64,000 nucleotides of DNA from NCBI RefSeq assembly GCF_004799325.1, contig NZ_SSMD01000003.1, forward strand, positions 62,001-126,000, given 5' to 3'. Every line of letters begins with the position of its first letter. Positions within the stretch are counted from its first letter, which is position 1. Below are positions 1 to 64,000 of the stretch, piece by piece. A program made the translations under genes and the position numbers. Below the pieces are notes generated by a model that saw only the letters and a program-made list of their open reading frames with translations, was not told the DNA's origin and did not search any database. The stretch comes from Thalassobius vesicularis. GTDB taxonomy: Bacteria > Pseudomonadota > Alphaproteobacteria > Rhodobacterales > Rhodobacteraceae.

Positions 1-735
1 CATCTTGTCCAGCGGCTTGACCGAGACGCTCATCGCGTCTTCGAGCTGGCGGAAGATCTGGTCGTTCTGGTCTTGCATCAGGCGGATCTGATGGGACAGG
101 TCATCGGCGCGTTGCAGGGCCTCTTGCGCATCCGCGACGATCTGATCGCGTTGCGCGGCGGTGTCGTCCAGCGCGGCAACCATGAAGTTCAGAGTGTCCA
201 GATCGGTCTTGGCCGAGGCCAGCTTGGCTTTGCCTTTCTGGCCGTCCATCTGCTCTTTTTGTGCGCTCAGGGTCTGGCGCGCCTCGTCGCGTTCTTTAAG
301 GGTGCGGCGCAGGGTGGTCTGGATCACTTCGATGCCGGTTTCCAGCTCGCGCCGGGCGGTTTCGGATTCCAGCAGCTGTTCCTGCATGACGGAAATCTGT
401 TCAAGCGCCTTGTTAAAGCGCTCTTGCGCGGCCAGCGCCTCGACGGCGCGGCTGTCGCGTTCGTCCGAGACCAGATTCAGGCGGTCTTCGTAGGTGCGCT
501 GATCGCGCTTGGCCTGCTCGCGGAAATTGCCGGACCCGATCGAGTCCATCAGCAGGATTGCGGTTGCGATGATCGCCCAGGCGATCACCGTCGCCGAACC
601 CGTAAACCCGATCAGCTGAGTGACCGGACGCAGGCGGATGAACCGCGTGTCGGTGTCGGATCGCAGGAAAAGCCGCCGCTCGGGAAAGTATTTCTCCAGC
701 AGTGCGTCGATCTTGATGGCCAGACGTGTCCTCAC
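1..735 (-). CDS. DUF5930 / M23-family peptidase, N-terminal part (runs off the window)
   Basis: An open frame runs on the minus strand from a GTG at 735 to the window edge, giving the first 245 residues. Residues about 41-63 form one membrane segment. From about residue 70 onward the sequence is heptad-like and rich in Glu, Gln, Arg and Ala, so a long periplasmic coiled coil is expected. This layout (short cytoplasmic head, one TM segment, coiled coil) matches the DUF5930 region that precedes a LytM/M23 endopeptidase domain in Rhodobacteraceae proteins. The peptidase domain itself would lie outside the window, so that part is inference. The likely role is cell-wall remodelling or an EnvC-like activator of amidases. 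The GTG start is chosen because no in-frame ATG precedes the conserved basic N-terminus. Confidence 0.72.
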   Translation of the reverse strand, partial: MRTRLAIKIDALLEKYFPERRLFLRSDTDTRFIRLRPVTQLIGFTGSATVIAWAIIATAILLMDSIGSGNFREQAKRDQRTYEDRLNLVSDERDSRAVEALAAQERFNKALEQISVMQEQLLESETARRELETGIEVIQTTLRRTLKERDEARQTLSAQKEQMDGQKGKAKLASAKTDLDTLNFMVAALDDTAAQRDQIVADAQEALQRADDLSHQIRLMQDQNDQIFRQLEDAMSVSVKPLDKM

Positions 736-867
736 CCCAGCGTCCTTATTCCGTTTCCCCAGTCGGGCGCGTCTCGTTCATTGTTCGCGCGCCGCCCTAG
801 GGGTGATTAACGGGCAAGAAAGGATTGGGCAAGAATTTTGGCCAATTGGCCGGGCCGGGTGGGTCGA

Positions 868-888
868 TTCCCGCCGATTTGGCGGGAA
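868..888. terminator. Hairpin after the DUF455 gene
   Basis: Perfect 8-bp arms TTCCCGCC / GGCGGGAA enclose a GATTT loop just beyond the DUF455 stop codon. A second perfect palindrome, GGCCAATTGGCC, lies at 840-851. There is no clear T-tract, so this is at best a weak or factor-assisted terminator. Confidence 0.35.
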
Positions 889-898
889 CCTGCCGATG

Positions 899-1735
899 TC
901 AGCGGGCGTGCCGCGGGGGCGTTTCGTCGGCCAATGGCCAGTAGAAATCGGGCGGAAGGCCTGCTTCGGCGCGTTTTTCCTCGTTGAACGGGGGTTTTAG
1001 CGCGCCGTGGAAGTAGCGCTTCACCAGCGCGTGGAACTGGTCCTTGGGGTCCAGATCGTGGCGACCGCACAGGAAATGGAACCACTTGGAGCCATAGGCG
1101 ACATGGCCCACTTCCTCGGCGTAGATGACGCCGAGGGCGTCCACCACGTCCTGTTGACCGGCCTTTCTGAAGACCTCGATCATGCCGGGGGTGACGTCCA
1201 GCCCGCGCGCTTCCAGCACCATCGGCACCACGGCCAGACGGCCCAGAATGTCGGCGGCGGTGTCCTCGGCGGCGCGCCACATGCCGGCATGGGCGGGCAG
1301 GGCGCCGTAATGGCTTCCCATCGCCTCAAGGCAGTCGCAGACCAGATTATAGTGCTTCGATTCCTCGTCGGCGGATTTCACCCAGTCGTCGTAGAACCCC
1401 GGCGGCATCGGGATGTGGCCGAAACGGGCGATGATGTCCCAGTGCAGGTCAACGGCGTTCAGCTCGATATGGGCGACGGCATGCAGGATCGCGGTGCGGC
1501 CCTGAACCGATCCGGGGCGGCGGCGCGGCACGTCGCGCGGGTCCAGCAGTTCGGGCTGCGCGGGGCGGGCGGGCTGCATCGGCGGGTTGGCGGTGCCCAC
1601 GGGGATCGGGGTGCCAGCGGCGCGGGCGGCGAACCATGCGGCGGCGTGACGGCGCGAGAGCGCGGTTTTCGCGCGCCCGTCGGCGGTGGTCAGCACCTCG
1701 ACCGCCATTTCGGTCAGGGTCAGGGTCTGGGTCAT
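899..1735 (-). CDS. DUF455 family ferritin-like protein
   Basis: This 278-residue protein belongs to the DUF455 family, a ferritin-like fold with a presumed di-metal site. Acidic and His residues recur in helical contexts, for example 'HIELNAVDLHWD', 'DEESKHY' and 'EEVGHVAYG', as expected for a four-helix di-iron bundle. The reaction is not known; relatives are sometimes linked to tRNA or thiol chemistry, which is not shown here. The start is taken at the ATG overlapping the bcp stop codon (ATGA), so the two genes are probably co-translated. A longer upstream frame exists but begins inside bcp. Confidence 0.85.
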   Translation of the reverse strand: MTQTLTLTEMAVEVLTTADGRAKTALSRRHAAAWFAARAAGTPIPVGTANPPMQPARPAQPELLDPRDVPRRRPGSVQGRTAILHAVAHIELNAVDLHWDIIARFGHIPMPPGFYDDWVKSADEESKHYNLVCDCLEAMGSHYGALPAHAGMWRAAEDTAADILGRLAVVPMVLEARGLDVTPGMIEVFRKAGQQDVVDALGVIYAEEVGHVAYGSKWFHFLCGRHDLDPKDQFHALVKRYFHGALKPPFNEEKRAEAGLPPDFYWPLADETPPRHAR

Positions 1736-2190
1736 AGGGCGCGGGCGGCCTCCAGCACCTCTTCGACATGGCCGGCGACTTTGACCTTGCGCCATTCGCG
1801 GACGATGGTGCCGGTGCCGTCAATGAGGAAGGTCGACCGCTCGATCCCCCAGAATTTCTTGCCGTACATCGACTTTTCTTTCCACACGCCCAGGCGTTCG
1901 CTGAGATCGCCGTTTTCGTCCGACAGCAAGGAAACGCTCAGGCCCTGCTTTTCACGGAATTTTTCATGGCTTGCGAGGGAATCTTTCGATACGCCGAAGA
2001 CCTTGACGCCAAGGGCTTCGAAAGCGGGCAGGGCTTCGGTGAAGCCGATCGCTTCTTTCGTGCAGCCCGAGGTGTTGTCGCGCGGGTAGAAGAACAGCAC
2101 CACGGGCGACGGGCGCAGGGCCGACAGGGTGACGGGGTCTCCGCCATCTTGGGGCAGGGTGAAATCGGGGGCAGTGGTCAGTTCGGTCAC
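1732..2190 (-). CDS. bcp: Bcp/PrxQ-type peroxiredoxin
   Basis: A 152-residue thiol peroxidase of the bacterioferritin comigratory protein family, which reduces hydrogen peroxide and organic hydroperoxides using thioredoxin or similar donors. The peroxidatic Cys lies in 'DNTSGCTKEA'. The second Cys found five residues later in some Bcp proteins is absent, so this looks like a 1-Cys type. A GTG start at 2190 is chosen because AGGAA lies 7 bases upstream and the length fits the family; an upstream extension is probably non-coding. It overlaps the DUF455 gene by four bases. Confidence 0.9.
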   Translation of the reverse strand: MTELTTAPDFTLPQDGGDPVTLSALRPSPVVLFFYPRDNTSGCTKEAIGFTEALPAFEALGVKVFGVSKDSLASHEKFREKQGLSVSLLSDENGDLSERLGVWKEKSMYGKKFWGIERSTFLIDGTGTIVREWRKVKVAGHVEEVLEAARAL

Positions 2191-2292
2191 GGTCAATTCC
2201 TGAGATGCGTCGCGGGGTCTGGTGTAGTAATAGTACGTTAACGAAAAGAATAAAGGCGTTCGGCCCCTCGGGTTGGGCGAAGTTGGGCAGAG

Positions 2293-5200
2293 ATGACGAA
2301 GCTGCAAAGCCAGGCGGATCACGCGCACCGTTCGCGGTGGGGGTGGCTTTGGTGGCTATTTATCGGCTTTGGCTGCCTGTTGGCCGGGGCCGGGGCGTGG
2401 ATCTACCAGCAGACCGGACGCCCGATCAAGATGCCCGACTGGGTGCATGAACGGGTCGAGGAACGGCTGGCGCAGGCACTGCCGGGGGCGGATATCCGGT
2501 TTGGCGACATCTCGTTGCTGTTCCCGCGAACGGGGCGGCCCCGGATCATGATGCGCGACGCCGAGATTCTGACGGACGAGGGGCTGCCGGTCATCAGCCT
2601 TGCCAACCTTGAGGCGCGCGTGGCGTTCCGGCCGCTGCTGGAGGGCAAGATCCTGCTGGGCAAGCTGCACCTGAGCGGCGCCAGCGTGAACGTGCGGCGG
2701 CGGGCGGATGGCAGCTTTGACCTGAGTTTTGGCGCCTTGCCCGAGGCCAAGCGCGCGGCCAGCCCGGCGGAACTGATCCAGGCGCTGGACGCTCTGCTGC
2801 TGACCCCCGAACTGTCGGCACTGAGCGAGGTCGAGGCCGACGGTTTGACCCTGCAATACGAGGACGCCCGCGCGGACCGCACCTGGACGGTGGACGGTGC
2901 GCGGTTCGAGCTGATCCGTCAGGGCGATGACCTGCAAGGCCGGGGCGATCTGGCGCTGCTGGGCGGGTATGATTACGCGACCACGCTGGAGGTGAACTTC
3001 GAAAGCCGGATCGGCGAGACGCAGACCCGGTTCGGCATGAGCTTTGAGGATATGGCCGCGCGCGACATCGCCTCGCAGGTCGGCGCGCTGGCTTGGTTGC
3101 AGGCGCTGCGGGCACCGATCAGCGGGGCGCTGCGCTCGGGTCTGGATGCCGAGGGCAAGGTCGCCTCGCTGTCCGGGACGTTGCAGATCGGGGCGGGGGT
3201 GTTGCAGCCCAACGACCGCACGCGCCCGATCCCGTTCGACGCGGCGCGCAGCTATTTCAGCTATGATCCGGCGGCGCAGGTGCTGCGGTTCGACGAATTG
3301 TCGGTGGAAAGCCAATGGTTTACCGGTCGGGCCGAGGGCAAGGCGCGGCTGCTGGGGCTGACCGCAGGCCGCCCGTCCGGGTTGCAGGCGCAGTTCGCGC
3401 TGACCGGGCTGAGCGCCAACCCCAACGGTATTTACCCTGAACGCGTCACGCTGGACGGGGCGCAGATGACCTTTCGCCTGGGGCTTGCGCCGTTCGATCT
3501 GACGCTGGGCGAAGCGAGTTTCCTCAAGGATGGGCATGTGGCCGTACTGAACGGCCGTCTGCGCGCCGAAGAGGGCGGCTGGAACCTGGCGCTGAACGGG
3601 CATATCGACGATCTGACCCGCGATACGGTGCTGTCTTTCTGGCCGGAACAGGTGGTCTCGAAAACCCGGACGTGGATTTCGGAAAACATCGCGGCCGTGG
3701 TGCTGAGCAACACCCAGCTGGCCCTGCGGGTGCGGCCTGGGGCGGAACGGCAGATCTATGTCGGCTCGGAGTTTCGGGACGCGGAAATCCGTTTCCTGAA
3801 ACACATGCCGCCGATCACCGGGGCTGCGGGCCGGGCCGAGCTGATGGGCCATCGGTTGGTTGTCACGGCGGCGCGCGGCACGGTGCTGGCCCCGCAAGGC
3901 GGGCCGCTGGACGCGGCGGGGACCAGTTTCATCGTCGATGACGTGCGGATCAAGGGCGGGCCGCCTGCGCAGGTCAAACTGGCCGCCGAGGGCACGATCA
4001 CGGCGGCGCTGTCGCTGCTGGACAGCGAGCCGCTGAACGTGATGCAGAAGGCCAAGCGCCCGGTCACGCTGGCGGATGGCCATGCCAAGGTGCAGGGCGA
4101 AATCCGGCTGGAGCTGAAGAAGAAGCTGCCGATGGACAAAGTGCATTTCGACGTGACCGCGGCGCTGAGCGATGTGCGCTCGTCCAAGCTGATCCCGAAC
4201 CGGGTGCTGGCGGCGTCGCGGCTGAGTGCCCATGTCACGCCCGAGCGGCTGGTCATCAAGGGGCGCGGGCGTGTCGGGCAGGTGCCGTTCGACGCGGTGT
4301 TCGCGGCCCCGTTGCGGGACAACCCGGCGCGCGTGGCGCGGGTCGAGGGCAGCGCGACCGTCAGTCAGGCGTTTCTGGACGAGTTCAAGATCGGCCTGCC
4401 GCGCGGAACTGTCAGCGGTGCGGGGCCGGCGAAATTCGTACTGGACCTGGCCGAGGGACAGGAGCCGGTCTTTACCGGCTCCAGCACGCTGGCGGGCATT
4501 GGGCTGAGCATCCCGCAACTGGGCTGGTCGCTGCCTGCGGCGGGGACCGGGGCGTTTTCGGTCCGTGGTCGGCTGGGCGTTATTCCGGCCATTGACCGGA
4601 TCGAGCTGGAGGCCCCGGGCCTGACAGCGGTCGGCGCGGTCAGCCTGAATGACAGCGGGCTGGACCGGGCGCAGTTTTCTCAGGTCAAGGCGGCGGGATG
4701 GCTGGATGCGCCGATCACGCTGGTCGGGCGCGGGCAGGGTCTGGCGCCGGGGGTCGAGGTCGAGGGCGGCTGGGCCGATCTGCGTAAGCTGCCGGTGATC
4801 GACTCGGGCGCGGGCGGGGGCGGTTCGGCGGAAAGCGTTCCGATCACCGTGCGGCTGGACAAGTTGCAGGTGATCGACCAGATCGCGCTAAACGGATTCC
4901 GGGGCGATTTCACCGCGCGCGGGGGGATTTCGGGAAAATTCACGGGGCGGATCAACGGCGGCTCTCCGATCTCGGGGCATATGAGCCCGCAGAACGGGCG
5001 CAGTGGGTTCCTGATCCGGGCCGAGGATGCGGGGGCGGCGATTTCGGATGCTGGGCTGCTGTCCAAAGCCTCCAAGGGTGAATTGGCGCTGCGACTGACT
5101 CCGGTCGGGCGCGACAGCTATGACGGACGGCTGGAGATCAAGGACGTCTGGCTGAAGGACGCGCCCGCGATGGCCAACCTGCTGAACGCCGCCAGCATCA

Positions 5201-5571
5201 TCGGCCTGCTGGAGCAGATGAGCGGCGGCGGCATCCTGTTCAGCCAGGTCGAGGGCGATTTCAGGATCACGCCCAGCCAGGTGATCGTGACGAAATCCAG
5301 CGGGGTCGGGGCCTCGATCGGGATTTCGCTGGATGGGATTTACGACGTGGCCAGCAAGACGCTGGACATGCAGGGCGTGTTCTCGCCGGTCTATGCGGTG
5401 AACGCGATCGGGGCGCTGCTGACGCGCAAGGGCGAGGGGCTGATCGGTTTCAACTTTACCATGACAGGCGACGCGGCGGATCCGAAGGTTTCGGTAAATC
5501 CGCTGTCGATCTTTACGCCGGGCATGTTTAGAGACATATTCCGCCGCCCACCCCCAACGGTAAGCCAATGA
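2293..5571 (+). CDS. AsmA-like / DUF3971 (YhdP-type) envelope protein
   Basis: A 1092-residue protein with one N-terminal membrane segment (about residues 17-40), then a long periplasmic region rich in beta-strand repeats and a C-terminal AsmA_2-like region ending in '[15 protein letters not shown]'. This is the architecture of the YhdP/TamB/AsmA superfamily, whose members bridge inner and outer membranes and are implicated in phospholipid transport. That role is inferred from the family. The stop overlaps the queA start (ATGA), suggesting translational coupling. Its upstream neighbour bcp is divergent. Confidence 0.85.
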
Positions 5572-6620
5572 AACTGTCCGACTTTGATTTCGACCTGCCC
5601 GATCACCTGATTGCCACGCGTCCTGCCAAGCCGCGCAGCTCGGCCCGGTTGCTGGTGGCCGAGGGGGATGCGATCACCGATGCAAGGGTGACGGATATCC
5701 TGCGCTGGCTGCGCCCCGGCGATCGGCTGGTGCTGAACGACACCAAGGTGCTGCCGGCACGTCTGTCTGGCACGCGGTCGCGGATGGGCGCAGAGGGGCT
5801 GACGCAGGCCAAGATCGAGGTCACGCTGCTGGAGCCGCGCGCGCATGGCCATTGGGCGGCGCTGCTGAAACCGCTGAAGAAAATCCGCGAGGGCGAGGAG
5901 ATCGTGTTCTCACCGGACCTGACGGCGCGTCTGGAGGCCAAGGAGGACGGGCAGGGGGTGCTGTCATTCAACCTGAATGGTGCGGATTTCGACGCGGCCC
6001 TGCAAGGCGCGGGGCAGATGCCTCTGCCGCCCTATATCGCGGCCAAACGCGCGGCGGACACGCAGGACAAGACCGATTACCAGACCGTCTGGGCGCGCGC
6101 CCTTGGGGCCGTCGCCGCCCCCACGGCCAGCCTGCATTTCGACGAGCCGCTGCTGCAGCAGATCCGCGCGCTGGGGGTCGAGATTTCCTTTGTCACGCTG
6201 CATGTCGGCGCGGGCACCTTTCTGCCGGTCAAGGTCGAGGACGTGACCACCCACAAGATGCACGCCGAATGGGGCGAGGTCACAGCCGAGGCCGCCGCCG
6301 AGATCGCTGCCACCAAGGCCGCCGGTGGGCGCGTCATCCCGGTGGGCACCACGGCCCTGCGCCTGATCGAAAGTGCCGCGCGCGACGGGCAGATCCGGCC
6401 GTGGCAGGGCGAGACGGATATCTTCATCTATCCCGGCTTCACCTTTCATGTCGCCGACGCGCTGATGACCAATTTCCACCTGCCCAAATCGACGCTGATG
6501 ATGCTGGTTTCGGCGTTGATGGGGCCTGAGCGGATTCGCGCGATCTATGATCATGCCGTCACGGAAGGTTACCGCTTCTTCAGCTATGGCGACGCCTCGC
6601 TGTTGATCCCGCCGCGCTGA
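5568..6620 (+). CDS. queA: S-adenosylmethionine:tRNA ribosyltransferase-isomerase
   Basis: QueA transfers and isomerises the ribosyl group of S-adenosylmethionine onto 7-aminomethyl-7-deazaguanine in tRNA to make epoxyqueuosine. The 350-residue length fits. Characteristic stretches are visible: '[14 protein letters not shown]' at the N-terminus, '[13 protein letters not shown]' near residue 60, '[14 protein letters not shown]' and the C-terminal '[15 protein letters not shown]'. The ATG overlaps the stop of the AsmA-like gene. No tgt gene lies next to it in this window. Confidence 0.97.
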
Positions 6621-6666
6621 TCGTGCCATCACGTCGCTAACCAGCGGCGGCCAGTCGCAACCGACA

Positions 6667-6690
6667 GGCGGGTCAATGCGTTGACCTGCC
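6667..6690. promoter_or_regulatory. Inverted repeat between queA and the MFS gene
   Basis: The core arms GGTCAA (6671-6676) and TTGACC (6681-6686) flank TGCG and extend outward to about 10 bp per arm with one G-T pair. It lies about 30 bases before the MFS start. It could be an operator or a terminator stem for queA, but no T-run follows. Confidence 0.35.
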
Positions 6691-6719
6691 ATACTAAAGA
6701 TCACGTACAAGGACCGGTC

Positions 6720-8003
6720 ATGTTTCTAGTTCTCAAGAACGCCTGGGCGCTGCTGCTGGGCCTGATGCTGCTGATGGTGGGGAACGGCCTGCAAGGGACG
6801 TTGCTTGGCGTGCGCGGCGCGATGGAGGGATTCTCGACCTACGAGATGTCCATCGTCATGGCCGCCTATTTCGTCGGCTTCCTGGGTGGCTCGCGCATGG
6901 CGCCCGAGATGATCCGCCGCGTCGGCCATGTCCGCGTGTTTGCCGCCCTTGGATCGTTCATTTCCGCCGTGCTGATCCTGTTCCCCGTGCTGGCCGAGCC
7001 CTGGGCCTGGACCATCGGGCGCATGATCATCGGGTTCTGTTTCTCGGGCGTCTACGTCGTCGCTGAAAGCTGGTTGAACAACGCAGCCACCAATGAAACC
7101 CGTGGTCAGGCGCTGTCGCTCTATATGATCACAATGATGGTGGGCATCATCATCGCGCAGGGCCTGCTGCTGGTGGCCGATCCGTCAGGCTTTGTGCTGT
7201 TCGTGATCCCCTCGGTGCTGGTGTCGATTGCCTTTGCGCCGATCCTGCTGTCGATCAACCCGACGCCCGCCTTTGAATCCACAGCCCCCATGAGCCTGCG
7301 CGGGCTGGTCAATGTCTCGCCGCTGGGTGCAGTGGGGATGCTGCTGCTGGGCGGTGTCTATGCGGCACAGTATGGTATGGCGGCGGTCTATGGCTCGAAC
7401 GCGGGGCTGAGCCTGCCGGAAATCTCGCTGTTCATCGCGATGTTCTATGTTGGCGCGACCGTGGCGCAGTATCCGCTGGGCTGGCTGTCGGACCGGATGG
7501 ACCGGCGCTTGCTGATCCTGCTGGTGTCCGCCACCGGAGGACTGGCGGCGCTGCTGGCGATGATGTTGGGCGGAAACTACGTGATCCTGCTGGTCGCGGC
7601 TTTCGTGATCGGGGGCACGGCAAACCCGCTGTATTCCCTGCTGATTGCCTATACGACCGACTTCCTGCAACCCAAGGACATGGCGGCGGCCTCCTCGGGG
7701 TTGGTGTTCACCAACGGGCTGGGCGCCATCGCGGGCCCCGTCGTCACCGGTTGGACCATGAGCACCTTTGGCGCGCAGGGCTACTTTCTGCTGATTGCGC
7801 TGCTGCTGGTCGGGTTGGCGGTTTACGCGGGTTACCGGATGACCCAGCGCCGTGCGCCCTCGCATGACGATGCCAGCCAATACGCCCCCGTATCGCCCTC
7901 GGCCTCGCCCATTGCGGTGGAAATCGCCCAAGAAGTGGCCATCGACGCGCAGGAACATGCCGAAGCTAGCGCTACCAACACGGAATATGACCAAAAGTCG
8001 TAA
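6720..8003 (+). CDS. MFS transporter (YcaD-like)
   Basis: A 427-residue polytopic membrane protein with about 12 hydrophobic segments and the MFS signature 'GWLSDRMDRRLL' between the second-half helices. The sequence resembles YcaD-type transporters of unknown substrate. The start at 6720 is preferred over an upstream ATG because AAGGA lies 8 bases before it and the protein then begins directly with the first helix. A polar tail of about 40 residues rich in Ala, Ser and Glu ends the protein. The substrate cannot be read from the sequence. Confidence 0.88.
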   Translation: MFLVLKNAWALLLGLMLLMVGNGLQGTLLGVRGAMEGFSTYEMSIVMAAYFVGFLGGSRMAPEMIRRVGHVRVFAALGSFISAVLILFPVLAEPWAWTIGRMIIGFCFSGVYVVAESWLNNAATNETRGQALSLYMITMMVGIIIAQGLLLVADPSGFVLFVIPSVLVSIAFAPILLSINPTPAFESTAPMSLRGLVNVSPLGAVGMLLLGGVYAAQYGMAAVYGSNAGLSLPEISLFIAMFYVGATVAQYPLGWLSDRMDRRLLILLVSATGGLAALLAMMLGGNYVILLVAAFVIGGTANPLYSLLIAYTTDFLQPKDMAAASSGLVFTNGLGAIAGPVVTGWTMSTFGAQGYFLLIALLLVGLAVYAGYRMTQRRAPSHDDASQYAPVSPSASPIAVEIAQEVAIDAQEHAEASATNTEYDQKS

Positions 8004-8083
8004 TTCGTGACTGTTCACGCCGGCGTATGGTTATGTAACATTCCCATGACATCATGAGAAAAGGTGGCAAGGGAGGCTTCCGA

Positions 8084-8659
8084 ATGGTGAGTGTCGAGCA
8101 AGTATTGTCCTTTTGGCTGGATGAAACCGGGCCGCAGGGCTGGTACGACGGTAACGAGGCACTGGATCAGGCGATCCGCGACAAGTTTCTGAAGGCTTGG
8201 GAAAACGCGCAGCAGGGGGCCTACAGCCTGTGGCTGACCTATCCCAGCGGGGCGTTGGCCTATATCATTTTGCTGGATCAGTTCCCCCGCAACATGTTCC
8301 GCGGCGAGGCGCGCGCCTTTGCCACCGACCGGGTGGCGCTGACAGCGGCCAAGAACGCGATCGACCACGGCTGGGATCTGAAGATCGACGAACCGGCGCG
8401 GCAGTTCTTCTACCTGCCGCTGATGCATTCCGAAAACCTGTGCGATCAGGAACGCTGCGTGCGCCTGATGGCCGAGCGGATGCCCTCGACCGGTGCGCCG
8501 AACCTGCTGCATGCCAAGGCGCATCGCCAGGTGATCCGCGAATTCGGTCGTTTCCCCTATCGCAACGCGGCGCTGGATCGCCGCAGCAGCGCGCATGAGC
8601 GCGAGTTTATCGACCAGGGCGGATACGGTCGCACCGTCAGGATGCTGCAGGCCGGATAA
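8084..8659 (+). CDS. DUF924 family protein
   Basis: A 191-residue protein of the DUF924 (TPR-like helical) family. The family pattern is clear: 'VLSFWLD' at the start, 'ILLDQFPRNMFRG' near residue 65, 'FFYLPLMHSE' near residue 110 and 'FGRFPYRN' near the C-terminus. No biochemical function is established for the family. The start is placed at 8084, where GGGAGG lies upstream at a good spacing. Confidence 0.92.
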   Translation: MVSVEQVLSFWLDETGPQGWYDGNEALDQAIRDKFLKAWENAQQGAYSLWLTYPSGALAYIILLDQFPRNMFRGEARAFATDRVALTAAKNAIDHGWDLKIDEPARQFFYLPLMHSENLCDQERCVRLMAERMPSTGAPNLLHAKAHRQVIREFGRFPYRNAALDRRSSAHEREFIDQGGYGRTVRMLQAG

Positions 8660-8709
8660 GGCCGCGGTATTTCGAAAGAAAAAGAACAAGCCTTTTCAAG
8701 GGCCTGTTT

Positions 8710-8747
8710 GCCCGTTGCGCGTCAAAGCGCAGCGGGCGTTTTGTTTT
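8710..8747 (+). terminator. Rho-independent terminator after the DUF924 gene
   Basis: An 11-bp stem (GCCCGTTGCGC / GCGCAGCGGGC, one G-U pair) with loop GTCAAA is followed by GTTTTGTTTT. Confidence 0.85.
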
Positions 8748-8767
8748 GGTTGAGTGGCGGGAAAAAA

Positions 8768-8789
8768 TAGTTTAACGTCAAACTAGTTT
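8768..8789. promoter_or_regulatory. Palindromic operator candidate before lpd
   Basis: TAGTTT (8768-8773) and AAACTA (8780-8785) form an 18-bp palindrome around AACGTC. The right arm is shared with a second palindrome, AAACTAGTTT (8780-8789). It ends 17 bases before the lpd ATG, where a repressor would block transcription. A MarR-like dimer would suit this geometry, but the regulator is unknown. Confidence 0.5.
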
Positions 8790-8806
8790 TGAATCGGAGG
8801 GGGCGC

Positions 8807-10201
8807 ATGTCTGCCAAGTCGTTTGATATGATCGTGATCGGGGCTGGCCCCGGTGGGTATGTGGCGGCCATCCGTGGCGCTCAGCTGGGGCTGAGCGTTG
8901 CCGTGGTCGAACGCGAACATCTGGGGGGCATCTGCCTGAACTGGGGCTGCATCCCGACCAAGGCGCTGCTGCGCTCGTCCGAAGTGTTCCACCTGATGGA
9001 GCGCGCCAAGGAATTCGGTCTGAAGGCGGACGGCATCGGCTATGACCTGAACGCAGTGGTGCAACGCTCGCGCGGAGTGGCCAAGCAACTGTCGGGCGGC
9101 ATCGGCCATCTGATGAAGAAGAACAAGGTGACCGTGGTCATGGGCGAGGCCACGCTGCCCGCCAAGGGCAAGGTCAGCGTCAAGACCGATAAGGGCGTCG
9201 AGGAACTGACCGCTAAGGCCATCGTGCTGGCCACCGGCGCGCGGGCCCGCGAATTGCCGGGTCTGGAGGCCGATGGCGATCTGGTCTGGACCTACAAACA
9301 CGCGCTGACCCCGAAACGGATGCCGAAAAAGCTGCTGGTCATCGGCTCGGGCGCGATCGGGATCGAATTCGCCAGCTTCTACAACACGCTGGGCGCCGAC
9401 ACGACCGTGGTCGAGGTGATGGACCGCATCCTGCCCGTCGAGGACGCCGAAATCAGCGCCTTCGCCAAGAAGCAGTTCATCAAGCAGGGCATGACCATCA
9501 AGGAAAAGGCGATGGTCAAGCAGCTGGATCGCGGCAACGGCAAGGTCGTTGCGCATATCGAGGAAAAGGGCAAGGTCGAGAAGATCGAGTTCGACACGGT
9601 GATCTCGGCCGTCGGCATCGTCGGCAACGTCGAGGGGCTGGGCCTGGAAGGGCTGGGCGTCAAGATCGACCGCACCCACGTGGTGACGGATGCGTATTGC
9701 CGGACGGGTGTCGAGGGGCTGTACGCCATCGGCGACATCGCCGGTGCCCCTTGGCTGGCGCATAAGGCGTCGCATGAAGGTGTGATGGTGGCCGAACTGA
9801 TCGCGGGCAAACACGCGCATCCGGTCAAGCCCGAGAGCATCGCCGGCTGCACCTATTGCCACCCGCAGGTGGCCTCGGTCGGGTATACCGAAGCGAAGGC
9901 GAAAGAGCTGGGCTTTGACGTGAAGGTCGGCCGCTTCCCGTTCATCGGCAACGGCAAGGCGATTGCCCTGGGCGAGCCTGAGGGCATGATCAAGACCGTG
10001 TTCGACGCGAAAACCGGAGAGCTGCTGGGCGCCCACATGGTCGGCGCGGAAGTGACCGAGATGATCCAGGGCTACGTGATCGGCCGCCAGCTGGAGACCA
10101 CCGAGGAAGACCTGATGCACACCGTCTTCCCGCACCCGACGCTGTCCGAGATGATGCACGAGTCGGTGCTGGACGCGTATGGGCGTGTGATCCACATGTA
10201 A
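8807..10201 (+). CDS. lpdA: Dihydrolipoyl dehydrogenase (E3)
   Basis: A 464-residue FAD-dependent pyridine nucleotide-disulfide oxidoreductase. It reoxidises dihydrolipoamide in pyruvate, 2-oxoglutarate or branched-chain oxoacid dehydrogenase complexes and passes electrons to NAD. Visible motifs are the FAD-binding 'VIGAGPGGYVAA' (about 10-21), the redox-active disulfide 'GGICLNWGCIPTK' (about 40-52), the NAD-binding 'VIGSGAIGIEF' (about 180) and the C-terminal 'HPTLSEMMHE' with the catalytic His-Glu pair. The ATG at 8807 has GGAGGGG upstream. No E1 or E2 genes are adjacent, so the partner complex is unclear. Confidence 0.95.
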   Translation: MSAKSFDMIVIGAGPGGYVAAIRGAQLGLSVAVVEREHLGGICLNWGCIPTKALLRSSEVFHLMERAKEFGLKADGIGYDLNAVVQRSRGVAKQLSGGIGHLMKKNKVTVVMGEATLPAKGKVSVKTDKGVEELTAKAIVLATGARARELPGLEADGDLVWTYKHALTPKRMPKKLLVIGSGAIGIEFASFYNTLGADTTVVEVMDRILPVEDAEISAFAKKQFIKQGMTIKEKAMVKQLDRGNGKVVAHIEEKGKVEKIEFDTVISAVGIVGNVEGLGLEGLGVKIDRTHVVTDAYCRTGVEGLYAIGDIAGAPWLAHKASHEGVMVAELIAGKHAHPVKPESIAGCTYCHPQVASVGYTEAKAKELGFDVKVGRFPFIGNGKAIALGEPEGMIKTVFDAKTGELLGAHMVGAEVTEMIQGYVIGRQLETTEEDLMHTVFPHPTLSEMMHESVLDAYGRVIHM

Positions 10202-10208
10202 CGAAAAT

Positions 10209-10279
10209 GGCCCCGTCAGATCCGGCGGGGCCAAATTCTTTGAAAGAATTTGGTCCGGATTTTTTCGAAAAATCCGGAC
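10209..10279. repeat. Three consecutive palindromes between lpd and the rhodanese gene
   Basis: Three inverted repeats follow each other: GGCCCCG / CGGGGCC (10209-10232), AAATTCTTT-G-AAAGAATTT (10233-10251), and GTCCGGATTTTT / AAAAATCCGGAC around TCG (10253-10279). They sit between convergent genes and probably act as a bidirectional terminator. The regular stacking looks like a dispersed palindromic element. Confidence 0.6.
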
Positions 10280-10294
10280 GCGTGTGGTGAGCGA

Positions 10295-10654
10295 TTACGC
10301 TTTCTCGACCGGGCCGCCGGCGGCAACCCAGTGGCCCAGACCGCCGATGTTGGTCACGTTCTCATAGCCCAGACGCTTCATCAGGCCCACGGCCATCTGC
10401 GACCGTCCGCCGGAGGCGCAGTACAGGCAGATCGGCTTTTTCATATCCAGATCAGGGTGGAAATCGGGGTGGCGCGGGTCGGCCATGTCGGCCAGCCGCA
10501 TCAGCGGAATGTGCAGCGCGCCCTTGGCCTTGCCGGAATAGGCCAGCTCTCCGTGGTCGCGGATGTCGATCAGGATCGCCTCACCCTCGGCCACTTGCTT
10601 GATGGCGTCAGCGATGGGCAGGGCGGGGGCAGATTGGCGCATGAAGTTGAACAT
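10295..10654 (-). CDS. Single-domain rhodanese
   Basis: A 119-residue rhodanese-like protein. The active-site loop 'LYCASGGRS' near residue 80 carries the catalytic Cys that would hold persulfide sulfur. 'ILIDIRDHGE' and 'GALHIPL' are the usual early strands. No signal peptide or membrane segment is seen, so it is cytoplasmic. It may take part in sulfur transfer or thiosulfate detoxification; the substrate is not known. It is transcribed divergently from uvrA. Confidence 0.88.
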   Translation of the reverse strand: MFNFMRQSAPALPIADAIKQVAEGEAILIDIRDHGELAYSGKAKGALHIPLMRLADMADPRHPDFHPDLDMKKPICLYCASGGRSQMAVGLMKRLGYENVTNIGGLGHWVAAGGPVEKA

Positions 10655-10675
10655 GTGCGTGTCCTTGTGTGTGGT

Positions 10676-10689
10676 GTCACTTTGGTGAC
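10676..10689. promoter_or_regulatory. Small palindrome upstream of the rhodanese gene
   Basis: GTCAC-TTTG-GTGAC lies about 20 bases upstream of the rhodanese ATG on the minus strand. It may be an operator; there is no further support. Confidence 0.25.
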
Positions 10690-10808
10690 TTATCTGATGG
10701 GGCTTTGCGCCCGCTTCAAGATGACCCTATCAAATAAATAGTGAAAACGGAATATGAATTTGCTGCGCACGCGAAATAGTGTCGGCTGACGCTGAAAACC
10801 TATCCGTT

Positions 10809-10823
10809 GTTCATGCAATGTTC
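10809..10823. promoter_or_regulatory. SOS (LexA) box of uvrA
   Basis: GTTC, seven bases, GTTC is an exact match to the alphaproteobacterial LexA box. It lies 65 bases before the chosen uvrA ATG, so uvrA is probably SOS-induced. Confidence 0.82.
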
Positions 10824-10887
10824 TGCTTTTTTTCTTGGAGACTCGTCGCGCCTCTACTATCTGTTAACCACTGATCCGGGGGACCCC

Positions 10888-13746
10888 ATGGCCGAGCTGA
10901 AGAAAATCGAGGTGCGCGGCGCGCGCGAGCACAATCTGAAGAATATCGACGTGGATATTCCGCGCGATCAGCTGGTGGTCATCACGGGGCTGTCGGGGTC
11001 GGGCAAGTCGTCGCTTGCTTTCGACACGATTTATGCTGAGGGGCAGCGGCGCTATGTCGAAAGCCTGTCGGCCTATGCGCGGCAGTTCCTGGACATGATG
11101 GAAAAGCCGGACGTGGATCACATCAGCGGCCTGTCCCCGGCGATCTCGATTGAACAGAAGACGACCAGCAAGAACCCGCGCTCGACCGTTGGGACGGTGA
11201 CCGAGATTTACGACTACCTGCGTCTGCTATTCGCGCGGGTGGGGACGCCCTACAGCCCTGCAACCGGCCTGCCGATCGAGGCGCAGCAGGTGCAGGACAT
11301 GGTGGATCGCGTCATGACGATGGAGGAGGGCACGCGCGCCTACCTGCTGGCCCCCATCGTCCGCGACCGCAAGGGTGAGTACAAGAAAGAGTTCCTGGAG
11401 CTGCGCAAGCAGGGCTTTCAGCGCGTCAAGGTGAACGGCGAATTCCACGATCTGGACACGCCCCCCGTGCTGGACAAGAAGTTCCGCCATGACATCGATG
11501 TGGTCGTCGACCGTATTGTCGTGCGCGAAGGGCTGGAGACGCGGCTGGCCGACAGTTTCCGCACCGCGCTGGACCTGGCCAGCGGCATCGCCGTGCTGGA
11601 GACAGCCCCGAAAGAAGGGGAGCCGGAGCGGATCACCTTCAGTGAAAACTTCGCCTGTCCTGTCAGCGGTTTTACCATCCCCGAGATCGAGCCGCGGCTG
11701 TTTTCCTTCAACGCGCCGTTCGGGGCGTGCCCGTCCTGCGACGGGCTGGGGGTCGAGCTGTTTTTTGACGAACGTCTGGTGGTGCCAGACCAGAACCTGA
11801 AGGTCTATGACGGCGCGCTGGCACCTTGGCGCAAGGGCAAGTCTCCGTACTTTCTGCAGACGATTGAATCGCTGGCCAAGCATTACGGGTTCGACAAGAA
11901 TGCCCGCTGGAAAGACCTGCCCGAGGCGGTGCAGAAGATGTTCCTTTATGGCTCGGGCGACGAGGAAATCCTGTTCCGCTATGACGAAGGCGGGCGCGTC
12001 TACCAGGTGACGCGCGTGTTCGAAGGCGTGATCCCCAACATGGAACGCCGCTATCGCGAGACCGACAGCGCGTGGATCCGCGAGGAGTTTGAGCGCTACC
12101 AGAACAACCGCCGTTGCGGGGCCTGTGGCGGGTTCCGACTGAAGGACGAGGCGCTGGCGGTGAAGATCGCCGGGCTGCATGTGGGTCAGGTCGTGGAGAT
12201 GTCGATCAAGGAGGCCTACGCCTGGATCGAGACCGTCCCCGAGCACCTGACCAAGCAGAAAAACGAGATCGCCCGCGCCATTTTGAAAGAGATCCGTGAG
12301 CGCCTTGGCTTCCTGAATAACGTTGGACTTGAATACCTTACGATGAGTCGTTCAAGTGGCACGTTAAGTGGTGGCGAGAGCCAGCGTATCCGTTTGGCCA
12401 GCCAGATCGGCTCGGGTCTGACGGGGGTTTTGTACGTGCTGGACGAGCCGTCCATCGGCCTGCACCAGCGCGACAATGACCGTCTGATCGGCACGCTCAA
12501 GAACCTGCGCGATCAGGGCAACACCGTGCTGGTGGTCGAGCATGACGAGGACATGATCCGTCAGGCCGACTATGTGTTCGACATCGGCCCGGGTGCCGGT
12601 GTGCATGGTGGACAGATCGTGGCCGAAGGCACGCCCGAGGCGATTGCCGAGGACGCCGCCAGTCTGACCGGCCAATACCTGAGCGGGACGCGCGAAATCG
12701 CCGTGCCCACCGAGCGGCGCAAGGGCAACAAGAAAAAGATCACCGTCGTTAAGGCCACGGGGAACAACCTGCGCGATGTGACGGCCGAATTCCCGCTGGG
12801 CAAATTCGTCTGCGTCACCGGCGTGTCGGGCGGGGGCAAGTCCACGCTGACGATTGAAACGCTGTTCAAGACCGCCTCGATGCGGCTGAACGGGGCGCGG
12901 CAAACGCCCGCGCCGTGCGAGACGATCAAGGGGTTGGAGCATTTGGACAAGGTGATCGACATCGACCAGCGTCCGATCGGACGGACGCCACGCTCGAACC
13001 CGGCGACGTACACGGGCGCGTTCACCCCGATCCGCGACTGGTTCGCCGGGCTACCCGAGGCGAAGGCGCGCGGCTACAAGCCGGGGCGGTTCAGCTTCAA
13101 CGTCAAGGGCGGGCGCTGCGAGGCCTGTCAGGGCGACGGCGTCATCAAGATCGAGATGCACTTTCTGCCCGACGTCTACGTCACCTGCGAAACCTGCAAG
13201 GGTGCGCGCTACAACCGCGAAACGCTGGAAATCAAGTTCAAGGGCAAAAGCATCGCCGACGTTCTGGACATGACGGTCGAGGACGCGCAGGGGTTCTTTA
13301 CCGCCGTTCCCTCGATCCGCGAGAAGATGGACGCGCTGATGCAGGTGGGGCTGGGCTATATCAAGGTGGGCCAGCAGGCGACGACCCTGTCGGGCGGCGA
13401 GGCGCAGCGGGTGAAGCTGTCGAAGGAGCTGGCGCGGCGCTCCACGGGCCGCACGCTCTATATCCTGGACGAGCCGACCACCGGCCTGCACTTCGAGGAC
13501 GTGCGCAAGCTGTTGGAAGTGCTGCATGAATTGGTCGAGCAGGGCAACACCGTCGTGGTGATCGAGCATAACCTGGACGTCATCAAGACTGCCGACTGGA
13601 TCATCGACATTGGCCCCGAAGGCGGCGATGGCGGCGGCGAGATCGTGGCCGTCGGCACCCCCGAGGACGTGGCAGCCGAGCCGCGCAGCCATACTGGGCG
13701 CTATCTGAAGGACATGCTGTTCCCCAAGCGCCGGGCGGCGGAGTGA
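10888..13746 (+). CDS. uvrA: Excinuclease ABC subunit A
   Basis: UvrA is the damage-sensing ATPase of nucleotide excision repair. The 952-residue length fits. It has two ABC ATPase modules: a first Walker A 'GLSGSGKSS' at 34-42 and a second 'GVSGGGKST' near 655, two signature motifs ('[11 protein letters not shown]' and '[10 protein letters not shown]'), and Cys pairs of zinc fingers ('CPSCDG', 'CEACQG', 'CETCKG'). The ATG at 10888 is used because the next residues match the family N-terminus; an upstream extension would cross the SOS box. A strong terminator follows. Confidence 0.98.
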
Positions 13747-13748
13747 CA

Positions 13749-13800
13749 AAACCCCCGGCGATGAACCGGGGGTTTGACCGTTCCGTGTCGTCTGACACGG
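13749..13800. terminator. Tandem hairpins, bidirectional terminator of uvrA and the DUF2892 gene
   Basis: AAACCCCCGG / CCGGGGGTTT forms a 10-bp stem (13749-13775). It is followed by a second hairpin, CCGTGTC-GTCT-GACACGG (13783-13800). The site lies between convergent genes. Confidence 0.8.
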
Positions 13801-13806
13801 GGCGGG

Positions 13807-13992
13807 TTATTTCTTCATCGGGCAGGTGTTCAGGCCGATCAGCTTGTAGGCCGGGCAGGTGCCCAGCAGGCCGGTGACCAGCGGCACGACGCCGATCCAC
13901 ATCCACACGCCGTAGCCCATCAGAGCGCCAACGATCAGGGCTGCGCCAATGACGATGCGCAGGATGCGGTCAATTCCACCAACGTTTTTCAT
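13807..13992 (-). CDS. DUF2892 (YgaP-like) small membrane protein
   Basis: A 61-residue protein starting 'MKNVGGIDRILR' with two hydrophobic segments (about residues 10-28 and 30-46) and the family ending 'GTCPAYKLIGLNTCP'. This is the DUF2892 module found alone or joined to rhodanese domains in YgaP. It has AAGGAG 8 bases before its ATG. It lies just downstream of the Crp/Fnr gene on the same strand and may be its target or co-transcribed partner. The two Cys residues could bind sulfur or a metal, which is inference. Confidence 0.85.
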   Translation of the reverse strand: MKNVGGIDRILRIVIGAALIVGALMGYGVWMWIGVVPLVTGLLGTCPAYKLIGLNTCPMKK

Positions 13993-14062
13993 GAGAGGAT
14001 CTCCTTTCGTGTGTCCTTGGGGGCAACGATAGGCGATTCTGTGGGCGGCGTCTGTGACGGGG

Positions 14063-14722
14063 TCACATACCCTCGGCCGCGAGGGCTGTCAGGGCAGCGG
14101 GGTCCAGGATTTCCACCGTGCCGCGCCCGGTTTTGACCCAGCCGCGACGCGACCATGCCTCTAGCCGGCGCGAGACGACCTCGCGCGCGGTGCCGACCTG
14201 GGTGGCCAGATCGGATTGGGTGACATTCAGCACAGGCCCGTCCGACGACAGCGCGACCAGGCGTTCGGCAAGGCGGCATTCAACGCGGGTGAATGCAACC
14301 TTTTCAATGAGTTGCATCATGCTCTGAAAGCGTTGCGCGAAGGCGCGGAAGACCAGTGTGCGGAACCCGGCATCGCTGTCCATCAGTGTCAAGAACAGGG
14401 GTTTCGGCAGTAGAACGAGGCGAGTGTCCTGCGTGGTTTCCGCCTCGGCGGTGTAGTCGTCGCCGCCCAGCAGGCCCATCGTGGTCTGGATGCAGGATTG
14501 GCCCGGCTCGACCGAATAAAGCAGCATTTCGCGCCCCGAAGCCCCCGTCATCGAGACATCGACGCGGCCCGACAGCACCATCGCATAGCCCTGCACGGCG
14601 TCGCCGGCATGAAACAGCGGGGTGCCGGCAGGCAGGGTCACCGGCACCAGCCCAGCCAGACGGAGCCGCGATTGCGGCGCCAGTTCGGCCAAGGCGGGGG
14701 TGTCGGCGACCCAGTCTTTCAT
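14063..14722 (-). CDS. Crp/Fnr family transcription regulator
   Basis: A 219-residue regulator with an N-terminal cyclic-nucleotide-type beta-roll ('GTPLFHAGDAVQGYAMVLSGRVDV') and a C-terminal winged helix ('TQSDLATQVGTAREVVSRRL', near residues 160-185). The N-terminal Cys cluster of Fnr is absent, so it is not an oxygen-sensing 4Fe-4S protein. The ATG at 14722 overlaps the stop of the upstream dehydrogenase gene (TGATG), so it is probably co-transcribed with the valine genes. The effector is unknown; the DUF2892 gene downstream suggests a sulfur or redox signal. Confidence 0.88.
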   Translation of the reverse strand: MKDWVADTPALAELAPQSRLRLAGLVPVTLPAGTPLFHAGDAVQGYAMVLSGRVDVSMTGASGREMLLYSVEPGQSCIQTTMGLLGGDDYTAEAETTQDTRLVLLPKPLFLTLMDSDAGFRTLVFRAFAQRFQSMMQLIEKVAFTRVECRLAERLVALSSDGPVLNVTQSDLATQVGTAREVVSRRLEAWSRRGWVKTGRGTVEILDPAALTALAAEGM

Positions 14723-15594
14723 CACCCTCTGCCGCGTTTTTCGAAGCGGGGGAGCATGGCGCTGAAGTCCATGCCTTTGCCGTCTTCGGTCTCGACGAAC
14801 TGGGTGTAGAGGGCGGCGGCCAGCTGGCCCATGGGCGTGTCGGCATCCGCGCTTTCGGCGGCTTGCTGGGACAGGCGCAGGTCTTTCAGCATCAGTTCGG
14901 CGGCGAAGCCGGGCTTGTAGCCGTTATCGGCCGGGCTGGTCGGGCCGACGCCGGGGGCGGGGCAGTAGGCATTCATCGTCCAGCTATAGCCCGAGGAGGT
15001 GGAGACCACGTCGAACATCTTCTGCCGGTCCAGTCCCAGCTTGTCGGCCAGGGCAAACGCCTCGCAGGTGGCGATCATGGTGACGCCCAGGATCATGTTG
15101 TTGCAGATCTTGGCAGCCTGACCGGCGCCACTGTCGCCGCAATGCACGGCCTTCTGGCCCATGATGTCAAACAGGGGTTTGGCGATCTGGAACGCCTCGG
15201 TGGTGCCGCCCGCCATGAAGGTCAGCGTGCCGTTGATCGCGCCGCCGGTGCCGCCGGAAACGGGGGCGTCCACGGCTTTCAGGCCGGCGGCCTGAGCTTG
15301 CTCGGCCACGGCACGGGCGCTGTCGACGTCGACGGTCGAGCAATCGACCAGCACGGCGCCCGGTTTCATCGCGGGGATGACCTGCTCGGCGACGGCGCGC
15401 AGGATGGCGCCGTTGGGCAGCATGGTGATGACCACGTCGGCGCCTGCGACGGCCTCGGGCGCGGTGGCGGCGTTGGTGACGCCTTCGGCGGTGGTGCCGG
15501 CGGTGTCGAAGCCGATCACGCTGTGGCCGGCCTTGGCCAGGTTGGCGGCCATGGGCGCGCCCATGTTGCCCAGACCGATGAATGCGATTTGCAT
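14722..15594 (-). CDS. mmsB: 3-hydroxyisobutyrate dehydrogenase, alternative product from an internal start
   Basis: The second half of the fused frame can be made alone: an ATG at 15594 has GAGGAGG about 8 bases upstream, and the resulting 290 residues are the usual full length of MmsB. The enzyme oxidises 3-hydroxyisobutyrate to methylmalonate semialdehyde with NAD. The N-terminal 'QIAFIGLGNMG' is the nucleotide-binding loop and starts at the normal distance from the Met. This entry duplicates part of the fusion entry on purpose, since the sequence alone cannot say which product forms. Confidence 0.7.
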   Translation of the reverse strand: MQIAFIGLGNMGAPMAANLAKAGHSVIGFDTAGTTAEGVTNAATAPEAVAGADVVITMLPNGAILRAVAEQVIPAMKPGAVLVDCSTVDVDSARAVAEQAQAAGLKAVDAPVSGGTGGAINGTLTFMAGGTTEAFQIAKPLFDIMGQKAVHCGDSGAGQAAKICNNMILGVTMIATCEAFALADKLGLDRQKMFDVVSTSSGYSWTMNAYCPAPGVGPTSPADNGYKPGFAAELMLKDLRLSQQAAESADADTPMGQLAAALYTQFVETEDGKGMDFSAMLPRFEKRGRG

Positions 15595-16638
15595 GGTGGT
15601 ATCCTCCTCAAAGCTGAGTTTGTCGGCACCCAGAGGCATCAGCATCTGCGACACGGCGGTCGCGGGAACGCTGTCATGGGCGTGTTTCCATTTGGGATTG
15701 CGGTCCTTGTCGATGATGGCGGCGCGGATCCCTTCGAGGAAGTCTCCGTGCTCCATGATCCGGTGCGAGACGCGGTATTCCATCTCCAGCGCCTTGCGGA
15801 TGGTCAGGCTGGGACCGCGCAGGCGGTGGATCATTTCCAGCGTGACGGCCATCGACAGGGGCGCGTTGCGCATCAATGTTTTCAGGGCCTTGGCGGCGAA
15901 TTCGCCGCCGTCGGTGTGCAGGGCGTTCAGCAGGTCCTGCAGCCCTTCGCCGCCGAACAGCGCGTCGATTTCCGGCTGTTGCGCGGCCATCGGGCTGTCG
16001 GGGGCGGGCTGTGCGGCCAGCGCCACGGCCGCGACATCGCCCGAGGCGGCCAGCTGGTCGATCAGCGCAGGCCATTTGTCCTGCGGGATGTAATGATCGG
16101 CAAAGCCCGCGTGGATCGCGTCGCCCGGTCCCATGCGCGCGGCGGTCAGGCCCAGATATTCGCCCAGACGCCCCGGCGCGCGGGCCAGGATGTAGCTTCC
16201 ACCCACATCGGGCACGAACCCGATGCCGCATTCGGGCATCGAGATTTGCGAGCTGTCGCACACCACCCGGTGGCTGACATGGCCGCCCAGACCGACACCG
16301 CCGCCCATGGTAAAGCCCTGCATCAGGCTGACGATGGGCTTGGGGTATTCGGCCAGCTTGGCGTTCATGCGGTATTCGTCGCGCCAGAACTTGCGCCCGT
16401 AATCGAGGTTCCCGGCAGTGCCGGTGGCGTACATCTCGGCGATGTCGCCGCCCGCGCAGAACGCCTTTTCGCCCTCGGCGTCGATCACGATCAGCGCCAC
16501 GGACGCGTCATCGCGCCAGGCGTCCATCGCGCGTTCCACGGCCATGCACATGTCATAGGACAGCGCGTTCAGCGCCTTGGGGCGGGTCAGGGTGATGTGG
16601 CCGATGCGGCCGCGGGTGCGGATGGTCAGCTCGCTCAT
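14722..16638 (-). CDS. In-frame fusion: 3-hydroxyisobutyryl-CoA hydrolase + 3-hydroxyisobutyrate dehydrogenase
   Basis: One 638-codon frame holds two enzymes of valine breakdown. Residues 1 to about 343 are a crotonase-fold hydrolase (HIBCH type): 'CAGGDIAEMY', the oxyanion region 'FTMGGGVGLGG' and catalytic 'PECGIGFVPDVGGS'. Residues from 349 on are 3-hydroxyisobutyrate dehydrogenase: Rossmann 'IGLGNMGAPMA', 'DAPVSGGTGGA' and catalytic Lys in 'GQAAKICNNM'. The junction reads LSF-EEDTT-MQIAF. The DNA encoding EED is a perfect Shine-Dalgarno (GAGGAGG) before an ATG, so two separate genes seem to have lost the intervening stop. It may be a real fusion, an indel, or still make the second enzyme separately. 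It overlaps the acyl-CoA dehydrogenase gene (ATGA). Confidence 0.85.
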   Translation of the reverse strand: MSELTIRTRGRIGHITLTRPKALNALSYDMCMAVERAMDAWRDDASVALIVIDAEGEKAFCAGGDIAEMYATGTAGNLDYGRKFWRDEYRMNAKLAEYPKPIVSLMQGFTMGGGVGLGGHVSHRVVCDSSQISMPECGIGFVPDVGGSYILARAPGRLGEYLGLTAARMGPGDAIHAGFADHYIPQDKWPALIDQLAASGDVAAVALAAQPAPDSPMAAQQPEIDALFGGEGLQDLLNALHTDGGEFAAKALKTLMRNAPLSMAVTLEMIHRLRGPSLTIRKALEMEYRVSHRIMEHGDFLEGIRAAIIDKDRNPKWKHAHDSVPATAVSQMLMPLGADKLSFEEDTTMQIAFIGLGNMGAPMAANLAKAGHSVIGFDTAGTTAEGVTNAATAPEAVAGADVVITMLPNGAILRAVAEQVIPAMKPGAVLVDCSTVDVDSARAVAEQAQAAGLKAVDAPVSGGTGGAINGTLTFMAGGTTEAFQIAKPLFDIMGQKAVHCGDSGAGQAAKICNNMILGVTMIATCEAFALADKLGLDRQKMFDVVSTSSGYSWTMNAYCPAPGVGPTSPADNGYKPGFAAELMLKDLRLSQQAAESADADTPMGQLAAALYTQFVETEDGKGMDFSAMLPRFEKRGRG

Positions 16639-17780
16639 GCGCGGTCGCTCAGCAGTTGGCGCGCCACGATCATGCGCATGATTTCGTTGGTGCCTTCGAG
16701 GATCTCGTGAACGCGCAGGTCGCGCACGATTTTCTCGATCCCGTAATCGGCCAGATAGCCGTAGCCGCCATGCAGTTGCAGGCAGTCATTTGCCACCTTC
16801 GAGCCGACCTCGGTCACAAACCGCTTGGCCATCGCGCAGAACTTGGTGGCGTCCGGCGCGCCCTGGTCCAGCTTCCACGCGGCCTGCCGCAAGAAGGTCC
16901 GCGCGGCTTGCAGCTCGATCTCCATGTCGGCCAGACGGAATTGCAGGGCCTGGAACTGGTCGATGGTTTTGCCAAAGGCCTTGCGCTCGCCCATGTATTG
17001 CAGGGTTTTGGTCAGCGCCGATTGCGCAGCCCCAAGCGAGCAGGCCGAGATGTTCAGACGCCCGCCATCCAGCCCCATCATCGCGTATTTGAAGCCGTCG
17101 CCCTCGGTGCCGACCAGGTTCGCGGCGGGGATTTTGCAATCGTCGAACTGGACCTGACGGGTCGGCTGGGCCTTCCAGCCCATCTTGTCCTCGAGCCCGC
17201 CAAAGGACAGCCCATTGGTGCCGTTTTCCACCACCACGGTCGAGATCCCCTTGGGGCCGTCATCGCCGGTGCGGCACATCACGACATAGGCGTCGGAATA
17301 CCCACCACCCGAGATGAACGCCTTGGTGCCGTTCAGCGTGAAGCCCTCGTTCGTCTTCTCCGCGCGGGTTTTCAGCGCGGCGGCGTCACTGCCCGAGCCG
17401 GGTTCGGTCAGGCAGTAGGACAGCACGGTGTCCATGCTGATCGCGGGGGCCAGGTAGCGTTCCTTGACCTCGTCCGAGCCGAACGCGTCCAGCATCTTGG
17501 CGCACATGTTGTGGATCGACAGGAAGGACGCGACCGAGGGGCAGGACATGCTGAGCGCCTCGAAGATCAGCGTCGCATCCAGACGCGTCAGGCCCGATCC
17601 GCCCGACTCCTCGGACACGTAAATCCCGCCCAGACCCAAGGCGCCGATCTCGGGCCACAACTCGCGCGGGATGGTGCCGGCCTTTTCCCATTCGGCAGCG
17701 TAGGGCGCGATATGCTCCTCGCCAAAGGCGCGCGCCATGTCGAAAATGGCCACCTGTTCCTCGGTCAATGCGAAATCCAT
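16635..17780 (-). CDS. Acyl-CoA dehydrogenase, probably isobutyryl-CoA dehydrogenase
   Basis: A 381-residue FAD-dependent acyl-CoA dehydrogenase. Visible are the flavin and substrate loops 'CLTEPGSGSDAAALKT' and 'GTKAFISGG', the 'GERKAFGK' segment, and 'EILEGTNEIMR' with the catalytic Glu near residue 364. Together with the hydrolase and dehydrogenase that follow with a 4-base overlap, it fits the valine pathway step isobutyryl-CoA to methacrylyl-CoA. Short-branched or butyryl substrates are the alternative. It is the first gene of this operon on the minus strand. Confidence 0.88.
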   Translation of the reverse strand: MDFALTEEQVAIFDMARAFGEEHIAPYAAEWEKAGTIPRELWPEIGALGLGGIYVSEESGGSGLTRLDATLIFEALSMSCPSVASFLSIHNMCAKMLDAFGSDEVKERYLAPAISMDTVLSYCLTEPGSGSDAAALKTRAEKTNEGFTLNGTKAFISGGGYSDAYVVMCRTGDDGPKGISTVVVENGTNGLSFGGLEDKMGWKAQPTRQVQFDDCKIPAANLVGTEGDGFKYAMMGLDGGRLNISACSLGAAQSALTKTLQYMGERKAFGKTIDQFQALQFRLADMEIELQAARTFLRQAAWKLDQGAPDATKFCAMAKRFVTEVGSKVANDCLQLHGGYGYLADYGIEKIVRDLRVHEILEGTNEIMRMIVARQLLSDRA

Positions 17781-17857
17781 GACTCTCCTCCGGGTCGATT
17801 ACTGAACGTGTGTTTAATTCTGAACTGTTTCAGAAGTTTTGCAAAGGTCGCAACGGG

Positions 17858-18991
17858 TTACAGATCGGCATGAAACTCCTCGATCAGGTGTTTCACGACG
17901 GATTTAAGCGCGTCATGCGGGGTGTCACCCGCCTGTATCGCGTCCTGATAGGCAGCCCGCTGGCGGTCGGCCGAATTGCCGTGGGCCAGAATGCTGCGCA
18001 TGTTCTCGATCTCGGCGGTGCAGCCCAGCACCTCGGCATCCTCGGCGACCAGGGCGATCATTTCCTCGATCAGCATATCGAACGGCTTGATCTGGCGCGC
18101 ACCAAAGTCGATCAGCCCGCGCGACAGACCGTAACGCTGCGCGCGCCAACGGTTTTCGGCGATCAGGAAGTTGTCGTAAACCCGCCAGCGCTGGTTCTGC
18201 TGGCTCAGCCGCCAAAGCATCCGCGTCAGGCACTGGATCAGCGCGGCGAGGGTCAGGGTCGTCTCCAACCGCGGGGACACATCGCAAATCCGCGCCTCAA
18301 TGGTGGGGAACCGGGCCGAGGGCCGCAGATCCCACCAGATTTTCGAGCTGTCTTCGATCAGGTTCAGATCCACCAGAGCCTGCACACTGCGCTCGTAACT
18401 GCCCCAGCCGTCGAATTGTGGCGGCAAGCCGGTGCGCGGCAGGTTGTCGAACACGGTCAGGCGATAGCAACTCAGCCCGGTATCCTCGCCCTGCCAGAAC
18501 GGCGAGGAGGCGGACAGCGCCAGCAAATGCGGCAGGAAGTAGCTCAGCTGGTTCATCAGGTCGATGCGCTGATCGGGATAGGGGATTCCCACATGCACAT
18601 GCATCCCGCAAATCAGCATCCGCCGCACCACGCCCGCCAGATCGTCGCGCAGGTTGTTGTAGCGTTCCTTGTCGGTGTGATGCTGGTCACGCCAATCCGA
18701 AAACGGATGGCACGAGGCCGCGATGGGCGCCAGGTTATAGTCCTTGGCAATCCGCGCCACCGTTGCCCGCAGCGTCTGCAACTCCGCCCGAGCATCACTG
18801 ACGCCGGCGCATACCTTGGTGCCGATCTCGACCTGGCAATTCAGGAATTCCGGGCTGAACCGCCCTTCCAACTCCGCTCCGCATCGCTCCATCAACTCAG
18901 AGGGGGCCGGTGCCAGGTCCAGCGTATCCAGATCGACAAGAAGATACTCTTCCTCCACCCCGATGGTGAAATCCGGTTTGGGAATGGGCAT
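17858..18991 (-). CDS. ybdK: Carboxylate-amine ligase, YbdK family (glutamate-cysteine ligase type 2)
   Basis: A 377-residue ATP-dependent ligase of the GCS2 fold. Family marks are '[12 protein letters not shown]' at the N-terminus (metal-binding Glu residues), '[10 protein letters not shown]' near residue 130 and 'NRWRAQRYG' near residue 290. E. coli YbdK has weak gamma-glutamylcysteine ligase activity; the physiological substrate is uncertain. The start at 18991 has GGGAGG 8 bases upstream; a longer frame starts earlier without support. It interrupts the valine genes but shares their strand. Confidence 0.9.
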
Positions 18992-19087
18992 GACGAACCT
19001 CCCGCACAACAAAACCCTGTCGAAACAGAGCAGATTGCCCCCCTCACGGCAACCTCAACCGTGCCGCACTCGGCGTCGGTCCGACAT

Positions 19088-19168
19088 TTGAGTATTTGGA
19101 TCAGAAAGAAGCCTGCTTCGTTTCTTTCTGAACGAAATACTCCGGGGGTATGGGGGCAGCGCCCCCAT
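19088..19168. repeat. Nested palindromic element after the mmsA gene
   Basis: GAGTATTT (19090-19097) pairs with AAATACTC (19135-19142). Inside it CAGAAAGAA pairs with TTCTTTCTG, and GAAGC with GCTTC. A separate hairpin, ATGGGGGC-AGC-GCCCCCAT, follows at 19150-19168. A related half-element occurs at 54959. It probably terminates mmsA transcription and looks like a dispersed extragenic repeat. Confidence 0.6.
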
Positions 19169-19216
19169 CCTGCCCGAAGGGCGTGTAGAGCGCGCGCGAA
19201 CGCGCGCCCATTTGGA

Positions 19217-20716
19217 TCAATCCATCGCTTTGAAGTGGAACTCGCCACCTTCCTTGATGCCCGAGAACCAACGCGCGGTGACCGTTTTGGTCTTGGTGTA
19301 GAAGCGCAGCGCGTCGGGGCCGTATTGGTTCAGGTCGCCGAAGGCCGACTTTTTCCAGCCGCCGAAGGTGAAATAGGACAGCGGCACCGGGATTGGGAAG
19401 TTGATGCCGACCATGCCCACGTTCACGCGGTTGGCGAAGTCACGCGCGGTGTCGCCGTCGGCGGTGAAGATCGCGGTGCCGTTGCCGTAGTTATTGGTCA
19501 TCACCAGGTCCAGCGCTTCGTCATAGGTCTTGGCGCGGACGGTGGACAGGACGGGGCCAAAGATCTCTTCTTTGTAGATGTCCATGTCCTTGGTGACCTT
19601 GTCGAACAGCGACGGGCCGACAAAGAAGCCGTCTTCGTAGCCTTGCAGGCTGAAGTTACGGCCGTCGACGACCAGCTCGGCACCTTGTTCAACGCCCGAG
19701 TTGACCAGGCCGTTGATGCGCTGCTTGGCGGCCGAGGTGATGACGGGGCCGTAATCCACGCCTTCGCCGGCAGTGTAGGGCCCGACTTTCAGTTTCTCGA
19801 TGCGCGGCACCAGGCGTTCGATCAGGGCGTCAGCGGTTTTCTCGCCCACGGGGACGGCGACCGAGATCGCCATGCAGCGTTCGCCTGCCGCGCCGAAACC
19901 GGCACCGACCAGCGCGTCGGCGGCCTTGTCCAGGTCGGCGTCGGGCATGATGATCATGTGGTTCTTCGCACCGCCGAAGCACTGCGCGCGTTTGCCGTTC
20001 GAGCAGGCGCGGCCATAGATGTACTGCGCGATCGGGGTCGAGCCGACAAAGCCCACGGCCTGGATGGTTTCGTTGTCCAGGATGGTGTCGACGGCCTCTT
20101 TATCGCCGTTGACGACTTGCAGAACGCCTGCGGGCAGGCCGGCTTCCATCGCCAGTTCGGCCAGACGCAGCGAGGTCGAGGGCACGCGCTCGGACGGTTT
20201 CAGGATCATGGCGTTGCCGCAGACCAGTGCGGGGGCCATTTTCCACAGCGGGATCATCGCCGGAAAGTTGAACGGGGTGATGCCAGCGACCACACCCAGC
20301 GCCTGGCGCATGGAGTACAGGTCGATGCCGGGGCCGCCGTCGTTCATGTACTCGCCCTTGAGCAGCGCGGGCGCGCCCATGCAGACTTCGACCACTTCCA
20401 GGCCGCGCTGCACGTCGCCGCGGGCGTCGGGCAGGGTCTTGCCGTGTTCGCGGCTGACCAGCTCGGCCAGCTCGTCCATGTGCTCTTCGATCAGGGCGGC
20501 GAATTTCATCATCACGCGGGCGCGGCGCTGCGGGTTGGTGGCGGCCCATGCGGGCTGCGCGGCAGCGGCGGAGGCGATGGCGGCGTCCATCTCGGCGGGG
20601 GTGGCCAGCGGCACCTTGGCCTGAATCTCGCCGGTGGCGGGGTTGTAGACATCGGCAAAGCGGCCCGAGGTGCCTTTGACGTGCTCGCCGTTGATGAAGT
20701 GAGTCAGTTCTTGCAT
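19217..20716 (-). CDS. mmsA: CoA-acylating methylmalonate-semialdehyde dehydrogenase
   Basis: A 499-residue aldehyde dehydrogenase that converts methylmalonate semialdehyde to propionyl-CoA, the last step of the valine distal pathway, and also acts in thymine and inositol breakdown. Family features are 'ITPFNFPAMIPLW' near residue 150, 'GFVGSTPIAQYIY' near 230, 'CFGGAKNHMIIMPDAD' near 250 and the catalytic Cys in 'GAAGERCMAISVAV' near 287. It faces a divergent LysR gene across about 100 bases, which probably regulates it. Confidence 0.95.
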   Translation of the reverse strand: MQELTHFINGEHVKGTSGRFADVYNPATGEIQAKVPLATPAEMDAAIASAAAAQPAWAATNPQRRARVMMKFAALIEEHMDELAELVSREHGKTLPDARGDVQRGLEVVEVCMGAPALLKGEYMNDGGPGIDLYSMRQALGVVAGITPFNFPAMIPLWKMAPALVCGNAMILKPSERVPSTSLRLAELAMEAGLPAGVLQVVNGDKEAVDTILDNETIQAVGFVGSTPIAQYIYGRACSNGKRAQCFGGAKNHMIIMPDADLDKAADALVGAGFGAAGERCMAISVAVPVGEKTADALIERLVPRIEKLKVGPYTAGEGVDYGPVITSAAKQRINGLVNSGVEQGAELVVDGRNFSLQGYEDGFFVGPSLFDKVTKDMDIYKEEIFGPVLSTVRAKTYDEALDLVMTNNYGNGTAIFTADGDTARDFANRVNVGMVGINFPIPVPLSYFTFGGWKKSAFGDLNQYGPDALRFYTKTKTVTARWFSGIKEGGEFHFKAMD

Positions 20717-20752
20717 TGGGGTTCCTCCACAGAATTGAGCGCAGCTTAGGCT

Positions 20753-20808
20753 TGCAAAATTCCTGAGGGAAGAGGCAAGTTGTCAAAAGGGTTTTGCATT
20801 TCTGCAAA
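20753..20808. promoter_or_regulatory. LysR operator candidate between mmsA and the lysR gene
   Basis: TTTGCA-TTTC-TGCAAA (20793-20808) is a 16-bp palindrome 11 bases before the lysR ATG. A further TTGCAAAA half-site lies at 20752-20759, closer to mmsA. Paired sites of this kind in a divergent promoter are typical for LysR regulators. Confidence 0.5.
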
Positions 20809-20818
20809 GGTGGCAAAG

Positions 20819-21709
20819 ATGAATTGGGACGATCTGAAAGTGTTCCTGGCCGTGGCGCGGGCTGAAAGTCTGTCGGGGGCAGGGCGCGGGCTGAAGGTGG
20901 ACCCGGCAACGGTGGGCCGGCGTATCGGGAGGCTGGAAGAGGAGCTGGGCGCGCCTTTGTTCGCCAAGTCTCCGCAGGGCTACGCGTTGACGGATGCGGG
21001 GCAGCGGCTGATGGGCCATGCGGAACGCGCCGAGCAGGCGATGGGAGCCGCGGTCGAGGAACTTGCGGGGCAGGCGGGGGCGCTGTCGGGGCAGATCCGC
21101 ATTGGCGCGCCGGATGGCTGTGCGAACTACCTGCTGCCGCAGGTCTGCGCGCGCATCGTGCAGGACAACCCGGACCTTGAGGTGCAGATCGTCGCCCTGC
21201 CGCGCGTGTTCAACCTGTCCAAGCGCGAGGCGGATATGGCGATCGGGGTCAGCCCGCCCAATGCCGGCCGCCTGACGGTGCAGAAGATCACCGATTACAA
21301 GCTGCACCTGGCCGCGCATCGCGACTACCTTGCGCAGCATCCACCGATCCAGAGCATCGACGATCTGCTGGGGCATCCGATGATCGGCTACATCCCCGAC
21401 ATGATTTTCGACAAGGAGTTGGACTATCTCAGCGAGTCCGGGGTGTCGCGGGTCTCGCTGGCGTCGAACTCGGTTTCGGTGCAGTTCAACTGGGTCCGCC
21501 AGGGTAGCGGAATCGGCATCGTGCACGACTTTGCGATTCCCTCGACCACGGGGCTGCAAAAGCTGCTGGAGGACCGCATCAGCCTGACCCGCAGCTTCTA
21601 TCTGATCCGCCACGCTGACGACCGGCGGCTGGACCGGATGAACCGTTTTGCGCAGTCGCTGGCCGAGGGTTTGCGCGCCGAAGTTGCCCGGCTGGAGGCG
21701 CTGTGCTGA
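20819..21709 (+). CDS. LysR-family regulator, probably of mmsA
   Basis: A 296-residue LTTR. The N-terminal winged helix is clear ('WDDLKVFLAVARAESLSGAG', then 'VGRRIGRLEEELGAPLF'), followed by a substrate-binding domain ('IRIGAPDGCANYLLPQV'). The ATG at 20819 is chosen because the conserved HTH begins at once and AAAGG precedes it. Divergence from mmsA suggests control of methylmalonate-semialdehyde oxidation. The inducer is not known. Confidence 0.9.
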   Translation: MNWDDLKVFLAVARAESLSGAGRGLKVDPATVGRRIGRLEEELGAPLFAKSPQGYALTDAGQRLMGHAERAEQAMGAAVEELAGQAGALSGQIRIGAPDGCANYLLPQVCARIVQDNPDLEVQIVALPRVFNLSKREADMAIGVSPPNAGRLTVQKITDYKLHLAAHRDYLAQHPPIQSIDDLLGHPMIGYIPDMIFDKELDYLSESGVSRVSLASNSVSVQFNWVRQGSGIGIVHDFAIPSTTGLQKLLEDRISLTRSFYLIRHADDRRLDRMNRFAQSLAEGLRAEVARLEALC

Positions 21710-21802
21710 GGCTGTCTTTGTAATCGCCATAGTAGTCCTTGACAGTTTGTCGCGGTCAGGTGACGGTGGGTCAAAGTAATAATATTGCGGAGGAGACCCC
21801 AA

Positions 21803-22237
21803 ATGCTTGTGCATCAGATCCTGAAGGCCAAAGGCGACGACGGTGTGGTGACGGTTCAGCCCGGAACCTCGATCTCGGATGTGGCCCAGATCCTGGCCGA
21901 ACGCCGGATCGGTGGCGTGGTCGTCTCGAAGGACGGGCAGGTCGCAACCGGCATCATTTCCGAGCGCGATATCGTGCGCGCGCTGGCCGTCAAGGGCGCC
22001 AGCTGCATGTCCGAAAAGGTCGAGGACATGATGACCCGCAACCCCGTCTGCTGTGTCCGCAATGACAGCGCCGACGACGTTCTGACCCGCATGACCGAAG
22101 GCCGTTTCCGCCACATGCCCGTGGTCGAAGAGGGCGTCCTGGTCGGCATCGTGACCATCGGTGACGTGGTCAAGGCCCGCCTGCAGGAACTGTCGATGGA
22201 AAAGGATGCCCTGCAGGGCATGATCATGGGGCATTAA
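21803..22237 (+). CDS. Two-CBS-domain protein
   Basis: A 144-residue protein made almost entirely of a CBS pair (about residues 10-65 and 75-130): 'GGVVVSKDGQVATGIISERDIVRAL' style strands and 'RHMPVVEEGVLVGIVTIGDVVK'. Such stand-alone pairs bind adenosine nucleotides or NAD and act as energy or redox sensors. A strong GGAGGAG lies before the ATG at 21803. It is 76 bases upstream of coaD and could be co-transcribed with it. Confidence 0.92.
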   Translation: MLVHQILKAKGDDGVVTVQPGTSISDVAQILAERRIGGVVVSKDGQVATGIISERDIVRALAVKGASCMSEKVEDMMTRNPVCCVRNDSADDVLTRMTEGRFRHMPVVEEGVLVGIVTIGDVVKARLQELSMEKDALQGMIMGH

Positions 22238-22313
22238 CCCTTGCATTCCCCGGCGCAATAATGTTGCGTGCGCAGAAAGTATTCTTTTGTGTTCCGAGGG
22301 GAGGGGCAGTTTG

Positions 22314-22811
22314 ATGCGCATCGGTCTGTATCCGGGGACGTTCGACCCGATCACACTGGGCCATATCGATATCATCCGGCGGTCGGCCAAACTGGTTGAC
22401 CGTCTGGTGATCGGGGTCGCGATCAACCGCGACAAGGGGCCCTTGTTCCCGCTTGAGGAACGCGTTGAGATGATCGAAGGCGAGATGGCCAAGCTGTCCG
22501 CCGAAACCGGCACGGAAATCCTTGTACATCCGTTCGAAAACCTGCTGATCAACTGCGCCCGCGATGTCGGCGCTCAGGTGATTGTGCGCGGTCTGCGGGC
22601 CGTCGCGGATTTCGAGTATGAATTCCAGATGGTTGGCATGAACCGCGCGCTGGACAGCAGCATCGAGACGGTGTTCCTGATGGCCGAAGCCCGCCATCAG
22701 GCGATTGCCTCGAAGCTGGTGAAAGAGATCGCCCGTCTGGACGGCGACGTGGCGCGCTTTGTGACGCCACCGGTCAAGGAAAAGCTGCTGGCCAAGCTGG
22801 GCAAGATCTGA
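22314..22811 (+). CDS. coaD: Pantetheine-phosphate adenylyltransferase
   Basis: A 165-residue enzyme of coenzyme A synthesis that adenylates 4'-phosphopantetheine. The nucleotidyltransferase signature 'YPGTFDPITLGHIDII' spans residues about 6-21, and 'RGLRAVADFEYEFQM' lies near residue 88. The ATG at 22314 gives the usual length; the TTG just before it is an alternative. A hairpin terminator follows. Confidence 0.97.
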   Translation: MRIGLYPGTFDPITLGHIDIIRRSAKLVDRLVIGVAINRDKGPLFPLEERVEMIEGEMAKLSAETGTEILVHPFENLLINCARDVGAQVIVRGLRAVADFEYEFQMVGMNRALDSSIETVFLMAEARHQAIASKLVKEIARLDGDVARFVTPPVKEKLLAKLGKI

Positions 22812-22836
22812 GCCGCCAGTCAGGCTGAAACGAAAT

Positions 22837-22864
22837 GGCCCCGCATTTGCGGGGCCTTTGTTTT
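22837..22864. terminator. Rho-independent terminator of coaD
   Basis: GGCCCCGC-ATTT-GCGGGGCC followed by TTTGTTTT, between coaD and a convergent hydrolase gene. Confidence 0.9.
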
Positions 22865-23810
22865 ATGCGGGGCAGGCCTGTCGGATATAGGCCGCCGTTT
22901 CCGCAATATGCGTCAGCGGCAGCATGTGTCCGCCATCTACCAGATGCAGCTTGATCTGCGGATGCTTGGCCACCAGCGCCTCGCCATGTTCGCGGTAGTC
23001 CAGCACCTGGTCCTGTTTGCCGTACAGGATCTCGACCGGGACTTTCAGACCGGCATAGCCCTTGAGCATGAAACCCAGACTGCCGCCCGAGGCCAGATAA
23101 TCGCGCGCGGTGTTGCGGAACGACTCGGGGCGCAGGCTCAGCAGGCCGCCGCCGGCGATGGCATAGTCTGCGGGCACGGGATCGGGACCAAAGATCGCCT
23201 GCATATTCTGTTCAGCCATGCGCATTGAGGTGGGGATGGCAACCGTCTCGGACACGACCCGGCGCATCAGGCGCGAGGGCAGTTTCAGCCCGTCAAACAC
23301 CTCGGCCGGGGCGGTCGGCGGCATGGTCAGCGGGGCCAGCAGGGCAAGGCCGCGAATCTTGTCGGGGAAGTCGAGCGCCAGACATATCGAGATCGCGCCG
23401 CCCAGCGAGTGGCCAACAACCAAGGGCTTGTCCAGCTTCAGCGCGTCGATCACCTCGGCCACCTGCGCGGCCTGGGCGCGGGGGCTGGCGTCGGTGTCCT
23501 CGGGGCGGTCGGACCAGCCCATGCCGGGACGGTCGATGGCGATCACGCGATGATCGCGCGCCAGGTCATCGGCCAGACCGGTGTCGAAATTGCCCAGGTT
23601 CGCGCCCAATCCGTGGATCATCAGCACGACCGGACCTTCGCCCTTGTCAATGTAGTGCAGCTTGCCGGTCGAGATCTGCACAAAGCGCCCGCGCGGCGGC
23701 GCGGCGCGCGCAACCGAGGCGGCGGTTTTCTGGGTGATGTAGGTGTTCCAGCCCAGCCAGCCGACCGGGGCCGCAACCGCAGCGCCCACAAGCAAAGGTA
23801 TGAGAGTCAT
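22863..23810 (-). CDS. Membrane-anchored alpha/beta hydrolase
   Basis: A 315-residue alpha/beta hydrolase. Residues 1-22 are hydrophobic and could be a signal anchor. The fold is shown by 'VVLMIHGLGANLGNF' (oxyanion HG), the nucleophile elbow 'VVGHSLGGA' near residue 137, an acid in 'LYGKQDQVLDY' and the His in 'LVDGGHMLPL' near residue 293. The substrate is unknown; relatives include esterases and haloperoxidase-like enzymes. Confidence 0.88.
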   Translation of the reverse strand: MTLIPLLVGAAVAAPVGWLGWNTYITQKTAASVARAAPPRGRFVQISTGKLHYIDKGEGPVVLMIHGLGANLGNFDTGLADDLARDHRVIAIDRPGMGWSDRPEDTDASPRAQAAQVAEVIDALKLDKPLVVGHSLGGAISICLALDFPDKIRGLALLAPLTMPPTAPAEVFDGLKLPSRLMRRVVSETVAIPTSMRMAEQNMQAIFGPDPVPADYAIAGGGLLSLRPESFRNTARDYLASGGSLGFMLKGYAGLKVPVEILYGKQDQVLDYREHGEALVAKHPQIKLHLVDGGHMLPLTHIAETAAYIRQACPA

Positions 23811-23886
23811 CCTGATCCCTTCCGGTTTTGCGGTCAGGATAATGGGCGGGGAAAACGGGACAAGCTGCCTGTCATATGACGCAGCG

Positions 23887-24030
23887 TCAGCGCCAAAAGG
23901 CCATCCAGTCCAGCAGCTTGGCCAGTTTCTTCATCACAAACAGCACGAAAATGCCGTCGTGCAGCACGATGTCGGCGACGATCAGGCCGGTGATGCAGAT
24001 GGCCATGATGGCGGCGATACGGTTGGTCAT
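23887..24030 (-). CDS. 47-residue membrane protein downstream of gap
   Basis: A short frame starts at an ATG at 24030 and encodes a protein beginning MTNRIAAIMAICITG and ending 'KLLDWMAFWR'. It has one hydrophobic segment (about residues 5-20) and a second, shorter apolar stretch. Similar tiny proteins with a 'D-W-x-A-F-W-R' end are, as far as I recall, common in Rhodobacteraceae. It sits just after the gap terminator on the same strand. Its function is unknown. Confidence 0.6.
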   Translation of the reverse strand: MTNRIAAIMAICITGLIVADIVLHDGIFVLFVMKKLAKLLDWMAFWR

Positions 24031-24044
24031 GCGATCGGTCCAAT

Positions 24045-24079
24045 GAAAAAGGCGCCCCGGCAGACTATGCCGAAGCGCC
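24045..24079 (-). terminator. Terminator of gap
   Basis: Read on the minus strand, GGCGC/CGGCA arms pair around a 5-base loop with a small internal bulge. They are followed by TTTTT. Confidence 0.7.
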
Positions 24080-24101
24080 CCGAACTGTTCAACCGCAGGA
24101 A

Positions 24102-25103
<1,002 letters not shown>

Positions 25104-25296
25104 GATGCAACTCCTGAAGCGAATGAATTCGGGGGCCGTATAGCCCCCCAAAGCCGCGTTCGGAAGGTGAAACTTACTACGAAACAAGGGTGTTAGCGCA
25201 AAACCTGTCTGGTTGCGCTAACGATTTGGTGGCAATCGGCCTTGTTCAGCCGGAACCAATGGCTAGATTGGGGGCAACCGAACGGCGAGGTGTGGT

Positions 25297-26259
25297 ATGA
25301 GCGGTCTTCTGGCCCTGTTGGACGATGTGGCGGGGATCGCCAAAGTGGCGGCGGCCAGCGTGGATGACGTGGCGGCGGCGGCAGGCAAAGCCGGGGCCAA
25401 AACGGCGGGCGTGCTGATCGACGACGCGGCGGTGACGCCGAAATACGTCGCCGGGTTTGCACCGGCGCGCGAATTGCCGATCATCTGGAAGATCACGCGC
25501 GGTTCGCTGTTCAACAAGATCGTGATCCTGCTGCCGCTGGCGTTGCTGCTGTCGAATTTCGCGCCCTGGCTGATCACGCCGCTGCTGATGCTGGGCGGTT
25601 CGTACCTGTGTTTCGAGGGCGCCGAGAAGATCTTTCACGCGCTGTTCCCGCATGGCGACGCCTATGTCGAGGCAGACATGGAAGACAAGGATCCCTCGCA
25701 TCTGGAAGAGCAGAAGGTCGCCGGTGCGATCAAGACCGACTTCATCCTGTCCGCCGAGATCATGACCATCGCCCTGTCCACGATCGAGGCCAGCAACATC
25801 TACATGGAGGCGGCGACGCTGGCCGTTGTCGGCGTGATGATCACCGTGGTGGTCTATGGCACCGTCGCGCTGATCGTGAAGATGGACGATGTCGGTTTGT
25901 TCATGGCGCAGCGGTCCCGAACGGGCGTTGGCCGCGGAATCGGGCGGGGGCTGGTCAAGGGGATGCCGCGGCTGATGTATGTGCTCTCGGTCGTGGGGAC
26001 GGCGGCGATGCTGTGGGTCGGCGGCTCGATCGTGATCCACGGGCTGCACGAAATGGGGATGCACCACCCGTACGAGGACATCCATCACCTGGCCGAGATT
26101 GCCGCCCATGCCGTGCCGGCACAGGCCGCTGGCGCTGTCAGCTGGGCGGTGACGGCGCTGTGCGACGGCGTTCTGGGGCTGCTGTTTGGCTTTGTCCTGA
26201 TCCCGATTGCGACCCGCATCGCCGGCCCCGTGATCGGCGCGGTTACCGGAAAGCGTTGA
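25297..26259 (+). CDS. DUF808 (YedI-type) membrane protein
   Basis: A 320-residue inner membrane protein of the DUF808 family. The start 'MSGLLALLDDVAGIAKVAAASVDDVAAA' type sequence, 'ILLPLALLLSNFAPW' and 'GGSYLCFEGAEK' near residue 105 are family marks. About five to six membrane segments are seen. Function is unknown. It is divergent from gap and followed at 71 bases by a methyltransferase gene. Confidence 0.92.
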   Translation: MSGLLALLDDVAGIAKVAAASVDDVAAAAGKAGAKTAGVLIDDAAVTPKYVAGFAPARELPIIWKITRGSLFNKIVILLPLALLLSNFAPWLITPLLMLGGSYLCFEGAEKIFHALFPHGDAYVEADMEDKDPSHLEEQKVAGAIKTDFILSAEIMTIALSTIEASNIYMEAATLAVVGVMITVVVYGTVALIVKMDDVGLFMAQRSRTGVGRGIGRGLVKGMPRLMYVLSVVGTAAMLWVGGSIVIHGLHEMGMHHPYEDIHHLAEIAAHAVPAQAAGAVSWAVTALCDGVLGLLFGFVLIPIATRIAGPVIGAVTGKR

Positions 26260-26330
26260 TTTGATTATTGTCAAAACACGGCACGTCGCCGCGTGATAGC
26301 CAAGGCGCGAGACCTACGAAAGGACGCGCC

Positions 26331-27083
26331 ATGGAACGAGCCTCCAGCCTGGATGAGATGCGGACAAGTTTTGGCCGCCAGACGGTAGAGCAGACCGACC
26401 GCCGCGACGAGGTGCAGGCGTTGTTCAACCGCATCGCCCCGCGCTATGACCTGATGAACGACCTGATGAGCTTTGGCACGCACCGGCTGTGGAAACGCAC
26501 GGTGATCCGGCGGGCGCTGGCGCATCTGGGCGCGGTGCCGGGGGCGTTGCTTGACGTGGCCGGGGGCACGGGCGATCTGGCGATTGTGCTGCGCGCGGCC
26601 CAGCCGATGCGGCAGGTCGTGGTCGTGGACCCCTCCGAAGGGATGCTGGAACAGGCCCGTCTGCGCGCGGGCGACACGCTGGATTACGTCCAGGCGCCGG
26701 GCGAGGATCTGCCCTTTCCCGACAATGCCGCGGCGCTGGTCACCCTGTCCTTCGGGCTGCGCAACATGGCCGATCCGGCGCAGGGCCTGCGCGAGGTTGC
26801 CCGGGTGCTGCAACCGGGCGGTCATCTGGTTCTGCTGGAATTTTCCAAGCCAGATCCGTGGTTTGCGCCGTTCTACGGCTTGCATGCGCGCTATGTGATC
26901 CCGCGTCTGGGGGCGATGGTGGCGCAGGATCGCGGCGCCTATCAATACCTGGTCGAGTCGATCGACAAGTTCCCCGCCCGCGCCGAAATGGCGGCTGAAA
27001 TCGCCGCTGCAGGGCTGGAGATGGTCGAGGAGCGCGCCTTTGTCTTCGGCGTCGCCCGGATGCAAATCGCGAGGAAGCCATGA
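26331..27083 (+). CDS. ubiE: UbiE/MenG-type quinone C-methyltransferase
   Basis: A 250-residue class I SAM methyltransferase of the UbiE/COQ5 family. Signature segments are 'VQALFNRIAPRYDLMNDLMS' (about 27-46), the SAM loop 'LLDVAGGTGDLA' near 75 and 'LSFGLRNMADP' near 140. The family methylates demethylmenaquinol and 2-polyprenyl-6-methoxy-benzoquinol. The start at 26331 has AAAGGA upstream. Its stop overlaps the next gene, a MenA-like prenyltransferase, so the pair may act on one quinone. Whether this is the main ubiquinone enzyme or a second copy cannot be told here. Confidence 0.85.
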   Translation: MERASSLDEMRTSFGRQTVEQTDRRDEVQALFNRIAPRYDLMNDLMSFGTHRLWKRTVIRRALAHLGAVPGALLDVAGGTGDLAIVLRAAQPMRQVVVVDPSEGMLEQARLRAGDTLDYVQAPGEDLPFPDNAAALVTLSFGLRNMADPAQGLREVARVLQPGGHLVLLEFSKPDPWFAPFYGLHARYVIPRLGAMVAQDRGAYQYLVESIDKFPARAEMAAEIAAAGLEMVEERAFVFGVARMQIARKP

Positions 27084-27970
27084 CCGCCACTCAGACCCGA
27101 TCCCGACTGGCGGCGCTGCCCAAACCCGCGCTGTGGATCATCGCGGCACGGTTCAAAACCGTCAGCCTGTCGCTGATGCCGGTGCTGGCCGGAAGTTGGC
27201 TGGCGGCGGGGCAGGGGACATGGCGGGTGGACGTTTCGCTGGCGGCGATGCTGGCGGCGGCGGCGATCCAGGTGGGGACGAACCTTTGGAATGACGCGGC
27301 GGATGCGGCGAGCGGGGTGGACCGTGACGACCGGCTTGGCCCGCCGCGCATGACCGCTTTGGGGCTGCTGGATGGCGCCTCGGTCCGGCGCGGGGCGCTG
27401 GCGGCGTTCGGAATAGCCGTGCTGGCGGGCCTCTATCTGGTGGCCCTTGGCGGCTGGCCGATCATCGCGATCGGGCTGGCGTCGCTGGCCTTTGGCTACC
27501 TCTATTCGATGGGGCCGTTTCCGATGTCCGGCCTGCCGTTCGGAGAGCTGCTGGTCATCCTGTTCTTCGGCCTGGTGGCCGTGTCCGGCACCGCATACCT
27601 ACAAGATGTGGATCCGCTTGCGCCACAGACACTAGCCCTTGGGTTGGTGATCGGGTTGCCCGCGGCGGCCGTTCTGATGCTGAACAACCACCGCGACCGC
27701 GCGCAGGATGCGCGGGCGGGGCGGCGGACGCTGGCTATTCTGCTGGGGCAGACGGGCGCGCGGATGGTGTATTTCGGCCTGCTGTTGGGGGCTTTGGCGC
27801 TGGCCGGGGCGATGTGGCCGGGCTGGACGCTGCTGCCTGCGGGCGCGCTGGCGCTGTGGCTGGGTCATGCGATGTGGCACTGGCCGGTTTCGGCGCGTCT
27901 GAACAGCCTGCTGGCGCAGACGGCGGGGTTCCAGATGCTGCTGCTGGCCGGTGTGGTGACAGCTGGTTAA
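27080..27970 (+). CDS. MenA-like UbiA-family prenyltransferase
   Basis: A 296-residue polytopic membrane protein with about eight helices. Two Asp-rich motifs of the UbiA superfamily are visible: 'NLWNDAADAASGVDRDDR' near residue 73 and 'NNHRDRAQDARAGRRTLA' near residue 197. Their form, with 'LGPPR' after the first, is closer to MenA (1,4-dihydroxy-2-naphthoate prenyltransferase) than to UbiA, chlorophyll synthase or CyoE. It overlaps the ubiE-like gene by four bases. No other men genes are in the window. The acceptor is therefore open. Confidence 0.78.
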   Translation: MTATQTRSRLAALPKPALWIIAARFKTVSLSLMPVLAGSWLAAGQGTWRVDVSLAAMLAAAAIQVGTNLWNDAADAASGVDRDDRLGPPRMTALGLLDGASVRRGALAAFGIAVLAGLYLVALGGWPIIAIGLASLAFGYLYSMGPFPMSGLPFGELLVILFFGLVAVSGTAYLQDVDPLAPQTLALGLVIGLPAAAVLMLNNHRDRAQDARAGRRTLAILLGQTGARMVYFGLLLGALALAGAMWPGWTLLPAGALALWLGHAMWHWPVSARLNSLLAQTAGFQMLLLAGVVTAG

Positions 27971-28011
27971 CCCGCGAAATTGTAAGATTCTCGGGCAAAA
28001 CCGTACGCAAG

Positions 28012-28040
28012 AAAAAGGCCACCCGACGGGGTGGCCTTTG
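28012..28040. terminator. Bidirectional terminator between the prenyltransferase and PCu(A)C genes
   Basis: AAAGGCCACCC (28014-28024) and GGGTGGCCTTT (28029-28039) form a perfect 11-bp stem with A and T runs on both sides. Confidence 0.85.
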
Positions 28041-28058
28041 ACGTTTCAACGACCGGGC

Positions 28059-28523
28059 TCAGTTCATCGCGCCGGGGGCCTTGACGGGCAGCGAGAGCGG
28101 AACCTCGCCCGCCTGTTCGAAGATCAGGGTGACGGGGACGGTGGCACCCTCGGTCAGGGGGGTGGTCAGGCCGATCAGCATCAGGTGCAGGCCGCCGGGT
28201 TTCAGAACGGCCTCGCCGCCGGCGGGGATGTCGATCGCCTCGACCCGGCGCATTTTCATCATGCCGTTGTCATGGATGTGGGTGTGCAGCTCGGGTTGGG
28301 TGCAGTTGGGCGAGCTGAAGCCGATCAGCCGGTCCGCGCCCCCACGCGAGCGGATCGTCATGAAGGCGGCCCCGGCCTGGGCGACCTTGGGCGAAGCGCG
28401 GGTAAAGCCGCCGGAGATGTCGAGCGTGTCGGTCTGGGCCTGCTGCGCAAAACCCGGAAGGGCGGGGGCGGCACACAGGGCGGACAGGGACAGCACAGCT
28501 GCGCGGCGGGAGAATGTTCTCAT
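28059..28523 (-). CDS. PCu(A)C periplasmic copper chaperone
   Basis: A 154-residue exported protein with a signal peptide ('FSRRAAVLSLSAL...', twin Arg present, cleavage after about 'GFAQQ'). It carries the canonical copper site H-x10-M-x21-H-x-M exactly: 'HTHIHDNGMMKM' and, 21 residues later, 'HLM'. Such proteins deliver Cu(I) to CuA or CuB centres. It is divergent from nosZ with a shared FNR-type box between them, so it most likely serves NosZ metallation. The start at 28523 has AGAGG upstream. Confidence 0.92.
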   Translation of the reverse strand: MRTFSRRAAVLSLSALCAAPALPGFAQQAQTDTLDISGGFTRASPKVAQAGAAFMTIRSRGGADRLIGFSSPNCTQPELHTHIHDNGMMKMRRVEAIDIPAGGEAVLKPGGLHLMLIGLTTPLTEGATVPVTLIFEQAGEVPLSLPVKAPGAMN

Positions 28524-28583
28524 TTCAACCTCTGATCTGGAACGTGGTTGGCCGCAGCTTTTGCCGAAAGGAACATCCACGCC

Positions 28584-28597
28584 TTAACATTTGTCAA
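28584..28597. promoter_or_regulatory. FNR/NnrR-type box between PCu(A)C and nosZ
   Basis: TTAAC-ATTT-GTCAA matches the FNR-family pattern TTGAC-N4-GTCAA with one change, the variant often seen at NO-responsive NnrR sites. It lies 61 bases before the PCu(A)C start and about 140 bases before the nosZ start. Confidence 0.7.
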
Positions 28598-28739
28598 GGA
28601 GCCACCCCCCGATTCCATGAGACCACACGCGTGGCGCAGATCATTGGACCGACTGTGCCCACAGGAGGGCGAAGTGTTCGTGGGACCGAACATGCCGCCA
28701 GAGACGCGTTTGAAAACGGTCATGATACGAGAGGGAAAC

Positions 28740-31025
28740 ATGGTGAATACCATTCAGAAACGCCTGCTTATGGCGACCACTGCGGTCGGCATGCTGGCAA
28801 CGGGGGCCTCTGCCGAGACGCTGGACCAAGTGATGGCCCGCCGCGGGCTGACCCAACAAGACTTGGTTTCCGCGGCAAAGACTTATACGCCGACCGGCGG
28901 CCGCGATGAATTCATTGTCTTCTCGTCCGGCGGTCAGTCGGGCCAGATCATGGTGTATGGCGTTCCGTCCATGCGCATTCTGAAATACGTTTCGGTGTTT
29001 ACGCCCGAACCCTGGCAAGGCTACGGGTTCGACGAAGAGTCGAAGGCCATCCTGGAACAGGGCAAGGTCGACGGCCGCGAAATCCACTGGGGCGACACCC
29101 ACCACCCGGCCATCACCGAGACCAACGGTGACGTGGACGGCGAATACCTGTTCATCAACGACAAATCCGCGCCCCGTGTGGGCGTTGTGTCGTTGCATGA
29201 CTTCGAGACCCAGCAGATCGTCGTGAACCCGATCCTGCAATCCGAACACGGCGGCACCTTCGTGACCCCGAACTCGGAATACGTGATCGAAGCCGCGCAA
29301 TATCCGGGTGTTCTGGGCCGTGGCTACGCGCCGCTGAGCCAGTTCAACGAGAAGTTCCGGGGCGCTGTCACCTATTGGAAGTTCAACCGCGAGAAGGGCC
29401 GCATCGAGCCGGAAAACTCGTTCTCGCTGGAACTGCCGCCGTATAGCCAGGACTTGTCGGACGCCGGTAAGCTGGTGTCGGATGGCTGGTCGTTCACCAA
29501 CTCGTTCTGCGCCGAGCGTTACGTCGGCGGGATCGAAAGCGGTCGCCCGCCGTTCGAGGCTGGCTGCTCGCAGAACGACACCGACTATCTGCACATCATC
29601 AACTGGAAGAAGGCCGAAGAGGTCTACAAGGCCGGCAAGGTCACCATGATCAATGACCACCCGGTCATCACCATGGAAACCGCGATCGCCGAAGGCCTGG
29701 TCTATCTGGTCGCCGAACCGAAATCGCCGCACGGCGTGGACGTGTCGCCGGATGGTAAATACATCATCGTCGGTGGCAAGCTGGACACGCAGGGCTCGGT
29801 CTACTCGTTCGAGAAGATCATGGCCGCTGTCGACGCCAAGAAGTTTGCGGGCACCGACCCCTATGGCATCCCCGTGATCGCCATGGAGGATGCGCTCCAC
29901 AAGCAGGTTCCGCTGGGTCTGGGTCCGCTTCATACCCAGTATGACAGCAAGGAATGCGTGGTCTACACCTCGCTGTACGTGGACAGCCAGGTTGCCAAGT
30001 GGGACTATTGCGAAGGCAAGGTTCTGGACAAGATCTCGATCCACTACAACATCGGCCACCTGGTGGCGATGGAAGGCGAGACCGTCAATCCGAAGGGCAA
30101 GTACCTGATCTCGCTCAACAAGCTGGCAATCGACCGGTTCAACCCGGTGGGTCCGCTGCACCCGCAAAACCACCAGCTGATCGACATCTCGGGCGACAAG
30201 ATGGAGCTGCTCTATGACATGCCCGTCCCGCTGGGCGAGCCGCACTACGCCACCGCGATCTCGGCTGAAAAGCTGAAGCCGCTGGTGCGCTACAAGTACG
30301 GCACCAACAGCCGGACCGGCGAACGCCACGAGGGCGCAGTGCGTCCGGGCCAAGAGCGCATCGAGCGTGACGGCACCAACGTCAAGGTCTACATGACCGC
30401 GATCCGGTCGCACTTCACCCCCGAGATCATCGAGGTCAACGAAGGCGACACCGTCGAGTTCATCATCACCAACTCGGAACGGGCCGAGGACGAAACCCAC
30501 GGTTTCGCCGTCTCGACCTATGACGTGAACCTGTCGCTGGAACCGGGCAAGACCGCAACCGCGAAGATCGTCGCCGACAAACCCGGTGCGTTCTCGTTCT
30601 ACTGCACCGAGTTCTGCTCGGCGCTGCACCTGGAGATGACCGGCTTCCTGATGGTCAAACCCAAGGGCTACGTCGATGCTGACGCGGGTGCCGTGACCGA
30701 GGGTCAGGCCTACACCAAGGCCGATTACGACAAGCAGGTCGCCAACAACGTGGCCACGCAGGAAGTGATCGACTCGGTGGTCGTCTACATCACCCAGCGC
30801 AACTATGACGCCTTCCCCGAAGTCGTCAGCCTGGTGGAAGACGCGACCGACCAGCTGAACTTTGCCGCTGAAGCCAAGGCCAAGTCCGAGGAAGCAGCCG
30901 CCAAGGAAGACTGGCAGAACGCGACCCTGTGGGCCGGCCAGTGGTGGCAGTACCAGGTGAAGGCCGCGGATATCGGTCTGCGCGCCAAGACCTTCCTGGA
31001 CGAGCACGGCGCCGTCAAGAAGTAA
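28740..31025 (+). CDS. nosZ: Nitrous oxide reductase, Sec-dependent (clade II) type
   Basis: NosZ reduces N2O to N2 in the periplasm. The 761-residue precursor has a plain Sec signal peptide (residues 1-25, cut after 'TGASA') with no twin-Arg motif, unlike clade I NosZ. The seven-blade propeller carries CuZ ligands, for example 'WGDTHHP' (His121/122). The CuA domain has C-x3-C-x3-H-x2-M as 'CTEFCSALHLEM' (Cys622, Cys626, His630, Met633). A helical extension of about 120 residues rich in Ala, Glu and Lys follows CuA, without haem motifs. AGAGGG precedes the ATG at 28740. Downstream genes complete a clade II-type cluster. Confidence 0.96.
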   Translation: MVNTIQKRLLMATTAVGMLATGASAETLDQVMARRGLTQQDLVSAAKTYTPTGGRDEFIVFSSGGQSGQIMVYGVPSMRILKYVSVFTPEPWQGYGFDEESKAILEQGKVDGREIHWGDTHHPAITETNGDVDGEYLFINDKSAPRVGVVSLHDFETQQIVVNPILQSEHGGTFVTPNSEYVIEAAQYPGVLGRGYAPLSQFNEKFRGAVTYWKFNREKGRIEPENSFSLELPPYSQDLSDAGKLVSDGWSFTNSFCAERYVGGIESGRPPFEAGCSQNDTDYLHIINWKKAEEVYKAGKVTMINDHPVITMETAIAEGLVYLVAEPKSPHGVDVSPDGKYIIVGGKLDTQGSVYSFEKIMAAVDAKKFAGTDPYGIPVIAMEDALHKQVPLGLGPLHTQYDSKECVVYTSLYVDSQVAKWDYCEGKVLDKISIHYNIGHLVAMEGETVNPKGKYLISLNKLAIDRFNPVGPLHPQNHQLIDISGDKMELLYDMPVPLGEPHYATAISAEKLKPLVRYKYGTNSRTGERHEGAVRPGQERIERDGTNVKVYMTAIRSHFTPEIIEVNEGDTVEFIITNSERAEDETHGFAVSTYDVNLSLEPGKTATAKIVADKPGAFSFYCTEFCSALHLEMTGFLMVKPKGYVDADAGAVTEGQAYTKADYDKQVANNVATQEVIDSVVVYITQRNYDAFPEVVSLVEDATDQLNFAAEAKAKSEEAAAKEDWQNATLWAGQWWQYQVKAADIGLRAKTFLDEHGAVKK

Positions 31026-31033
31026 GCAATGTT

Positions 31034-31057
31034 GGGCGGCAGCATCAGCTGCCGCCC
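31034..31057 (+). promoter_or_regulatory. Intercistronic hairpin after nosZ
   Basis: A perfect 10-bp stem GGGCGGCAGC-ATCA-GCTGCCGCCC lies 9 bases after the nosZ stop. No T-run follows, so it may protect the nosZ mRNA 3' end or attenuate transcription rather than end the operon. Confidence 0.55.
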
Positions 31058-31099
31058 GCATCCCCCTGCAAACATTCACTTATTCGCAAGGAAATCGCC

Positions 31100-31750
31100 A
31101 TGCGACCGACCACCAAACTCCTTCTGGCTGCCGTGATGGCGCTGGCCGCGCTGCCGGCTGCGGCTGATCCGGTGAAGGACGGCAAGAAGGTGTACATGAC
31201 CAAGACCTGTATGGCCTGTCACGGTAAGGGCGGCGGAAAGCCGGTCATGACTTACCCCGCGCTGGCCGGACAGAACGAGAAATACCTGCAGCAGCAGTTG
31301 CAGGACATCAAGGCAGGCAAGCGCGTCGGCTCGGTCGATCCGGCAACGGGGCACCCGTTCGTCCAGGGCATGACCGATATCATGCACCTTGTGGATGAGA
31401 CCGACATCAAGAACGTCGCCAAGTACCTGTCCGCGCAAGACCCCGCCGCCCCCAAACCGCTGGACCCCGCGCCCTCGGCCGAGGAGCTGGCTGCCGGTGA
31501 GGCCGCGTACAAGGGGCTGGGCTGCAAGGCCTGCCACGGCAATGACGGGCTGAAGCCCTCGAACAAGGCGTATCCGTTCCTGGCCGGTCTGAACCGCGAT
31601 TACCTGATCCGCGCCATGACCGAGATGCGCGAAGGCGAGCGCACCAACGGCAAGTCCAAGATGATGTTCGGAACGATCAAGAAAGCAAGCGACGAAGATA
31701 TCGCCGCGATGGCCACTTGGCTGTCGCAGGTGGATCGCTCGGCCAAGTGA
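31100..31750 (+). CDS. Dihaem cytochrome c (NosC1-like)
   Basis: A 216-residue exported cytochrome with a Sec signal peptide (residues 1-22, 'ALPAAA'). Two haem motifs, CMACH (Cys37-His41) and CKACH (Cys142-His146), lie in two similar halves of about 100 residues, each with a downstream Met that could be the sixth ligand. It resembles cytochrome c553-type pairs found after clade II nosZ. It would pass electrons from the quinol side to NosZ. The ATG at 31100 has AAGGA upstream. Confidence 0.92.
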   Translation: MRPTTKLLLAAVMALAALPAAADPVKDGKKVYMTKTCMACHGKGGGKPVMTYPALAGQNEKYLQQQLQDIKAGKRVGSVDPATGHPFVQGMTDIMHLVDETDIKNVAKYLSAQDPAAPKPLDPAPSAEELAAGEAAYKGLGCKACHGNDGLKPSNKAYPFLAGLNRDYLIRAMTEMREGERTNGKSKMMFGTIKKASDEDIAAMATWLSQVDRSAK

Positions 31751-31766
31751 GATGAAAGGAATAACC

Positions 31767-32477
31767 ATGAAAAAGGCACTTCTCTCTACCGTGTTCCTGG
31801 CGCTGGCGATGCCGGTGATGGCCGGTGAAAAAGTCGACACCAGTTCCTGGAACCAGGGTGGCGGCGAGCAGGACGAGGCCCTGCACCTGACCCCGGATCA
31901 CCAGAACGGGATCGACACCTACGAGGTGTGCTCGGCCTGTCACCAGCTGAACGGCTGGGGTCTGACAGACGGTACCTTCCCGCAGATCGCGGGGCAGCAC
32001 TTCAACGTCACCATCAAGCAGTTGGCCGACATCCGCGCGCTGAACCGCGACAACCCGACCATGTACCCGTTCGCACTGCCGTCGGAAATCGGCGGGGCGC
32101 AGTCCATCGCGGACGTGGCGGCCTATATCGAAAAACTGCCGATGAACCCGGAAAACGGCGTTGGTGCCGGGGATGATCTGGAGCTGGGCGAAAAGCTGTA
32201 CAAGGACAACTGCGTGCGCTGCCACGGCGAGACCGGCGAGGGCAACAACGAGAAGTTCTATCCGCGTATCCACGGCCAGCACTACAACTACCTGGTCCGC
32301 CAGTACCAGTGGATCAAGGAAGGCAAGCGCCGCAACGCCAACCCGGACATGGTGCAGCAGATCCAGACCTTTACCGACCGCGATACCAAGGCTGTGCTGG
32401 ACTATGTCTCGCGTCTGCGTCCGCCGGCCGAGATGGTGGCAGAACCCGGTTGGGTGAACCCCGATTTCGACTGGTAA
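31767..32477 (+). CDS. Second dihaem cytochrome c (NosC2-like)
   Basis: A 236-residue exported cytochrome with a signal peptide ('LALAMPVMA' then 'GEK'). Haem motifs are CSACH (Cys55-His59) and CVRCH (Cys149-His153). The halves are related to those of the preceding cytochrome, so the two genes may come from duplication. The ATG at 31767 has AAAGGA at good spacing; an ATG at 31752 is less likely. Role inferred: electron transfer to NosZ. Confidence 0.92.
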   Translation: MKKALLSTVFLALAMPVMAGEKVDTSSWNQGGGEQDEALHLTPDHQNGIDTYEVCSACHQLNGWGLTDGTFPQIAGQHFNVTIKQLADIRALNRDNPTMYPFALPSEIGGAQSIADVAAYIEKLPMNPENGVGAGDDLELGEKLYKDNCVRCHGETGEGNNEKFYPRIHGQHYNYLVRQYQWIKEGKRRNANPDMVQQIQTFTDRDTKAVLDYVSRLRPPAEMVAEPGWVNPDFDW

Positions 32478-32485
32478 ACCCGGTT

Positions 32486-32512
32486 GCGCGGGCGGCGGTT
32501 TCCCGCCCGCGC
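32486..32512 (+). promoter_or_regulatory. Intercistronic hairpin after the cytochrome genes
   Basis: GCGCGGGCGG and CCGCCCGCGC form a perfect 10-bp stem with a 7-base loop, 8 bases after the cytochrome stop. As after nosZ, there is no T-run. Confidence 0.5.
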
Positions 32513-32542
32513 CAAACTTCTAAACAATAAGGATTTGTTCCC

Positions 32543-33724
32543 ATGAACAAGGCCTCGCCCGACCGCCGCGGTATCACGTACCGCGTACTGACCCTTGTTG
32601 CCGTTTTCCTGATCGGCTTTGCCTTTGTCTCGCCGGGCTGGTGGGTGTCGCTGACCGCCCCCAACTATCCCGAGGCGACCTTCCCGCAGGGGATCCGCAT
32701 CCTGTTCCACATGGACTCGGTCCGTAACGGCTGTGACATCCGCGCCAGCCAGGAAGTCGAAGAGACCGAGGCGCTGGATTGCGTCCACGAGATGGACACG
32801 ATCAACCACTATGTCGGCATGTACCCGATTGCCTCGGGCGGGCCGGTGGAAAAGGCGTTCTCGCCCTTCCTGTTCGCGATGATCGTGGTGATGGCGCTGG
32901 CCTTTGCCGCCCCCGGACGCACCGCGCGGGTCGTGGTGTCGGTCGCCGGGTATGGTGCGATCGGGGCCTGGATGTGGCTGGCTGTTTATGGCGAAAATGG
33001 CGTGTCATTGCACACGACGGGCTATCTGAAGGGTCTGGTCGTGTCGCTGGGGCAGGACGGATCCGAAAAGGTGGATGACAGCAACCTGTCGCCCATCGTG
33101 AAGATGCTGCGCGAGTCGCTGGCCGAAAGCGAGGCCAAGGAGCAGGCAGAGGTCGCCGAGACCGACGACCGCCAGGCGCTGTTGGACAACCTGCGGGCCA
33201 ACTACAACATCGACAACAACAAGCTGCCGGCCGCCCAGCAAGAGGCGTGGAACGGCTCGATCATGCAGGTGTTCAAGTGGCACTACTCGAAGTCGCTGGC
33301 GCGCTGGTTCAACGAGCCCGAGCGCAACGAGCCGCTGGTCGCCACGATGACGACGGTTGCGAATATCCTGTTCGTCGCGGTGCTGGGCTTCATGGCGCTG
33401 ATGGTTGCCGCCGCGCTGCGCGCCGACAAGATCTGGTACTGGCTGCTGGTGCTGGCGCCGCTGGCGCTGCCGGTGGGCTTTCTGGCGGAATATGCCGGCT
33501 GGCTGTGGTGGTACGGCCATAGCCTGAACGAGATGGGCGCCTTCACGCTGAAACCGTTCATGCCGACCGTGCTGGGCGACGGCAAGGTGGCGCAGTTCAC
33601 CACCCACTCTTACCCGGCGCAGGGGTTCTACCTGATGCTGGCCTCTTCGGCGCTGCTGGCGCTGGCCGCGCTGATCCGCGCCAAGCAGCTGCGCCTGTCC
33701 GGTGATCAAGCAAAACGGATGTAA
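32543..33724 (+). CDS. Polytopic membrane protein of the nos cluster (NosB-like position)
   Basis: A 393-residue membrane protein with about six helices (near 14-33, 108-127, 130-150, 267-293, 298-321, 362-380). The first external loop has two Cys (64 and 80) and 'NHYVGMYPIASGG'; a large polar region (about 155-260) rich in Glu, Gln and Asp lies between helices 3 and 4. It has no haem, Fe-S or ATP motif. Its place between the cytochromes and nosD matches the membrane protein often seen in clade II clusters and called NosB in some species. That link rests on position, not on a motif. Confidence 0.75.
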   Translation: MNKASPDRRGITYRVLTLVAVFLIGFAFVSPGWWVSLTAPNYPEATFPQGIRILFHMDSVRNGCDIRASQEVEETEALDCVHEMDTINHYVGMYPIASGGPVEKAFSPFLFAMIVVMALAFAAPGRTARVVVSVAGYGAIGAWMWLAVYGENGVSLHTTGYLKGLVVSLGQDGSEKVDDSNLSPIVKMLRESLAESEAKEQAEVAETDDRQALLDNLRANYNIDNNKLPAAQQEAWNGSIMQVFKWHYSKSLARWFNEPERNEPLVATMTTVANILFVAVLGFMALMVAAALRADKIWYWLLVLAPLALPVGFLAEYAGWLWWYGHSLNEMGAFTLKPFMPTVLGDGKVAQFTTHSYPAQGFYLMLASSALLALAALIRAKQLRLSGDQAKRM

Positions 33725-33727
33725 GCC

Positions 33728-35011
33728 ATGCGTCTGATCGCGCTGATCCTGATCCTGTGCGGTTCCTGGGGGGTGGCCTTGGCCGAAACCCTGCAGGAAC
33801 GGCTGGACGCCGCCCCCGAAGGCGCCGAGATCGTGCTGGAGCCGGGTGTGCATATGGGCCCGCTGGTCATCACCAAGTCGGTGGTGCTGGACGGGCAGGG
33901 CGTGGCCGTCATCGACGGCGGTGGGCAGGGCACGGTCGTGACCCTGGCCGCCAGCGGGGCCACGCTGAAGAACCTGACCATCCGCAACTCGGGCCGGCTG
34001 CACAACAAGGTCGATGCCGGGCTGCGGATCAAGGGCAACTTCAACGTGATCCGCGACGTGCGGATCGAAAACAGTCTGTTCGGCCTGGACCTGTCGCAGG
34101 CCAGCAATAACGTGATCCGGCGCAACTACATCAGCTCGAAGGACATGCCGCTGGAGATGCGCGGGGATTCCGTGCGGATCTGGTACTCGGACGACAACGT
34201 GTTCGAGCATAACCACATCGAGCACAGCCGCGACATCGTGATCTGGTACAGCGAAGGCAACAAGCTGCAGGACAACCGCATCCAGCACGGCCGCTATGGC
34301 ATCCACTTCATGTACGCCCACAAGAATTTCGTCGAACGGAACGAGATTTCGGACTGCGTGGTGGGCGTATTCATGATGTACGCCAACGACATCACCGTGC
34401 GCGGCAACCAGATCCTGCGGGCCTGGGGCGCGTCGGGGATGGGCGTGGGGTTCAAGGAGACCTCGGGCGCGATCGTCGAGGACAACCTGATCCTGGGCAA
34501 CGCGGTGGGCATCTACCTGGACCCGTCGCCGTGGGACCCGGACCGCACCAACGAGTTCCGCCGCAACCAAATCGCCTATAACGGCGTCGGGGTGGAGTTT
34601 CACACCGATTGGGTGGGCAACAACTTCGCCGAGAACAACTTCCTGTCGAACTTCACGCAAGTGTCGGTGCGCGGGCGCGGGACGGCGCTGCGCGAGGGCT
34701 GGAACGGCAATCACTGGGACGATTACGCCGGGCTGGACCGTGATGGCGACGGCGTGGGCGACACCCCGCACGAGATTTTCATGTATGCCGACCGGCTGTG
34801 GATGGACCTGCCTCCGGCGGCGTTCTTCCGGGGCGGGCTGGCCCTGTCGGCGCTGGATTTCGTCGAGCGTCTGGCCCCCTTCACCGAACCGCGCCTGCTG
34901 GTGCGCGAAGAGCGCCCGCTGGTCGACATGGTGGACCACGCCGCCGCGCGCACGGAAACCGCGCCCCAGGCAGGCAAACCGAAATCCGCATTGGAGCTGC
35001 TGACACAATGA
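33728..35011 (+). CDS. nosD: NosD periplasmic copper-assembly protein
   Basis: A 427-residue exported protein with a signal peptide ('ILCGSWGVALA'). The body is a right-handed parallel beta-helix of CASH/NosD repeats with recurring 'N-x-(I/V)' turns ('NVIRRNYIS', 'NKLQDNRIQ', 'NFVERNEIS'). 'HFMYAHKN', 'GNHWDDYAGLDRDGDGVGD' and 'DRLWMDLPP' are NosD marks. NosD works with NosF and NosY in building the CuZ cluster. The stop overlaps the nosG start (ATGA). Confidence 0.95.
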   Translation: MRLIALILILCGSWGVALAETLQERLDAAPEGAEIVLEPGVHMGPLVITKSVVLDGQGVAVIDGGGQGTVVTLAASGATLKNLTIRNSGRLHNKVDAGLRIKGNFNVIRDVRIENSLFGLDLSQASNNVIRRNYISSKDMPLEMRGDSVRIWYSDDNVFEHNHIEHSRDIVIWYSEGNKLQDNRIQHGRYGIHFMYAHKNFVERNEISDCVVGVFMMYANDITVRGNQILRAWGASGMGVGFKETSGAIVEDNLILGNAVGIYLDPSPWDPDRTNEFRRNQIAYNGVGVEFHTDWVGNNFAENNFLSNFTQVSVRGRGTALREGWNGNHWDDYAGLDRDGDGVGDTPHEIFMYADRLWMDLPPAAFFRGGLALSALDFVERLAPFTEPRLLVREERPLVDMVDHAAARTETAPQAGKPKSALELLTQ

Positions 35012-35775
35012 GCAAGACCGCAGACACTCCGAAGAAACCGCGGCTGACCCGGCGCGAGCTGGAACGCCGCCGGATGCTGATCCGCACGATGGCATTGGGC
35101 GTGGCCGCGGTCTCGGCCGGGCTGATCGGCTGGTATCCGGTTTATAAGAAGGTGTTCGACCGGCTGCGCCCGCCCGGTGCGCTGGACGAGGACGAATTCC
35201 TGGCCGCCTGCATCAAATGCGGCCAATGCGTGCAGGTCTGCCCGGTCGAGGCGATCAAGCTGGCCGATGGCGACGAAGGTTACGGGCTGGGCGTGCCCTA
35301 TATCGACGCGCGGGCGCAGGCCTGTGACTTTTCTTGCGACGCCGTGCAATGCGTGCTGGCCTGCCCGACGGGCGCGCTGAGCCACCTGATCGCCAAGAAG
35401 GAAGAGGTCACGATGGGGTTCGCCCGTCTGGCCCGCCCCGAGGCGTGCCTGGCGATGAAGGGGCTGGGCTTCACCGGTCTGGCGCGCGGCGACGATTTCC
35501 CCGGCCTGCTGCGCTATGAGGAAATCGACCGCTGGGAGCCGCAACCCGTGGCCAGCCACCCCTACGAGCTGGAGATCTGCGATCTGTGCGTGCGCGAATG
35601 CCCGATCGAGGGGGCGATCACGCTGGAACCCTTGTCCATTGATTATCAGGACAAACGCCGCGTGCCGACGATCCACAAATCCTGCGTCGGCTGCGGCACC
35701 TGCGAGATGATCTGCCCGGCCGAACCGGCAGCCATCGTCATCGACACCGAACTGGCATTGGAGGCATCGGCATGA
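35008..35775 (+). CDS. nosG: NosG, exported-type 4Fe-4S ferredoxin (NapG-like)
   Basis: A 255-residue polyferredoxin with an N-terminal hydrophobic segment (about 25-43) after an Arg-rich stretch ('RRELERRRM'), possibly a Tat-type anchor. Four Cys clusters are seen: 'CIKCGQCVQVCP' near 68, 'CDFSCDAVQCVLACP' near 110, 'CDLCVRECP' near 195 and 'CVGCGTCEMICP' near 230. It resembles NapG. With NosH it would form a quinol dehydrogenase feeding periplasmic cytochromes, replacing NosR, which is absent. Confidence 0.92.
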   Translation: MSKTADTPKKPRLTRRELERRRMLIRTMALGVAAVSAGLIGWYPVYKKVFDRLRPPGALDEDEFLAACIKCGQCVQVCPVEAIKLADGDEGYGLGVPYIDARAQACDFSCDAVQCVLACPTGALSHLIAKKEEVTMGFARLARPEACLAMKGLGFTGLARGDDFPGLLRYEEIDRWEPQPVASHPYELEICDLCVRECPIEGAITLEPLSIDYQDKRRVPTIHKSCVGCGTCEMICPAEPAAIVIDTELALEASA

Positions 35776-36749
35776 AGTGGTTCCTGCACAAACTGGCGAT
35801 GATGTTCGGCGCCGATCCGCGCCGCCCAAGCGCGGACGAGGAAACCGACGCCGCCCGCGCCATGAAGGCGCTGAAGAAAACCCCCGATGAGGTCGCCAAG
35901 CGCAAGGCCCTGATCGCGGACGAGCATGAGAACCCGCAGTTCAGCCATAAATGGCGGAACTTGCGCTGGGTCTCGATCATCGTGATCAACGCGCTGTTCG
36001 TGATCTCGTTCGCGTGGGACGTGCAGCTGGTCGAAGGCTCGATGAGTGCGTCGCGGTTCCTGGGCTTCCACATGGCCGACCCGAACGCGGCGCTGCAGGT
36101 GATGCTGGCCTTCAAAGAGGTGATGCTGAACCTGGTCATCGGCACCGTCACCGTGATCGCGCTGTGGTGGATCGTGGGTGGGCGGGCGTTCTGCGCCTGG
36201 GCCTGCCCCTATCACCTGCTGGCCGAATGGGCCGAGGCGATTCACCTGTTCCTGGCCCGTCGCGGCTGGGTCAAGGACCACCCGTTCCACCGCGGCCTGC
36301 GCCTGGTGCTGTGGGTGATCTTCATGATCCTGGCCTTTGCGACCGGCTATACCGTGTTCGAATACATCAACCCGGTGGGCATCGTCAGCCGCGCGCTGAT
36401 CTACGGGCCGACCGTGGCGATCATCTGGGTGATTTTCCTGCTGGGGGTCGAGATTTTCTTCTCGCGCCGGTTCTGGTGCCGCTACGTCTGCCCGATTGGC
36501 CTGACTTATGGCATCACCGGGGCGGTCGCACCGATCCAGATCAAATACGATTTGGAAAAATGCCTGCATGAAGGGGAATGCCGGGCCGTGTGTCTGGTGC
36601 CCCATGTGCTGGAGATCACCAAGATGGGCTATGCGCAGGACGAGGTGGAATTCATCGGGCCAGACTGCACGCGGTGCGGGCTGTGCGTGGATGTCTGCCC
36701 GCAGAACGCGCTGAGCTTTGCCGTGCGTGGGCTGGACAAGATTATCTGA
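35772..36749 (+). CDS. nosH: NosH, membrane 4Fe-4S quinol dehydrogenase (NapH-like)
   Basis: A 325-residue membrane protein with about four helices (near 64-84, 115-135, 175-195, 212-230). Cytoplasmic Cys motifs of the NapH/NosR type follow helices: 'FCAWACPYHL' near 138 and 'WCRYVCPIGL' near 236. C-terminal ferredoxin clusters are 'CLHEGECRAVC' and 'CTRCGLCVDVCP'. It overlaps nosG by four bases, and the pair is the expected quinol-oxidising module. In Wolinella the equivalent module is thought to use menaquinol. Confidence 0.92.
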   Translation: MKWFLHKLAMMFGADPRRPSADEETDAARAMKALKKTPDEVAKRKALIADEHENPQFSHKWRNLRWVSIIVINALFVISFAWDVQLVEGSMSASRFLGFHMADPNAALQVMLAFKEVMLNLVIGTVTVIALWWIVGGRAFCAWACPYHLLAEWAEAIHLFLARRGWVKDHPFHRGLRLVLWVIFMILAFATGYTVFEYINPVGIVSRALIYGPTVAIIWVIFLLGVEIFFSRRFWCRYVCPIGLTYGITGAVAPIQIKYDLEKCLHEGECRAVCLVPHVLEITKMGYAQDEVEFIGPDCTRCGLCVDVCPQNALSFAVRGLDKII

Positions 36750-36760
36750 GGAGACGCGTC

Positions 36761-37624
36761 ATGATCACCATCGACCGCCTGACCAAACGCTTTGACCGCC
36801 GCGCCGTGCTGGACGAGCTGACGCTGAGCATCGACGCGGGCGACCGGATCGCTCTGATCGGTTCGAACGGGGCGGGTAAGACCACGCTGTTCCGCTGCTT
36901 GCTGGGGCATTACGGGCACGGTGGCTCGGTCGGGTTCGAGGGCACGTCGGGCAAGCGCCGCGATGCGCGGGCGCTGGCGCGGATCGCCTTTGTGCCGCAG
37001 CTGCCGCCGCCCCTGCGGATGCCGGTGGGCGAGTTGCTGACCTTTGCCGAGAAGGGCGCAGGCGCCAGTCGCGCCCGTATGGACGAGATCGCGGGCAAGC
37101 TGGGCATTGATCTGGACGAGGTGCGCCGCCGCCCGTTCTATCGCCTGTCGGGCGGGCAGAAGCAGAAGATCCTGGTGACGGTCGCGCTGGGGCGCGATGC
37201 CGATCTGATGATCTTTGACGAACCGGCCGCCAACCTGGACCCGGCCGCACGGGCGGTGTTCATCGACCTGCTGGCGGAACGGCGCGATGCCTCGATGCTG
37301 ATCGCCAGCCACCGGCTGGAGGAGGTCGCCCCGCTGGTCAACCGCGTGATCGAGCTGGATCGCGGCCGCGTCGTGCTGGACGACAACCTGCGTGATCGTT
37401 TGCGCGCGGGCGACTTCCGTCAGGCGCTGATCGTGCTGAGCGCGCCGCACGCCCCGCTGACCCAGGCACTGGAGGGGTGGGGTTTTCGCTCTGACGCCAC
37501 GGGCACGCGGTTTTCCGGCCCGGTCCCCAGCGCCGAGACGTTTCGCTTCCTGGGCCTGCTGGCCCGCTATGGCAGCCTGATCGAGCAAATGACGCTGGAG
37601 CAGGTGCCGGAAAGGGTGTTCTGA
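36761..37624 (+). CDS. nosF: NosF, ABC transporter ATPase
   Basis: A 287-residue ATPase with Walker A 'GSNGAGKTT' (about 34-42), signature 'RLSGGQKQK' near 128, Walker B 'LMIFDEPAANLDP' near 150 and the switch His in 'ASHRLEE'. The C-terminal 80 residues are the NosF-type extension. It would drive the NosDFY complex with NosY in the membrane, supplying sulfur or assembly work for CuZ. GAGGAG precedes the ATG at 36761. Confidence 0.94.
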   Translation: MITIDRLTKRFDRRAVLDELTLSIDAGDRIALIGSNGAGKTTLFRCLLGHYGHGGSVGFEGTSGKRRDARALARIAFVPQLPPPLRMPVGELLTFAEKGAGASRARMDEIAGKLGIDLDEVRRRPFYRLSGGQKQKILVTVALGRDADLMIFDEPAANLDPAARAVFIDLLAERRDASMLIASHRLEEVAPLVNRVIELDRGRVVLDDNLRDRLRAGDFRQALIVLSAPHAPLTQALEGWGFRSDATGTRFSGPVPSAETFRFLGLLARYGSLIEQMTLEQVPERVF

Positions 37625-37625
37625 C

Positions 37626-38120
37626 ATGTGCCGCCACCACCACCATACCCGCCGCGCCACGCTGGCCCTGCTGGCCGCCACGCCGTTCCTGTCCGCCTGC
37701 AAGGCCGAGGCCGCCGGCCCCGAGGACATCCGCTGGGGCCGCGAAGTGTGCGAAATTTGCGGCATGATCATCTCGGATCCGGGCTATGCCTCGGAAATCC
37801 GGGGGGGACCGGACCGTAAGCTGGTGAAATTCGACGATATCGGCGATGCGATCAACTGGCTGAAGGAACAGCCGTGGAAGGACGACCCGAGCATCGAGTT
37901 CTGGGTGCGCGACTATGGCACCCGGCAGGATTGGCTGGACGCGCGGCAGGCGCATTACCAGCGGGGCGTGATCTCGCCCATGGATTACGGGTTCGCGGCG
38001 CTGTCGGCACCGTCCACGGATTCGATCAGTTTCGAAGAAATGCGCCGCGATGTGCTGGCCAGGGGGTTGACCTGGCGCTGCATTCCGGGCGGAGAAGACG
38101 GGGAGGGACATAAAGGATGA
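37626..38120 (+). CDS. nosL: NosL, copper-chaperone lipoprotein
   Basis: A 164-residue lipoprotein with lipobox 'FLSAC' (lipidated Cys25). The Cu(I)-binding region 'CEICGMIISDPGYA' lies near residues 46-60, and 'RKLVKFDDIGD' follows. NosL hands copper to the NosZ assembly machinery. The N-terminus has four consecutive His residues (4-7), which would stay with the cleaved signal. The stop overlaps nosY. Confidence 0.93.
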   Translation: MCRHHHHTRRATLALLAATPFLSACKAEAAGPEDIRWGREVCEICGMIISDPGYASEIRGGPDRKLVKFDDIGDAINWLKEQPWKDDPSIEFWVRDYGTRQDWLDARQAHYQRGVISPMDYGFAALSAPSTDSISFEEMRRDVLARGLTWRCIPGGEDGEGHKG

Positions 38121-39010
38121 ACGCCATGAGCACCGACCCGTTTACGCCACTGCCCAGCACCCGTAGTGCAGGCCCCGTGCCGCGCACCGGCGTGTCGCTG
38201 ATCCTGCGGCTGGAGCTGTCGGAATCGCTGCGCTCGCGCTGGTTCCATTTCTATTCGTTGGTCGTGGTGGGGCTGATGCTGCTGCTGATCACCACCGGCA
38301 TTTCCGAAAGCCGCGTGCTGGGCTTTACCGGCCTGTCGCGCCTGCTGGTCAGCTATATCCAGATCGCGATGGCGGTGCTGCCGCTGTTCATCATCGTGAC
38401 GACCGCGCGGTCCATGGTGGGTGACCGTGAGGCGGGCAACCTGGAATACATGCTGGCCTTTCCGGTCTCGCTGACGACCTGGTACTGGGGGCGGTTCCTG
38501 GCGCGGCTGGTGCTGGTGCTGGCCCCGGTGGGCGTGGCGCTGATCGTCGCCGGTGTTTACGGCATGGCGATGGGCCATGCGGTGCCGTGGTGGCATATCG
38601 GCCTGTATTCGGGGCTGATCGCCGCGCTGGCGACGTGTTTCCTGGGGCTGGGCTTCCTGATCTCGGCCTGGTCGCGGTCCACCGAGGTGGCGCTGGGGGC
38701 CAGCCTGCTGATCTGGCTGCTGCTGGTGGCGCTGTTGGACCTGTTGCTGCTGTCGGTGCTGATCCAGCAGCGGGTGTCCTCGGACCTGGTGATCGGGATT
38801 GCGCTGGCGAACCCGTTGCAGGCGTTCCGCACCGCCTCGATGATCCTGTTCGATCCGCAGCTGATCCTGCTGGGGCCGTCGTCCTATGTCATCCTCGATA
38901 ACTTCGGGGTGAATGGCTATGTCGCCTGGGCGATGGGCTATCCGGTGGCGCTGGGTTTGGCGCTGGCAGGGCTGGGGTTCTGGCGCTTCCGCAAAAGCGA
39001 TCTGGTCTGA
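38117..39010 (+). CDS. nosY: NosY, ABC transporter permease
   Basis: A 297-residue membrane protein of the ABC-2 type with about six helices. Typical features are 'ARSMVGDREAGNLEYMLAFPVS' (the coupling region near residue 95) and 'ANPLQAFRTASM' near 235. It would form the membrane part of NosDFY. It ends exactly where the convergent TlpA-like gene ends. Confidence 0.94.
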   Translation: MNAMSTDPFTPLPSTRSAGPVPRTGVSLILRLELSESLRSRWFHFYSLVVVGLMLLLITTGISESRVLGFTGLSRLLVSYIQIAMAVLPLFIIVTTARSMVGDREAGNLEYMLAFPVSLTTWYWGRFLARLVLVLAPVGVALIVAGVYGMAMGHAVPWWHIGLYSGLIAALATCFLGLGFLISAWSRSTEVALGASLLIWLLLVALLDLLLLSVLIQQRVSSDLVIGIALANPLQAFRTASMILFDPQLILLGPSSYVILDNFGVNGYVAWAMGYPVALGLALAGLGFWRFRKSDLV

Positions 39011-39544
39011 TCAGAGCAGAGATGTAAGCCACGACAGGGTGGGGGCGTCATCCCAGACGGCCTCGCCCGAGACGAGGGAGAGCGTGTGGCTGTCCCGACC
39101 GATCACGAAGACCGAGGGCAACAGCTCGGTATCCAGCACGGCCTTCAGGTTTTCGCCGTCCCCCATCAGCACAGGCAGGTTGTCGATGCCCAGACGGGTG
39201 TAGAACTTGCGCACGGCGTTCGGGCCGCGCCAGTCAAAGGCCAGCGGCAGCACGGTGGGCCCCTCGGGGCCCAGTTGCGCGGCAAGGCGCGACAGGGTGG
39301 GCAGTTCGCGCTGGCAGGGCACGCACCACGGCCCCCAGAGCGGCAGGACCAGCACCGAGCCGGCCCAGTCGGACAGCGGGCGGGTCTGGCCCTCAGCATC
39401 CGTCAGTTTCAGCAAAGAGGCGTCGCGCGGGGGCTGCACCGGGCGGGCGCGGCTGGCGGCAGAGGCAGCGCCCTCCGCAAACGCAAAATCCGGCCGGGCG
39501 CAAAGCGCGCCCAGACCGGCCACAAGCCCGCGACGAGAGATCAT
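39011..39544 (-). CDS. TlpA/ResA-like periplasmic thioredoxin
   Basis: A 177-residue exported thioredoxin-fold protein with a signal peptide ('RRGLVAGLGALC', double Arg near the start). The redox motif is W-C-V-P-C near residue 75 in 'PLWGPWCVPCQRELP'. TlpA-type proteins keep CuA Cys ligands and SCO partners reduced. The start at 39544 overlaps the SCO stop (TGATG), so SCO and TlpA are co-translated. Role in NosZ CuA maturation is inferred. Confidence 0.88.
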   Translation of the reverse strand: MISRRGLVAGLGALCARPDFAFAEGAASAASRARPVQPPRDASLLKLTDAEGQTRPLSDWAGSVLVLPLWGPWCVPCQRELPTLSRLAAQLGPEGPTVLPLAFDWRGPNAVRKFYTRLGIDNLPVLMGDGENLKAVLDTELLPSVFVIGRDSHTLSLVSGEAVWDDAPTLSWLTSLL

Positions 39545-40158
39545 CACCCGTTGCCGCCTTCGACGGCCATGATGCTGCGCATGTCGGCGGCCATATCCTC
39601 GGCGGCGACGCCATGCGGGTAGCGTTTGATCAGCATCCCCGCCGGGTCCAGAAACGCCATCGAGGCGGTGTGATCCATCGTATAGAGATCCGGGCGCGCC
39701 GGGTCCGAGATGTTTTTCTGGTAGCGCGCGTTGAACACTTTGACCATGTGGTCGGTATAGGCCTTTGGCCCGCGCAGCCCGACGATCCGCTTGTCGAAGA
39801 AGGCCAGGTATTCCTGCAGCAGCTTGGCGGTGTCCTGTTCGGGATCGACGGTGACGAAAACCGGGGTCAGCTTGTCGGCATCCTCGCCCAGCAGCTCCAG
39901 CGCGTCGGCCATGGTGGACAGCGAGGTCGGGCAGACGTCAGGGCAGCCGGTATAACCGAAATAGACCAGCAGGAAACGGCCCTGGAAATCCTCGTTCGTG
40001 ACGGCGTTGCCATAGAGGTCTTCCATCATGTAGCGGCGGGGGCGTTCGTCGTTCATCGCCTCGGCCGCGCCCGGTTCCAGATCGGCGTGCTGGGCCCAGG
40101 CATAGGGGGCGGCGAGCGCCGCGAATGCGGTGGTCAGGAACAGGCGGCGGTTGAACAT
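39544..40158 (-). CDS. SCO1/SenC copper-delivery protein
   Basis: A 204-residue SCO protein with an N-terminal export signal ('RRLFLTTAFAALAAPYAWAQ'). The copper site is complete: C-x3-C in 'FGYTGCPDVCPTS' near residue 82 and His in 'YTMDHTASMAFLD' near residue 168. SCO proteins load Cu into CuA centres of cytochrome oxidase or NosZ. Its place at the end of the nos cluster points to NosZ. The ATG at 40158 has AAGGA upstream; an FNR-type box lies 54 bases further on. Confidence 0.93.
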   Translation of the reverse strand: MFNRRLFLTTAFAALAAPYAWAQHADLEPGAAEAMNDERPRRYMMEDLYGNAVTNEDFQGRFLLVYFGYTGCPDVCPTSLSTMADALELLGEDADKLTPVFVTVDPEQDTAKLLQEYLAFFDKRIVGLRGPKAYTDHMVKVFNARYQKNISDPARPDLYTMDHTASMAFLDPAGMLIKRYPHGVAAEDMAADMRSIMAVEGGNG

Positions 40159-40211
40159 GATCGGTCCTTTCTTGGCTTGGGCAGACCTTACGCGCAAAGA
40201 AACCCGACGCC

Positions 40212-40225
40212 TTGACTTAGGTCAG
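40212..40225. promoter_or_regulatory. FNR/NnrR-type box before SCO
   Basis: TTGAC-TTAG-GTCAG differs from the FNR consensus by one base. It lies 54 bases upstream of the SCO ATG and 61 bases before the divergent BASS transporter gene. Confidence 0.6.
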
Positions 40226-40285
40226 GGCGATGGGGTCGCAAAGGCGTGAAAAGGCGGCGACGCAAGTCACCCTGTAGGAGACCCC

Positions 40286-41146
40286 ATGACTGCCCTTCTT
40301 GCCGCCTTTTTGCCCGTCGCGATGATGATCCTGATGTTCTCGTTGGGTTTGCGATTGTCGCTGCGCGATGTCGCTGTGGAATTTCGAAACCCGCGTGCCC
40401 TGCTGATCGGGCTGGCGGTGCAGGTGATCGGCCTGCCGCTGCTGGCGTGGATGGTGGGCGTGGCCGCGCTGCTGCCGCCGGTGATGCTGGCGGGGCTGTT
40501 GCTGGTTGCGGCGTCCCCCGGGGGGGTGACCTCGAACTACGCGGCGCTGCTGATGCGGGGCAAGGTGGGGCTGTCGGTCAGCATGACGCTGGTGACCAGT
40601 CTGGCCGCGCCGATCACGCTGCCGCTGGTGTTGTGGCTGACCGGGGCCGCCGATCTGGATGGCGGCGGGCTGTGGAAAATCTCGCTTGGGATGACGGCGG
40701 TCGCGCTGGTGCCGATGGGGCTGGCGATGGGGCTGCGCCGGGTGTGGCCGGGGATCGTGACCGGTCTGGTCCGCGTGGTCGATCCGCTGGCGCGGGCGCT
40801 GTTCGTGCTGATGGTGATCGCCACCTTTGCGCAGAACTGGGACGCGATGGGTGAAACGTTCGGCCAGGTCGGGCTGCCGGTCATTATGCTGGCGATCCTG
40901 GTGCCGTGCTTTGGCTTTGGCGTGGCCTGGGCGATGGACCTGGGCGGGCCCGAGCGCCGGACGGTGATCACCGAGGCCAGCCTGCAGAACGTGGCGATCA
41001 CGATCTTTGTCGCGGGCAAGCTGCTGGGCATGCCCGAGCTGGCGATCCCCGGGCTGATCTATGCGGTGATGATGAACGTGGTGATCTTGGTGATGATCGG
41101 CATCGTCGCCCTGCGCGCCGGAGGGTTCCAGCGCACTGCCGCCTGA
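40286..41146 (+). CDS. BASS family sodium-dependent transporter
   Basis: A 286-residue membrane protein with about nine to ten helices, related to the bile acid:sodium symporter family. The family segment 'LLLVAASPGGVTSNYAALLM' (short for the crossover helix) is visible near residues 72-92, and 'ITEASLQNVAITIF' near 228 is the second crossover. Bacterial members carry organic anions such as pantoate or pyruvate; the substrate here is unknown. A TAGGAG site precedes the ATG. Confidence 0.88.
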   Translation: MTALLAAFLPVAMMILMFSLGLRLSLRDVAVEFRNPRALLIGLAVQVIGLPLLAWMVGVAALLPPVMLAGLLLVAASPGGVTSNYAALLMRGKVGLSVSMTLVTSLAAPITLPLVLWLTGAADLDGGGLWKISLGMTAVALVPMGLAMGLRRVWPGIVTGLVRVVDPLARALFVLMVIATFAQNWDAMGETFGQVGLPVIMLAILVPCFGFGVAWAMDLGGPERRTVITEASLQNVAITIFVAGKLLGMPELAIPGLIYAVMMNVVILVMIGIVALRAGGFQRTAA

Positions 41147-41163
41147 TCCAGTCCGCAGACACG

Positions 41164-41200
41164 AAAAAACCGCGCCCGGTTGGGGCGCGGTTTTGTTTTG
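41164..41200. terminator. Bidirectional terminator between the BASS gene and tkt
   Basis: AAAACCGCGCCC (41166-41177) pairs with GGGCGCGGTTTT (41183-41194), then GTTTTG follows. The upstream A-run makes it work for tkt as well. Confidence 0.9.
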
Positions 41201-41215
41201 GTCACGCGGCTGAGG

Positions 41216-43234
41216 TTACAGCAGCGATTTGACCTTGTCGGCCACGGCTTGCGCGGTGATGCCGAATTTCTCGTACAGCACTTCGGCCGGGGCAGAGGCG
41301 CCGAACGACGCCATGCCCACGAAACCGGCCTTGGCTTCGCGGCCACGCTCGCCCAGCAGCAGCTTGTCCCAGCCACCGTCACGCACGGCGGCCTCGACGC
41401 CCACGCGGACGGGGCCAGCGGGCAGAACGCGCTTGCGGTAGGCTTCGTCCTGCTCGGCGAACAGCTCCATGCAGGGCATGGAGACGACGCGGGTGCCGAT
41501 GCCGGCGGCTTGCAGCAACTCGCGGGCTTCCATCGCGATGGAGACCTCGGAGCCGGTGGCGATCAGGATGGCCTGACGCTTGCCCTCGGCCTCGGCCAGC
41601 ACATAGCCGCCCTGGGCGACCAGGTTTTTCTGGCTGTGGTTGACGCGCATGGTCGGCAGGTTCTGACGGGTCAGCGACAGTACCGAGGGGGTTTCCTTGG
41701 TGGTCAGCGCGATTTCCCAGCTTTCCGCGGTTTCCACGGTGTCGCAGGGGCGGAACACGTAGGTGTTGGGCGTCGCGCGGCTGATGGCCAGGTGTTCCAC
41801 CGGCTGGTGGGTCGGGCCGTCTTCGCCCAGACCGATGCTGTCATGGGTCATCACGAAAACGCTGGGGATGCGCATCAGCGCGGCCAGACGCATCGAGGGG
41901 CGGGCGTAGTCGGTGAACGCCATGAAGGTGCCGCCATAGGGGCGCACGCCGCCATGCAGCGCCATGCCGTTCATCGCGGCGGCCATGCCGTGTTCGCGGA
42001 TGCCCCAGTGGATGTAGCGGCCCGCGCGGTTGTCCAGATCGAAGATGCCCAGATCGCCGGTCTTGGTGTTGTTCGAGCCGGTCAGGTCAGCCGAGCCACC
42101 GACGGTTTCGGGCAGGATCGGGTTGACGACTTCCAGCACCACCTCAGAGGATTTGCGAGTGGCGTGCTTGGGCTTTTCTTCGCTGATCTGCTTTTTCAGG
42201 GCGCGGATGGTGGCCGACAGTTTTTTCGGCGCGTCCAGCGCGTAGATGCGGGCGAATTCTTCCTGCTTGCGGCCCGAGATCGAGGCCAGGCGGGCCTCCC
42301 ACTCGGCGCGGTCTGCGGCGCCACGGCTGCCGATGGCTTCCCATGCGGCCTTGATGTCGGCGGGCACTTCGAACGGGCCCGAAGCCCAGCCATAGGCTTC
42401 TTTGGTGGCGGCGATCAGCTTGGGATCGGTCAGCGCGCCGTGGCCCTTGGAGGTGTCCTGCGCCGCCGAACCCAGTGCGATATGGGTCTTGCAGGCGATC
42501 ATCGAGGGCTTCTTGGTCGTCTTCGCCTTGGCGATGGCGGCGTCGATTTCCTCGGGGTTGTGGCCGTCGATTTCCTGCACGTGCCAGCCCGACGCCTTGA
42601 AGCGCGCGACCTGATCGGTGCGGTCAGCCAGATCGACGGTGCCGTCGATGGTGATGTTGTTGTTGTCCCACAGCACGATCAGGTGACCCAGCTGGTGACG
42701 CCCGGCCAGGCCGATCGCCTCTTGGCTGACGCCTTCCATCAGGCAGCCGTCGCCGGCGATCACGTAGGTGTAGTGGTCGACGATCTTCTTACCGTAGCGG
42801 GCGCGCTGGATTTCCTCGGCCATGGCAAAGCCGACGGCGTTCGAGATACCCTGACCCAGCGGGCCGGTGGTGGTTTCAATGCCCTCGGCGTGGCCGTATT
42901 CCGGGTGGCCGGCGGTTTTCGCGCCCCACTGGCGGAAATTGCGGATCTCCTCCAGCGTGATGTCCTTGTAGCCGGTGAGGTACAGCAGCGAGTAGAGCAG
43001 CATCGAGCCGTGACCGGCCGACAGGATGAAGCGGTCGCGGTCGGGCCAGCGCGGCGCCGAGGCGTCGAATTTCAGGTGTTTCTCGAACAGCACGGTGGCC
43101 ACGTCCGCCATGCCCATCGGCATGCCCGAATGGCCCGAATTGGCGGCGTGAATGGCGTCCAGCGTCAGGGCGCGGATGGCGGCGGCCTTGAACCAGTGGT
43201 CGGGATTGCTGTTGCGCAGGGCAGTGATATCCAC
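41216..43234 (-). CDS. tkt: Transketolase
   Basis: A 672-residue thiamine diphosphate enzyme of the pentose phosphate and Calvin pathways. '[14 protein letters not shown]' near residue 32, '[14 protein letters not shown]' near 122, the ThDP motif '[13 protein letters not shown]' near 160 and '[18 protein letters not shown]' near 475 are diagnostic. No other carbon-cycle genes are adjacent apart from gap further away. A terminator follows. Confidence 0.97.
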
Positions 43235-43437
43235 GGCGAGAGTCCTTTGATCCGGTGAATGAGTGCTTGACCGCTCAATACCAGCCTAAGACCAGAGTGC
43301 AAGCGTGCCGTCTAACCCATTGGGCCGGAAGGGGGCGCATTTTCCGGGGGCATTGGGTAAACTTGGCGCAAAGCGCAGCCAAAACGATTCGCGCGCCGAA
43401 TTTCCGGGCGGCTTGATAATAACGGAAGGTTGAGGTC

Positions 43438-43920
43438 ATGAGCGAAATCAGCGAATTGGAGGGCCGGATCACAGCCGCCCTGGACCGCATCTCGCGCGGG
43501 GTGGACGGGTTGTCCGACGGGGCCGGGGACACGGCCGAGGTTGAGCGTCTGACGCAGGCGCTGGAAGAAGAGCGCACCGCCACCGCCCAGCTGGAGCAGC
43601 GCGTGAAGGCGCTGCGCGAGCGGCTGGACCAGAAGGTATCGGCGTTGGAGGCAGCGCTGGACGAGGCGCGCGAGGCGGTCACCTCGATGGACACCGAATT
43701 GCAGCAGCTGCGCGACGTGAACGACCAGCTGCGCGAAAGCAACGTGGCGCTGCGGGATGCGAATGCCGCCGGTCTGGCCGATGCCGACCTGATCAACGCC
43801 GCCATGATGGCCGAGCTGGACGCCCTGCGCGCCACCCGCGCCGCCGACGCCGCCGAGATGGGCGCCGTGCTGACCCAGCTGGACGCGATCCTGGATGGCG
43901 CCAAAGAGGAGAACGCCTGA
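43438..43920 (+). CDS. Coiled-coil protein upstream of zapA
   Basis: A 160-residue acidic protein without membrane segments. Residues about 35-110 form a continuous heptad pattern rich in Glu, Leu, Gln and Arg ('VERLTQALEEERTATAQLEQ'), so a long coiled coil is expected. It overlaps zapA (TGATG), so the two are co-translated. A cell-division role, perhaps like ZapB with ZapA, is inferred from this pairing only. Confidence 0.8.
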   Translation: MSEISELEGRITAALDRISRGVDGLSDGAGDTAEVERLTQALEEERTATAQLEQRVKALRERLDQKVSALEAALDEAREAVTSMDTELQQLRDVNDQLRESNVALRDANAAGLADADLINAAMMAELDALRATRAADAAEMGAVLTQLDAILDGAKEENA

Positions 43921-44315
43921 TGCCCGAGGTTGAAATCAAGATCGGTGGCCGCGGTTTCGATGTCTCCTGCCAGGAGGGCGAGGAGCACTATCTGCACTCG
44001 GCCGCCAAGATGTTGGACGACGAGGCGCAGGCGCTGGCCAGCCAGATCGGGCGTCTGCCCGAGGCGCGGATGTTGCTGATGGCGGGGCTGATGCTGGCCG
44101 ACAAGACCGCCGGGGTCGAGGATCGCCTGCGCGAGATGCAGGTGCAGGTGGACACGCTGAAAACCGAGCTGGAGCGGCTGAAAAACGCTCCCAAGGCCGA
44201 GCCAACGCGCGTCGAGGTGCCGGTGGTGCCGCAAAGCGTGCTGGAAACCCTGGCCGAGGTTGCCGCCCGCGCCGAGGCGCTGGCCAGCCAGATCGAAGAA
44301 CGCGCCGAAAGCTGA
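43920..44315 (+). CDS. zapA: Cell division protein ZapA
   Basis: A 131-residue ZapA, which crosslinks FtsZ filaments. The N-terminal globular part is typical ('VEIKIGGRGFDVSCQEGEEHYL', residues 3-25) with a following coiled coil (about 70-100). The C-terminal 35 residues are a further helical extension. It is the second gene of a two-gene operon. Confidence 0.92.
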   Translation: MPEVEIKIGGRGFDVSCQEGEEHYLHSAAKMLDDEAQALASQIGRLPEARMLLMAGLMLADKTAGVEDRLREMQVQVDTLKTELERLKNAPKAEPTRVEVPVVPQSVLETLAEVAARAEALASQIEERAES

Positions 44316-44317
44316 GA

Positions 44318-44956
44318 TCAGGGGCGGGCAGGGCCGGCTTTGCGCCGGACCTTGCCGCCAGTCACCTCGTAGCTGTGCAGCAGGTGGCGTAGGCGCAACA
44401 ACGCCAGAGCCGCCACTGCAAGGGCCGCCAGCAGGCCTAAGCCGTCGCTGATCATCGGCCAGATCTGCGCCAGGTTATGCCCGGCCCCAGCCCCCAGACC
44501 GACATAGACGGTGACCCAGACCGCCTCGCCCGCGATGGCGGCGAGGGTGAAGCCGCGCCAGCCCATCCGGGCCGCGCCCGAGGCAAGGTTCACGTAGGGC
44601 CCCAGCGGGCTGAGCAGCCAGCGCGACAGGAAGACGGCAATGCTGCCGCGGTCTCGGGTCAGGCGGGTGGCACGGCCGAGGGCATGGGCCTGACGGCCGC
44701 CCTTGGCCTCGATCCGGGTGACGAGGCCACTGCCGGAGCGGCCCAGCCAGAACCCGGCCTGATCGCCCAGCACCGCGCCGCCCAGTGCGCCCAGCACCAC
44801 GGCGGTGGGGCTGAGATCGCCCGAGGCGGCAAAGCCCCCGGCCGCCATCATCACCAGCGAGGCAGGCACGGGCAGGGCAAGGCAGGACAACAGCGTCACC
44901 AGCGTCAGGAAGGGCACGCCGTAGTCGGGCAGCAGGTCCAGCAGCAGATCGTTCAT
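44318..44956 (-). CDS. DedA family membrane protein
   Basis: A 212-residue membrane protein of the DedA/VTT family. 'VPASLVMMAAGGFAASG' near residue 30, 'GDQAGFWLGRSG' near 65 and the family segment 'LSRWLLSPLGPYVNLASGAARM' type region near 110 are visible. DedA proteins act in phospholipid (undecaprenyl phosphate or PE) flipping and membrane potential. The ATG overlaps the stop of the upstream small gene. It ends 2 bases from zapA on the other strand. Confidence 0.88.
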   Translation of the reverse strand: MNDLLLDLLPDYGVPFLTLVTLLSCLALPVPASLVMMAAGGFAASGDLSPTAVVLGALGGAVLGDQAGFWLGRSGSGLVTRIEAKGGRQAHALGRATRLTRDRGSIAVFLSRWLLSPLGPYVNLASGAARMGWRGFTLAAIAGEAVWVTVYVGLGAGAGHNLAQIWPMISDGLGLLAALAVAALALLRLRHLLHSYEVTGGKVRRKAGPARP

Positions 44957-45294
44957 TTGGTCGCGCCAAGCGTCGCCGTCAGATCGGAAATCAGCGCCCC
45001 TACGGGGCGGTTCTGGGCGTGGGCGATATCCTCGAGCGTTTGCCTGCGTTGCGTGTCAGGGATGTGAAGCGCGTCCAGCACCTGATCCGGCGGCACCTCC
45101 CACGCGTGGGATACGAAGCGGACAGTCATCCACGGCTCTAACGGCGGATGGCCGCCCTGGGTCTGGTGCCAGTAGACCGCGTGGACGGCAAAGCGCGCCG
45201 CGAACACCAGCGCCACGACCACCGCAAGGGCCGAGATCACCACCGTCGGGCGATGCTGTTGCCACAAAAGACGAAGGGGCGCTGGCCGTTTCAT
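44953..45294 (-). CDS. Small membrane-anchored protein, function unknown
   Basis: A 113-residue protein with one N-terminal membrane segment (about 17-38) and a periplasmic or cytoplasmic tail that includes 'TVRFVSHAWEVPPDQVLDAL'. The tail looks like a small helical domain. It is translationally coupled to the DedA gene (ATGA) and may work with it. I do not recognise a family. Confidence 0.7.
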   Translation of the reverse strand: MKRPAPLRLLWQQHRPTVVISALAVVVALVFAARFAVHAVYWHQTQGGHPPLEPWMTVRFVSHAWEVPPDQVLDALHIPDTQRRQTLEDIAHAQNRPVGALISDLTATLGATK

Positions 45295-45334
45295 GGCCGC
45301 GCCCCTTCGGTATGTCGCGTCGCCGTCATGGGGT

Positions 45335-45697
<363 letters not shown>

Positions 45698-45745
45698 TGT
45701 CGTTTCCTTCAGGCCATGCGGCCGTTTCTATGGGGGCGAGGTGTC

Positions 45746-45982
45746 TTAGTCCGGGGCCTTGGTGGTCAGGGCCAGCGCGTGCAATTCGCCCTGCGGGCCG
45801 TCCATCTTGCCCTTCAGCGCGGCATAGACGGCGCGCTGCTGCTGCACCCGGTTCATGCCACGGAAGCTTTCGTCGATGATCATCGCGGACATGTGACGCC
45901 CGTCATCGCCTTCGACGGCGATCTTGGCATTGGGAAAGCTTGCGCGCAGCAGATCCTCGAGTTCCTGTGCGTAAATGGCCAT
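45746..45982 (-). CDS. bolA: BolA family protein
   Basis: A 78-residue BolA/IbaG-type protein. 'IAVEGDDGRHMSAMIIDESFRGMNRVQQQR' type core is split here as 'EGDDGRHMSAMII' and 'FRGMNRVQQQRAVYAAL', with the conserved HxxR-like region and a His late in the chain ('ELHALAL'). It forms 2Fe-2S complexes with Grx4 encoded 48 bases downstream. The start at 45982 gives the family length. Confidence 0.94.
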   Translation of the reverse strand: MAIYAQELEDLLRASFPNAKIAVEGDDGRHMSAMIIDESFRGMNRVQQQRAVYAALKGKMDGPQGELHALALTTKAPD

Positions 45983-46289
45983 TTGGGTCTCCGGGATTCT
46001 TCTGTTTGTTGGGGTGAATCTAGGCCGAGACGGGGGCAGGTGCAAGACACGTGGCGGAGAGATTCTGGGAACATGACTTTGTGGCGCATGTTTAGAGGGG
46101 TGCCCGATCGCTAAGGGTGCGGATTTCCGCAATGGCCGGGGCGGGGTGCGCCGGGGTAGGACGGTATTGCGCCCACGGGTGCGGCGATTTCAGCAAGTCA
46201 TTTCAAACCGCTGCGGGCCATGCCTGTCAGCAGAAACAAGAGGGGCCGCAAGTGCGGCCCCTCTCATTTTGTCACATTGGGTCAAAGCG
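45983..46289. other. Intergenic region between bolA and purL
   Basis: This 307-base gap holds the upstream region of bolA and the terminator of purL (46239-46264). I see no credible gene, tRNA or repeat in the remaining 250 bases. Confidence 0.5.
46239..46264 (-). terminator. Terminator of purL
   Basis: AGAGGGGCCGC-AAGT-GCGGCCCCTCT, an 11-bp perfect stem. On the minus strand it is followed by TGTTTC, a weak T-run. Confidence 0.75.
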
Positions 46290-48449
46290 TTAGCCGACCG
46301 CGGCCTCGAACGCGCCGCGATAGAGGGCGGCCAGATCGGCCAGCGGGGCTTGGGTTGCGCCCAGTTTCACGCTGTCACCGCCGAATTTGCCGACGGTCTT
46401 GATGCTGACACCGGCCTTGGCGGCGGCGGCCATCAGCGCCTCGGCGGCGTCGAAGTCGCAGGCGATCAGGTAGCGGGCCTGATCCTCGCCGAACAGCTGG
46501 GCCATGTCGGCCTCGTCGATCTGCACGCCGGTCTTGCCAGCCTCGGCCATCTCGAAGGCGGCCAGGGCCAGACCACCGTCGCTGAGGTCGGTGCAGGCGC
46601 CGATCAGGGCGTGGTTGGCGCGGATGAAGTCGCCGTTGCGCTTTTCAGCGGCCAGGTCGACATGGGGCGCATCGCCGTCTTCGCGCTTGAAGACCTCGGC
46701 CAGCAGGGCGGATTGGCCCAGGTGACCGGCGGTGTCGCCAACCAGCAGCGCCACGTTGCCAGCCTTGGCCGCACCCAGGATCGCCAGATCCGGCGAGGCG
46801 ATCAGGCCAACGGCGCAGATCGTCGGGGTCGGCAGGATGCCCTTGCCGTCGGTTTCGTTGTAGAGCGACACGTTGCCCGACACGATCGGCATGTCCAGCG
46901 CGGCAACGGCCTGGCCGATGCCCTGGATCGCGCCGACGAACTGGCCCATGATCTCGGGCTTTTCGGGGTTGCCGAAGTTCAGGTTGTCGGTGGTCGCCAG
47001 CGGCAGAGCGCCAACGGCGGTCAGGTTGCGATAGGTTTCGGCCACGGCCTGCTTGCCGCCTTCGACCGGGTTGGCCTTGACGTAGCGGGGGGTCACGTCG
47101 CTGGTGAAGGCGACGGATTTTTCGGTGCCGTGGATGCGGATGATGCCTGCGCCCAGACCGGGGGTGCGGACGCTGTCGCCCATCACCTGGGTGTCGTATT
47201 GTTCATAGACCCACTGCTTGGCGGCGTAGTTGGGGCTGCCGATCAGGGCCTTCAGGGCGTCGATGGGATCAACGGCGGGCACATCCGCCATCGCTCCAGC
47301 GGCGGGGGTGGGGACCCAGGGACGATCGTATTCGGGCGCCGAGGAGCTGAGTTTCGACAGCGGCAGGTCGGCTTTCACGTCGTTGCCGTGGATGATGAGG
47401 AAGCGGTCCTCGGGGATGGTTTCGCCGACGATGGCGAAGTCCAGGTCCCATTTCTCGAACACGGCGCGGGCTTCGGCCTCCAGCTCGGGCTTCAGCACCA
47501 TCAGCATGCGTTCCTGCGATTCCGACAGCATCATTTCATACGCGGTCATGTTGGTTTCGCGCTGGGGCACGTCATCCAGTTGCAGCTTGATGCCCAGACC
47601 GCCCTTGTCGCCCATTTCCACGGCCGAGCAGGTCAGACCCGCGGCACCCATGTCCTGGATCGAGATGACGGCACCGGTGGCCATCAACTCCATGCAGGCT
47701 TCCATCAGGCGCTTTTCGGTGAAGGGGTCGCCGACCTGAACGGTGGGGCGCTTTTCCTCGATGGTCTCGTCGAATTCAGCCGAGGCCATGGTTGCGCCGC
47801 CGACGCCGTCACGGCCGGTCTTGGCGCCCAGATAAACGACGGGCATGCCGACGCCCGAAGCGGCCGAGTAGAAGATCTTGTCCGCATCGGCCAGACCGGC
47901 GGCGAACGCGTTTACAAGGCAGTTGCCGTTATAGGCGGGGTGGAAACGCACCTCGCCGCCCACGGTGGGAACGCCAAAGCAGTTGCCGTAGCCGCCGACG
48001 CCTTCGACGACGCCGTGGACCAGCTGCTTGGTTTTCGGATGGCCGACCTCGCCGAAGGACAGCGAGTTCATCGCCGCGATCGGGCGCGCGCCCATGGTGA
48101 ACACGTCGCGCAGGATGCCGCCAACGCCGGTGGCCGCGCCCTGGTAGGGTTCGATGTACGAGGGGTGGTTGTGGCTTTCCATCTTGAAGACGATGGCCTG
48201 GCCGTCACCGATATCGACAACGCCCGCGTTTTCGCCGGGGCCGCAGATGACTTGCGGGCCTTCGGTCGGCAGGGTGCGCAGCCATTTCTTGGACGACTTG
48301 TAAGAGCAGTGCTCGTTCCACATCGCCGAGAAGATCCCCAGCTCGGTGAAGGTCGGCTCGCGCCCGATGATTTCCAGGATACGCTCATACTCATCCGGCT
48401 TCAGGCCGTGGGCGGCGATCAGGTCGGGCGTGATGGCTGGGTCTTGCAT
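46290..48449 (-). CDS. purL: Phosphoribosylformylglycinamidine synthase subunit II
   Basis: A 719-residue small-type PurL that, with PurQ and PurS, makes FGAM in purine synthesis. '[14 protein letters not shown]' near residue 50, '[11 protein letters not shown]' near 90 (ATP and substrate site), '[16 protein letters not shown]' near 105 and 'LTDGGLALA'-type '[14 protein letters not shown]' near 635 are characteristic. purQ and purS are not next to it. Confidence 0.97.
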
Positions 48450-48757
48450 GGCAGTCTCTCCGCAGGCGCGCTGTTTGGGCGCCTCTTTAGGGCATCCACA
48501 CGCGCGGGGAAAGAGGCAAGGCCGCGTCCCGGCAGCGCAGGACGGATAGTTTCTGCGCCTTACCGCAAGATTCGCGAAAAAAAAGGCCGAGCACTAAGCT
48601 CGGCCGAAGTCCAACAGGGAGGTATGAAGATGATGCGAGAAACATCAGCATCACCGTCGAATGCTGAAATAGGCATCGGAATTGAATCGATCAAGCTCCA
48701 ACATGTCGCACTTGCAGCATGGCCGATATGCACCCGGCGCATGGCTGTGGTGCGAAG
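48450..48757. other. Intergenic region between purL and a lysR gene
   Basis: This 308-base gap holds the purL upstream region, a strong terminator for the lysR gene (48577-48605), and a possible 43-codon frame on the plus strand from 48630 that I do not accept as a gene. Nothing else is recognised. Confidence 0.45.
48577..48605 (-). terminator. Terminator of the lysR gene
   Basis: Read on the minus strand, GGCCGAGC-TTAGT-GCTCGGCC is followed by eight T residues. Confidence 0.88.
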
Positions 48758-49663
48758 CTAGCTAAGCTCCTGATCTTTCACTTGTTTACGATACGAGATG
48801 ATTTCGTCCTGCACGAAGTCCCGGAAGGCCGCGATCCGCTTGGAGTGCCGCAATTCCTCGGGGTAGGCCAGAAAAACGGGGACTTCGATGGATTGCACGT
48901 CGGGCAGCACCCGCACGAGATTCGGAAAATCCTGCAGCAGATAGTCGGGCAGAACGCCAATCCCGAGGTGGTTGATGACCGCCTGAAGCACCCCGAAATA
49001 GTTGTTCACCGTCAGGGTCGAGTGGATTTCATAGGTCATCAGGTGCTGGACAAGGTTCGCCCCGGCCCCCACCTGCGCCGAGTTGGGGTTCTGGCAGATC
49101 AGGCGGTGGGTGCTGATCTCCTCGATGGTTTCGGGGGTGCCGTGGCGCTCCAGATATTCGCGCGAAGCATAGAGAAGCATGCGAACCGACATCAGGCGCT
49201 TGCGGATCAGGTCGGCCTGGCTGGGCTCTTTCATGCGGATGGCGACGTCGGCCTCGCGCATGGGCAGATCCAGAACGCGCTCTTCCAGCATCAGGTCGAT
49301 TTTCAGATCGGGGTACTTTTCGTAAAGCGCGGGCAGGCGCGGGGCCAGCCAGAGCGAGCCGAAGCCGGTGGTCGTGGTCACGCGCAATTCGCCGAAGACT
49401 TCTTCTTCGCTGTCGCGGATCCGTGCGGCGGCGGCGTCCAGACGCTTGGTCATGGCGCGCGTGGCGTCGAACAGCAGCTCGCCCTGCTCGGTGAGAATCA
49501 GTCCGCGGGCGTGGCGGTGAAACAGGGTGGTGTTCAGGCTTTCCTCAAGCGCGCGCACCTGCCGGCTGACGGCGGATTGCGACAGATGCAGCGTGTCCCC
49601 GGCATGAGTCAGGCTGCCGGCATCCGCGACCGCGTGGAATATTCTTAGTTTGTCCCAATCCAT
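48758..49663 (-). CDS. LysR-family regulator
   Basis: A 301-residue LTTR with N-terminal HTH ('WDKLRIFHAVADAGSLTHAG', 'LSQSAVSRQVRALEESLNTTLF') and a C-terminal effector domain. The start at 49663 places the HTH at the N-terminus; a longer frame is possible. It is divergent from the indolepyruvate oxidoreductase gene across 169 bases that hold a clear palindrome. Whether it controls that gene is open. Confidence 0.9.
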   Translation of the reverse strand: MDWDKLRIFHAVADAGSLTHAGDTLHLSQSAVSRQVRALEESLNTTLFHRHARGLILTEQGELLFDATRAMTKRLDAAAARIRDSEEEVFGELRVTTTTGFGSLWLAPRLPALYEKYPDLKIDLMLEERVLDLPMREADVAIRMKEPSQADLIRKRLMSVRMLLYASREYLERHGTPETIEEISTHRLICQNPNSAQVGAGANLVQHLMTYEIHSTLTVNNYFGVLQAVINHLGIGVLPDYLLQDFPNLVRVLPDVQSIEVPVFLAYPEELRHSKRIAAFRDFVQDEIISYRKQVKDQELS

Positions 49664-49764
49664 CTCGGCAACTTTCGATTCGAGCAGCCCCAATACACGA
49701 AACACATTGTTCTCACAGGGGCCAGCATCGCTTAACGTGGCGCTATGTCAATTTTTTCTCTTTA

Positions 49765-49785
49765 TAGGTCAGATTTTATGACCTA
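49765..49785. promoter_or_regulatory. 21-bp palindrome before the indolepyruvate oxidoreductase gene
   Basis: TAGGTCA-GATTTTA-TGACCTA has perfect 7-bp arms. It ends 47 bases before the ATG in an AT-rich promoter region, so it probably overlaps the promoter as an operator. Confidence 0.6.
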
Positions 49786-49832
49786 AAATTGCCCTATACT
49801 TGAGCAAGACATCCGACGATGGGAGACGCGGA

Positions 49833-52800
49833 ATGACCAGCCAGAAAGTGACGTTGAACGATCGGTTCGACCTGACGAAATCGCCGGTGCTGCTGAACGG
49901 CACGCAGGCTCTGGTGCGGCTGATGCTGATCCAGAAAGAGCGCGACCGCCAGGCCGGACTGAATACCGCGGGCTTGGTGACGGGCTATCGCGGCTCGCCT
50001 CTGGGTGCGGTAGACATGCAGATGCAGCGCGCTGAAAAGCAGCTGAAAGTGGCAGACGTCCGGTTCCAGGAAGGGCTGAACGAAGATCTGGCCGCCACCG
50101 CGCTGTGGGGCAGCCAGCAGGCCGAGCTGCGCGGCGAGGGCAAGTTCGACGGCGTGTTCGGCCTGTGGTACGGCAAGGGCCCCGGCGTGGATCGCACCGG
50201 CGACGTGATGCGTCACGCCAACATGGCGGGCAGCTCGCAATTCGGCGGGGTGCTGATGGCGATGGGGGATGACCACACCGGCGAGTCCTCGACCGTGCTG
50301 CACCAGTCGGAATGGGCGATGGTGGATGCCTATATGCCCGTGGTCAGCCCGGCCGGCGTGCAGGAGATTCTGGATTACGGCGTCTATGGCTACGCGCTGT
50401 CGCGATTCTCGGGGCTGTGGGTCGGTCTGAAGACGATGAAGGACACGGTCGAGGCGACGGCGGTCGTTGATGGCCGCGCCGACCGGATGAACCTGGTGAT
50501 CCCCGAGTTCGAAATGCCCGAGGGCGGGCTGAACATCCGCCTGATGGACACGCCCGTCGCCCAAGAGGCGCGGATGATCGAGTACAAACGCTTTGCCGCC
50601 GAGGCGTTCAGCCATGCCAACAAGATGGACAAGCGCATGTGGGGCAAGCCCGGCGCCAAGATCGGCTTTGTTGCGGCAGGCAAGAACTGGCTGGACCTGG
50701 TCCACGCGATGGCGCTGCTGAACATCGACGAGGCCGAGGCCGAGCGTCTGGGCATCACCACCTACAAGGTCGGCCAGACCTGGCCGCTGGATATGCGCGG
50801 CTTCCACGACTGGGCCGAGGGGCTGGACCTGATCATCGTGGTCGAGGAAAAGCGCAAGCTGATCGAGGTGCAGGTCAAGGAAGCGATCTTTGACGACCGC
50901 AAGGGCCGCCGCGTCTGGGGCTGGCACAAGGGGGGCGGCGCGGGCTCGATGCATGGGCCCGAGCTGTTCCAGACCAAGTTCGCACTGGACCCGATCCTGA
51001 TCGCCGAACGTCTGGGCGCGATCCTGATCGAAGAAGGCCGCGGCACCGACGGGATCAAGGCCGGCATGGCCGCCCTGTCCGAGGCGCGTCGCAACGACAA
51101 CGCGCAGGAAATCGCCAGCCGTGTTCCGTATTTCTGCTCGGGCTGTCCGCATAACAGCTCGACCAAGGTGCCCGAGGGCAGCCGCGCCTATGCGGGTATC
51201 GGCTGTCACTACATGGTGCAGTGGATGGACCGCTCGACCCTGGGCTTTACGCATATGGGCGGCGAGGGTGCGAACTGGATCGGCGAGGCGCCGTTTTCCA
51301 AAACCGGCCACGTGTTCCAGAACCTGGGCGACGGGACGTATAACCACTCGGGCATCCAGGCGATCCGGGCCGCCGTCGCGGCGGGCACCACGATGACCTA
51401 CAAGATCCTGTTCAACGATGCTGTCGCCATGACCGGCGGCCAGAAGAACGAGGGCGGGCTGTCGGCCTATCGCATCGTCAACGAGGTCAAGGCGATGGGC
51501 GTGCAGAATATCGCCGTCGTCTATGACGAAAAGGAAGAGGTGGACCTGAACGCCTTCCCCTCGGGGGTGGAAAAACACGAACGGGCCGAGCTGGCCTCGG
51601 TTCAGGATAAATTCAGCAAAATCAAAGGCGTATCGGTCATTGTTTACATCCAGACCTGCGCCGCCGAGAAGCGCCGCCGCCGCAAGCGGGGCAAGTTCCC
51701 CGATCCGGATCGCCGCGTGTTCATCAACACCGACGTCTGCGAAGGCTGCGGCGATTGCGGCGTGCAATCCAACTGCGTCTCGATCGTGCCGGTGGAAACG
51801 GAACTGGGCCGCAAACGGGCAATCGACCAGTCCAGCTGCAACAAGGATTTCAGCTGTCTGAACGGGTTCTGCCCCAGCTTCGTGACGCTGGAAGGGGCCA
51901 AGGTCAAAAAGGCCGAGACCGCGCAACTGGATCTGCCGCACCTGCCGCAGCCCGATCTGCCCGCGATCAACGGCACCTATAACGTGGTGATCACCGGCGT
52001 TGGCGGCACCGGCGTGGTGACCATCGGGGCCGTGATGGCGCAGGCTGCTCAGATCGACGGCAAGGGCGCTGGCATGATGGAGATGGCGGGCCTGGCCCAG
52101 AAGGGCGGCGCGGTGCACATCCATTGCCGTCTGGCGAATGCGCCTGAGGATATCAGCGCCGTACGTGTCGCCACCGGCGAGGCGGATGCGCTGATCGGTG
52201 GCGATCTGGTGGTCTCGGCCGGTGCGAAAACGCTGGGCCTGACGCGGACCGGGCGCACCGGGGGCGTGGTCAACAACCACGAGATCATCACCGGCGATTT
52301 CACCCGCAATACCGAGTTTGCGCTGCCTTCCGACCGGTTGGAGCTGCAGCTGCAGGCGCGTTTGCAGGACAAGGTGATGCTGTTCGATGCGTCCGAGCTG
52401 GCTCGGGTCACGCTGGGCGACTCGATCTTCTCGAACATGATGATCTTCGGCGCGGCCTGGCAGCGTGGGCTGGTCCCGCTGAGCTATGAGGCGATCACCC
52501 AGGCGCTGGAGTTGAACGGCGCCGCGGTCGAGCGCAACATCCGCGCCTTTGAGATCGGTCGCTGGGCGGCGCTGCACCCGGCGGACGCGGCGGCGATGCT
52601 GTCGCCCAAGGTCGTGGCCAAGCCCAAGTCGCTGGACGAAAAGATCGGCTACCGCGAGATGCACCTGACCGCCTATCAGGGCAAGCGTCTGGCCAAGAAA
52701 TTCCGCAAGCTGGTGGACCAGTTCGACGACCCGCGCCTGAAAGAGGCAGTGGCGAAGGGCTACGCCAAGCTGTTGGCCTACAAGGATGAATACGAGGTTG

Positions 52801-53255
52801 CCCGCCTGCTGCTGGAGACCGAGTCGAAAGCCCGCGAAGCCTTTGACGGTGACTTCACCATGAAGTTCCATCTGGCCCCGCCGATCCTGTCGAAAATGGG
52901 CGCAAATGGCCGCCCCGAGAAGAAGGAATTCGGCCCCGGCATGATGCGCTGGTTCGGTCTGCTGGCCAAGATGAAGGGCCTGCGCGGCACGCCGCTGGAC
53001 CCGTTCGGCCGTACCGAGGAACGCAAGATGGAGCGCGCGCTGATCAAGCAGTACGAGGCCGACATGGCCGAAGTGCTGCAACGCCTGACGCCCGAAAAGC
53101 TGGACACCGCGGTCGCGCTGGCCGGATTGCCGCTGCAAATCCGCGGGTTCGGGCCGGTCAAACAAACGAACGAGGCCAAGACCGCCAAGCAGCGCGAGGC
53201 CCTGCTGGCACAGCTGCGCAGCTCGGGTGCCCCTACGGCACAAGCGGCTGAATAA
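49833..53255 (+). CDS. Fused indolepyruvate ferredoxin oxidoreductase
   Basis: A 1140-residue single-chain 2-oxoacid:ferredoxin oxidoreductase. It decarboxylates arylpyruvates such as indolepyruvate to acyl-CoA during aromatic amino acid breakdown. Domains in order: pyrimidine-binding region ('GLVTGYRGSPLGAVD' near 45), ThDP-binding region ('PYFCSGCPHNSST' near 435, 'GIGCHYMVQWMD'), a Cys-rich cluster site ('CEGCGDCGVQSNC' near 638) and the gamma-type domain ('VVITGVGGTGVVTIG' near 720). GGGAG lies before the ATG at 49833. It is monocistronic. Confidence 0.93.
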   Translation: MTSQKVTLNDRFDLTKSPVLLNGTQALVRLMLIQKERDRQAGLNTAGLVTGYRGSPLGAVDMQMQRAEKQLKVADVRFQEGLNEDLAATALWGSQQAELRGEGKFDGVFGLWYGKGPGVDRTGDVMRHANMAGSSQFGGVLMAMGDDHTGESSTVLHQSEWAMVDAYMPVVSPAGVQEILDYGVYGYALSRFSGLWVGLKTMKDTVEATAVVDGRADRMNLVIPEFEMPEGGLNIRLMDTPVAQEARMIEYKRFAAEAFSHANKMDKRMWGKPGAKIGFVAAGKNWLDLVHAMALLNIDEAEAERLGITTYKVGQTWPLDMRGFHDWAEGLDLIIVVEEKRKLIEVQVKEAIFDDRKGRRVWGWHKGGGAGSMHGPELFQTKFALDPILIAERLGAILIEEGRGTDGIKAGMAALSEARRNDNAQEIASRVPYFCSGCPHNSSTKVPEGSRAYAGIGCHYMVQWMDRSTLGFTHMGGEGANWIGEAPFSKTGHVFQNLGDGTYNHSGIQAIRAAVAAGTTMTYKILFNDAVAMTGGQKNEGGLSAYRIVNEVKAMGVQNIAVVYDEKEEVDLNAFPSGVEKHERAELASVQDKFSKIKGVSVIVYIQTCAAEKRRRRKRGKFPDPDRRVFINTDVCEGCGDCGVQSNCVSIVPVETELGRKRAIDQSSCNKDFSCLNGFCPSFVTLEGAKVKKAETAQLDLPHLPQPDLPAINGTYNVVITGVGGTGVVTIGAVMAQAAQIDGKGAGMMEMAGLAQKGGAVHIHCRLANAPEDISAVRVATGEADALIGGDLVVSAGAKTLGLTRTGRTGGVVNNHEIITGDFTRNTEFALPSDRLELQLQARLQDKVMLFDASELARVTLGDSIFSNMMIFGAAWQRGLVPLSYEAITQALELNGAAVERNIRAFEIGRWAALHPADAAAMLSPKVVAKPKSLDEKIGYREMHLTAYQGKRLAKKFRKLVDQFDDPRLKEAVAKGYAKLLAYKDEYEVARLLLETESKAREAFDGDFTMKFHLAPPILSKMGANGRPEKKEFGPGMMRWFGLLAKMKGLRGTPLDPFGRTEERKMERALIKQYEADMAEVLQRLTPEKLDTAVALAGLPLQIRGFGPVKQTNEAKTAKQREALLAQLRSSGAPTAQAAE

Positions 53256-53399
53256 CGGGGGCGCTAGGCCCCAAAGCAGTGATGGATTTCCCGTCCAAAG
53301 CCGCGTAAAGGCTTTGTCCGACTCCTTGGCGTGCCTATAGTCGCGCCGAGGGGTTCGGATACCACCCGCGTTCGCGCGGCAAAAAGAAGGCCGAGGCAC

Positions 53400-54212
53400 A
53401 TGGCAGTAGGGATTTTCGACAGCGGTCTGGGCGGGCTGACGGTATGGAACGCGGTGCACAAGCGCCTGCCGGACGTGCCGCTGGTCTATTTCGGTGACAA
53501 CGCCCATGCGCCCTATGGCGTGCGCGATGCCGATGACATCTTCAACCTGACCACGGCTGCCGTGGAACGGATGTGGGATGCGGGCTGTGATCTGGTCATT
53601 CTGGCGTGCAACACCGCCTCGGCCGCCGCACTGCGCCGGATGCAGGAAAGCTGGATTCCCCGGGAAAAACGGGTACTTGGCGTGTTCGTCCCGCTGATCG
53701 AGGCCTTGACCGAGCGCAAGTGGGGCGACAACTCTCCGCCGCGCGAAGTGGCGGTGAAACACGTCGCGCTGTTCGCCACGCCGGCCACCGTGGCCAGCCG
53801 CGCGTTCCAGCGCGAACTGGCGTTCCGCGCGATCGGCGTGGACGTCGAGGCGCAGGCCTGCGGCGGTGTCGTGGACGCGATCGAAGAGGGCGACCTGATC
53901 CTGGCCGAGGCGCTGGTGCGCAGCCATGTCGATGCTTTGAAACGGAAAATGCCGCATCCCGAAGCGGCGATCCTGGGCTGCACGCATTACCCGCTGATGC
54001 AGGACGTGTTCCAGGATGCCCTGGGCGCGAATGTGGACGTCTACAGCCAGGCCAACCTGGTCGCGGAATCGCTGGCCGACTACCTGCAGCGTCACCCCAA
54101 GATGATCGGCCCCGGCACCGAAAGCCTGTTCCTGACGACGGGCGATCCGCGCAAGGTCTCGGCCCGGGCGACGCAGTTCCTGCGCAGCAAGATCGAGTTC
54201 CAGTCGGCGTGA
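53400..54212 (+). CDS. murI: Glutamate racemase
   Basis: A 270-residue racemase that supplies D-glutamate for peptidoglycan. Both catalytic Cys contexts are seen: '[13 protein letters not shown]' near residue 70 and '[14 protein letters not shown]' near 195, and the N-terminal '[13 protein letters not shown]'. The ATG at 53400 starts the conserved domain directly; a 23-residue upstream extension is unlikely. Confidence 0.94.
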
Positions 54213-54219
54213 GCCAGAC

Positions 54220-54233
54220 CTGACTTCGGTCAA
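54220..54233. promoter_or_regulatory. FNR-like box between murI and ccmE
   Basis: CTGAC-TTCG-GTCAA matches the FNR pattern except for the first base. It lies 166 bases before ccmE and 8 bases after murI. Anaerobic control of cytochrome c maturation would make sense, but the match alone is modest. Confidence 0.4.
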
Positions 54234-54398
54234 GGCGACGGGGGCGGGGGCGTGACAGAACGGGCGCGTCTTCGGCCGCAGGCTGACAAATGGGCGCACC
54301 CCCGCAGGACTTGCATCGTGCGTCGTGAATGTTACCTCTGTGTGGCGGAAGATCGGGCCCCGTGTCTGGTTTTTCCTCTAACCCTTTGGGAGGATTGA

Positions 54399-54845
54399 AT
54401 GAAAACTCTGAAGAAGAAACGCCGCATTCAGGTGATCCTGGTGGCTGTGGTGGCGCTTCTGCTGGCGACGGGGCTGATCGGATACGGCCTGCGCGATGGT
54501 ATCAACTTTTTCCGCTCGCCCAGCCAGGTGATCGCGGAACCTCCGAAGGCGACCGAGACGTTCCGACTGGGCGGTCTGGTCGAGGACGGCAGCCTGCAAC
54601 GCGGACAGGGCGAGGTGATCCGGTTCAGCGTGACCGATGGTGGCGGCTCGATCCCTGTCACCTACAAGGGTGTACTGCCGGATCTGTTCGCGGAAAACCA
54701 GGGCATGATCGGCACCGGGAAATACGTGAACGGCGTGTTCGAGGCGACGGAAATCCTGGCCAAGCACGACGAGAATTACATGCCCAAAGAGGTCATGGAC
54801 GCGCTGAAAGAGCAGGGCATGTACAAGGAAGCCAAGAACGACTGA
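54399..54845 (+). CDS. ccmE: Cytochrome c maturation haem chaperone CcmE
   Basis: A 148-residue membrane-anchored haem chaperone: one TM segment (about 10-29), an OB-fold beta-barrel ('FRLGGLVEDGSL', 'VTYKGVLPDLF') and the covalent haem site His123 in 'AKHDENYMP' with Tyr127. It passes haem to CcmF/CcmH, encoded downstream beyond two lysis-type genes. GGGAGG precedes the ATG. Confidence 0.96.
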   Translation: MKTLKKKRRIQVILVAVVALLLATGLIGYGLRDGINFFRSPSQVIAEPPKATETFRLGGLVEDGSLQRGQGEVIRFSVTDGGGSIPVTYKGVLPDLFAENQGMIGTGKYVNGVFEATEILAKHDENYMPKEVMDALKEQGMYKEAKND

Positions 54846-54889
54846 GCGCCCGTTCCGGGGGTTTTGTGGGGTTCTGGCCGCAAATCACA

Positions 54890-54919
54890 GGGATTGCCCG
54901 ACGGGGCGGTCCCTTTTTT
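54890..54919 (+). terminator. Rho-independent terminator of ccmE
   Basis: GGGATTGCCC-GACG-GGGCGGTCCC (two G-U pairs) followed by six T residues. It separates ccmE from the endolysin/holin genes. Confidence 0.85.
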
Positions 54920-54958
54920 CATTTCCGGCGGTTGGTGGGCGGAGATGGCGGGATATTT

Positions 54959-54983
54959 TTGAGTATTTTCAATCAGAAAGAAG
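54959..54983. repeat. Second copy of the GAGTATTT...AGAAAGAAG element
   Basis: GAGTATTTTC followed by AATCAGAAAGAAG resembles the left half of the palindromic element at 19090. The right half is absent here. Confidence 0.45.
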
Positions 54984-55081
54984 ACAAGGTTGAGGTGAAG
55001 GAGCGGGCGGCGTGCGTTCGGGTGCGGGGGTGTTAACCTTTGCGGCTCAGTCTGGTGGGCAGATCAGGCAAGAGGTGGCGC

Positions 55082-55693
55082 ATGCAGACGGTCCGGGAGA
55101 TTGCAGAGCAGATTGTGGCCCGCGAAGGTGGGTTTGTGAATGACCCGGACGATCCGGGTGGGGCGACGAAATACGGGGTGACGCTGGCGACGATGCGGCG
55201 GCTGGGGCTGGATCTGGACGGCGACGGGCGGGTCGGCGAGGGCGATGTGCGGGCGCTGACGCGTGCGCGGGCCGTCGGCATTTTCATCGAGCAGTATTAT
55301 GAACGGCCGGGGATTGCGGCGTTGCCCGAGGGGCTGCGGGCGAGCGTGTTCGACATGTATGTGAACGCGGGCGGCAATGCGGTGAAGATCTTGCAGCGGG
55401 TGTTGCGCGAGATGGGGCAGGCGGTGGCGGTGGACGGGGTGATCGGGCCGCAAACCGTGCGGGCGGCGCAATGGGCGTCCGGGGTGGCGCCGGGGCATCT
55501 GGTGGATGCTTACGGGATTGCGCGGCGAAATTATTACTTTGCGATTGCGGATGCGCGGCCGGCGTCGCGGAAGTTCGCAAGGACTCGGGCGGGCGGCAAG
55601 GGCGGGTGGATTCGGCGGGCAGAGGAGTTCATCGACCCGCGCTATCACCTGAGTGAGGCCGAGTTTGCGCGGAGGGTTGCGGGATGGGTGTGA
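55082..55693 (+). CDS. Holin-associated N-acetylmuramidase (GH108-type endolysin)
   Basis: A 203-residue lysozyme-like protein. The GH108 catalytic segment 'VAREGGFVNDPDDPGGATKYG' (about 11-31; Glu14 is the likely catalytic acid) is followed by 'VFDMYVNAGGNAVKILQ' and a small peptidoglycan-binding region with 'VDGVIGPQTVRAA' near 120. Such genes sit with a holin and serve phage or gene transfer agent lysis. Its stop overlaps the holin start. It stands inside the ccm cluster. Confidence 0.88.
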   Translation: MQTVREIAEQIVAREGGFVNDPDDPGGATKYGVTLATMRRLGLDLDGDGRVGEGDVRALTRARAVGIFIEQYYERPGIAALPEGLRASVFDMYVNAGGNAVKILQRVLREMGQAVAVDGVIGPQTVRAAQWASGVAPGHLVDAYGIARRNYYFAIADARPASRKFARTRAGGKGGWIRRAEEFIDPRYHLSEAEFARRVAGWV

Positions 55694-56181
55694 TGACGCA
55701 TGTGCTGGACCTGGTGTTCGGCGACGGGCGCAATGCGCTGCGCGAGACTGCCGAGGTGTTTCGCGAGAATGCCGAGGCCGGGGCGGGGCGCGAGCTGGCG
55801 TTGCGGCAGGCGGCTCTGGCGCAGTTCGGGGCCGAGTTCGCGGTGCCTCGACGGGGTGTTTTTGACCGGGTGGTGGATGGGCTGAACCGTTTGCCGCGGC
55901 CCGGGCTGGCGCTGGGGACGCTGGGCCTGTTCGTGGCGGCGATGGTCGATCCGGTGTGGTTTGCCGCAAGAATGGAGGGAACCGCGCTGGTGCCCGAGCC
56001 GCTGTGGTGGCTGTTGGGGGCCATCGTCAGCTTTTATTTCGGGGCGCGGCATCAGGCCAAGGGGCAGGAGTTTCAGCAACGCATGTTGCAGGGCGTCGCG
56101 CAGATGCAGGCGCCGCCGCCCGAGAACGCCGCGCTGGAGGACTGGCGGCAAGGCGTGACGCCCGAGGTGCTGGGGCGCTGA
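55684..56181 (+). CDS. Holin family protein
   Basis: A 165-residue protein with two or three membrane segments in its middle (about 70-90 and 105-123), a charged N-terminal part ('RETAEVFRENAEAGAGRELALRQ') and a polar C-terminus. The arrangement and the overlap with the endolysin gene fit the holin family of gene transfer agent lysis modules. It would make membrane lesions that release the endolysin. GGAGGG precedes the ATG at 55684; an ATG at 55693 is the alternative. Confidence 0.82.
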   Translation: MGVMTHVLDLVFGDGRNALRETAEVFRENAEAGAGRELALRQAALAQFGAEFAVPRRGVFDRVVDGLNRLPRPGLALGTLGLFVAAMVDPVWFAARMEGTALVPEPLWWLLGAIVSFYFGARHQAKGQEFQQRMLQGVAQMQAPPPENAALEDWRQGVTPEVLGR

Positions 56182-56259
56182 GCGACCCCGCGACATTGTG
56201 ATCAACGGTATAGGTCGAATCCGATTGGACGGGTTCGGCCTAAGCTTTATAACGGCCCC

Positions 56260-58224
56260 ATGATTACAGAGCTTGGCCACTTCGCCCTTATCCTTGCCTT
56301 CCTGGTTGCCTGCGTTCAGGCAATCGTTCCCCTGATCGGCGCGCAAAAACGCTGGCCGGGCTGGATGGCCGTCGCAGAACCCGCGGCGAACCTGCAATTC
56401 CTGCTGACGGCGTTTTCCTTCGCCGCGCTGACCTATGCCTTTGTCACCTCGGACTTTTCGCTGCGTCTGGTGGTGCTGAACTCTCACTCGGCGAAACCGA
56501 TGCTGTACAAGGTGTCGGGTGTCTGGGGGAACCACGAGGGCTCCATGCTGCTGTGGGTGCTGATCCTGGCGCTGTTCGGCGCGATGGCGGCCTGGTTCGG
56601 GGGCAACCTGCCGCCGACGCTGAAGGCGCGGGTGCTGTCGGTGCAATCGGCGATCGCGGTGGCGTTCTTTGGGTTTATCCTGTTCACCTCGAACCCGTTC
56701 CTGCGGGTGGGTGTGCCGCCGTTTGACGGGCAGGACCTGAACCCGCTGCTGCAAGACCCCGGTTTGGCGTTTCACCCGCCGTTCCTGTACCTGGGCTATG
56801 TGGGCCTGAGCATGGCGTTCTCGTTCGCCGTGGCGGCGCTGATCGAGGGGCGCGTGGACGCTGCCTGGGGGCGCTGGGTGCGGCCCTGGACGCTGGCGGC
56901 CTGGGTGTTCCTGACCATCGGTATCGCTCTGGGGTCGTGGTGGGCCTATTACGAGCTGGGCTGGGGCGGTTTCTGGTTCTGGGACCCGGTCGAGAATGCC
57001 AGCTTCATGCCGTGGCTGATCTCGGCGGCGCTGCTGCATTCGGCCATCGTGGTGGAAAAACGCGAAAGCCTGAAAAGCTGGACCATCCTGCTGGCGATCA
57101 TGGCGTTCGGCTTTAGCCTGATCGGCACGTTCATCGTGCGTTCGGGCGTGATCACCAGCGTGCATGCCTTTGCCAACGACCCCGAGCGGGGCGTGTTCAT
57201 CCTGTTCATCCTGGCGTTCTTCATGGGCGGCGCGCTGACGCTGTTCACGGCGCGGGCGACGGCGATGGAATCCAAGGGGATTTTCGGCATGATCAGCCGC
57301 GAAAGCGGGCTGGTGCTGAACAACATCCTGCTGGCCGTCAGCTGCTTTGTCGTGTTCATCGGCACGATCTGGCCGCTGATCGCCGAGATCGCCTTTGACC
57401 GCAAGCTGTCGGTCGGGGCGCCGTTCTTCAACATGGCGTTCACGCCGTTCATGCTGGTGCTGGGTCTGGTTCTGCCGATCGGTGCGATGATGCCGTGGAA
57501 ACGCGCGGTGCTGGCGCGCTCGATCCGGCCGCTGCTGCCGGCGCTGGCGTTGGCGTTGGCCCTGGGCGGGCTGGCCTGGGCGGTGCAATCGGGCCGCACG
57601 CTGCTGGGGCCGGTGGGCGTGTTCCTGGGCGCGTGGCTGGTCATGGGTGCCGCGATTGACCTGTGGAGCCGTACGGGCCGCACCGGCCGCGTTGCGCGCC
57701 TGTGGCGTCTGCCGCGGGCTGACTGGGGCAAGGCCGTGGCGCATAGCGGGCTGGGCATCACCATGCTGGGCATCGCTGGCCTGATGGCGTGGGAGCAAGA
57801 GGACATTCGCGTCGTCAAGCTGAACGAGCCGTGGGTCGTCGCAGGCTATACGCTGGAACTGACTGAGGTGAACCGCGTGCAGGGGCCGAACTATATCTCG
57901 ACCATGGGCACGATGAAGCTGTCGAAGGATGGCAAGGCGATCTCGACCCTGCACCCCGAGAAACGCCAATACCCGGTGTCGCGCATGCCGACGACCGAGG
58001 CGGCCATCGACAACGGGGTCCTGCAGGATGTCTACGCCGTGATCGGTGACCCGCAAGACGGCGGCGGTTACGCGGTGCGTATCTACTACAAACCGCTGGC
58101 GAACTGGATCTGGGGCGGGGCAATCCTGATGGCCCTGGGCGGGTTCCTGAGCCTGTCCGACCGCCGCTATCGCGTGGCCGCCGGCGCGCGCAAATCCGCA
58201 GCCGCAGGGGTGCCCGCAGAATGA
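56260..58224 (+). CDS. ccmF: Haem lyase CcmF
   Basis: A 654-residue membrane protein with about 15 helices that joins haem to apocytochrome c. The tryptophan-rich WWD motif is seen in 'GWGGFWFWDPVENAS' near residue 235, plus 'VWGNHEGSMLLWVL' near 88 and 'PPFLYLGYVGLSMAF' near 172. It overlaps ccmH by four bases. Its need is clear from the two dihaem cytochromes of the nos cluster. Confidence 0.97.
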   Translation: MITELGHFALILAFLVACVQAIVPLIGAQKRWPGWMAVAEPAANLQFLLTAFSFAALTYAFVTSDFSLRLVVLNSHSAKPMLYKVSGVWGNHEGSMLLWVLILALFGAMAAWFGGNLPPTLKARVLSVQSAIAVAFFGFILFTSNPFLRVGVPPFDGQDLNPLLQDPGLAFHPPFLYLGYVGLSMAFSFAVAALIEGRVDAAWGRWVRPWTLAAWVFLTIGIALGSWWAYYELGWGGFWFWDPVENASFMPWLISAALLHSAIVVEKRESLKSWTILLAIMAFGFSLIGTFIVRSGVITSVHAFANDPERGVFILFILAFFMGGALTLFTARATAMESKGIFGMISRESGLVLNNILLAVSCFVVFIGTIWPLIAEIAFDRKLSVGAPFFNMAFTPFMLVLGLVLPIGAMMPWKRAVLARSIRPLLPALALALALGGLAWAVQSGRTLLGPVGVFLGAWLVMGAAIDLWSRTGRTGRVARLWRLPRADWGKAVAHSGLGITMLGIAGLMAWEQEDIRVVKLNEPWVVAGYTLELTEVNRVQGPNYISTMGTMKLSKDGKAISTLHPEKRQYPVSRMPTTEAAIDNGVLQDVYAVIGDPQDGGGYAVRIYYKPLANWIWGGAILMALGGFLSLSDRRYRVAAGARKSAAAGVPAE

Positions 58225-58673
58225 AACGCCTGATCCTGACCCTTGCCCTGATCGCATCGCCCGTCTGGGCGGTGCAGCCGGACGAAATCCTGAGCGACCC
58301 GGTGCTGGAAGCGCGGGCGCGCGAGGTTTCTAAAGACCTGCGCTGCCTTGTGTGCCGGAACGAGAACATCGACGACTCGAACGCCGATCTGGCCCGCGAC
58401 CTGCGCCTGCTGGTGCGCGAACGGATCGTTGCGGGGGACTCGAACGATGAGGTCAAGCAGTACCTGGTGGACCGCTACGGCGAATACGTGCTGCTGAAGC
58501 CGCTGACCGGCGGCGTCAACGGTGTGCTGTGGGCCGCGGGCCCGGCTATGTTGCTGCTGGCCCTGGGCATCGGCGGGCTGTACCTGCGCCGCCGCCAGAA
58601 GGGCACCGACGCCCCCGTCGAGGCGCTGAGCGAGGACGAGCAGAAGCGCCTGAAGGAAATCATGGGCGAGTGA
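58221..58673 (+). CDS. ccmH: Cytochrome c maturation protein CcmH (Ccl2 type)
   Basis: A 150-residue exported thiol oxidoreductase with a signal peptide ('LALIASPVWA'), the LRCLVC motif near residue 41 ('LRCLVCRNENIDDSNADLA') and one C-terminal membrane segment (about 103-122). It reduces the Cys pair of apocytochromes before haem ligation. The TPR part of long CcmH proteins is absent. Confidence 0.95.
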   Translation: MKRLILTLALIASPVWAVQPDEILSDPVLEARAREVSKDLRCLVCRNENIDDSNADLARDLRLLVRERIVAGDSNDEVKQYLVDRYGEYVLLKPLTGGVNGVLWAAGPAMLLLALGIGGLYLRRRQKGTDAPVEALSEDEQKRLKEIMGE

Positions 58674-58742
58674 CGCGCGGTTTTCCTTTACCTGACCGCG
58701 TGGTCGGTTATTCTGCGCGCGAACAGGAACGGGAGGCCCCTC

Positions 58743-59519
58743 ATGGACTATCAGACCATCACGCTGGACATCACCGACGGCGTGGCCGTGCTGCAGCTGA
58801 ACCGCGCGGACAAGTATAACGCCCTGAACACCCAGATGCGGGCCGAGATAGCCGTGGCCGCGCAAGAGGCCGCGAAAACGGCGCGCGTGCTGGTGCTCAC
58901 CGGGGCGGGCAAGGCGTTCTGCTCGGGTCAGGACCTAAGCGACCGGGGTACCGCCGCCAATGTCGATCTGGAGCGCACGCTGCGCGACGAATACATGCCG
59001 ATGCTGAAGGCGATCTACGATTGCCCGATCCCGACGATCTGCGCGGTGAACGGCCCCGCAGCGGGGGCAGGGGCGAACCTGGCGCTGGCCGCCGATGTGG
59101 TGATCGCAACCGAAAGCGCCTATTTCATGCAGGCCTTCACCCGGATCGGGCTGATCCCCGACGCGGGCGGCACCTATTGGATGACCCGCAACATGGGCAG
59201 CGCCAAGGCGATGGGCGCGGCCCTGTTCGCCGACAAGATCAGCGCCAAGCAGGCGGATGACTGGGGCCTGATCTGGGAAGCGGTGCCGGATGCCGAGTTC
59301 GAGGCGGTCTGGAAAGCCCGCGCCGCGCATCTGGCGAACGGGCCGACGCTGGCTTATAGCCACGTCAAGGCCGCGATCCGGGGCAGCTGGGACAACACGC
59401 TAGAGGCTCAGCTGGGCGTCGAAGGGCGTAGCCAGGGCACCTGCGGCCAGAGCCGGGACTTCAAGGAAGGCGTTCTGGCGTTTCTGGAAAAGCGGACCCC
59501 GAAATACGAAGGGCGCTGA
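58743..59519 (+). CDS. Enoyl-CoA hydratase/isomerase, PaaG-like
   Basis: A 258-residue crotonase-fold protein. The oxyanion residues lie in 'AFCSGQDLSDRG' near residue 60 and 'AVNGPAAGAGANLALAADVV' type region near 100. 'QAFTRIGLIPDAGGTYWMTR' near 125 has Asp at the position used by PaaG, so ring-1,2-epoxyphenylacetyl-CoA isomerase or a 2,3-dehydroadipyl-CoA hydratase type activity is more likely than classic hydratase. No paa genes are adjacent, so the pathway is uncertain. Confidence 0.87.
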   Translation: MDYQTITLDITDGVAVLQLNRADKYNALNTQMRAEIAVAAQEAAKTARVLVLTGAGKAFCSGQDLSDRGTAANVDLERTLRDEYMPMLKAIYDCPIPTICAVNGPAAGAGANLALAADVVIATESAYFMQAFTRIGLIPDAGGTYWMTRNMGSAKAMGAALFADKISAKQADDWGLIWEAVPDAEFEAVWKARAAHLANGPTLAYSHVKAAIRGSWDNTLEAQLGVEGRSQGTCGQSRDFKEGVLAFLEKRTPKYEGR

Positions 59520-59540
59520 ACGCGCCCTTCATTTTCGTTT
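59508..59540 (+). terminator. Terminator of the PaaG-like gene
   Basis: GAAGGGCGC and GCGCCCTTC form a 9-bp stem spanning the stop codon, followed by ATTTTCGTTT. Confidence 0.75.
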
Positions 59541-59562
59541 CAAAAGGTGGGTCTGACCGGGG

Positions 59563-60366
59563 TCAGACCGCCTGGAACATCACGTCGCTTGCGAAGAACG
59601 GACCACCGTCGCCGTTCACACGCGCGACCAGCTGGCCATCCGCATAGACCAGACGGGTGTTGCCGTCATTGGCCAGCGTGATCTGCGGCAGCGAGCTGCC
59701 CGCCAGATAGCGCACGACGATCACGTCATCCTCTTCGTCGAAGTCGGTGACGGTGACGGCCTCGTCCTCGCCACGCACCCATTCGCCGATGAAGATGCGG
59801 TCTTCGCCTTCACCACCGGTCACGGTGTCCTGCGCGCCTGCGATGAACAGGTCGTTGCCGTCGCCGCCATCCAGGGTGTTGCCCTCGTCATCAGGGTTGC
59901 CCTCGTAGGGGTGGCTGAACAGGTCGCCGTTGGTCAGGTTGGGCAGGTCTTCGGGTTGCAGATCGTTCACGAAGATCTGCGAGCCGATCAGCACATCGTC
60001 GCCGCTGCCGCCCTGAAGCGTGTCGACGCCGTCGCCGCCCAGCATGATGTCGTTGCCGACACCGCCCTGAACCAGATCGTCGCCTTCGCCGCCCACCAGC
60101 AGGTCATCGCCGGTATAGCCGCGCAGCGTGTCGTCGCCATCGTTGCCAAAGATCGAGTCGCCACCCTGATAGCCAGTGATCAGGTTGTCTTCGTCGCCGC
60201 CTTCCAAAATCTCGGGGTCGCTGGTGCCGTCAATCACGACAACATCGCTGGGATCCGGATCGGGATCCGGGTCCGGATCGGGATCAGGTTCTTCGACCGA
60301 GGTGTCGTCTTCGAGAACCAGAAACAGCATTCCCAGCGCGGCCAATCCAAACAAAGCAAAAAACAT
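59563..60366 (-). CDS. Membrane-anchored RTX-repeat calcium-binding protein
   Basis: A 267-residue protein: an N-terminal hydrophobic helix (about residues 1-18), an Asp-Pro repeat linker (about seven DP units), then six or more RTX nonapeptides of the type GGxGxD ('NDGDDTLRG', 'GEGDDLVQG', 'GSGDDVLIG'), which bind Ca2+ as a beta-roll. A C-terminal region has 'DGGDGNDLFIAG' and 'FDEEDDVIVV'. The anchor instead of a plain type I secretion C-terminus suggests a periplasmic or surface role. ATG at 60366 has GGAGG upstream; GTG at 60378 is possible. Confidence 0.82.
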   Translation of the reverse strand: MFFALFGLAALGMLFLVLEDDTSVEEPDPDPDPDPDPDPSDVVVIDGTSDPEILEGGDEDNLITGYQGGDSIFGNDGDDTLRGYTGDDLLVGGEGDDLVQGGVGNDIMLGGDGVDTLQGGSGDDVLIGSQIFVNDLQPEDLPNLTNGDLFSHPYEGNPDDEGNTLDGGDGNDLFIAGAQDTVTGGEGEDRIFIGEWVRGEDEAVTVTDFDEEDDVIVVRYLAGSSLPQITLANDGNTRLVYADGQLVARVNGDGGPFFASDVMFQAV

Positions 60367-60496
60367 CCATGCCTCCACCGTGCAAAATCAAGCACTTAGT
60401 AAACGCCTAGAAACGGTTTCTAGCAAGATAATTGGTTAATTTATGGTTAAGGCCGGGAAAATCCCCGCGCAATTCCGGTATTGTTCCGGGACTTGC

Positions 60497-60529
60497 AACA
60501 AAAAACGCCGCCCCCGAGGGGACGGCGTT
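60497..60529 (-). terminator. Terminator of gltA
   Basis: On the minus strand, AACGCCG and CGGCGTT arms extend through a C/G stem with one mismatch, followed by TTTTTTGTTG. Confidence 0.85.
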
Positions 60530-60552
60530 GTCTTGCCCTAGGGACAAGAGAA

Positions 60553-61851
<1,299 letters not shown>

Positions 61852-61943
61852 AGTGTTCCCTTCGTCACTGGCCTCATGCGCGCACCGCACGGGCGTTGGT
61901 AGTCCAACAGGCTTTCGGTGGTCGGCGGGGCCGTGTCCTACCT

Positions 61944-63344
61944 TCAGGCCGTTGCATCGGTCAGCCGGGCGATCGTTTCCTCGCGCCCAAGGACCAGCAT
62001 CATATCGAAAACGCTCGGGGTTACACTACGCCCGGCTAGGGCCGCTCTCAAGGGGCCAGCAAGCTGTCCGAACTTGATTCCCTGCGCTTCCGCGACCTGA
62101 TTGGCGGCTGCCTCCAGATCATCTCGCGCCCAGCTAGCATTTTGCAAGTGCGGCGTCAATTCTTTCAGTATACCACGGGATACATCATCCAGCGATTTGG
62201 CCGCCTTTTCGTCCGGCGAAATTGGCCGTTCAATCAGCGCAAATGTAGCTTTTTCAATGAGTTGCGGGAATGTCTTGGAGGCCGCCTTGAGGAAGGGCAG
62301 AGCCGCCGCCAGCCGCGTTTTTTTAGTGTCGCTCAACGGATCACTGCCGCTTACGTCAAGATATGCCAGCAACTCTTGCAGCAGTGCGGCATCGTCGGCC
62401 ACCGAGAGGTGCTGCCCGCAGATATTTTCCAGTTTCTTGAAGTCCAGACGGGCGGGCGATTTGCCGATTCCCGACAGGTCGAACCAGTCCTTGGCCTGCG
62501 CGTCGGTAAAGAACTCGTCGTCGCCGTGGCTCCAGCCCAGACGGGCCAGGTAATTGCGCATCCCGGCGGCGGGGTAGCCCATCGCCTGGTATTCCTCGAC
62601 CCCCAGCGCGCCGTGGCGTTTGGACAGTTTCTTGCCGTCCGGCCCGTGGATCAGCGGGATGTGTGCCCAGACCGGCACGGTCCAGCCCATCGCGGTGTAG
62701 ATCATCATCTGGCGCGCGGCGTTGTTCAGGTGGTCGTCGCCCCGGATCACGTGGGTGACGCCCATGTCGTGGTCATCGACCACAACGGCCAGCATGTAGA
62801 CCGGCGTGCCGTCCGAGCGCAGCAGGATCATGTCGTCCAGCTGGTCGTTGCGGATGGTCACGTCGCCCTGCACCTGGTCGCGGATCACCGTCTCGCCGTC
62901 CTGCGGGGCCTTGATGCGGATCGCATAGGGGCCGTCCGGGTGCGTCGACGGATCGGCATCGCGCCACGGGCTGCGGAACAGGGTCGAGCGTTTCTCGGCC
63001 TGTGCGGCCTCGCGGAAGGCCTGGATTTCCTCTTGGGTCGAGAAGCACTTGTAAGCCTTGCCTTGCGCCAGCAGCTCCAGCGCGACCTCGGCGTGACGGG
63101 GCGCGCGGTCGAATTGGCTGATCACCTCTCCGTCATGGTCCAGCCCCAGCCAGTCGAGGCCCTTGAGGATCGCCGCCGTTGCTTCGGGGGTCGAGCGTTC
63201 GCGGTCGGTATCCTCGATCCGCAGCAGGAACTTGCCGCCGCGACCGCGGGCGTAAAGCCAGTTGAACAGCGCGGTGCGGGCGCCGCCAATATGCAGATAG
63301 CCGGTGGGCGAGGGGGCGAAGCGGGTGACGACGTCAGAGCACAT
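61944..63344 (-). CDS. gltX: Glutamyl-tRNA synthetase
   Basis: A 466-residue class I synthetase. The HIGH-type motif is '[14 protein letters not shown]' (about 12-25), and KMSKS is 'KKLSKRHGA' near 242. The rest follows the GluRS plan with a helical anticodon-binding end. The 3' third (about 61950-62420) uses codons such as AGA, ATA and CTA, which are rare in the rest of the window, so this part may come from recombination. The frame is intact. Confidence 0.95.
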
Positions 63345-63437
63345 GCGGGTCTTAACCTTTCGGTAACCATGAGGGGGTTAGCGTTGCCGCCTGTCTAGCG
63401 GCCCCTCGGAGAGAGGACAAGGATAAGGACGGGCGCG

Positions 63438-64000
63438 ATGCGCATTCCGGTCATCAGCGATGTCCTGCTGGGACAGCGCCTGCACCTGTTCCCCTGGGGG
63501 CCGGTGTGCATGGCGCTGGGGATCGGCCTGTATTTCCAGATGCCGGTTGAGCCGGACGCCCGGTTGATCGTTATTCTCGGTGCGCTGGCGCTGTGCGGGC
63601 TGGTCGGCGGTTGGCGGCTGGGCCCCGAGGTCTCGCCTTTGTTCTGGGCGGTGGGGCTGCTGGCGCTGGGGCTGTGCCTGGCGACGGCGCGCACGCAGAT
63701 GCAGGCGGGGCCGGTGCTGGGCTTTCGTTACTATGGGCCGGTGCAGGGGCGTGTGATCGCGGTGGACAGATCCGGCTCGGACGCAGTGCGGATTACGCTG
63801 GATCGGATGGTGCTGTCCCGCGTCCAACAGGTGCCGCGGCGCGTGCGCCTGTCGCTGCATGGCGACTGGGGACAGCCCGCGCCGGTGCCGGGGCAGGTGG
63901 TGCAGCTGACCGGCCACCTAGCCCCCCCGAATGGCCCGACCGAGCCGGGGGGCTTTGATTTCCGCCGTCACGCCTGGTTCCAGCAGGTCGGTGCGATGGG
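63438..64000 (+). CDS. ComEC/Rec2 family protein, N-terminal part (runs off the window)
   Basis: An open frame from the ATG at 63438 to the window end gives about 187 residues. Three hydrophobic segments lie at about 12-27, 36-50 and 58-78, followed by a soluble OB-like domain (DUF4131) that includes 'YYGPVQGRVIAVDRSGS' and 'GQVVQLTGHLAPP', then 'GGFDFRRHAWFQQVGAMG'. This order is the N-terminus of ComEC/Rec2 DNA-uptake channels. The competence core would lie beyond the window. Divergent from gltX. Confidence 0.85.
   Translation, partial: MRIPVISDVLLGQRLHLFPWGPVCMALGIGLYFQMPVEPDARLIVILGALALCGLVGGWRLGPEVSPLFWAVGLLALGLCLATARTQMQAGPVLGFRYYGPVQGRVIAVDRSGSDAVRITLDRMVLSRVQQVPRRVRLSLHGDWGQPAPVPGQVVQLTGHLAPPNGPTEPGGFDFRRHAWFQQVGAM

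Follow-up and report, generated by a model that had tools for sequence, protein, structure and literature searches.

The window (the whole 64,000-nucleotide stretch analysed here) contains a complete clade II nitrous oxide (N2O) reductase operon, linked on its upstream side to ubiE- and menA-type genes and on its downstream side to a gene for a transporter of the bile acid:sodium symporter (BASS) family. We consider it about an even call that this locus encodes clade II N2O respiration in full and brings along its own menaquinone-finishing cassette, which would salvage a precursor and feed NosGH.

Gene content of the nos operon

The operon occupies positions 28740-39010 on the plus strand, and every gene that an earlier note had named there was found, in the order claimed. 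Gene calls were based on homology; the listing of open reading frames contained false ones. The product of nosZ (28740..31025, +) passes the model for Sec-dependent NosZ (TIGR04246, 869 bits, cut-off 625) and fails that for the Tat-dependent enzyme (TIGR04244, 395 bits, cut-off 625). Its N-terminus, MVNTIQKRLLMATTAVGMLATGASAE, as read from the sequence, lacks a twin arginine, in agreement with the proposed Sec rather than Tat signal. The seven histidines and the CuA residues, which we take to be ligands, are invariant across a 30-row NosZ alignment. A Pfam propeller family, chosen by accession, gave no match in the window genome, nor in controls, and was set aside. A NosZ tree (91 rows, the outgroup being six from clade I; a quick method with SH-aLRT support only) groups the window NosZ with the family's remaining clade II rows and apart from the clade I outgroup, which upholds its assignment to clade II. 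In this tree only L054 drew a long-branch warning, and L099 was omitted because it and G064 are one locus. No second nosZ occurs in the genome.

Directly 3′ of nosZ lie two nosC-type dihaem cytochrome c genes (31100..31750 and 31767..32477, both +), each product having two stretches that match PF00034 and two CXXCH motifs (CMACH and CKACH in the first, CSACH and CVRCH in the second). Next comes a gene for a membrane protein (32543..33724, +) without a Pfam or NCBIfam match; many related loci have a homologue in this place, and it is presumably nosB, a name we assign from position. The remaining plus-strand genes are nosD (33728..35011; TIGR04247, 388 bits, cut-off 300), nosG for a NapG-like Fe-S protein (35008..35775; 143 and 136 bits against NapG/MauM models, short of their cut-offs of 269 and 179), nosH for a NapH-like membrane Fe-S protein (35772..36749; TIGR02163, 243 bits, cut-off 213), nosF for an ABC ATPase (36761..37624; PF00005, 81 bits), nosL for a copper chaperone (37626..38120; PF05573, 27.9 bits, cut-off 24) and nosY for an ABC permease (38117..39010; PF12679, 71 bits). 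The cluster lacks nosR and nosX, as had been reported, and contains nosB, nosG, nosH and the cytochrome c genes. This content also fits the suggestion of a different electron route, through NosGH and the two dihaem cytochromes.

On the minus strand, the operon is adjoined by genes for a PCu(A)C copper chaperone (28059..28580, likely start 28523; PF04314, 121 bits), a TlpA-like thiol-disulfide protein (39011..39547; identified by homology and kept in all five family carriers) and an SCO1/SenC copper protein (39544..40197; PF02630, 142 bits). We assume that NosL, NosDFY, PCuAC and SCO serve in copper supply.

As we understand the clade II nos system of the Wolinella succinogenes type, it comprises matching kinds of genes and shares the proposed NosGH-cytochrome route, and presumably differs in gene order, the two cytochrome genes here lying directly after nosZ. 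Unlike that type, the NosZ described here has a C-terminal extension of ~128 residues with no haem motif, the host family is ubiquinone-based, and ubiE, menA and the BASS gene fall within the conserved unit.

Flanking ubiE, menA and BASS genes

The cluster had been described as self-standing, a reading that overlooked its flanks: a second ubiE and menA upstream and a BASS-type transporter gene downstream. The conserved unit instead spans ubiE (26268) to the BASS gene (41146). Defluviimonas nitratireducens MCCC 1A06955 and Maritimibacter sp. HL-12 have this unit too. The upstream gene for a ubiE/menG-type quinone methyltransferase (26268..27083, likely start 26325, +) reaches 234 bits against TIGR01934 (cut-off 158), and its product falls under the cut-offs of the specific UbiE and MenG equivalogs. 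The other ubiE copy lies elsewhere in the genome (C4:95880, 283 bits). Two UbiE proteins above cut-off occur in five of five carriers, and one in each of four other genomes tested.

Next to ubiE lies a gene for a menA-type 1,4-dihydroxy-2-naphthoate (DHNA) prenyltransferase of the UbiA family (27080..27970, +), which passes TIGR00751 (132 bits, cut-off 102) and does not reach the cut-off of the stricter NF004751 (213 bits, cut-off 264). Its only sequence match in the PDB is UBIAD1. The BASS gene (40286..41146, +) matches PF01758 (84 bits, cut-off 24.3); against TIGR00841, its product scores 128 bits and does not reach the cut-off of 326. The PDB matches of this protein are BASS-family transporters. 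Substrates of BASS transporters are diverse, and we propose that this one may import a naphthoate.

A TTGA-N6-TCAA palindrome (26261..26274, +), which from its motif we take to belong to the FNR/NNR class of regulators, lies 64 bp before the aligned ubiE start. The window holds two matches to this pattern against 0.44 expected, and two or more occurred in 9 of 100 shuffles; at no point is the palindrome our main support for salvage.

Distribution within the family and beyond

The claimed rarity of this system in the family holds: the cut-off of the clade II NosZ model (TIGR04246) is passed in 5 of 394 sampled Rhodobacteraceae genomes. A further 95 give long matches under the cut-off, at 404-472 bits, as clade I NosZ proteins do. 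MenA above cut-off is found in nine of the 394, all five clade II carriers among them (Fisher p 1.6e-9, with genomes counted as independent and kinship ignored), and in each of these five it lies <1 kb upstream of nosZ.

Clade II nos clusters are common elsewhere in Pseudomonadota, and one scan gave at least 545 relatives. In other alpha- and betaproteobacteria too, menA and usually ubiE adjoin clade II nos, in varying gene orders. Rhodoplanes, Bradyrhizobium sp. Y36, Paramagnetospirillum and Thauera linaloolentis resemble the window in their nos genes, in linked menA and ubiE and in having no MenD above cut-off; unlike in the window, the pair lies downstream of nosY. A BASS gene follows menA in Thauera and Paramagnetospirillum, whereas none was seen in Rhodoplanes or Bradyrhizobium. 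Sulfuricella and beta/gamma metagenome-assembled genomes (L116, L117, L122 and L125) carry this same nos operon flanked by menA and ubiE. Unlike the window, these four loci also carry menC, menE and, in three of them, menB (the L116 sequence stops at that point), their genomes encode MenD, and the stretch holds no BASS gene.

Turning to the origin of the block, its G+C content does not differ from that of the rest of the window (0.646 versus 0.640) and thus does not point to recent acquisition from elsewhere; insertion between tkt and gap was considered. Plasmid searches returned no close NosZ relative (the best, in Thermomicrobium, at 53%) and no MenA record covering 80% of the query (best 45%). 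Among the 40 listed of 47 plasmid BASS records, none exceeded 32% over most of its length, and menA lay within 1.5 kb of BASS in none of eight annotated comparators (ten fetched).

Search for a source of naphthoate

In genome-wide profile searches, MenD above cut-off was found in none of the five clade II family carriers, the window genome included, and in none of 17 additional genomes in which MenA is linked to nos but menB, menC and menE are not. One locus with both MenA and BASS (L102) was left out of this test. For the futalosine route, MqnA and MqnD gave no match in nine genomes, including the five carriers; the control was positive in 4 of 14. Since this search of MenD and MqnA/D revealed no known entry route to menaquinone, the starting material may come from neighbours.

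The distribution of BASS genes is consistent with such a supply. A BASS gene is near nos-linked MenA in 17 of 22 MenD-lacking genomes, compared with none of the four men-bracketed loci (p 0.008, for the stretches read). Against it, the other 5 of the 22 MenA stretches show no visible BASS, and BASS occurs without MenA at five other loci, some of these stretches being cut. L098 has BASS and begins 240 bases before nosZ, so the MenA position falls outside it. MenA counts exclude two weak matches (L109 and L119, 295 and 270 bits) and ten MenA-like matches at 78-169 bits. Two BASS fragments at locus ends (L162 and L167) were counted as BASS and were too short for the BASS tree. In that tree, linked BASS proteins form a single clade within Rhodobacteraceae, though not beyond, and the BASS gene (dN/dS 0.39-0.51) evolves faster than menA.

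Menaquinone genes in a respiratory operon have a precedent in Streptococcus agalactiae, where, according to an excerpt of one source, menA is part of a cydAB-ndh-menA operon, the other menaquinone genes are absent, and demethylmenaquinone (DMK-10) is made from DHNA (PMC6030563). The likeness lies in the placement of menA, the absence of earlier pathway genes and a quinone made from external DHNA; in contrast, that organism is Gram-positive, respires oxygen and makes demethylmenaquinone, and the excerpt does not mention a BASS transporter (PMC6030563). For members of the Rhodobacteraceae, an excerpt of another source reports Q-10 (PMC11092380), which counts against the menaquinone reading.

Proposed route and alternative explanations

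The gene pattern fits a window strain that would make menaquinone by DHNA salvage; from it, we infer which quinone is made, what is imported and how electrons travel, as follows. Low oxygen or N-oxides would, through an FNR/NNR-type regulator, switch on ubiE-menA. A naphthoate precursor, most likely DHNA, would be imported, most likely by the BASS protein, then prenylated by MenA and methylated by the second UbiE to give menaquinone. NosGH would oxidise the menaquinol and pass electrons by way of the dihaem cytochromes to NosZ, which would reduce N2O to N2.

Alternatively, ubiE and menA could be hitch-hiking remnants of a donor men operon, with electrons coming from ubiquinol via NosGH or the bc1 complex, an explanation that we regard as improbable, if the best of the alternatives. 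In its favour, MenD is missing from 8 of the 12 clade II genomes whose sequenced stretch, as far as read, shows no clear MenA; clade II nos is thus not always menaquinone-dependent. Nor does any of 24 other stretches, all outside the family, carry a perfect palindrome before ubiE or menA. However, menA is under purifying selection (dN/dS 0.17-0.21), and 7 of 10 family carriers retain the perfect palindrome 64-72 bp ahead of ubiE (absent in the other three). The differing gene orders among lineages also argue against passive carriage, as does retention of the MenA-BASS pair, adjacent and in line, in three of the four family genomes that have MenA but no clade II nos.

Slightly less probable still is that menaquinone is made de novo through a pathway that has gone unrecognised or has diverged strongly, with MenA and UbiE performing its last steps and BASS unrelated. 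The four beta/gamma relatives in which men genes bracket nos lend this some weight, and the genome-wide pathway search covered MenD and MqnA/D only. Against it, MenD scores 410-460 bits in the eight genomes that have it, compared with at most 87 bits for its relatives in 22 MenA-bearing genomes that have no linked menB, menC or menE.

We think it unlikely that the product of MenA and UbiE is a different quinone, derived from some other aromatic acid and used for N2O or another anaerobic respiration. The aromatic substrate varies among UbiA-family enzymes, a more distant prenyltransferase group is likewise found near nos in Rhodocyclales, and such a quinone would accord with the lack of a known naphthoate pathway in the MenD and MqnA/D searches. 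The window MenA nevertheless exceeds the TIGR00751 cut-off and clusters with men-operon MenAs in a MenA tree (which leaves out the G064 MenA, both copies of that locus being excluded).

The earlier note had also raised N2O scavenging without full denitrification. NirK was not found above cut-off in the genome, and its 46 contigs gave no NorB-like COX1 match. The genome does, however, encode a cd1 nitrite reductase (C16, 396 bits), along with further cytochrome-d1-domain genes on C6; beyond the domain match, we presume these to be of the NirS type and the NirF/NirN type, respectively. C16 is 5786 bases long and ends ~330 bases before nirS, on the side where G016 has its nor genes, so nor may fall in an assembly gap. 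A non-denitrifying scavenger is therefore very improbable.

Implications for N2O respiration

Extending menaquinone salvage beyond the window, we tentatively suggest, at somewhat less than even confidence, that clade II nos in Pseudomonadota often travels with a module of the 'bring your own quinone' kind: if the host makes menaquinone, men genes, and otherwise a menA-ubiE salvage pair, often with BASS, in which case N2O respiration by these ubiquinone-based bacteria would depend on the naphthoates of neighbours. To our knowledge, no biological sink for N2O other than NosZ is well established. If salvage does operate, naphthoate cross-feeding would control such a sink, and N2O uptake by a set of clade II organisms would hinge on a vitamin-like compound supplied by other microbes. 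Salvage would further account for the presence of a late menaquinone-step gene in a few Alphaproteobacteria (MenA above cut-off in 3 of 385 sampled), and the quinone that feeds NosGH in these bacteria becomes a directly testable question.

A clade II nos cluster rare in the family

The earlier note described a complete Sec-type (clade II) nos cluster at 28740-39010, and all of its genes were found there on the + strand: nosZ, two dihaem cytochromes c, a nosB-like membrane protein, nosD, nosG, nosH, nosF, nosL and nosY. NosZ, encoded once in the strain's genome (3.79 Mb, 46 contigs), scores 869 bits on the Sec-dependent model, above its cut-off of 625, but only 395 bits on the Tat-dependent model, whose cut-off is also 625. 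Residues H121, H122, H170, H331, H398, H440 and H502, together with H587, C622, C626, H630 and M633, are invariant across 30 aligned clade II NosZ; we take these to be the CuZ and CuA ligands. The clade II assignment was borne out by a NosZ tree of 91 rows, in which the window row falls with the family's other clade II rows, apart from an outgroup of six clade I rows. All 11 Rhodobacteraceae clade II rows form a single group (SH-aLRT 100), with Sedimentimonas, Sinirhodobacter and Defluviimonas nearest to the window NosZ and with Rhodoplanes, Bradyrhizobium sp. Y36, a Hyphomicrobiales MAG and Siculibacillus as the group's neighbours (98). Only the Thermomicrobium row drew a long-branch warning.

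Just 5 of 394 sampled Rhodobacteraceae genomes pass the clade II cut-off (the strain's own, G003, G016, G064 and G225); the sole congener sampled, G076, does not. A further 95 show a long match scoring 404-472 bits, in the manner of clade I NosZ. Among named genomes, at least 545 relatives were confirmed, and the best 80 of these include seven whose titles name Rhodobacteraceae or one of its genera: Defluviimonas nitratireducens, Sedimentimonas flavescens, a Sinirhodobacter sp., two Maritimibacter and two MAGs. The cluster is thus rare in the family and ordinary in Pseudomonadota.

Beyond the CuA motif, NosZ continues into a C-terminal extension without a haem motif (residues 642-761, window 30663-31022), modelled by AlphaFold2 as three helices (660-685, 693-721 and 725-755). 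An extension of 125-134 residues is shared by the window, the other four carriers in the family and every one of the 80 named clade II loci (the best 80 of at least 545). In Thermomicrobium and in 25 NosZ that score under the clade II cut-off, only 9-11 residues follow the motif. Alignments of the window NosZ to PDB N2O reductases matched by sequence stop at residue 643.

Denitrification genes elsewhere in the genome

The suggestion in the earlier note that the strain possibly scavenges N2O without full denitrification is not supported: its genome encodes a cd1 nitrite reductase on C16 (a Cytochrom_D1 match of 396 bits), and nor may fall in an assembly gap. Two further d1-domain genes lie on contig C6, presumably of NirF and NirN type and next to nnrS, judging from sequence and position. 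No NirK exceeds the cut-off in this genome. Its only two COX1 matches read by score as aa3- and cbb3-type, and none in its 46 contigs resembles the NorB-type match (241-257 bits) of the other four carriers. C16, however, is only 5786 bases long and ends ~330 bases before nirS, and a norC-like gene starts ~1.5 kb before nirS in G016; a stretch that includes nor may therefore be missing from the assembly.

Also next to nirS on C16 is a NapC/NirT cytochrome fused to an ethylbenzene-dehydrogenase-like domain (1805-3604 of extracted locus L032), whose homologues adjoin nirS in G016, G064 and G200. In the carrier G225 (locus L043, contig C14, ~200919-204298), d1-domain genes of nirS/nirN-like type occur as fragments only, one match containing a stop; this nir locus looks degraded or misassembled.

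Late menaquinone genes linked to clade II nos

Upstream of nosZ lie ubiE (26268-27083; TIGR01934, 234 bits, cut-off 158) and menA (27080-27970; TIGR00751, 132 bits, cut-off 102), both short of stricter models, and, on the opposite strand, a PCu(A)C copper chaperone. Downstream of nos come genes for a TlpA-like protein, an SCO protein and a BASS transporter (40286-41146). The ubiE-menA-nos-TlpA-SCO-BASS set is kept in all five family carriers, which represent five genera; PCuAC was not found in G003. The block is flanked by gap (24102-25187) and tkt (41216-43234), both on the - strand; these two genes may originally have adjoined each other, the block having been inserted later.

MenA exceeds its cut-off in 9 of the 394 family genomes, all five carriers among them (Fisher p 1.6e-9, ignoring shared descent), and in 3 of 385 genomes of a class-wide sample, including this strain's. 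UbiE exceeds its cut-off twice in each carrier and once in each of four genomes without clade II nos. A clear MenA is present in 23 of the best 80 named loci, many of which end at contig ends or at the 10 kb flank. The arrangement varies: ubiE-menA precedes nosZ in Rhodobacteraceae and two other loci (L111, L113); both genes follow nosY in Paramagnetospirillum, Rhodoferax and Thauera linaloolentis; menA follows nosY with ubiE convergent in Rhodoplanes and Bradyrhizobium; and ubiE-menA-BASS points away from nosZ in L115. That the linkage recurs in different gene orders argues for a common function.

A second group of MenA-like prenyltransferases, more distantly related, occurs downstream of clade II nos genes in Rhodocyclales and related betaproteobacteria (L135, L140, L146, L148, L150, L158, L166 and L169); the three members scanned did not reach the MenA cut-off.

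Four named loci, L116 (Sulfuricella), L117, L122 and L125, bracket nos with a fuller set, menB, menA and menC upstream and ubiE and menE downstream; in L116 menB would fall beyond the truncated locus end. Scores in L125 are 430 for MenB (cut-off 343), 138.5 for MenC (131), 193 for MenA (102) and 286 for MenE (330), the last gene being clipped at the locus end. MenD exceeds its cut-off in all four of these genomes, in none of the five family carriers and in none of 17 named genomes where MenA is linked to nos and menB/C/E are not. These 22 genomes hold only weaker relatives of at most 87 bits, against 410-460 bits for true MenD (8 of 37 genomes), and MqnA/D had no match in nine genomes, the five carriers included. 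These genomes thus hold late menaquinone genes without a recognised naphthoate route; of the 22 cases that combine nos-linked MenA with a lack of MenD, 19 showed a UbiE (L103, L105 and L173 did not). Of 12 clade II genomes whose examined stretch shows no clear MenA, 8 lack MenD as well; clade II nos can thus probably do without menaquinone, which counts against the proposal made below.

A BASS transporter often accompanies MenA where MenD is lacking

Of the 22 MenA linked to nos in MenD-lacking genomes, 17 have BASS in the stretch examined (the five family carriers, L095, L096, L097, L100, L103, L105, L115, L144, L161, L162, L167 and L173), from adjacent to ~14 kb away. It was not seen in L101, L108, L111, L113 or L153, whose stretch ends 164 bases after menA. 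By contrast, it was seen in none of the four men-bracketed loci (p 0.008, ignoring relatedness). These four are beta- or gammaproteobacterial, but the difference is not merely one of alpha versus beta, since ubiE, menA and BASS are consecutive in Thauera linaloolentis. Against a tie to MenA, five other loci have BASS without it. Azonexus hydrophilus stretches L143 and L217 carry BASS behind the nos cluster and narGH-like genes further on, with no MenA.

MenA also occurs in four family genomes that lack clade II nos. Three of them carry menA and BASS side by side and in line, near narGH-like genes in G241 and near nirN and nor-like genes in G352 (named from ORF sequence); in G305, BASS was not seen within 20 kb. 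In the respective trees, these four MenA and three BASS are placed within the Rhodobacteraceae clades. Outside the family, linked BASS are not monophyletic and may have been recruited repeatedly.

Candidate regulatory sites and selection

In 7 of 10 Rhodobacteraceae carriers, ubiE is preceded at 64-72 bp by a perfect TTGA-N6-TCAA palindrome, which we take to be FNR/NNR-type; three spacer sequences occur among the seven. The other three have none within 350 bp of ubiE, although two have a perfect site before nosZ. Among 24 other stretches (21 genomes), none has a perfect palindrome before ubiE or menA and ten have one before nosZ; the canonical ubiE of G076, a single control, has none. The palindrome before ubiE is a family-only feature. 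The window holds two sites against 0.44 expected, a count reached in 9 of 100 shuffles; the second (54959-54972) precedes an ORF at 55040 by ~70-80 bp. Against three relatives, dN/dS is 0.17-0.21 for menA, 0.22-0.24 for ubiE, 0.39-0.51 for BASS and 0.09-0.14 for nosZ.

A proposed menaquinone branch to NosZ

Two electron routes to NosZ have been proposed, the bc1 complex via cytochrome c and, in clade II, NosGH with NosBC2 and NosC1 (in the part of PMC11539149 consulted). For the quinone part there is a precedent in Streptococcus agalactiae, where, according to the section consulted, menA lies in the cyd operon, other menaquinone genes are missing and DMK-10 is made from DHNA (PMC6030563). Lactiplantibacillus plantarum, described in an excerpt as lacking a complete DHNA pathway, was tested with added DHNA (PMC8837199). 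Among the open PubMed Central matches listed, no paper describes linkage of nosZ or nos to menA, menaquinone, naphthoate or ubiE; subscription papers were outside this scope, and earlier notice is possible. One figure legend on Candidatus Accumulibacter includes menA among genes drawn round denitrification loci, and 'quinone' was not found in the text seen (PMC6446978).

From gene association only, we propose that BASS is a DHNA importer. In this family, whose reported quinone is Q-10 (PMC11092380, seen in part), imported naphthoate would be finished to menaquinone by MenA and the second UbiE, and the resulting menaquinol would be oxidised by NosGH.
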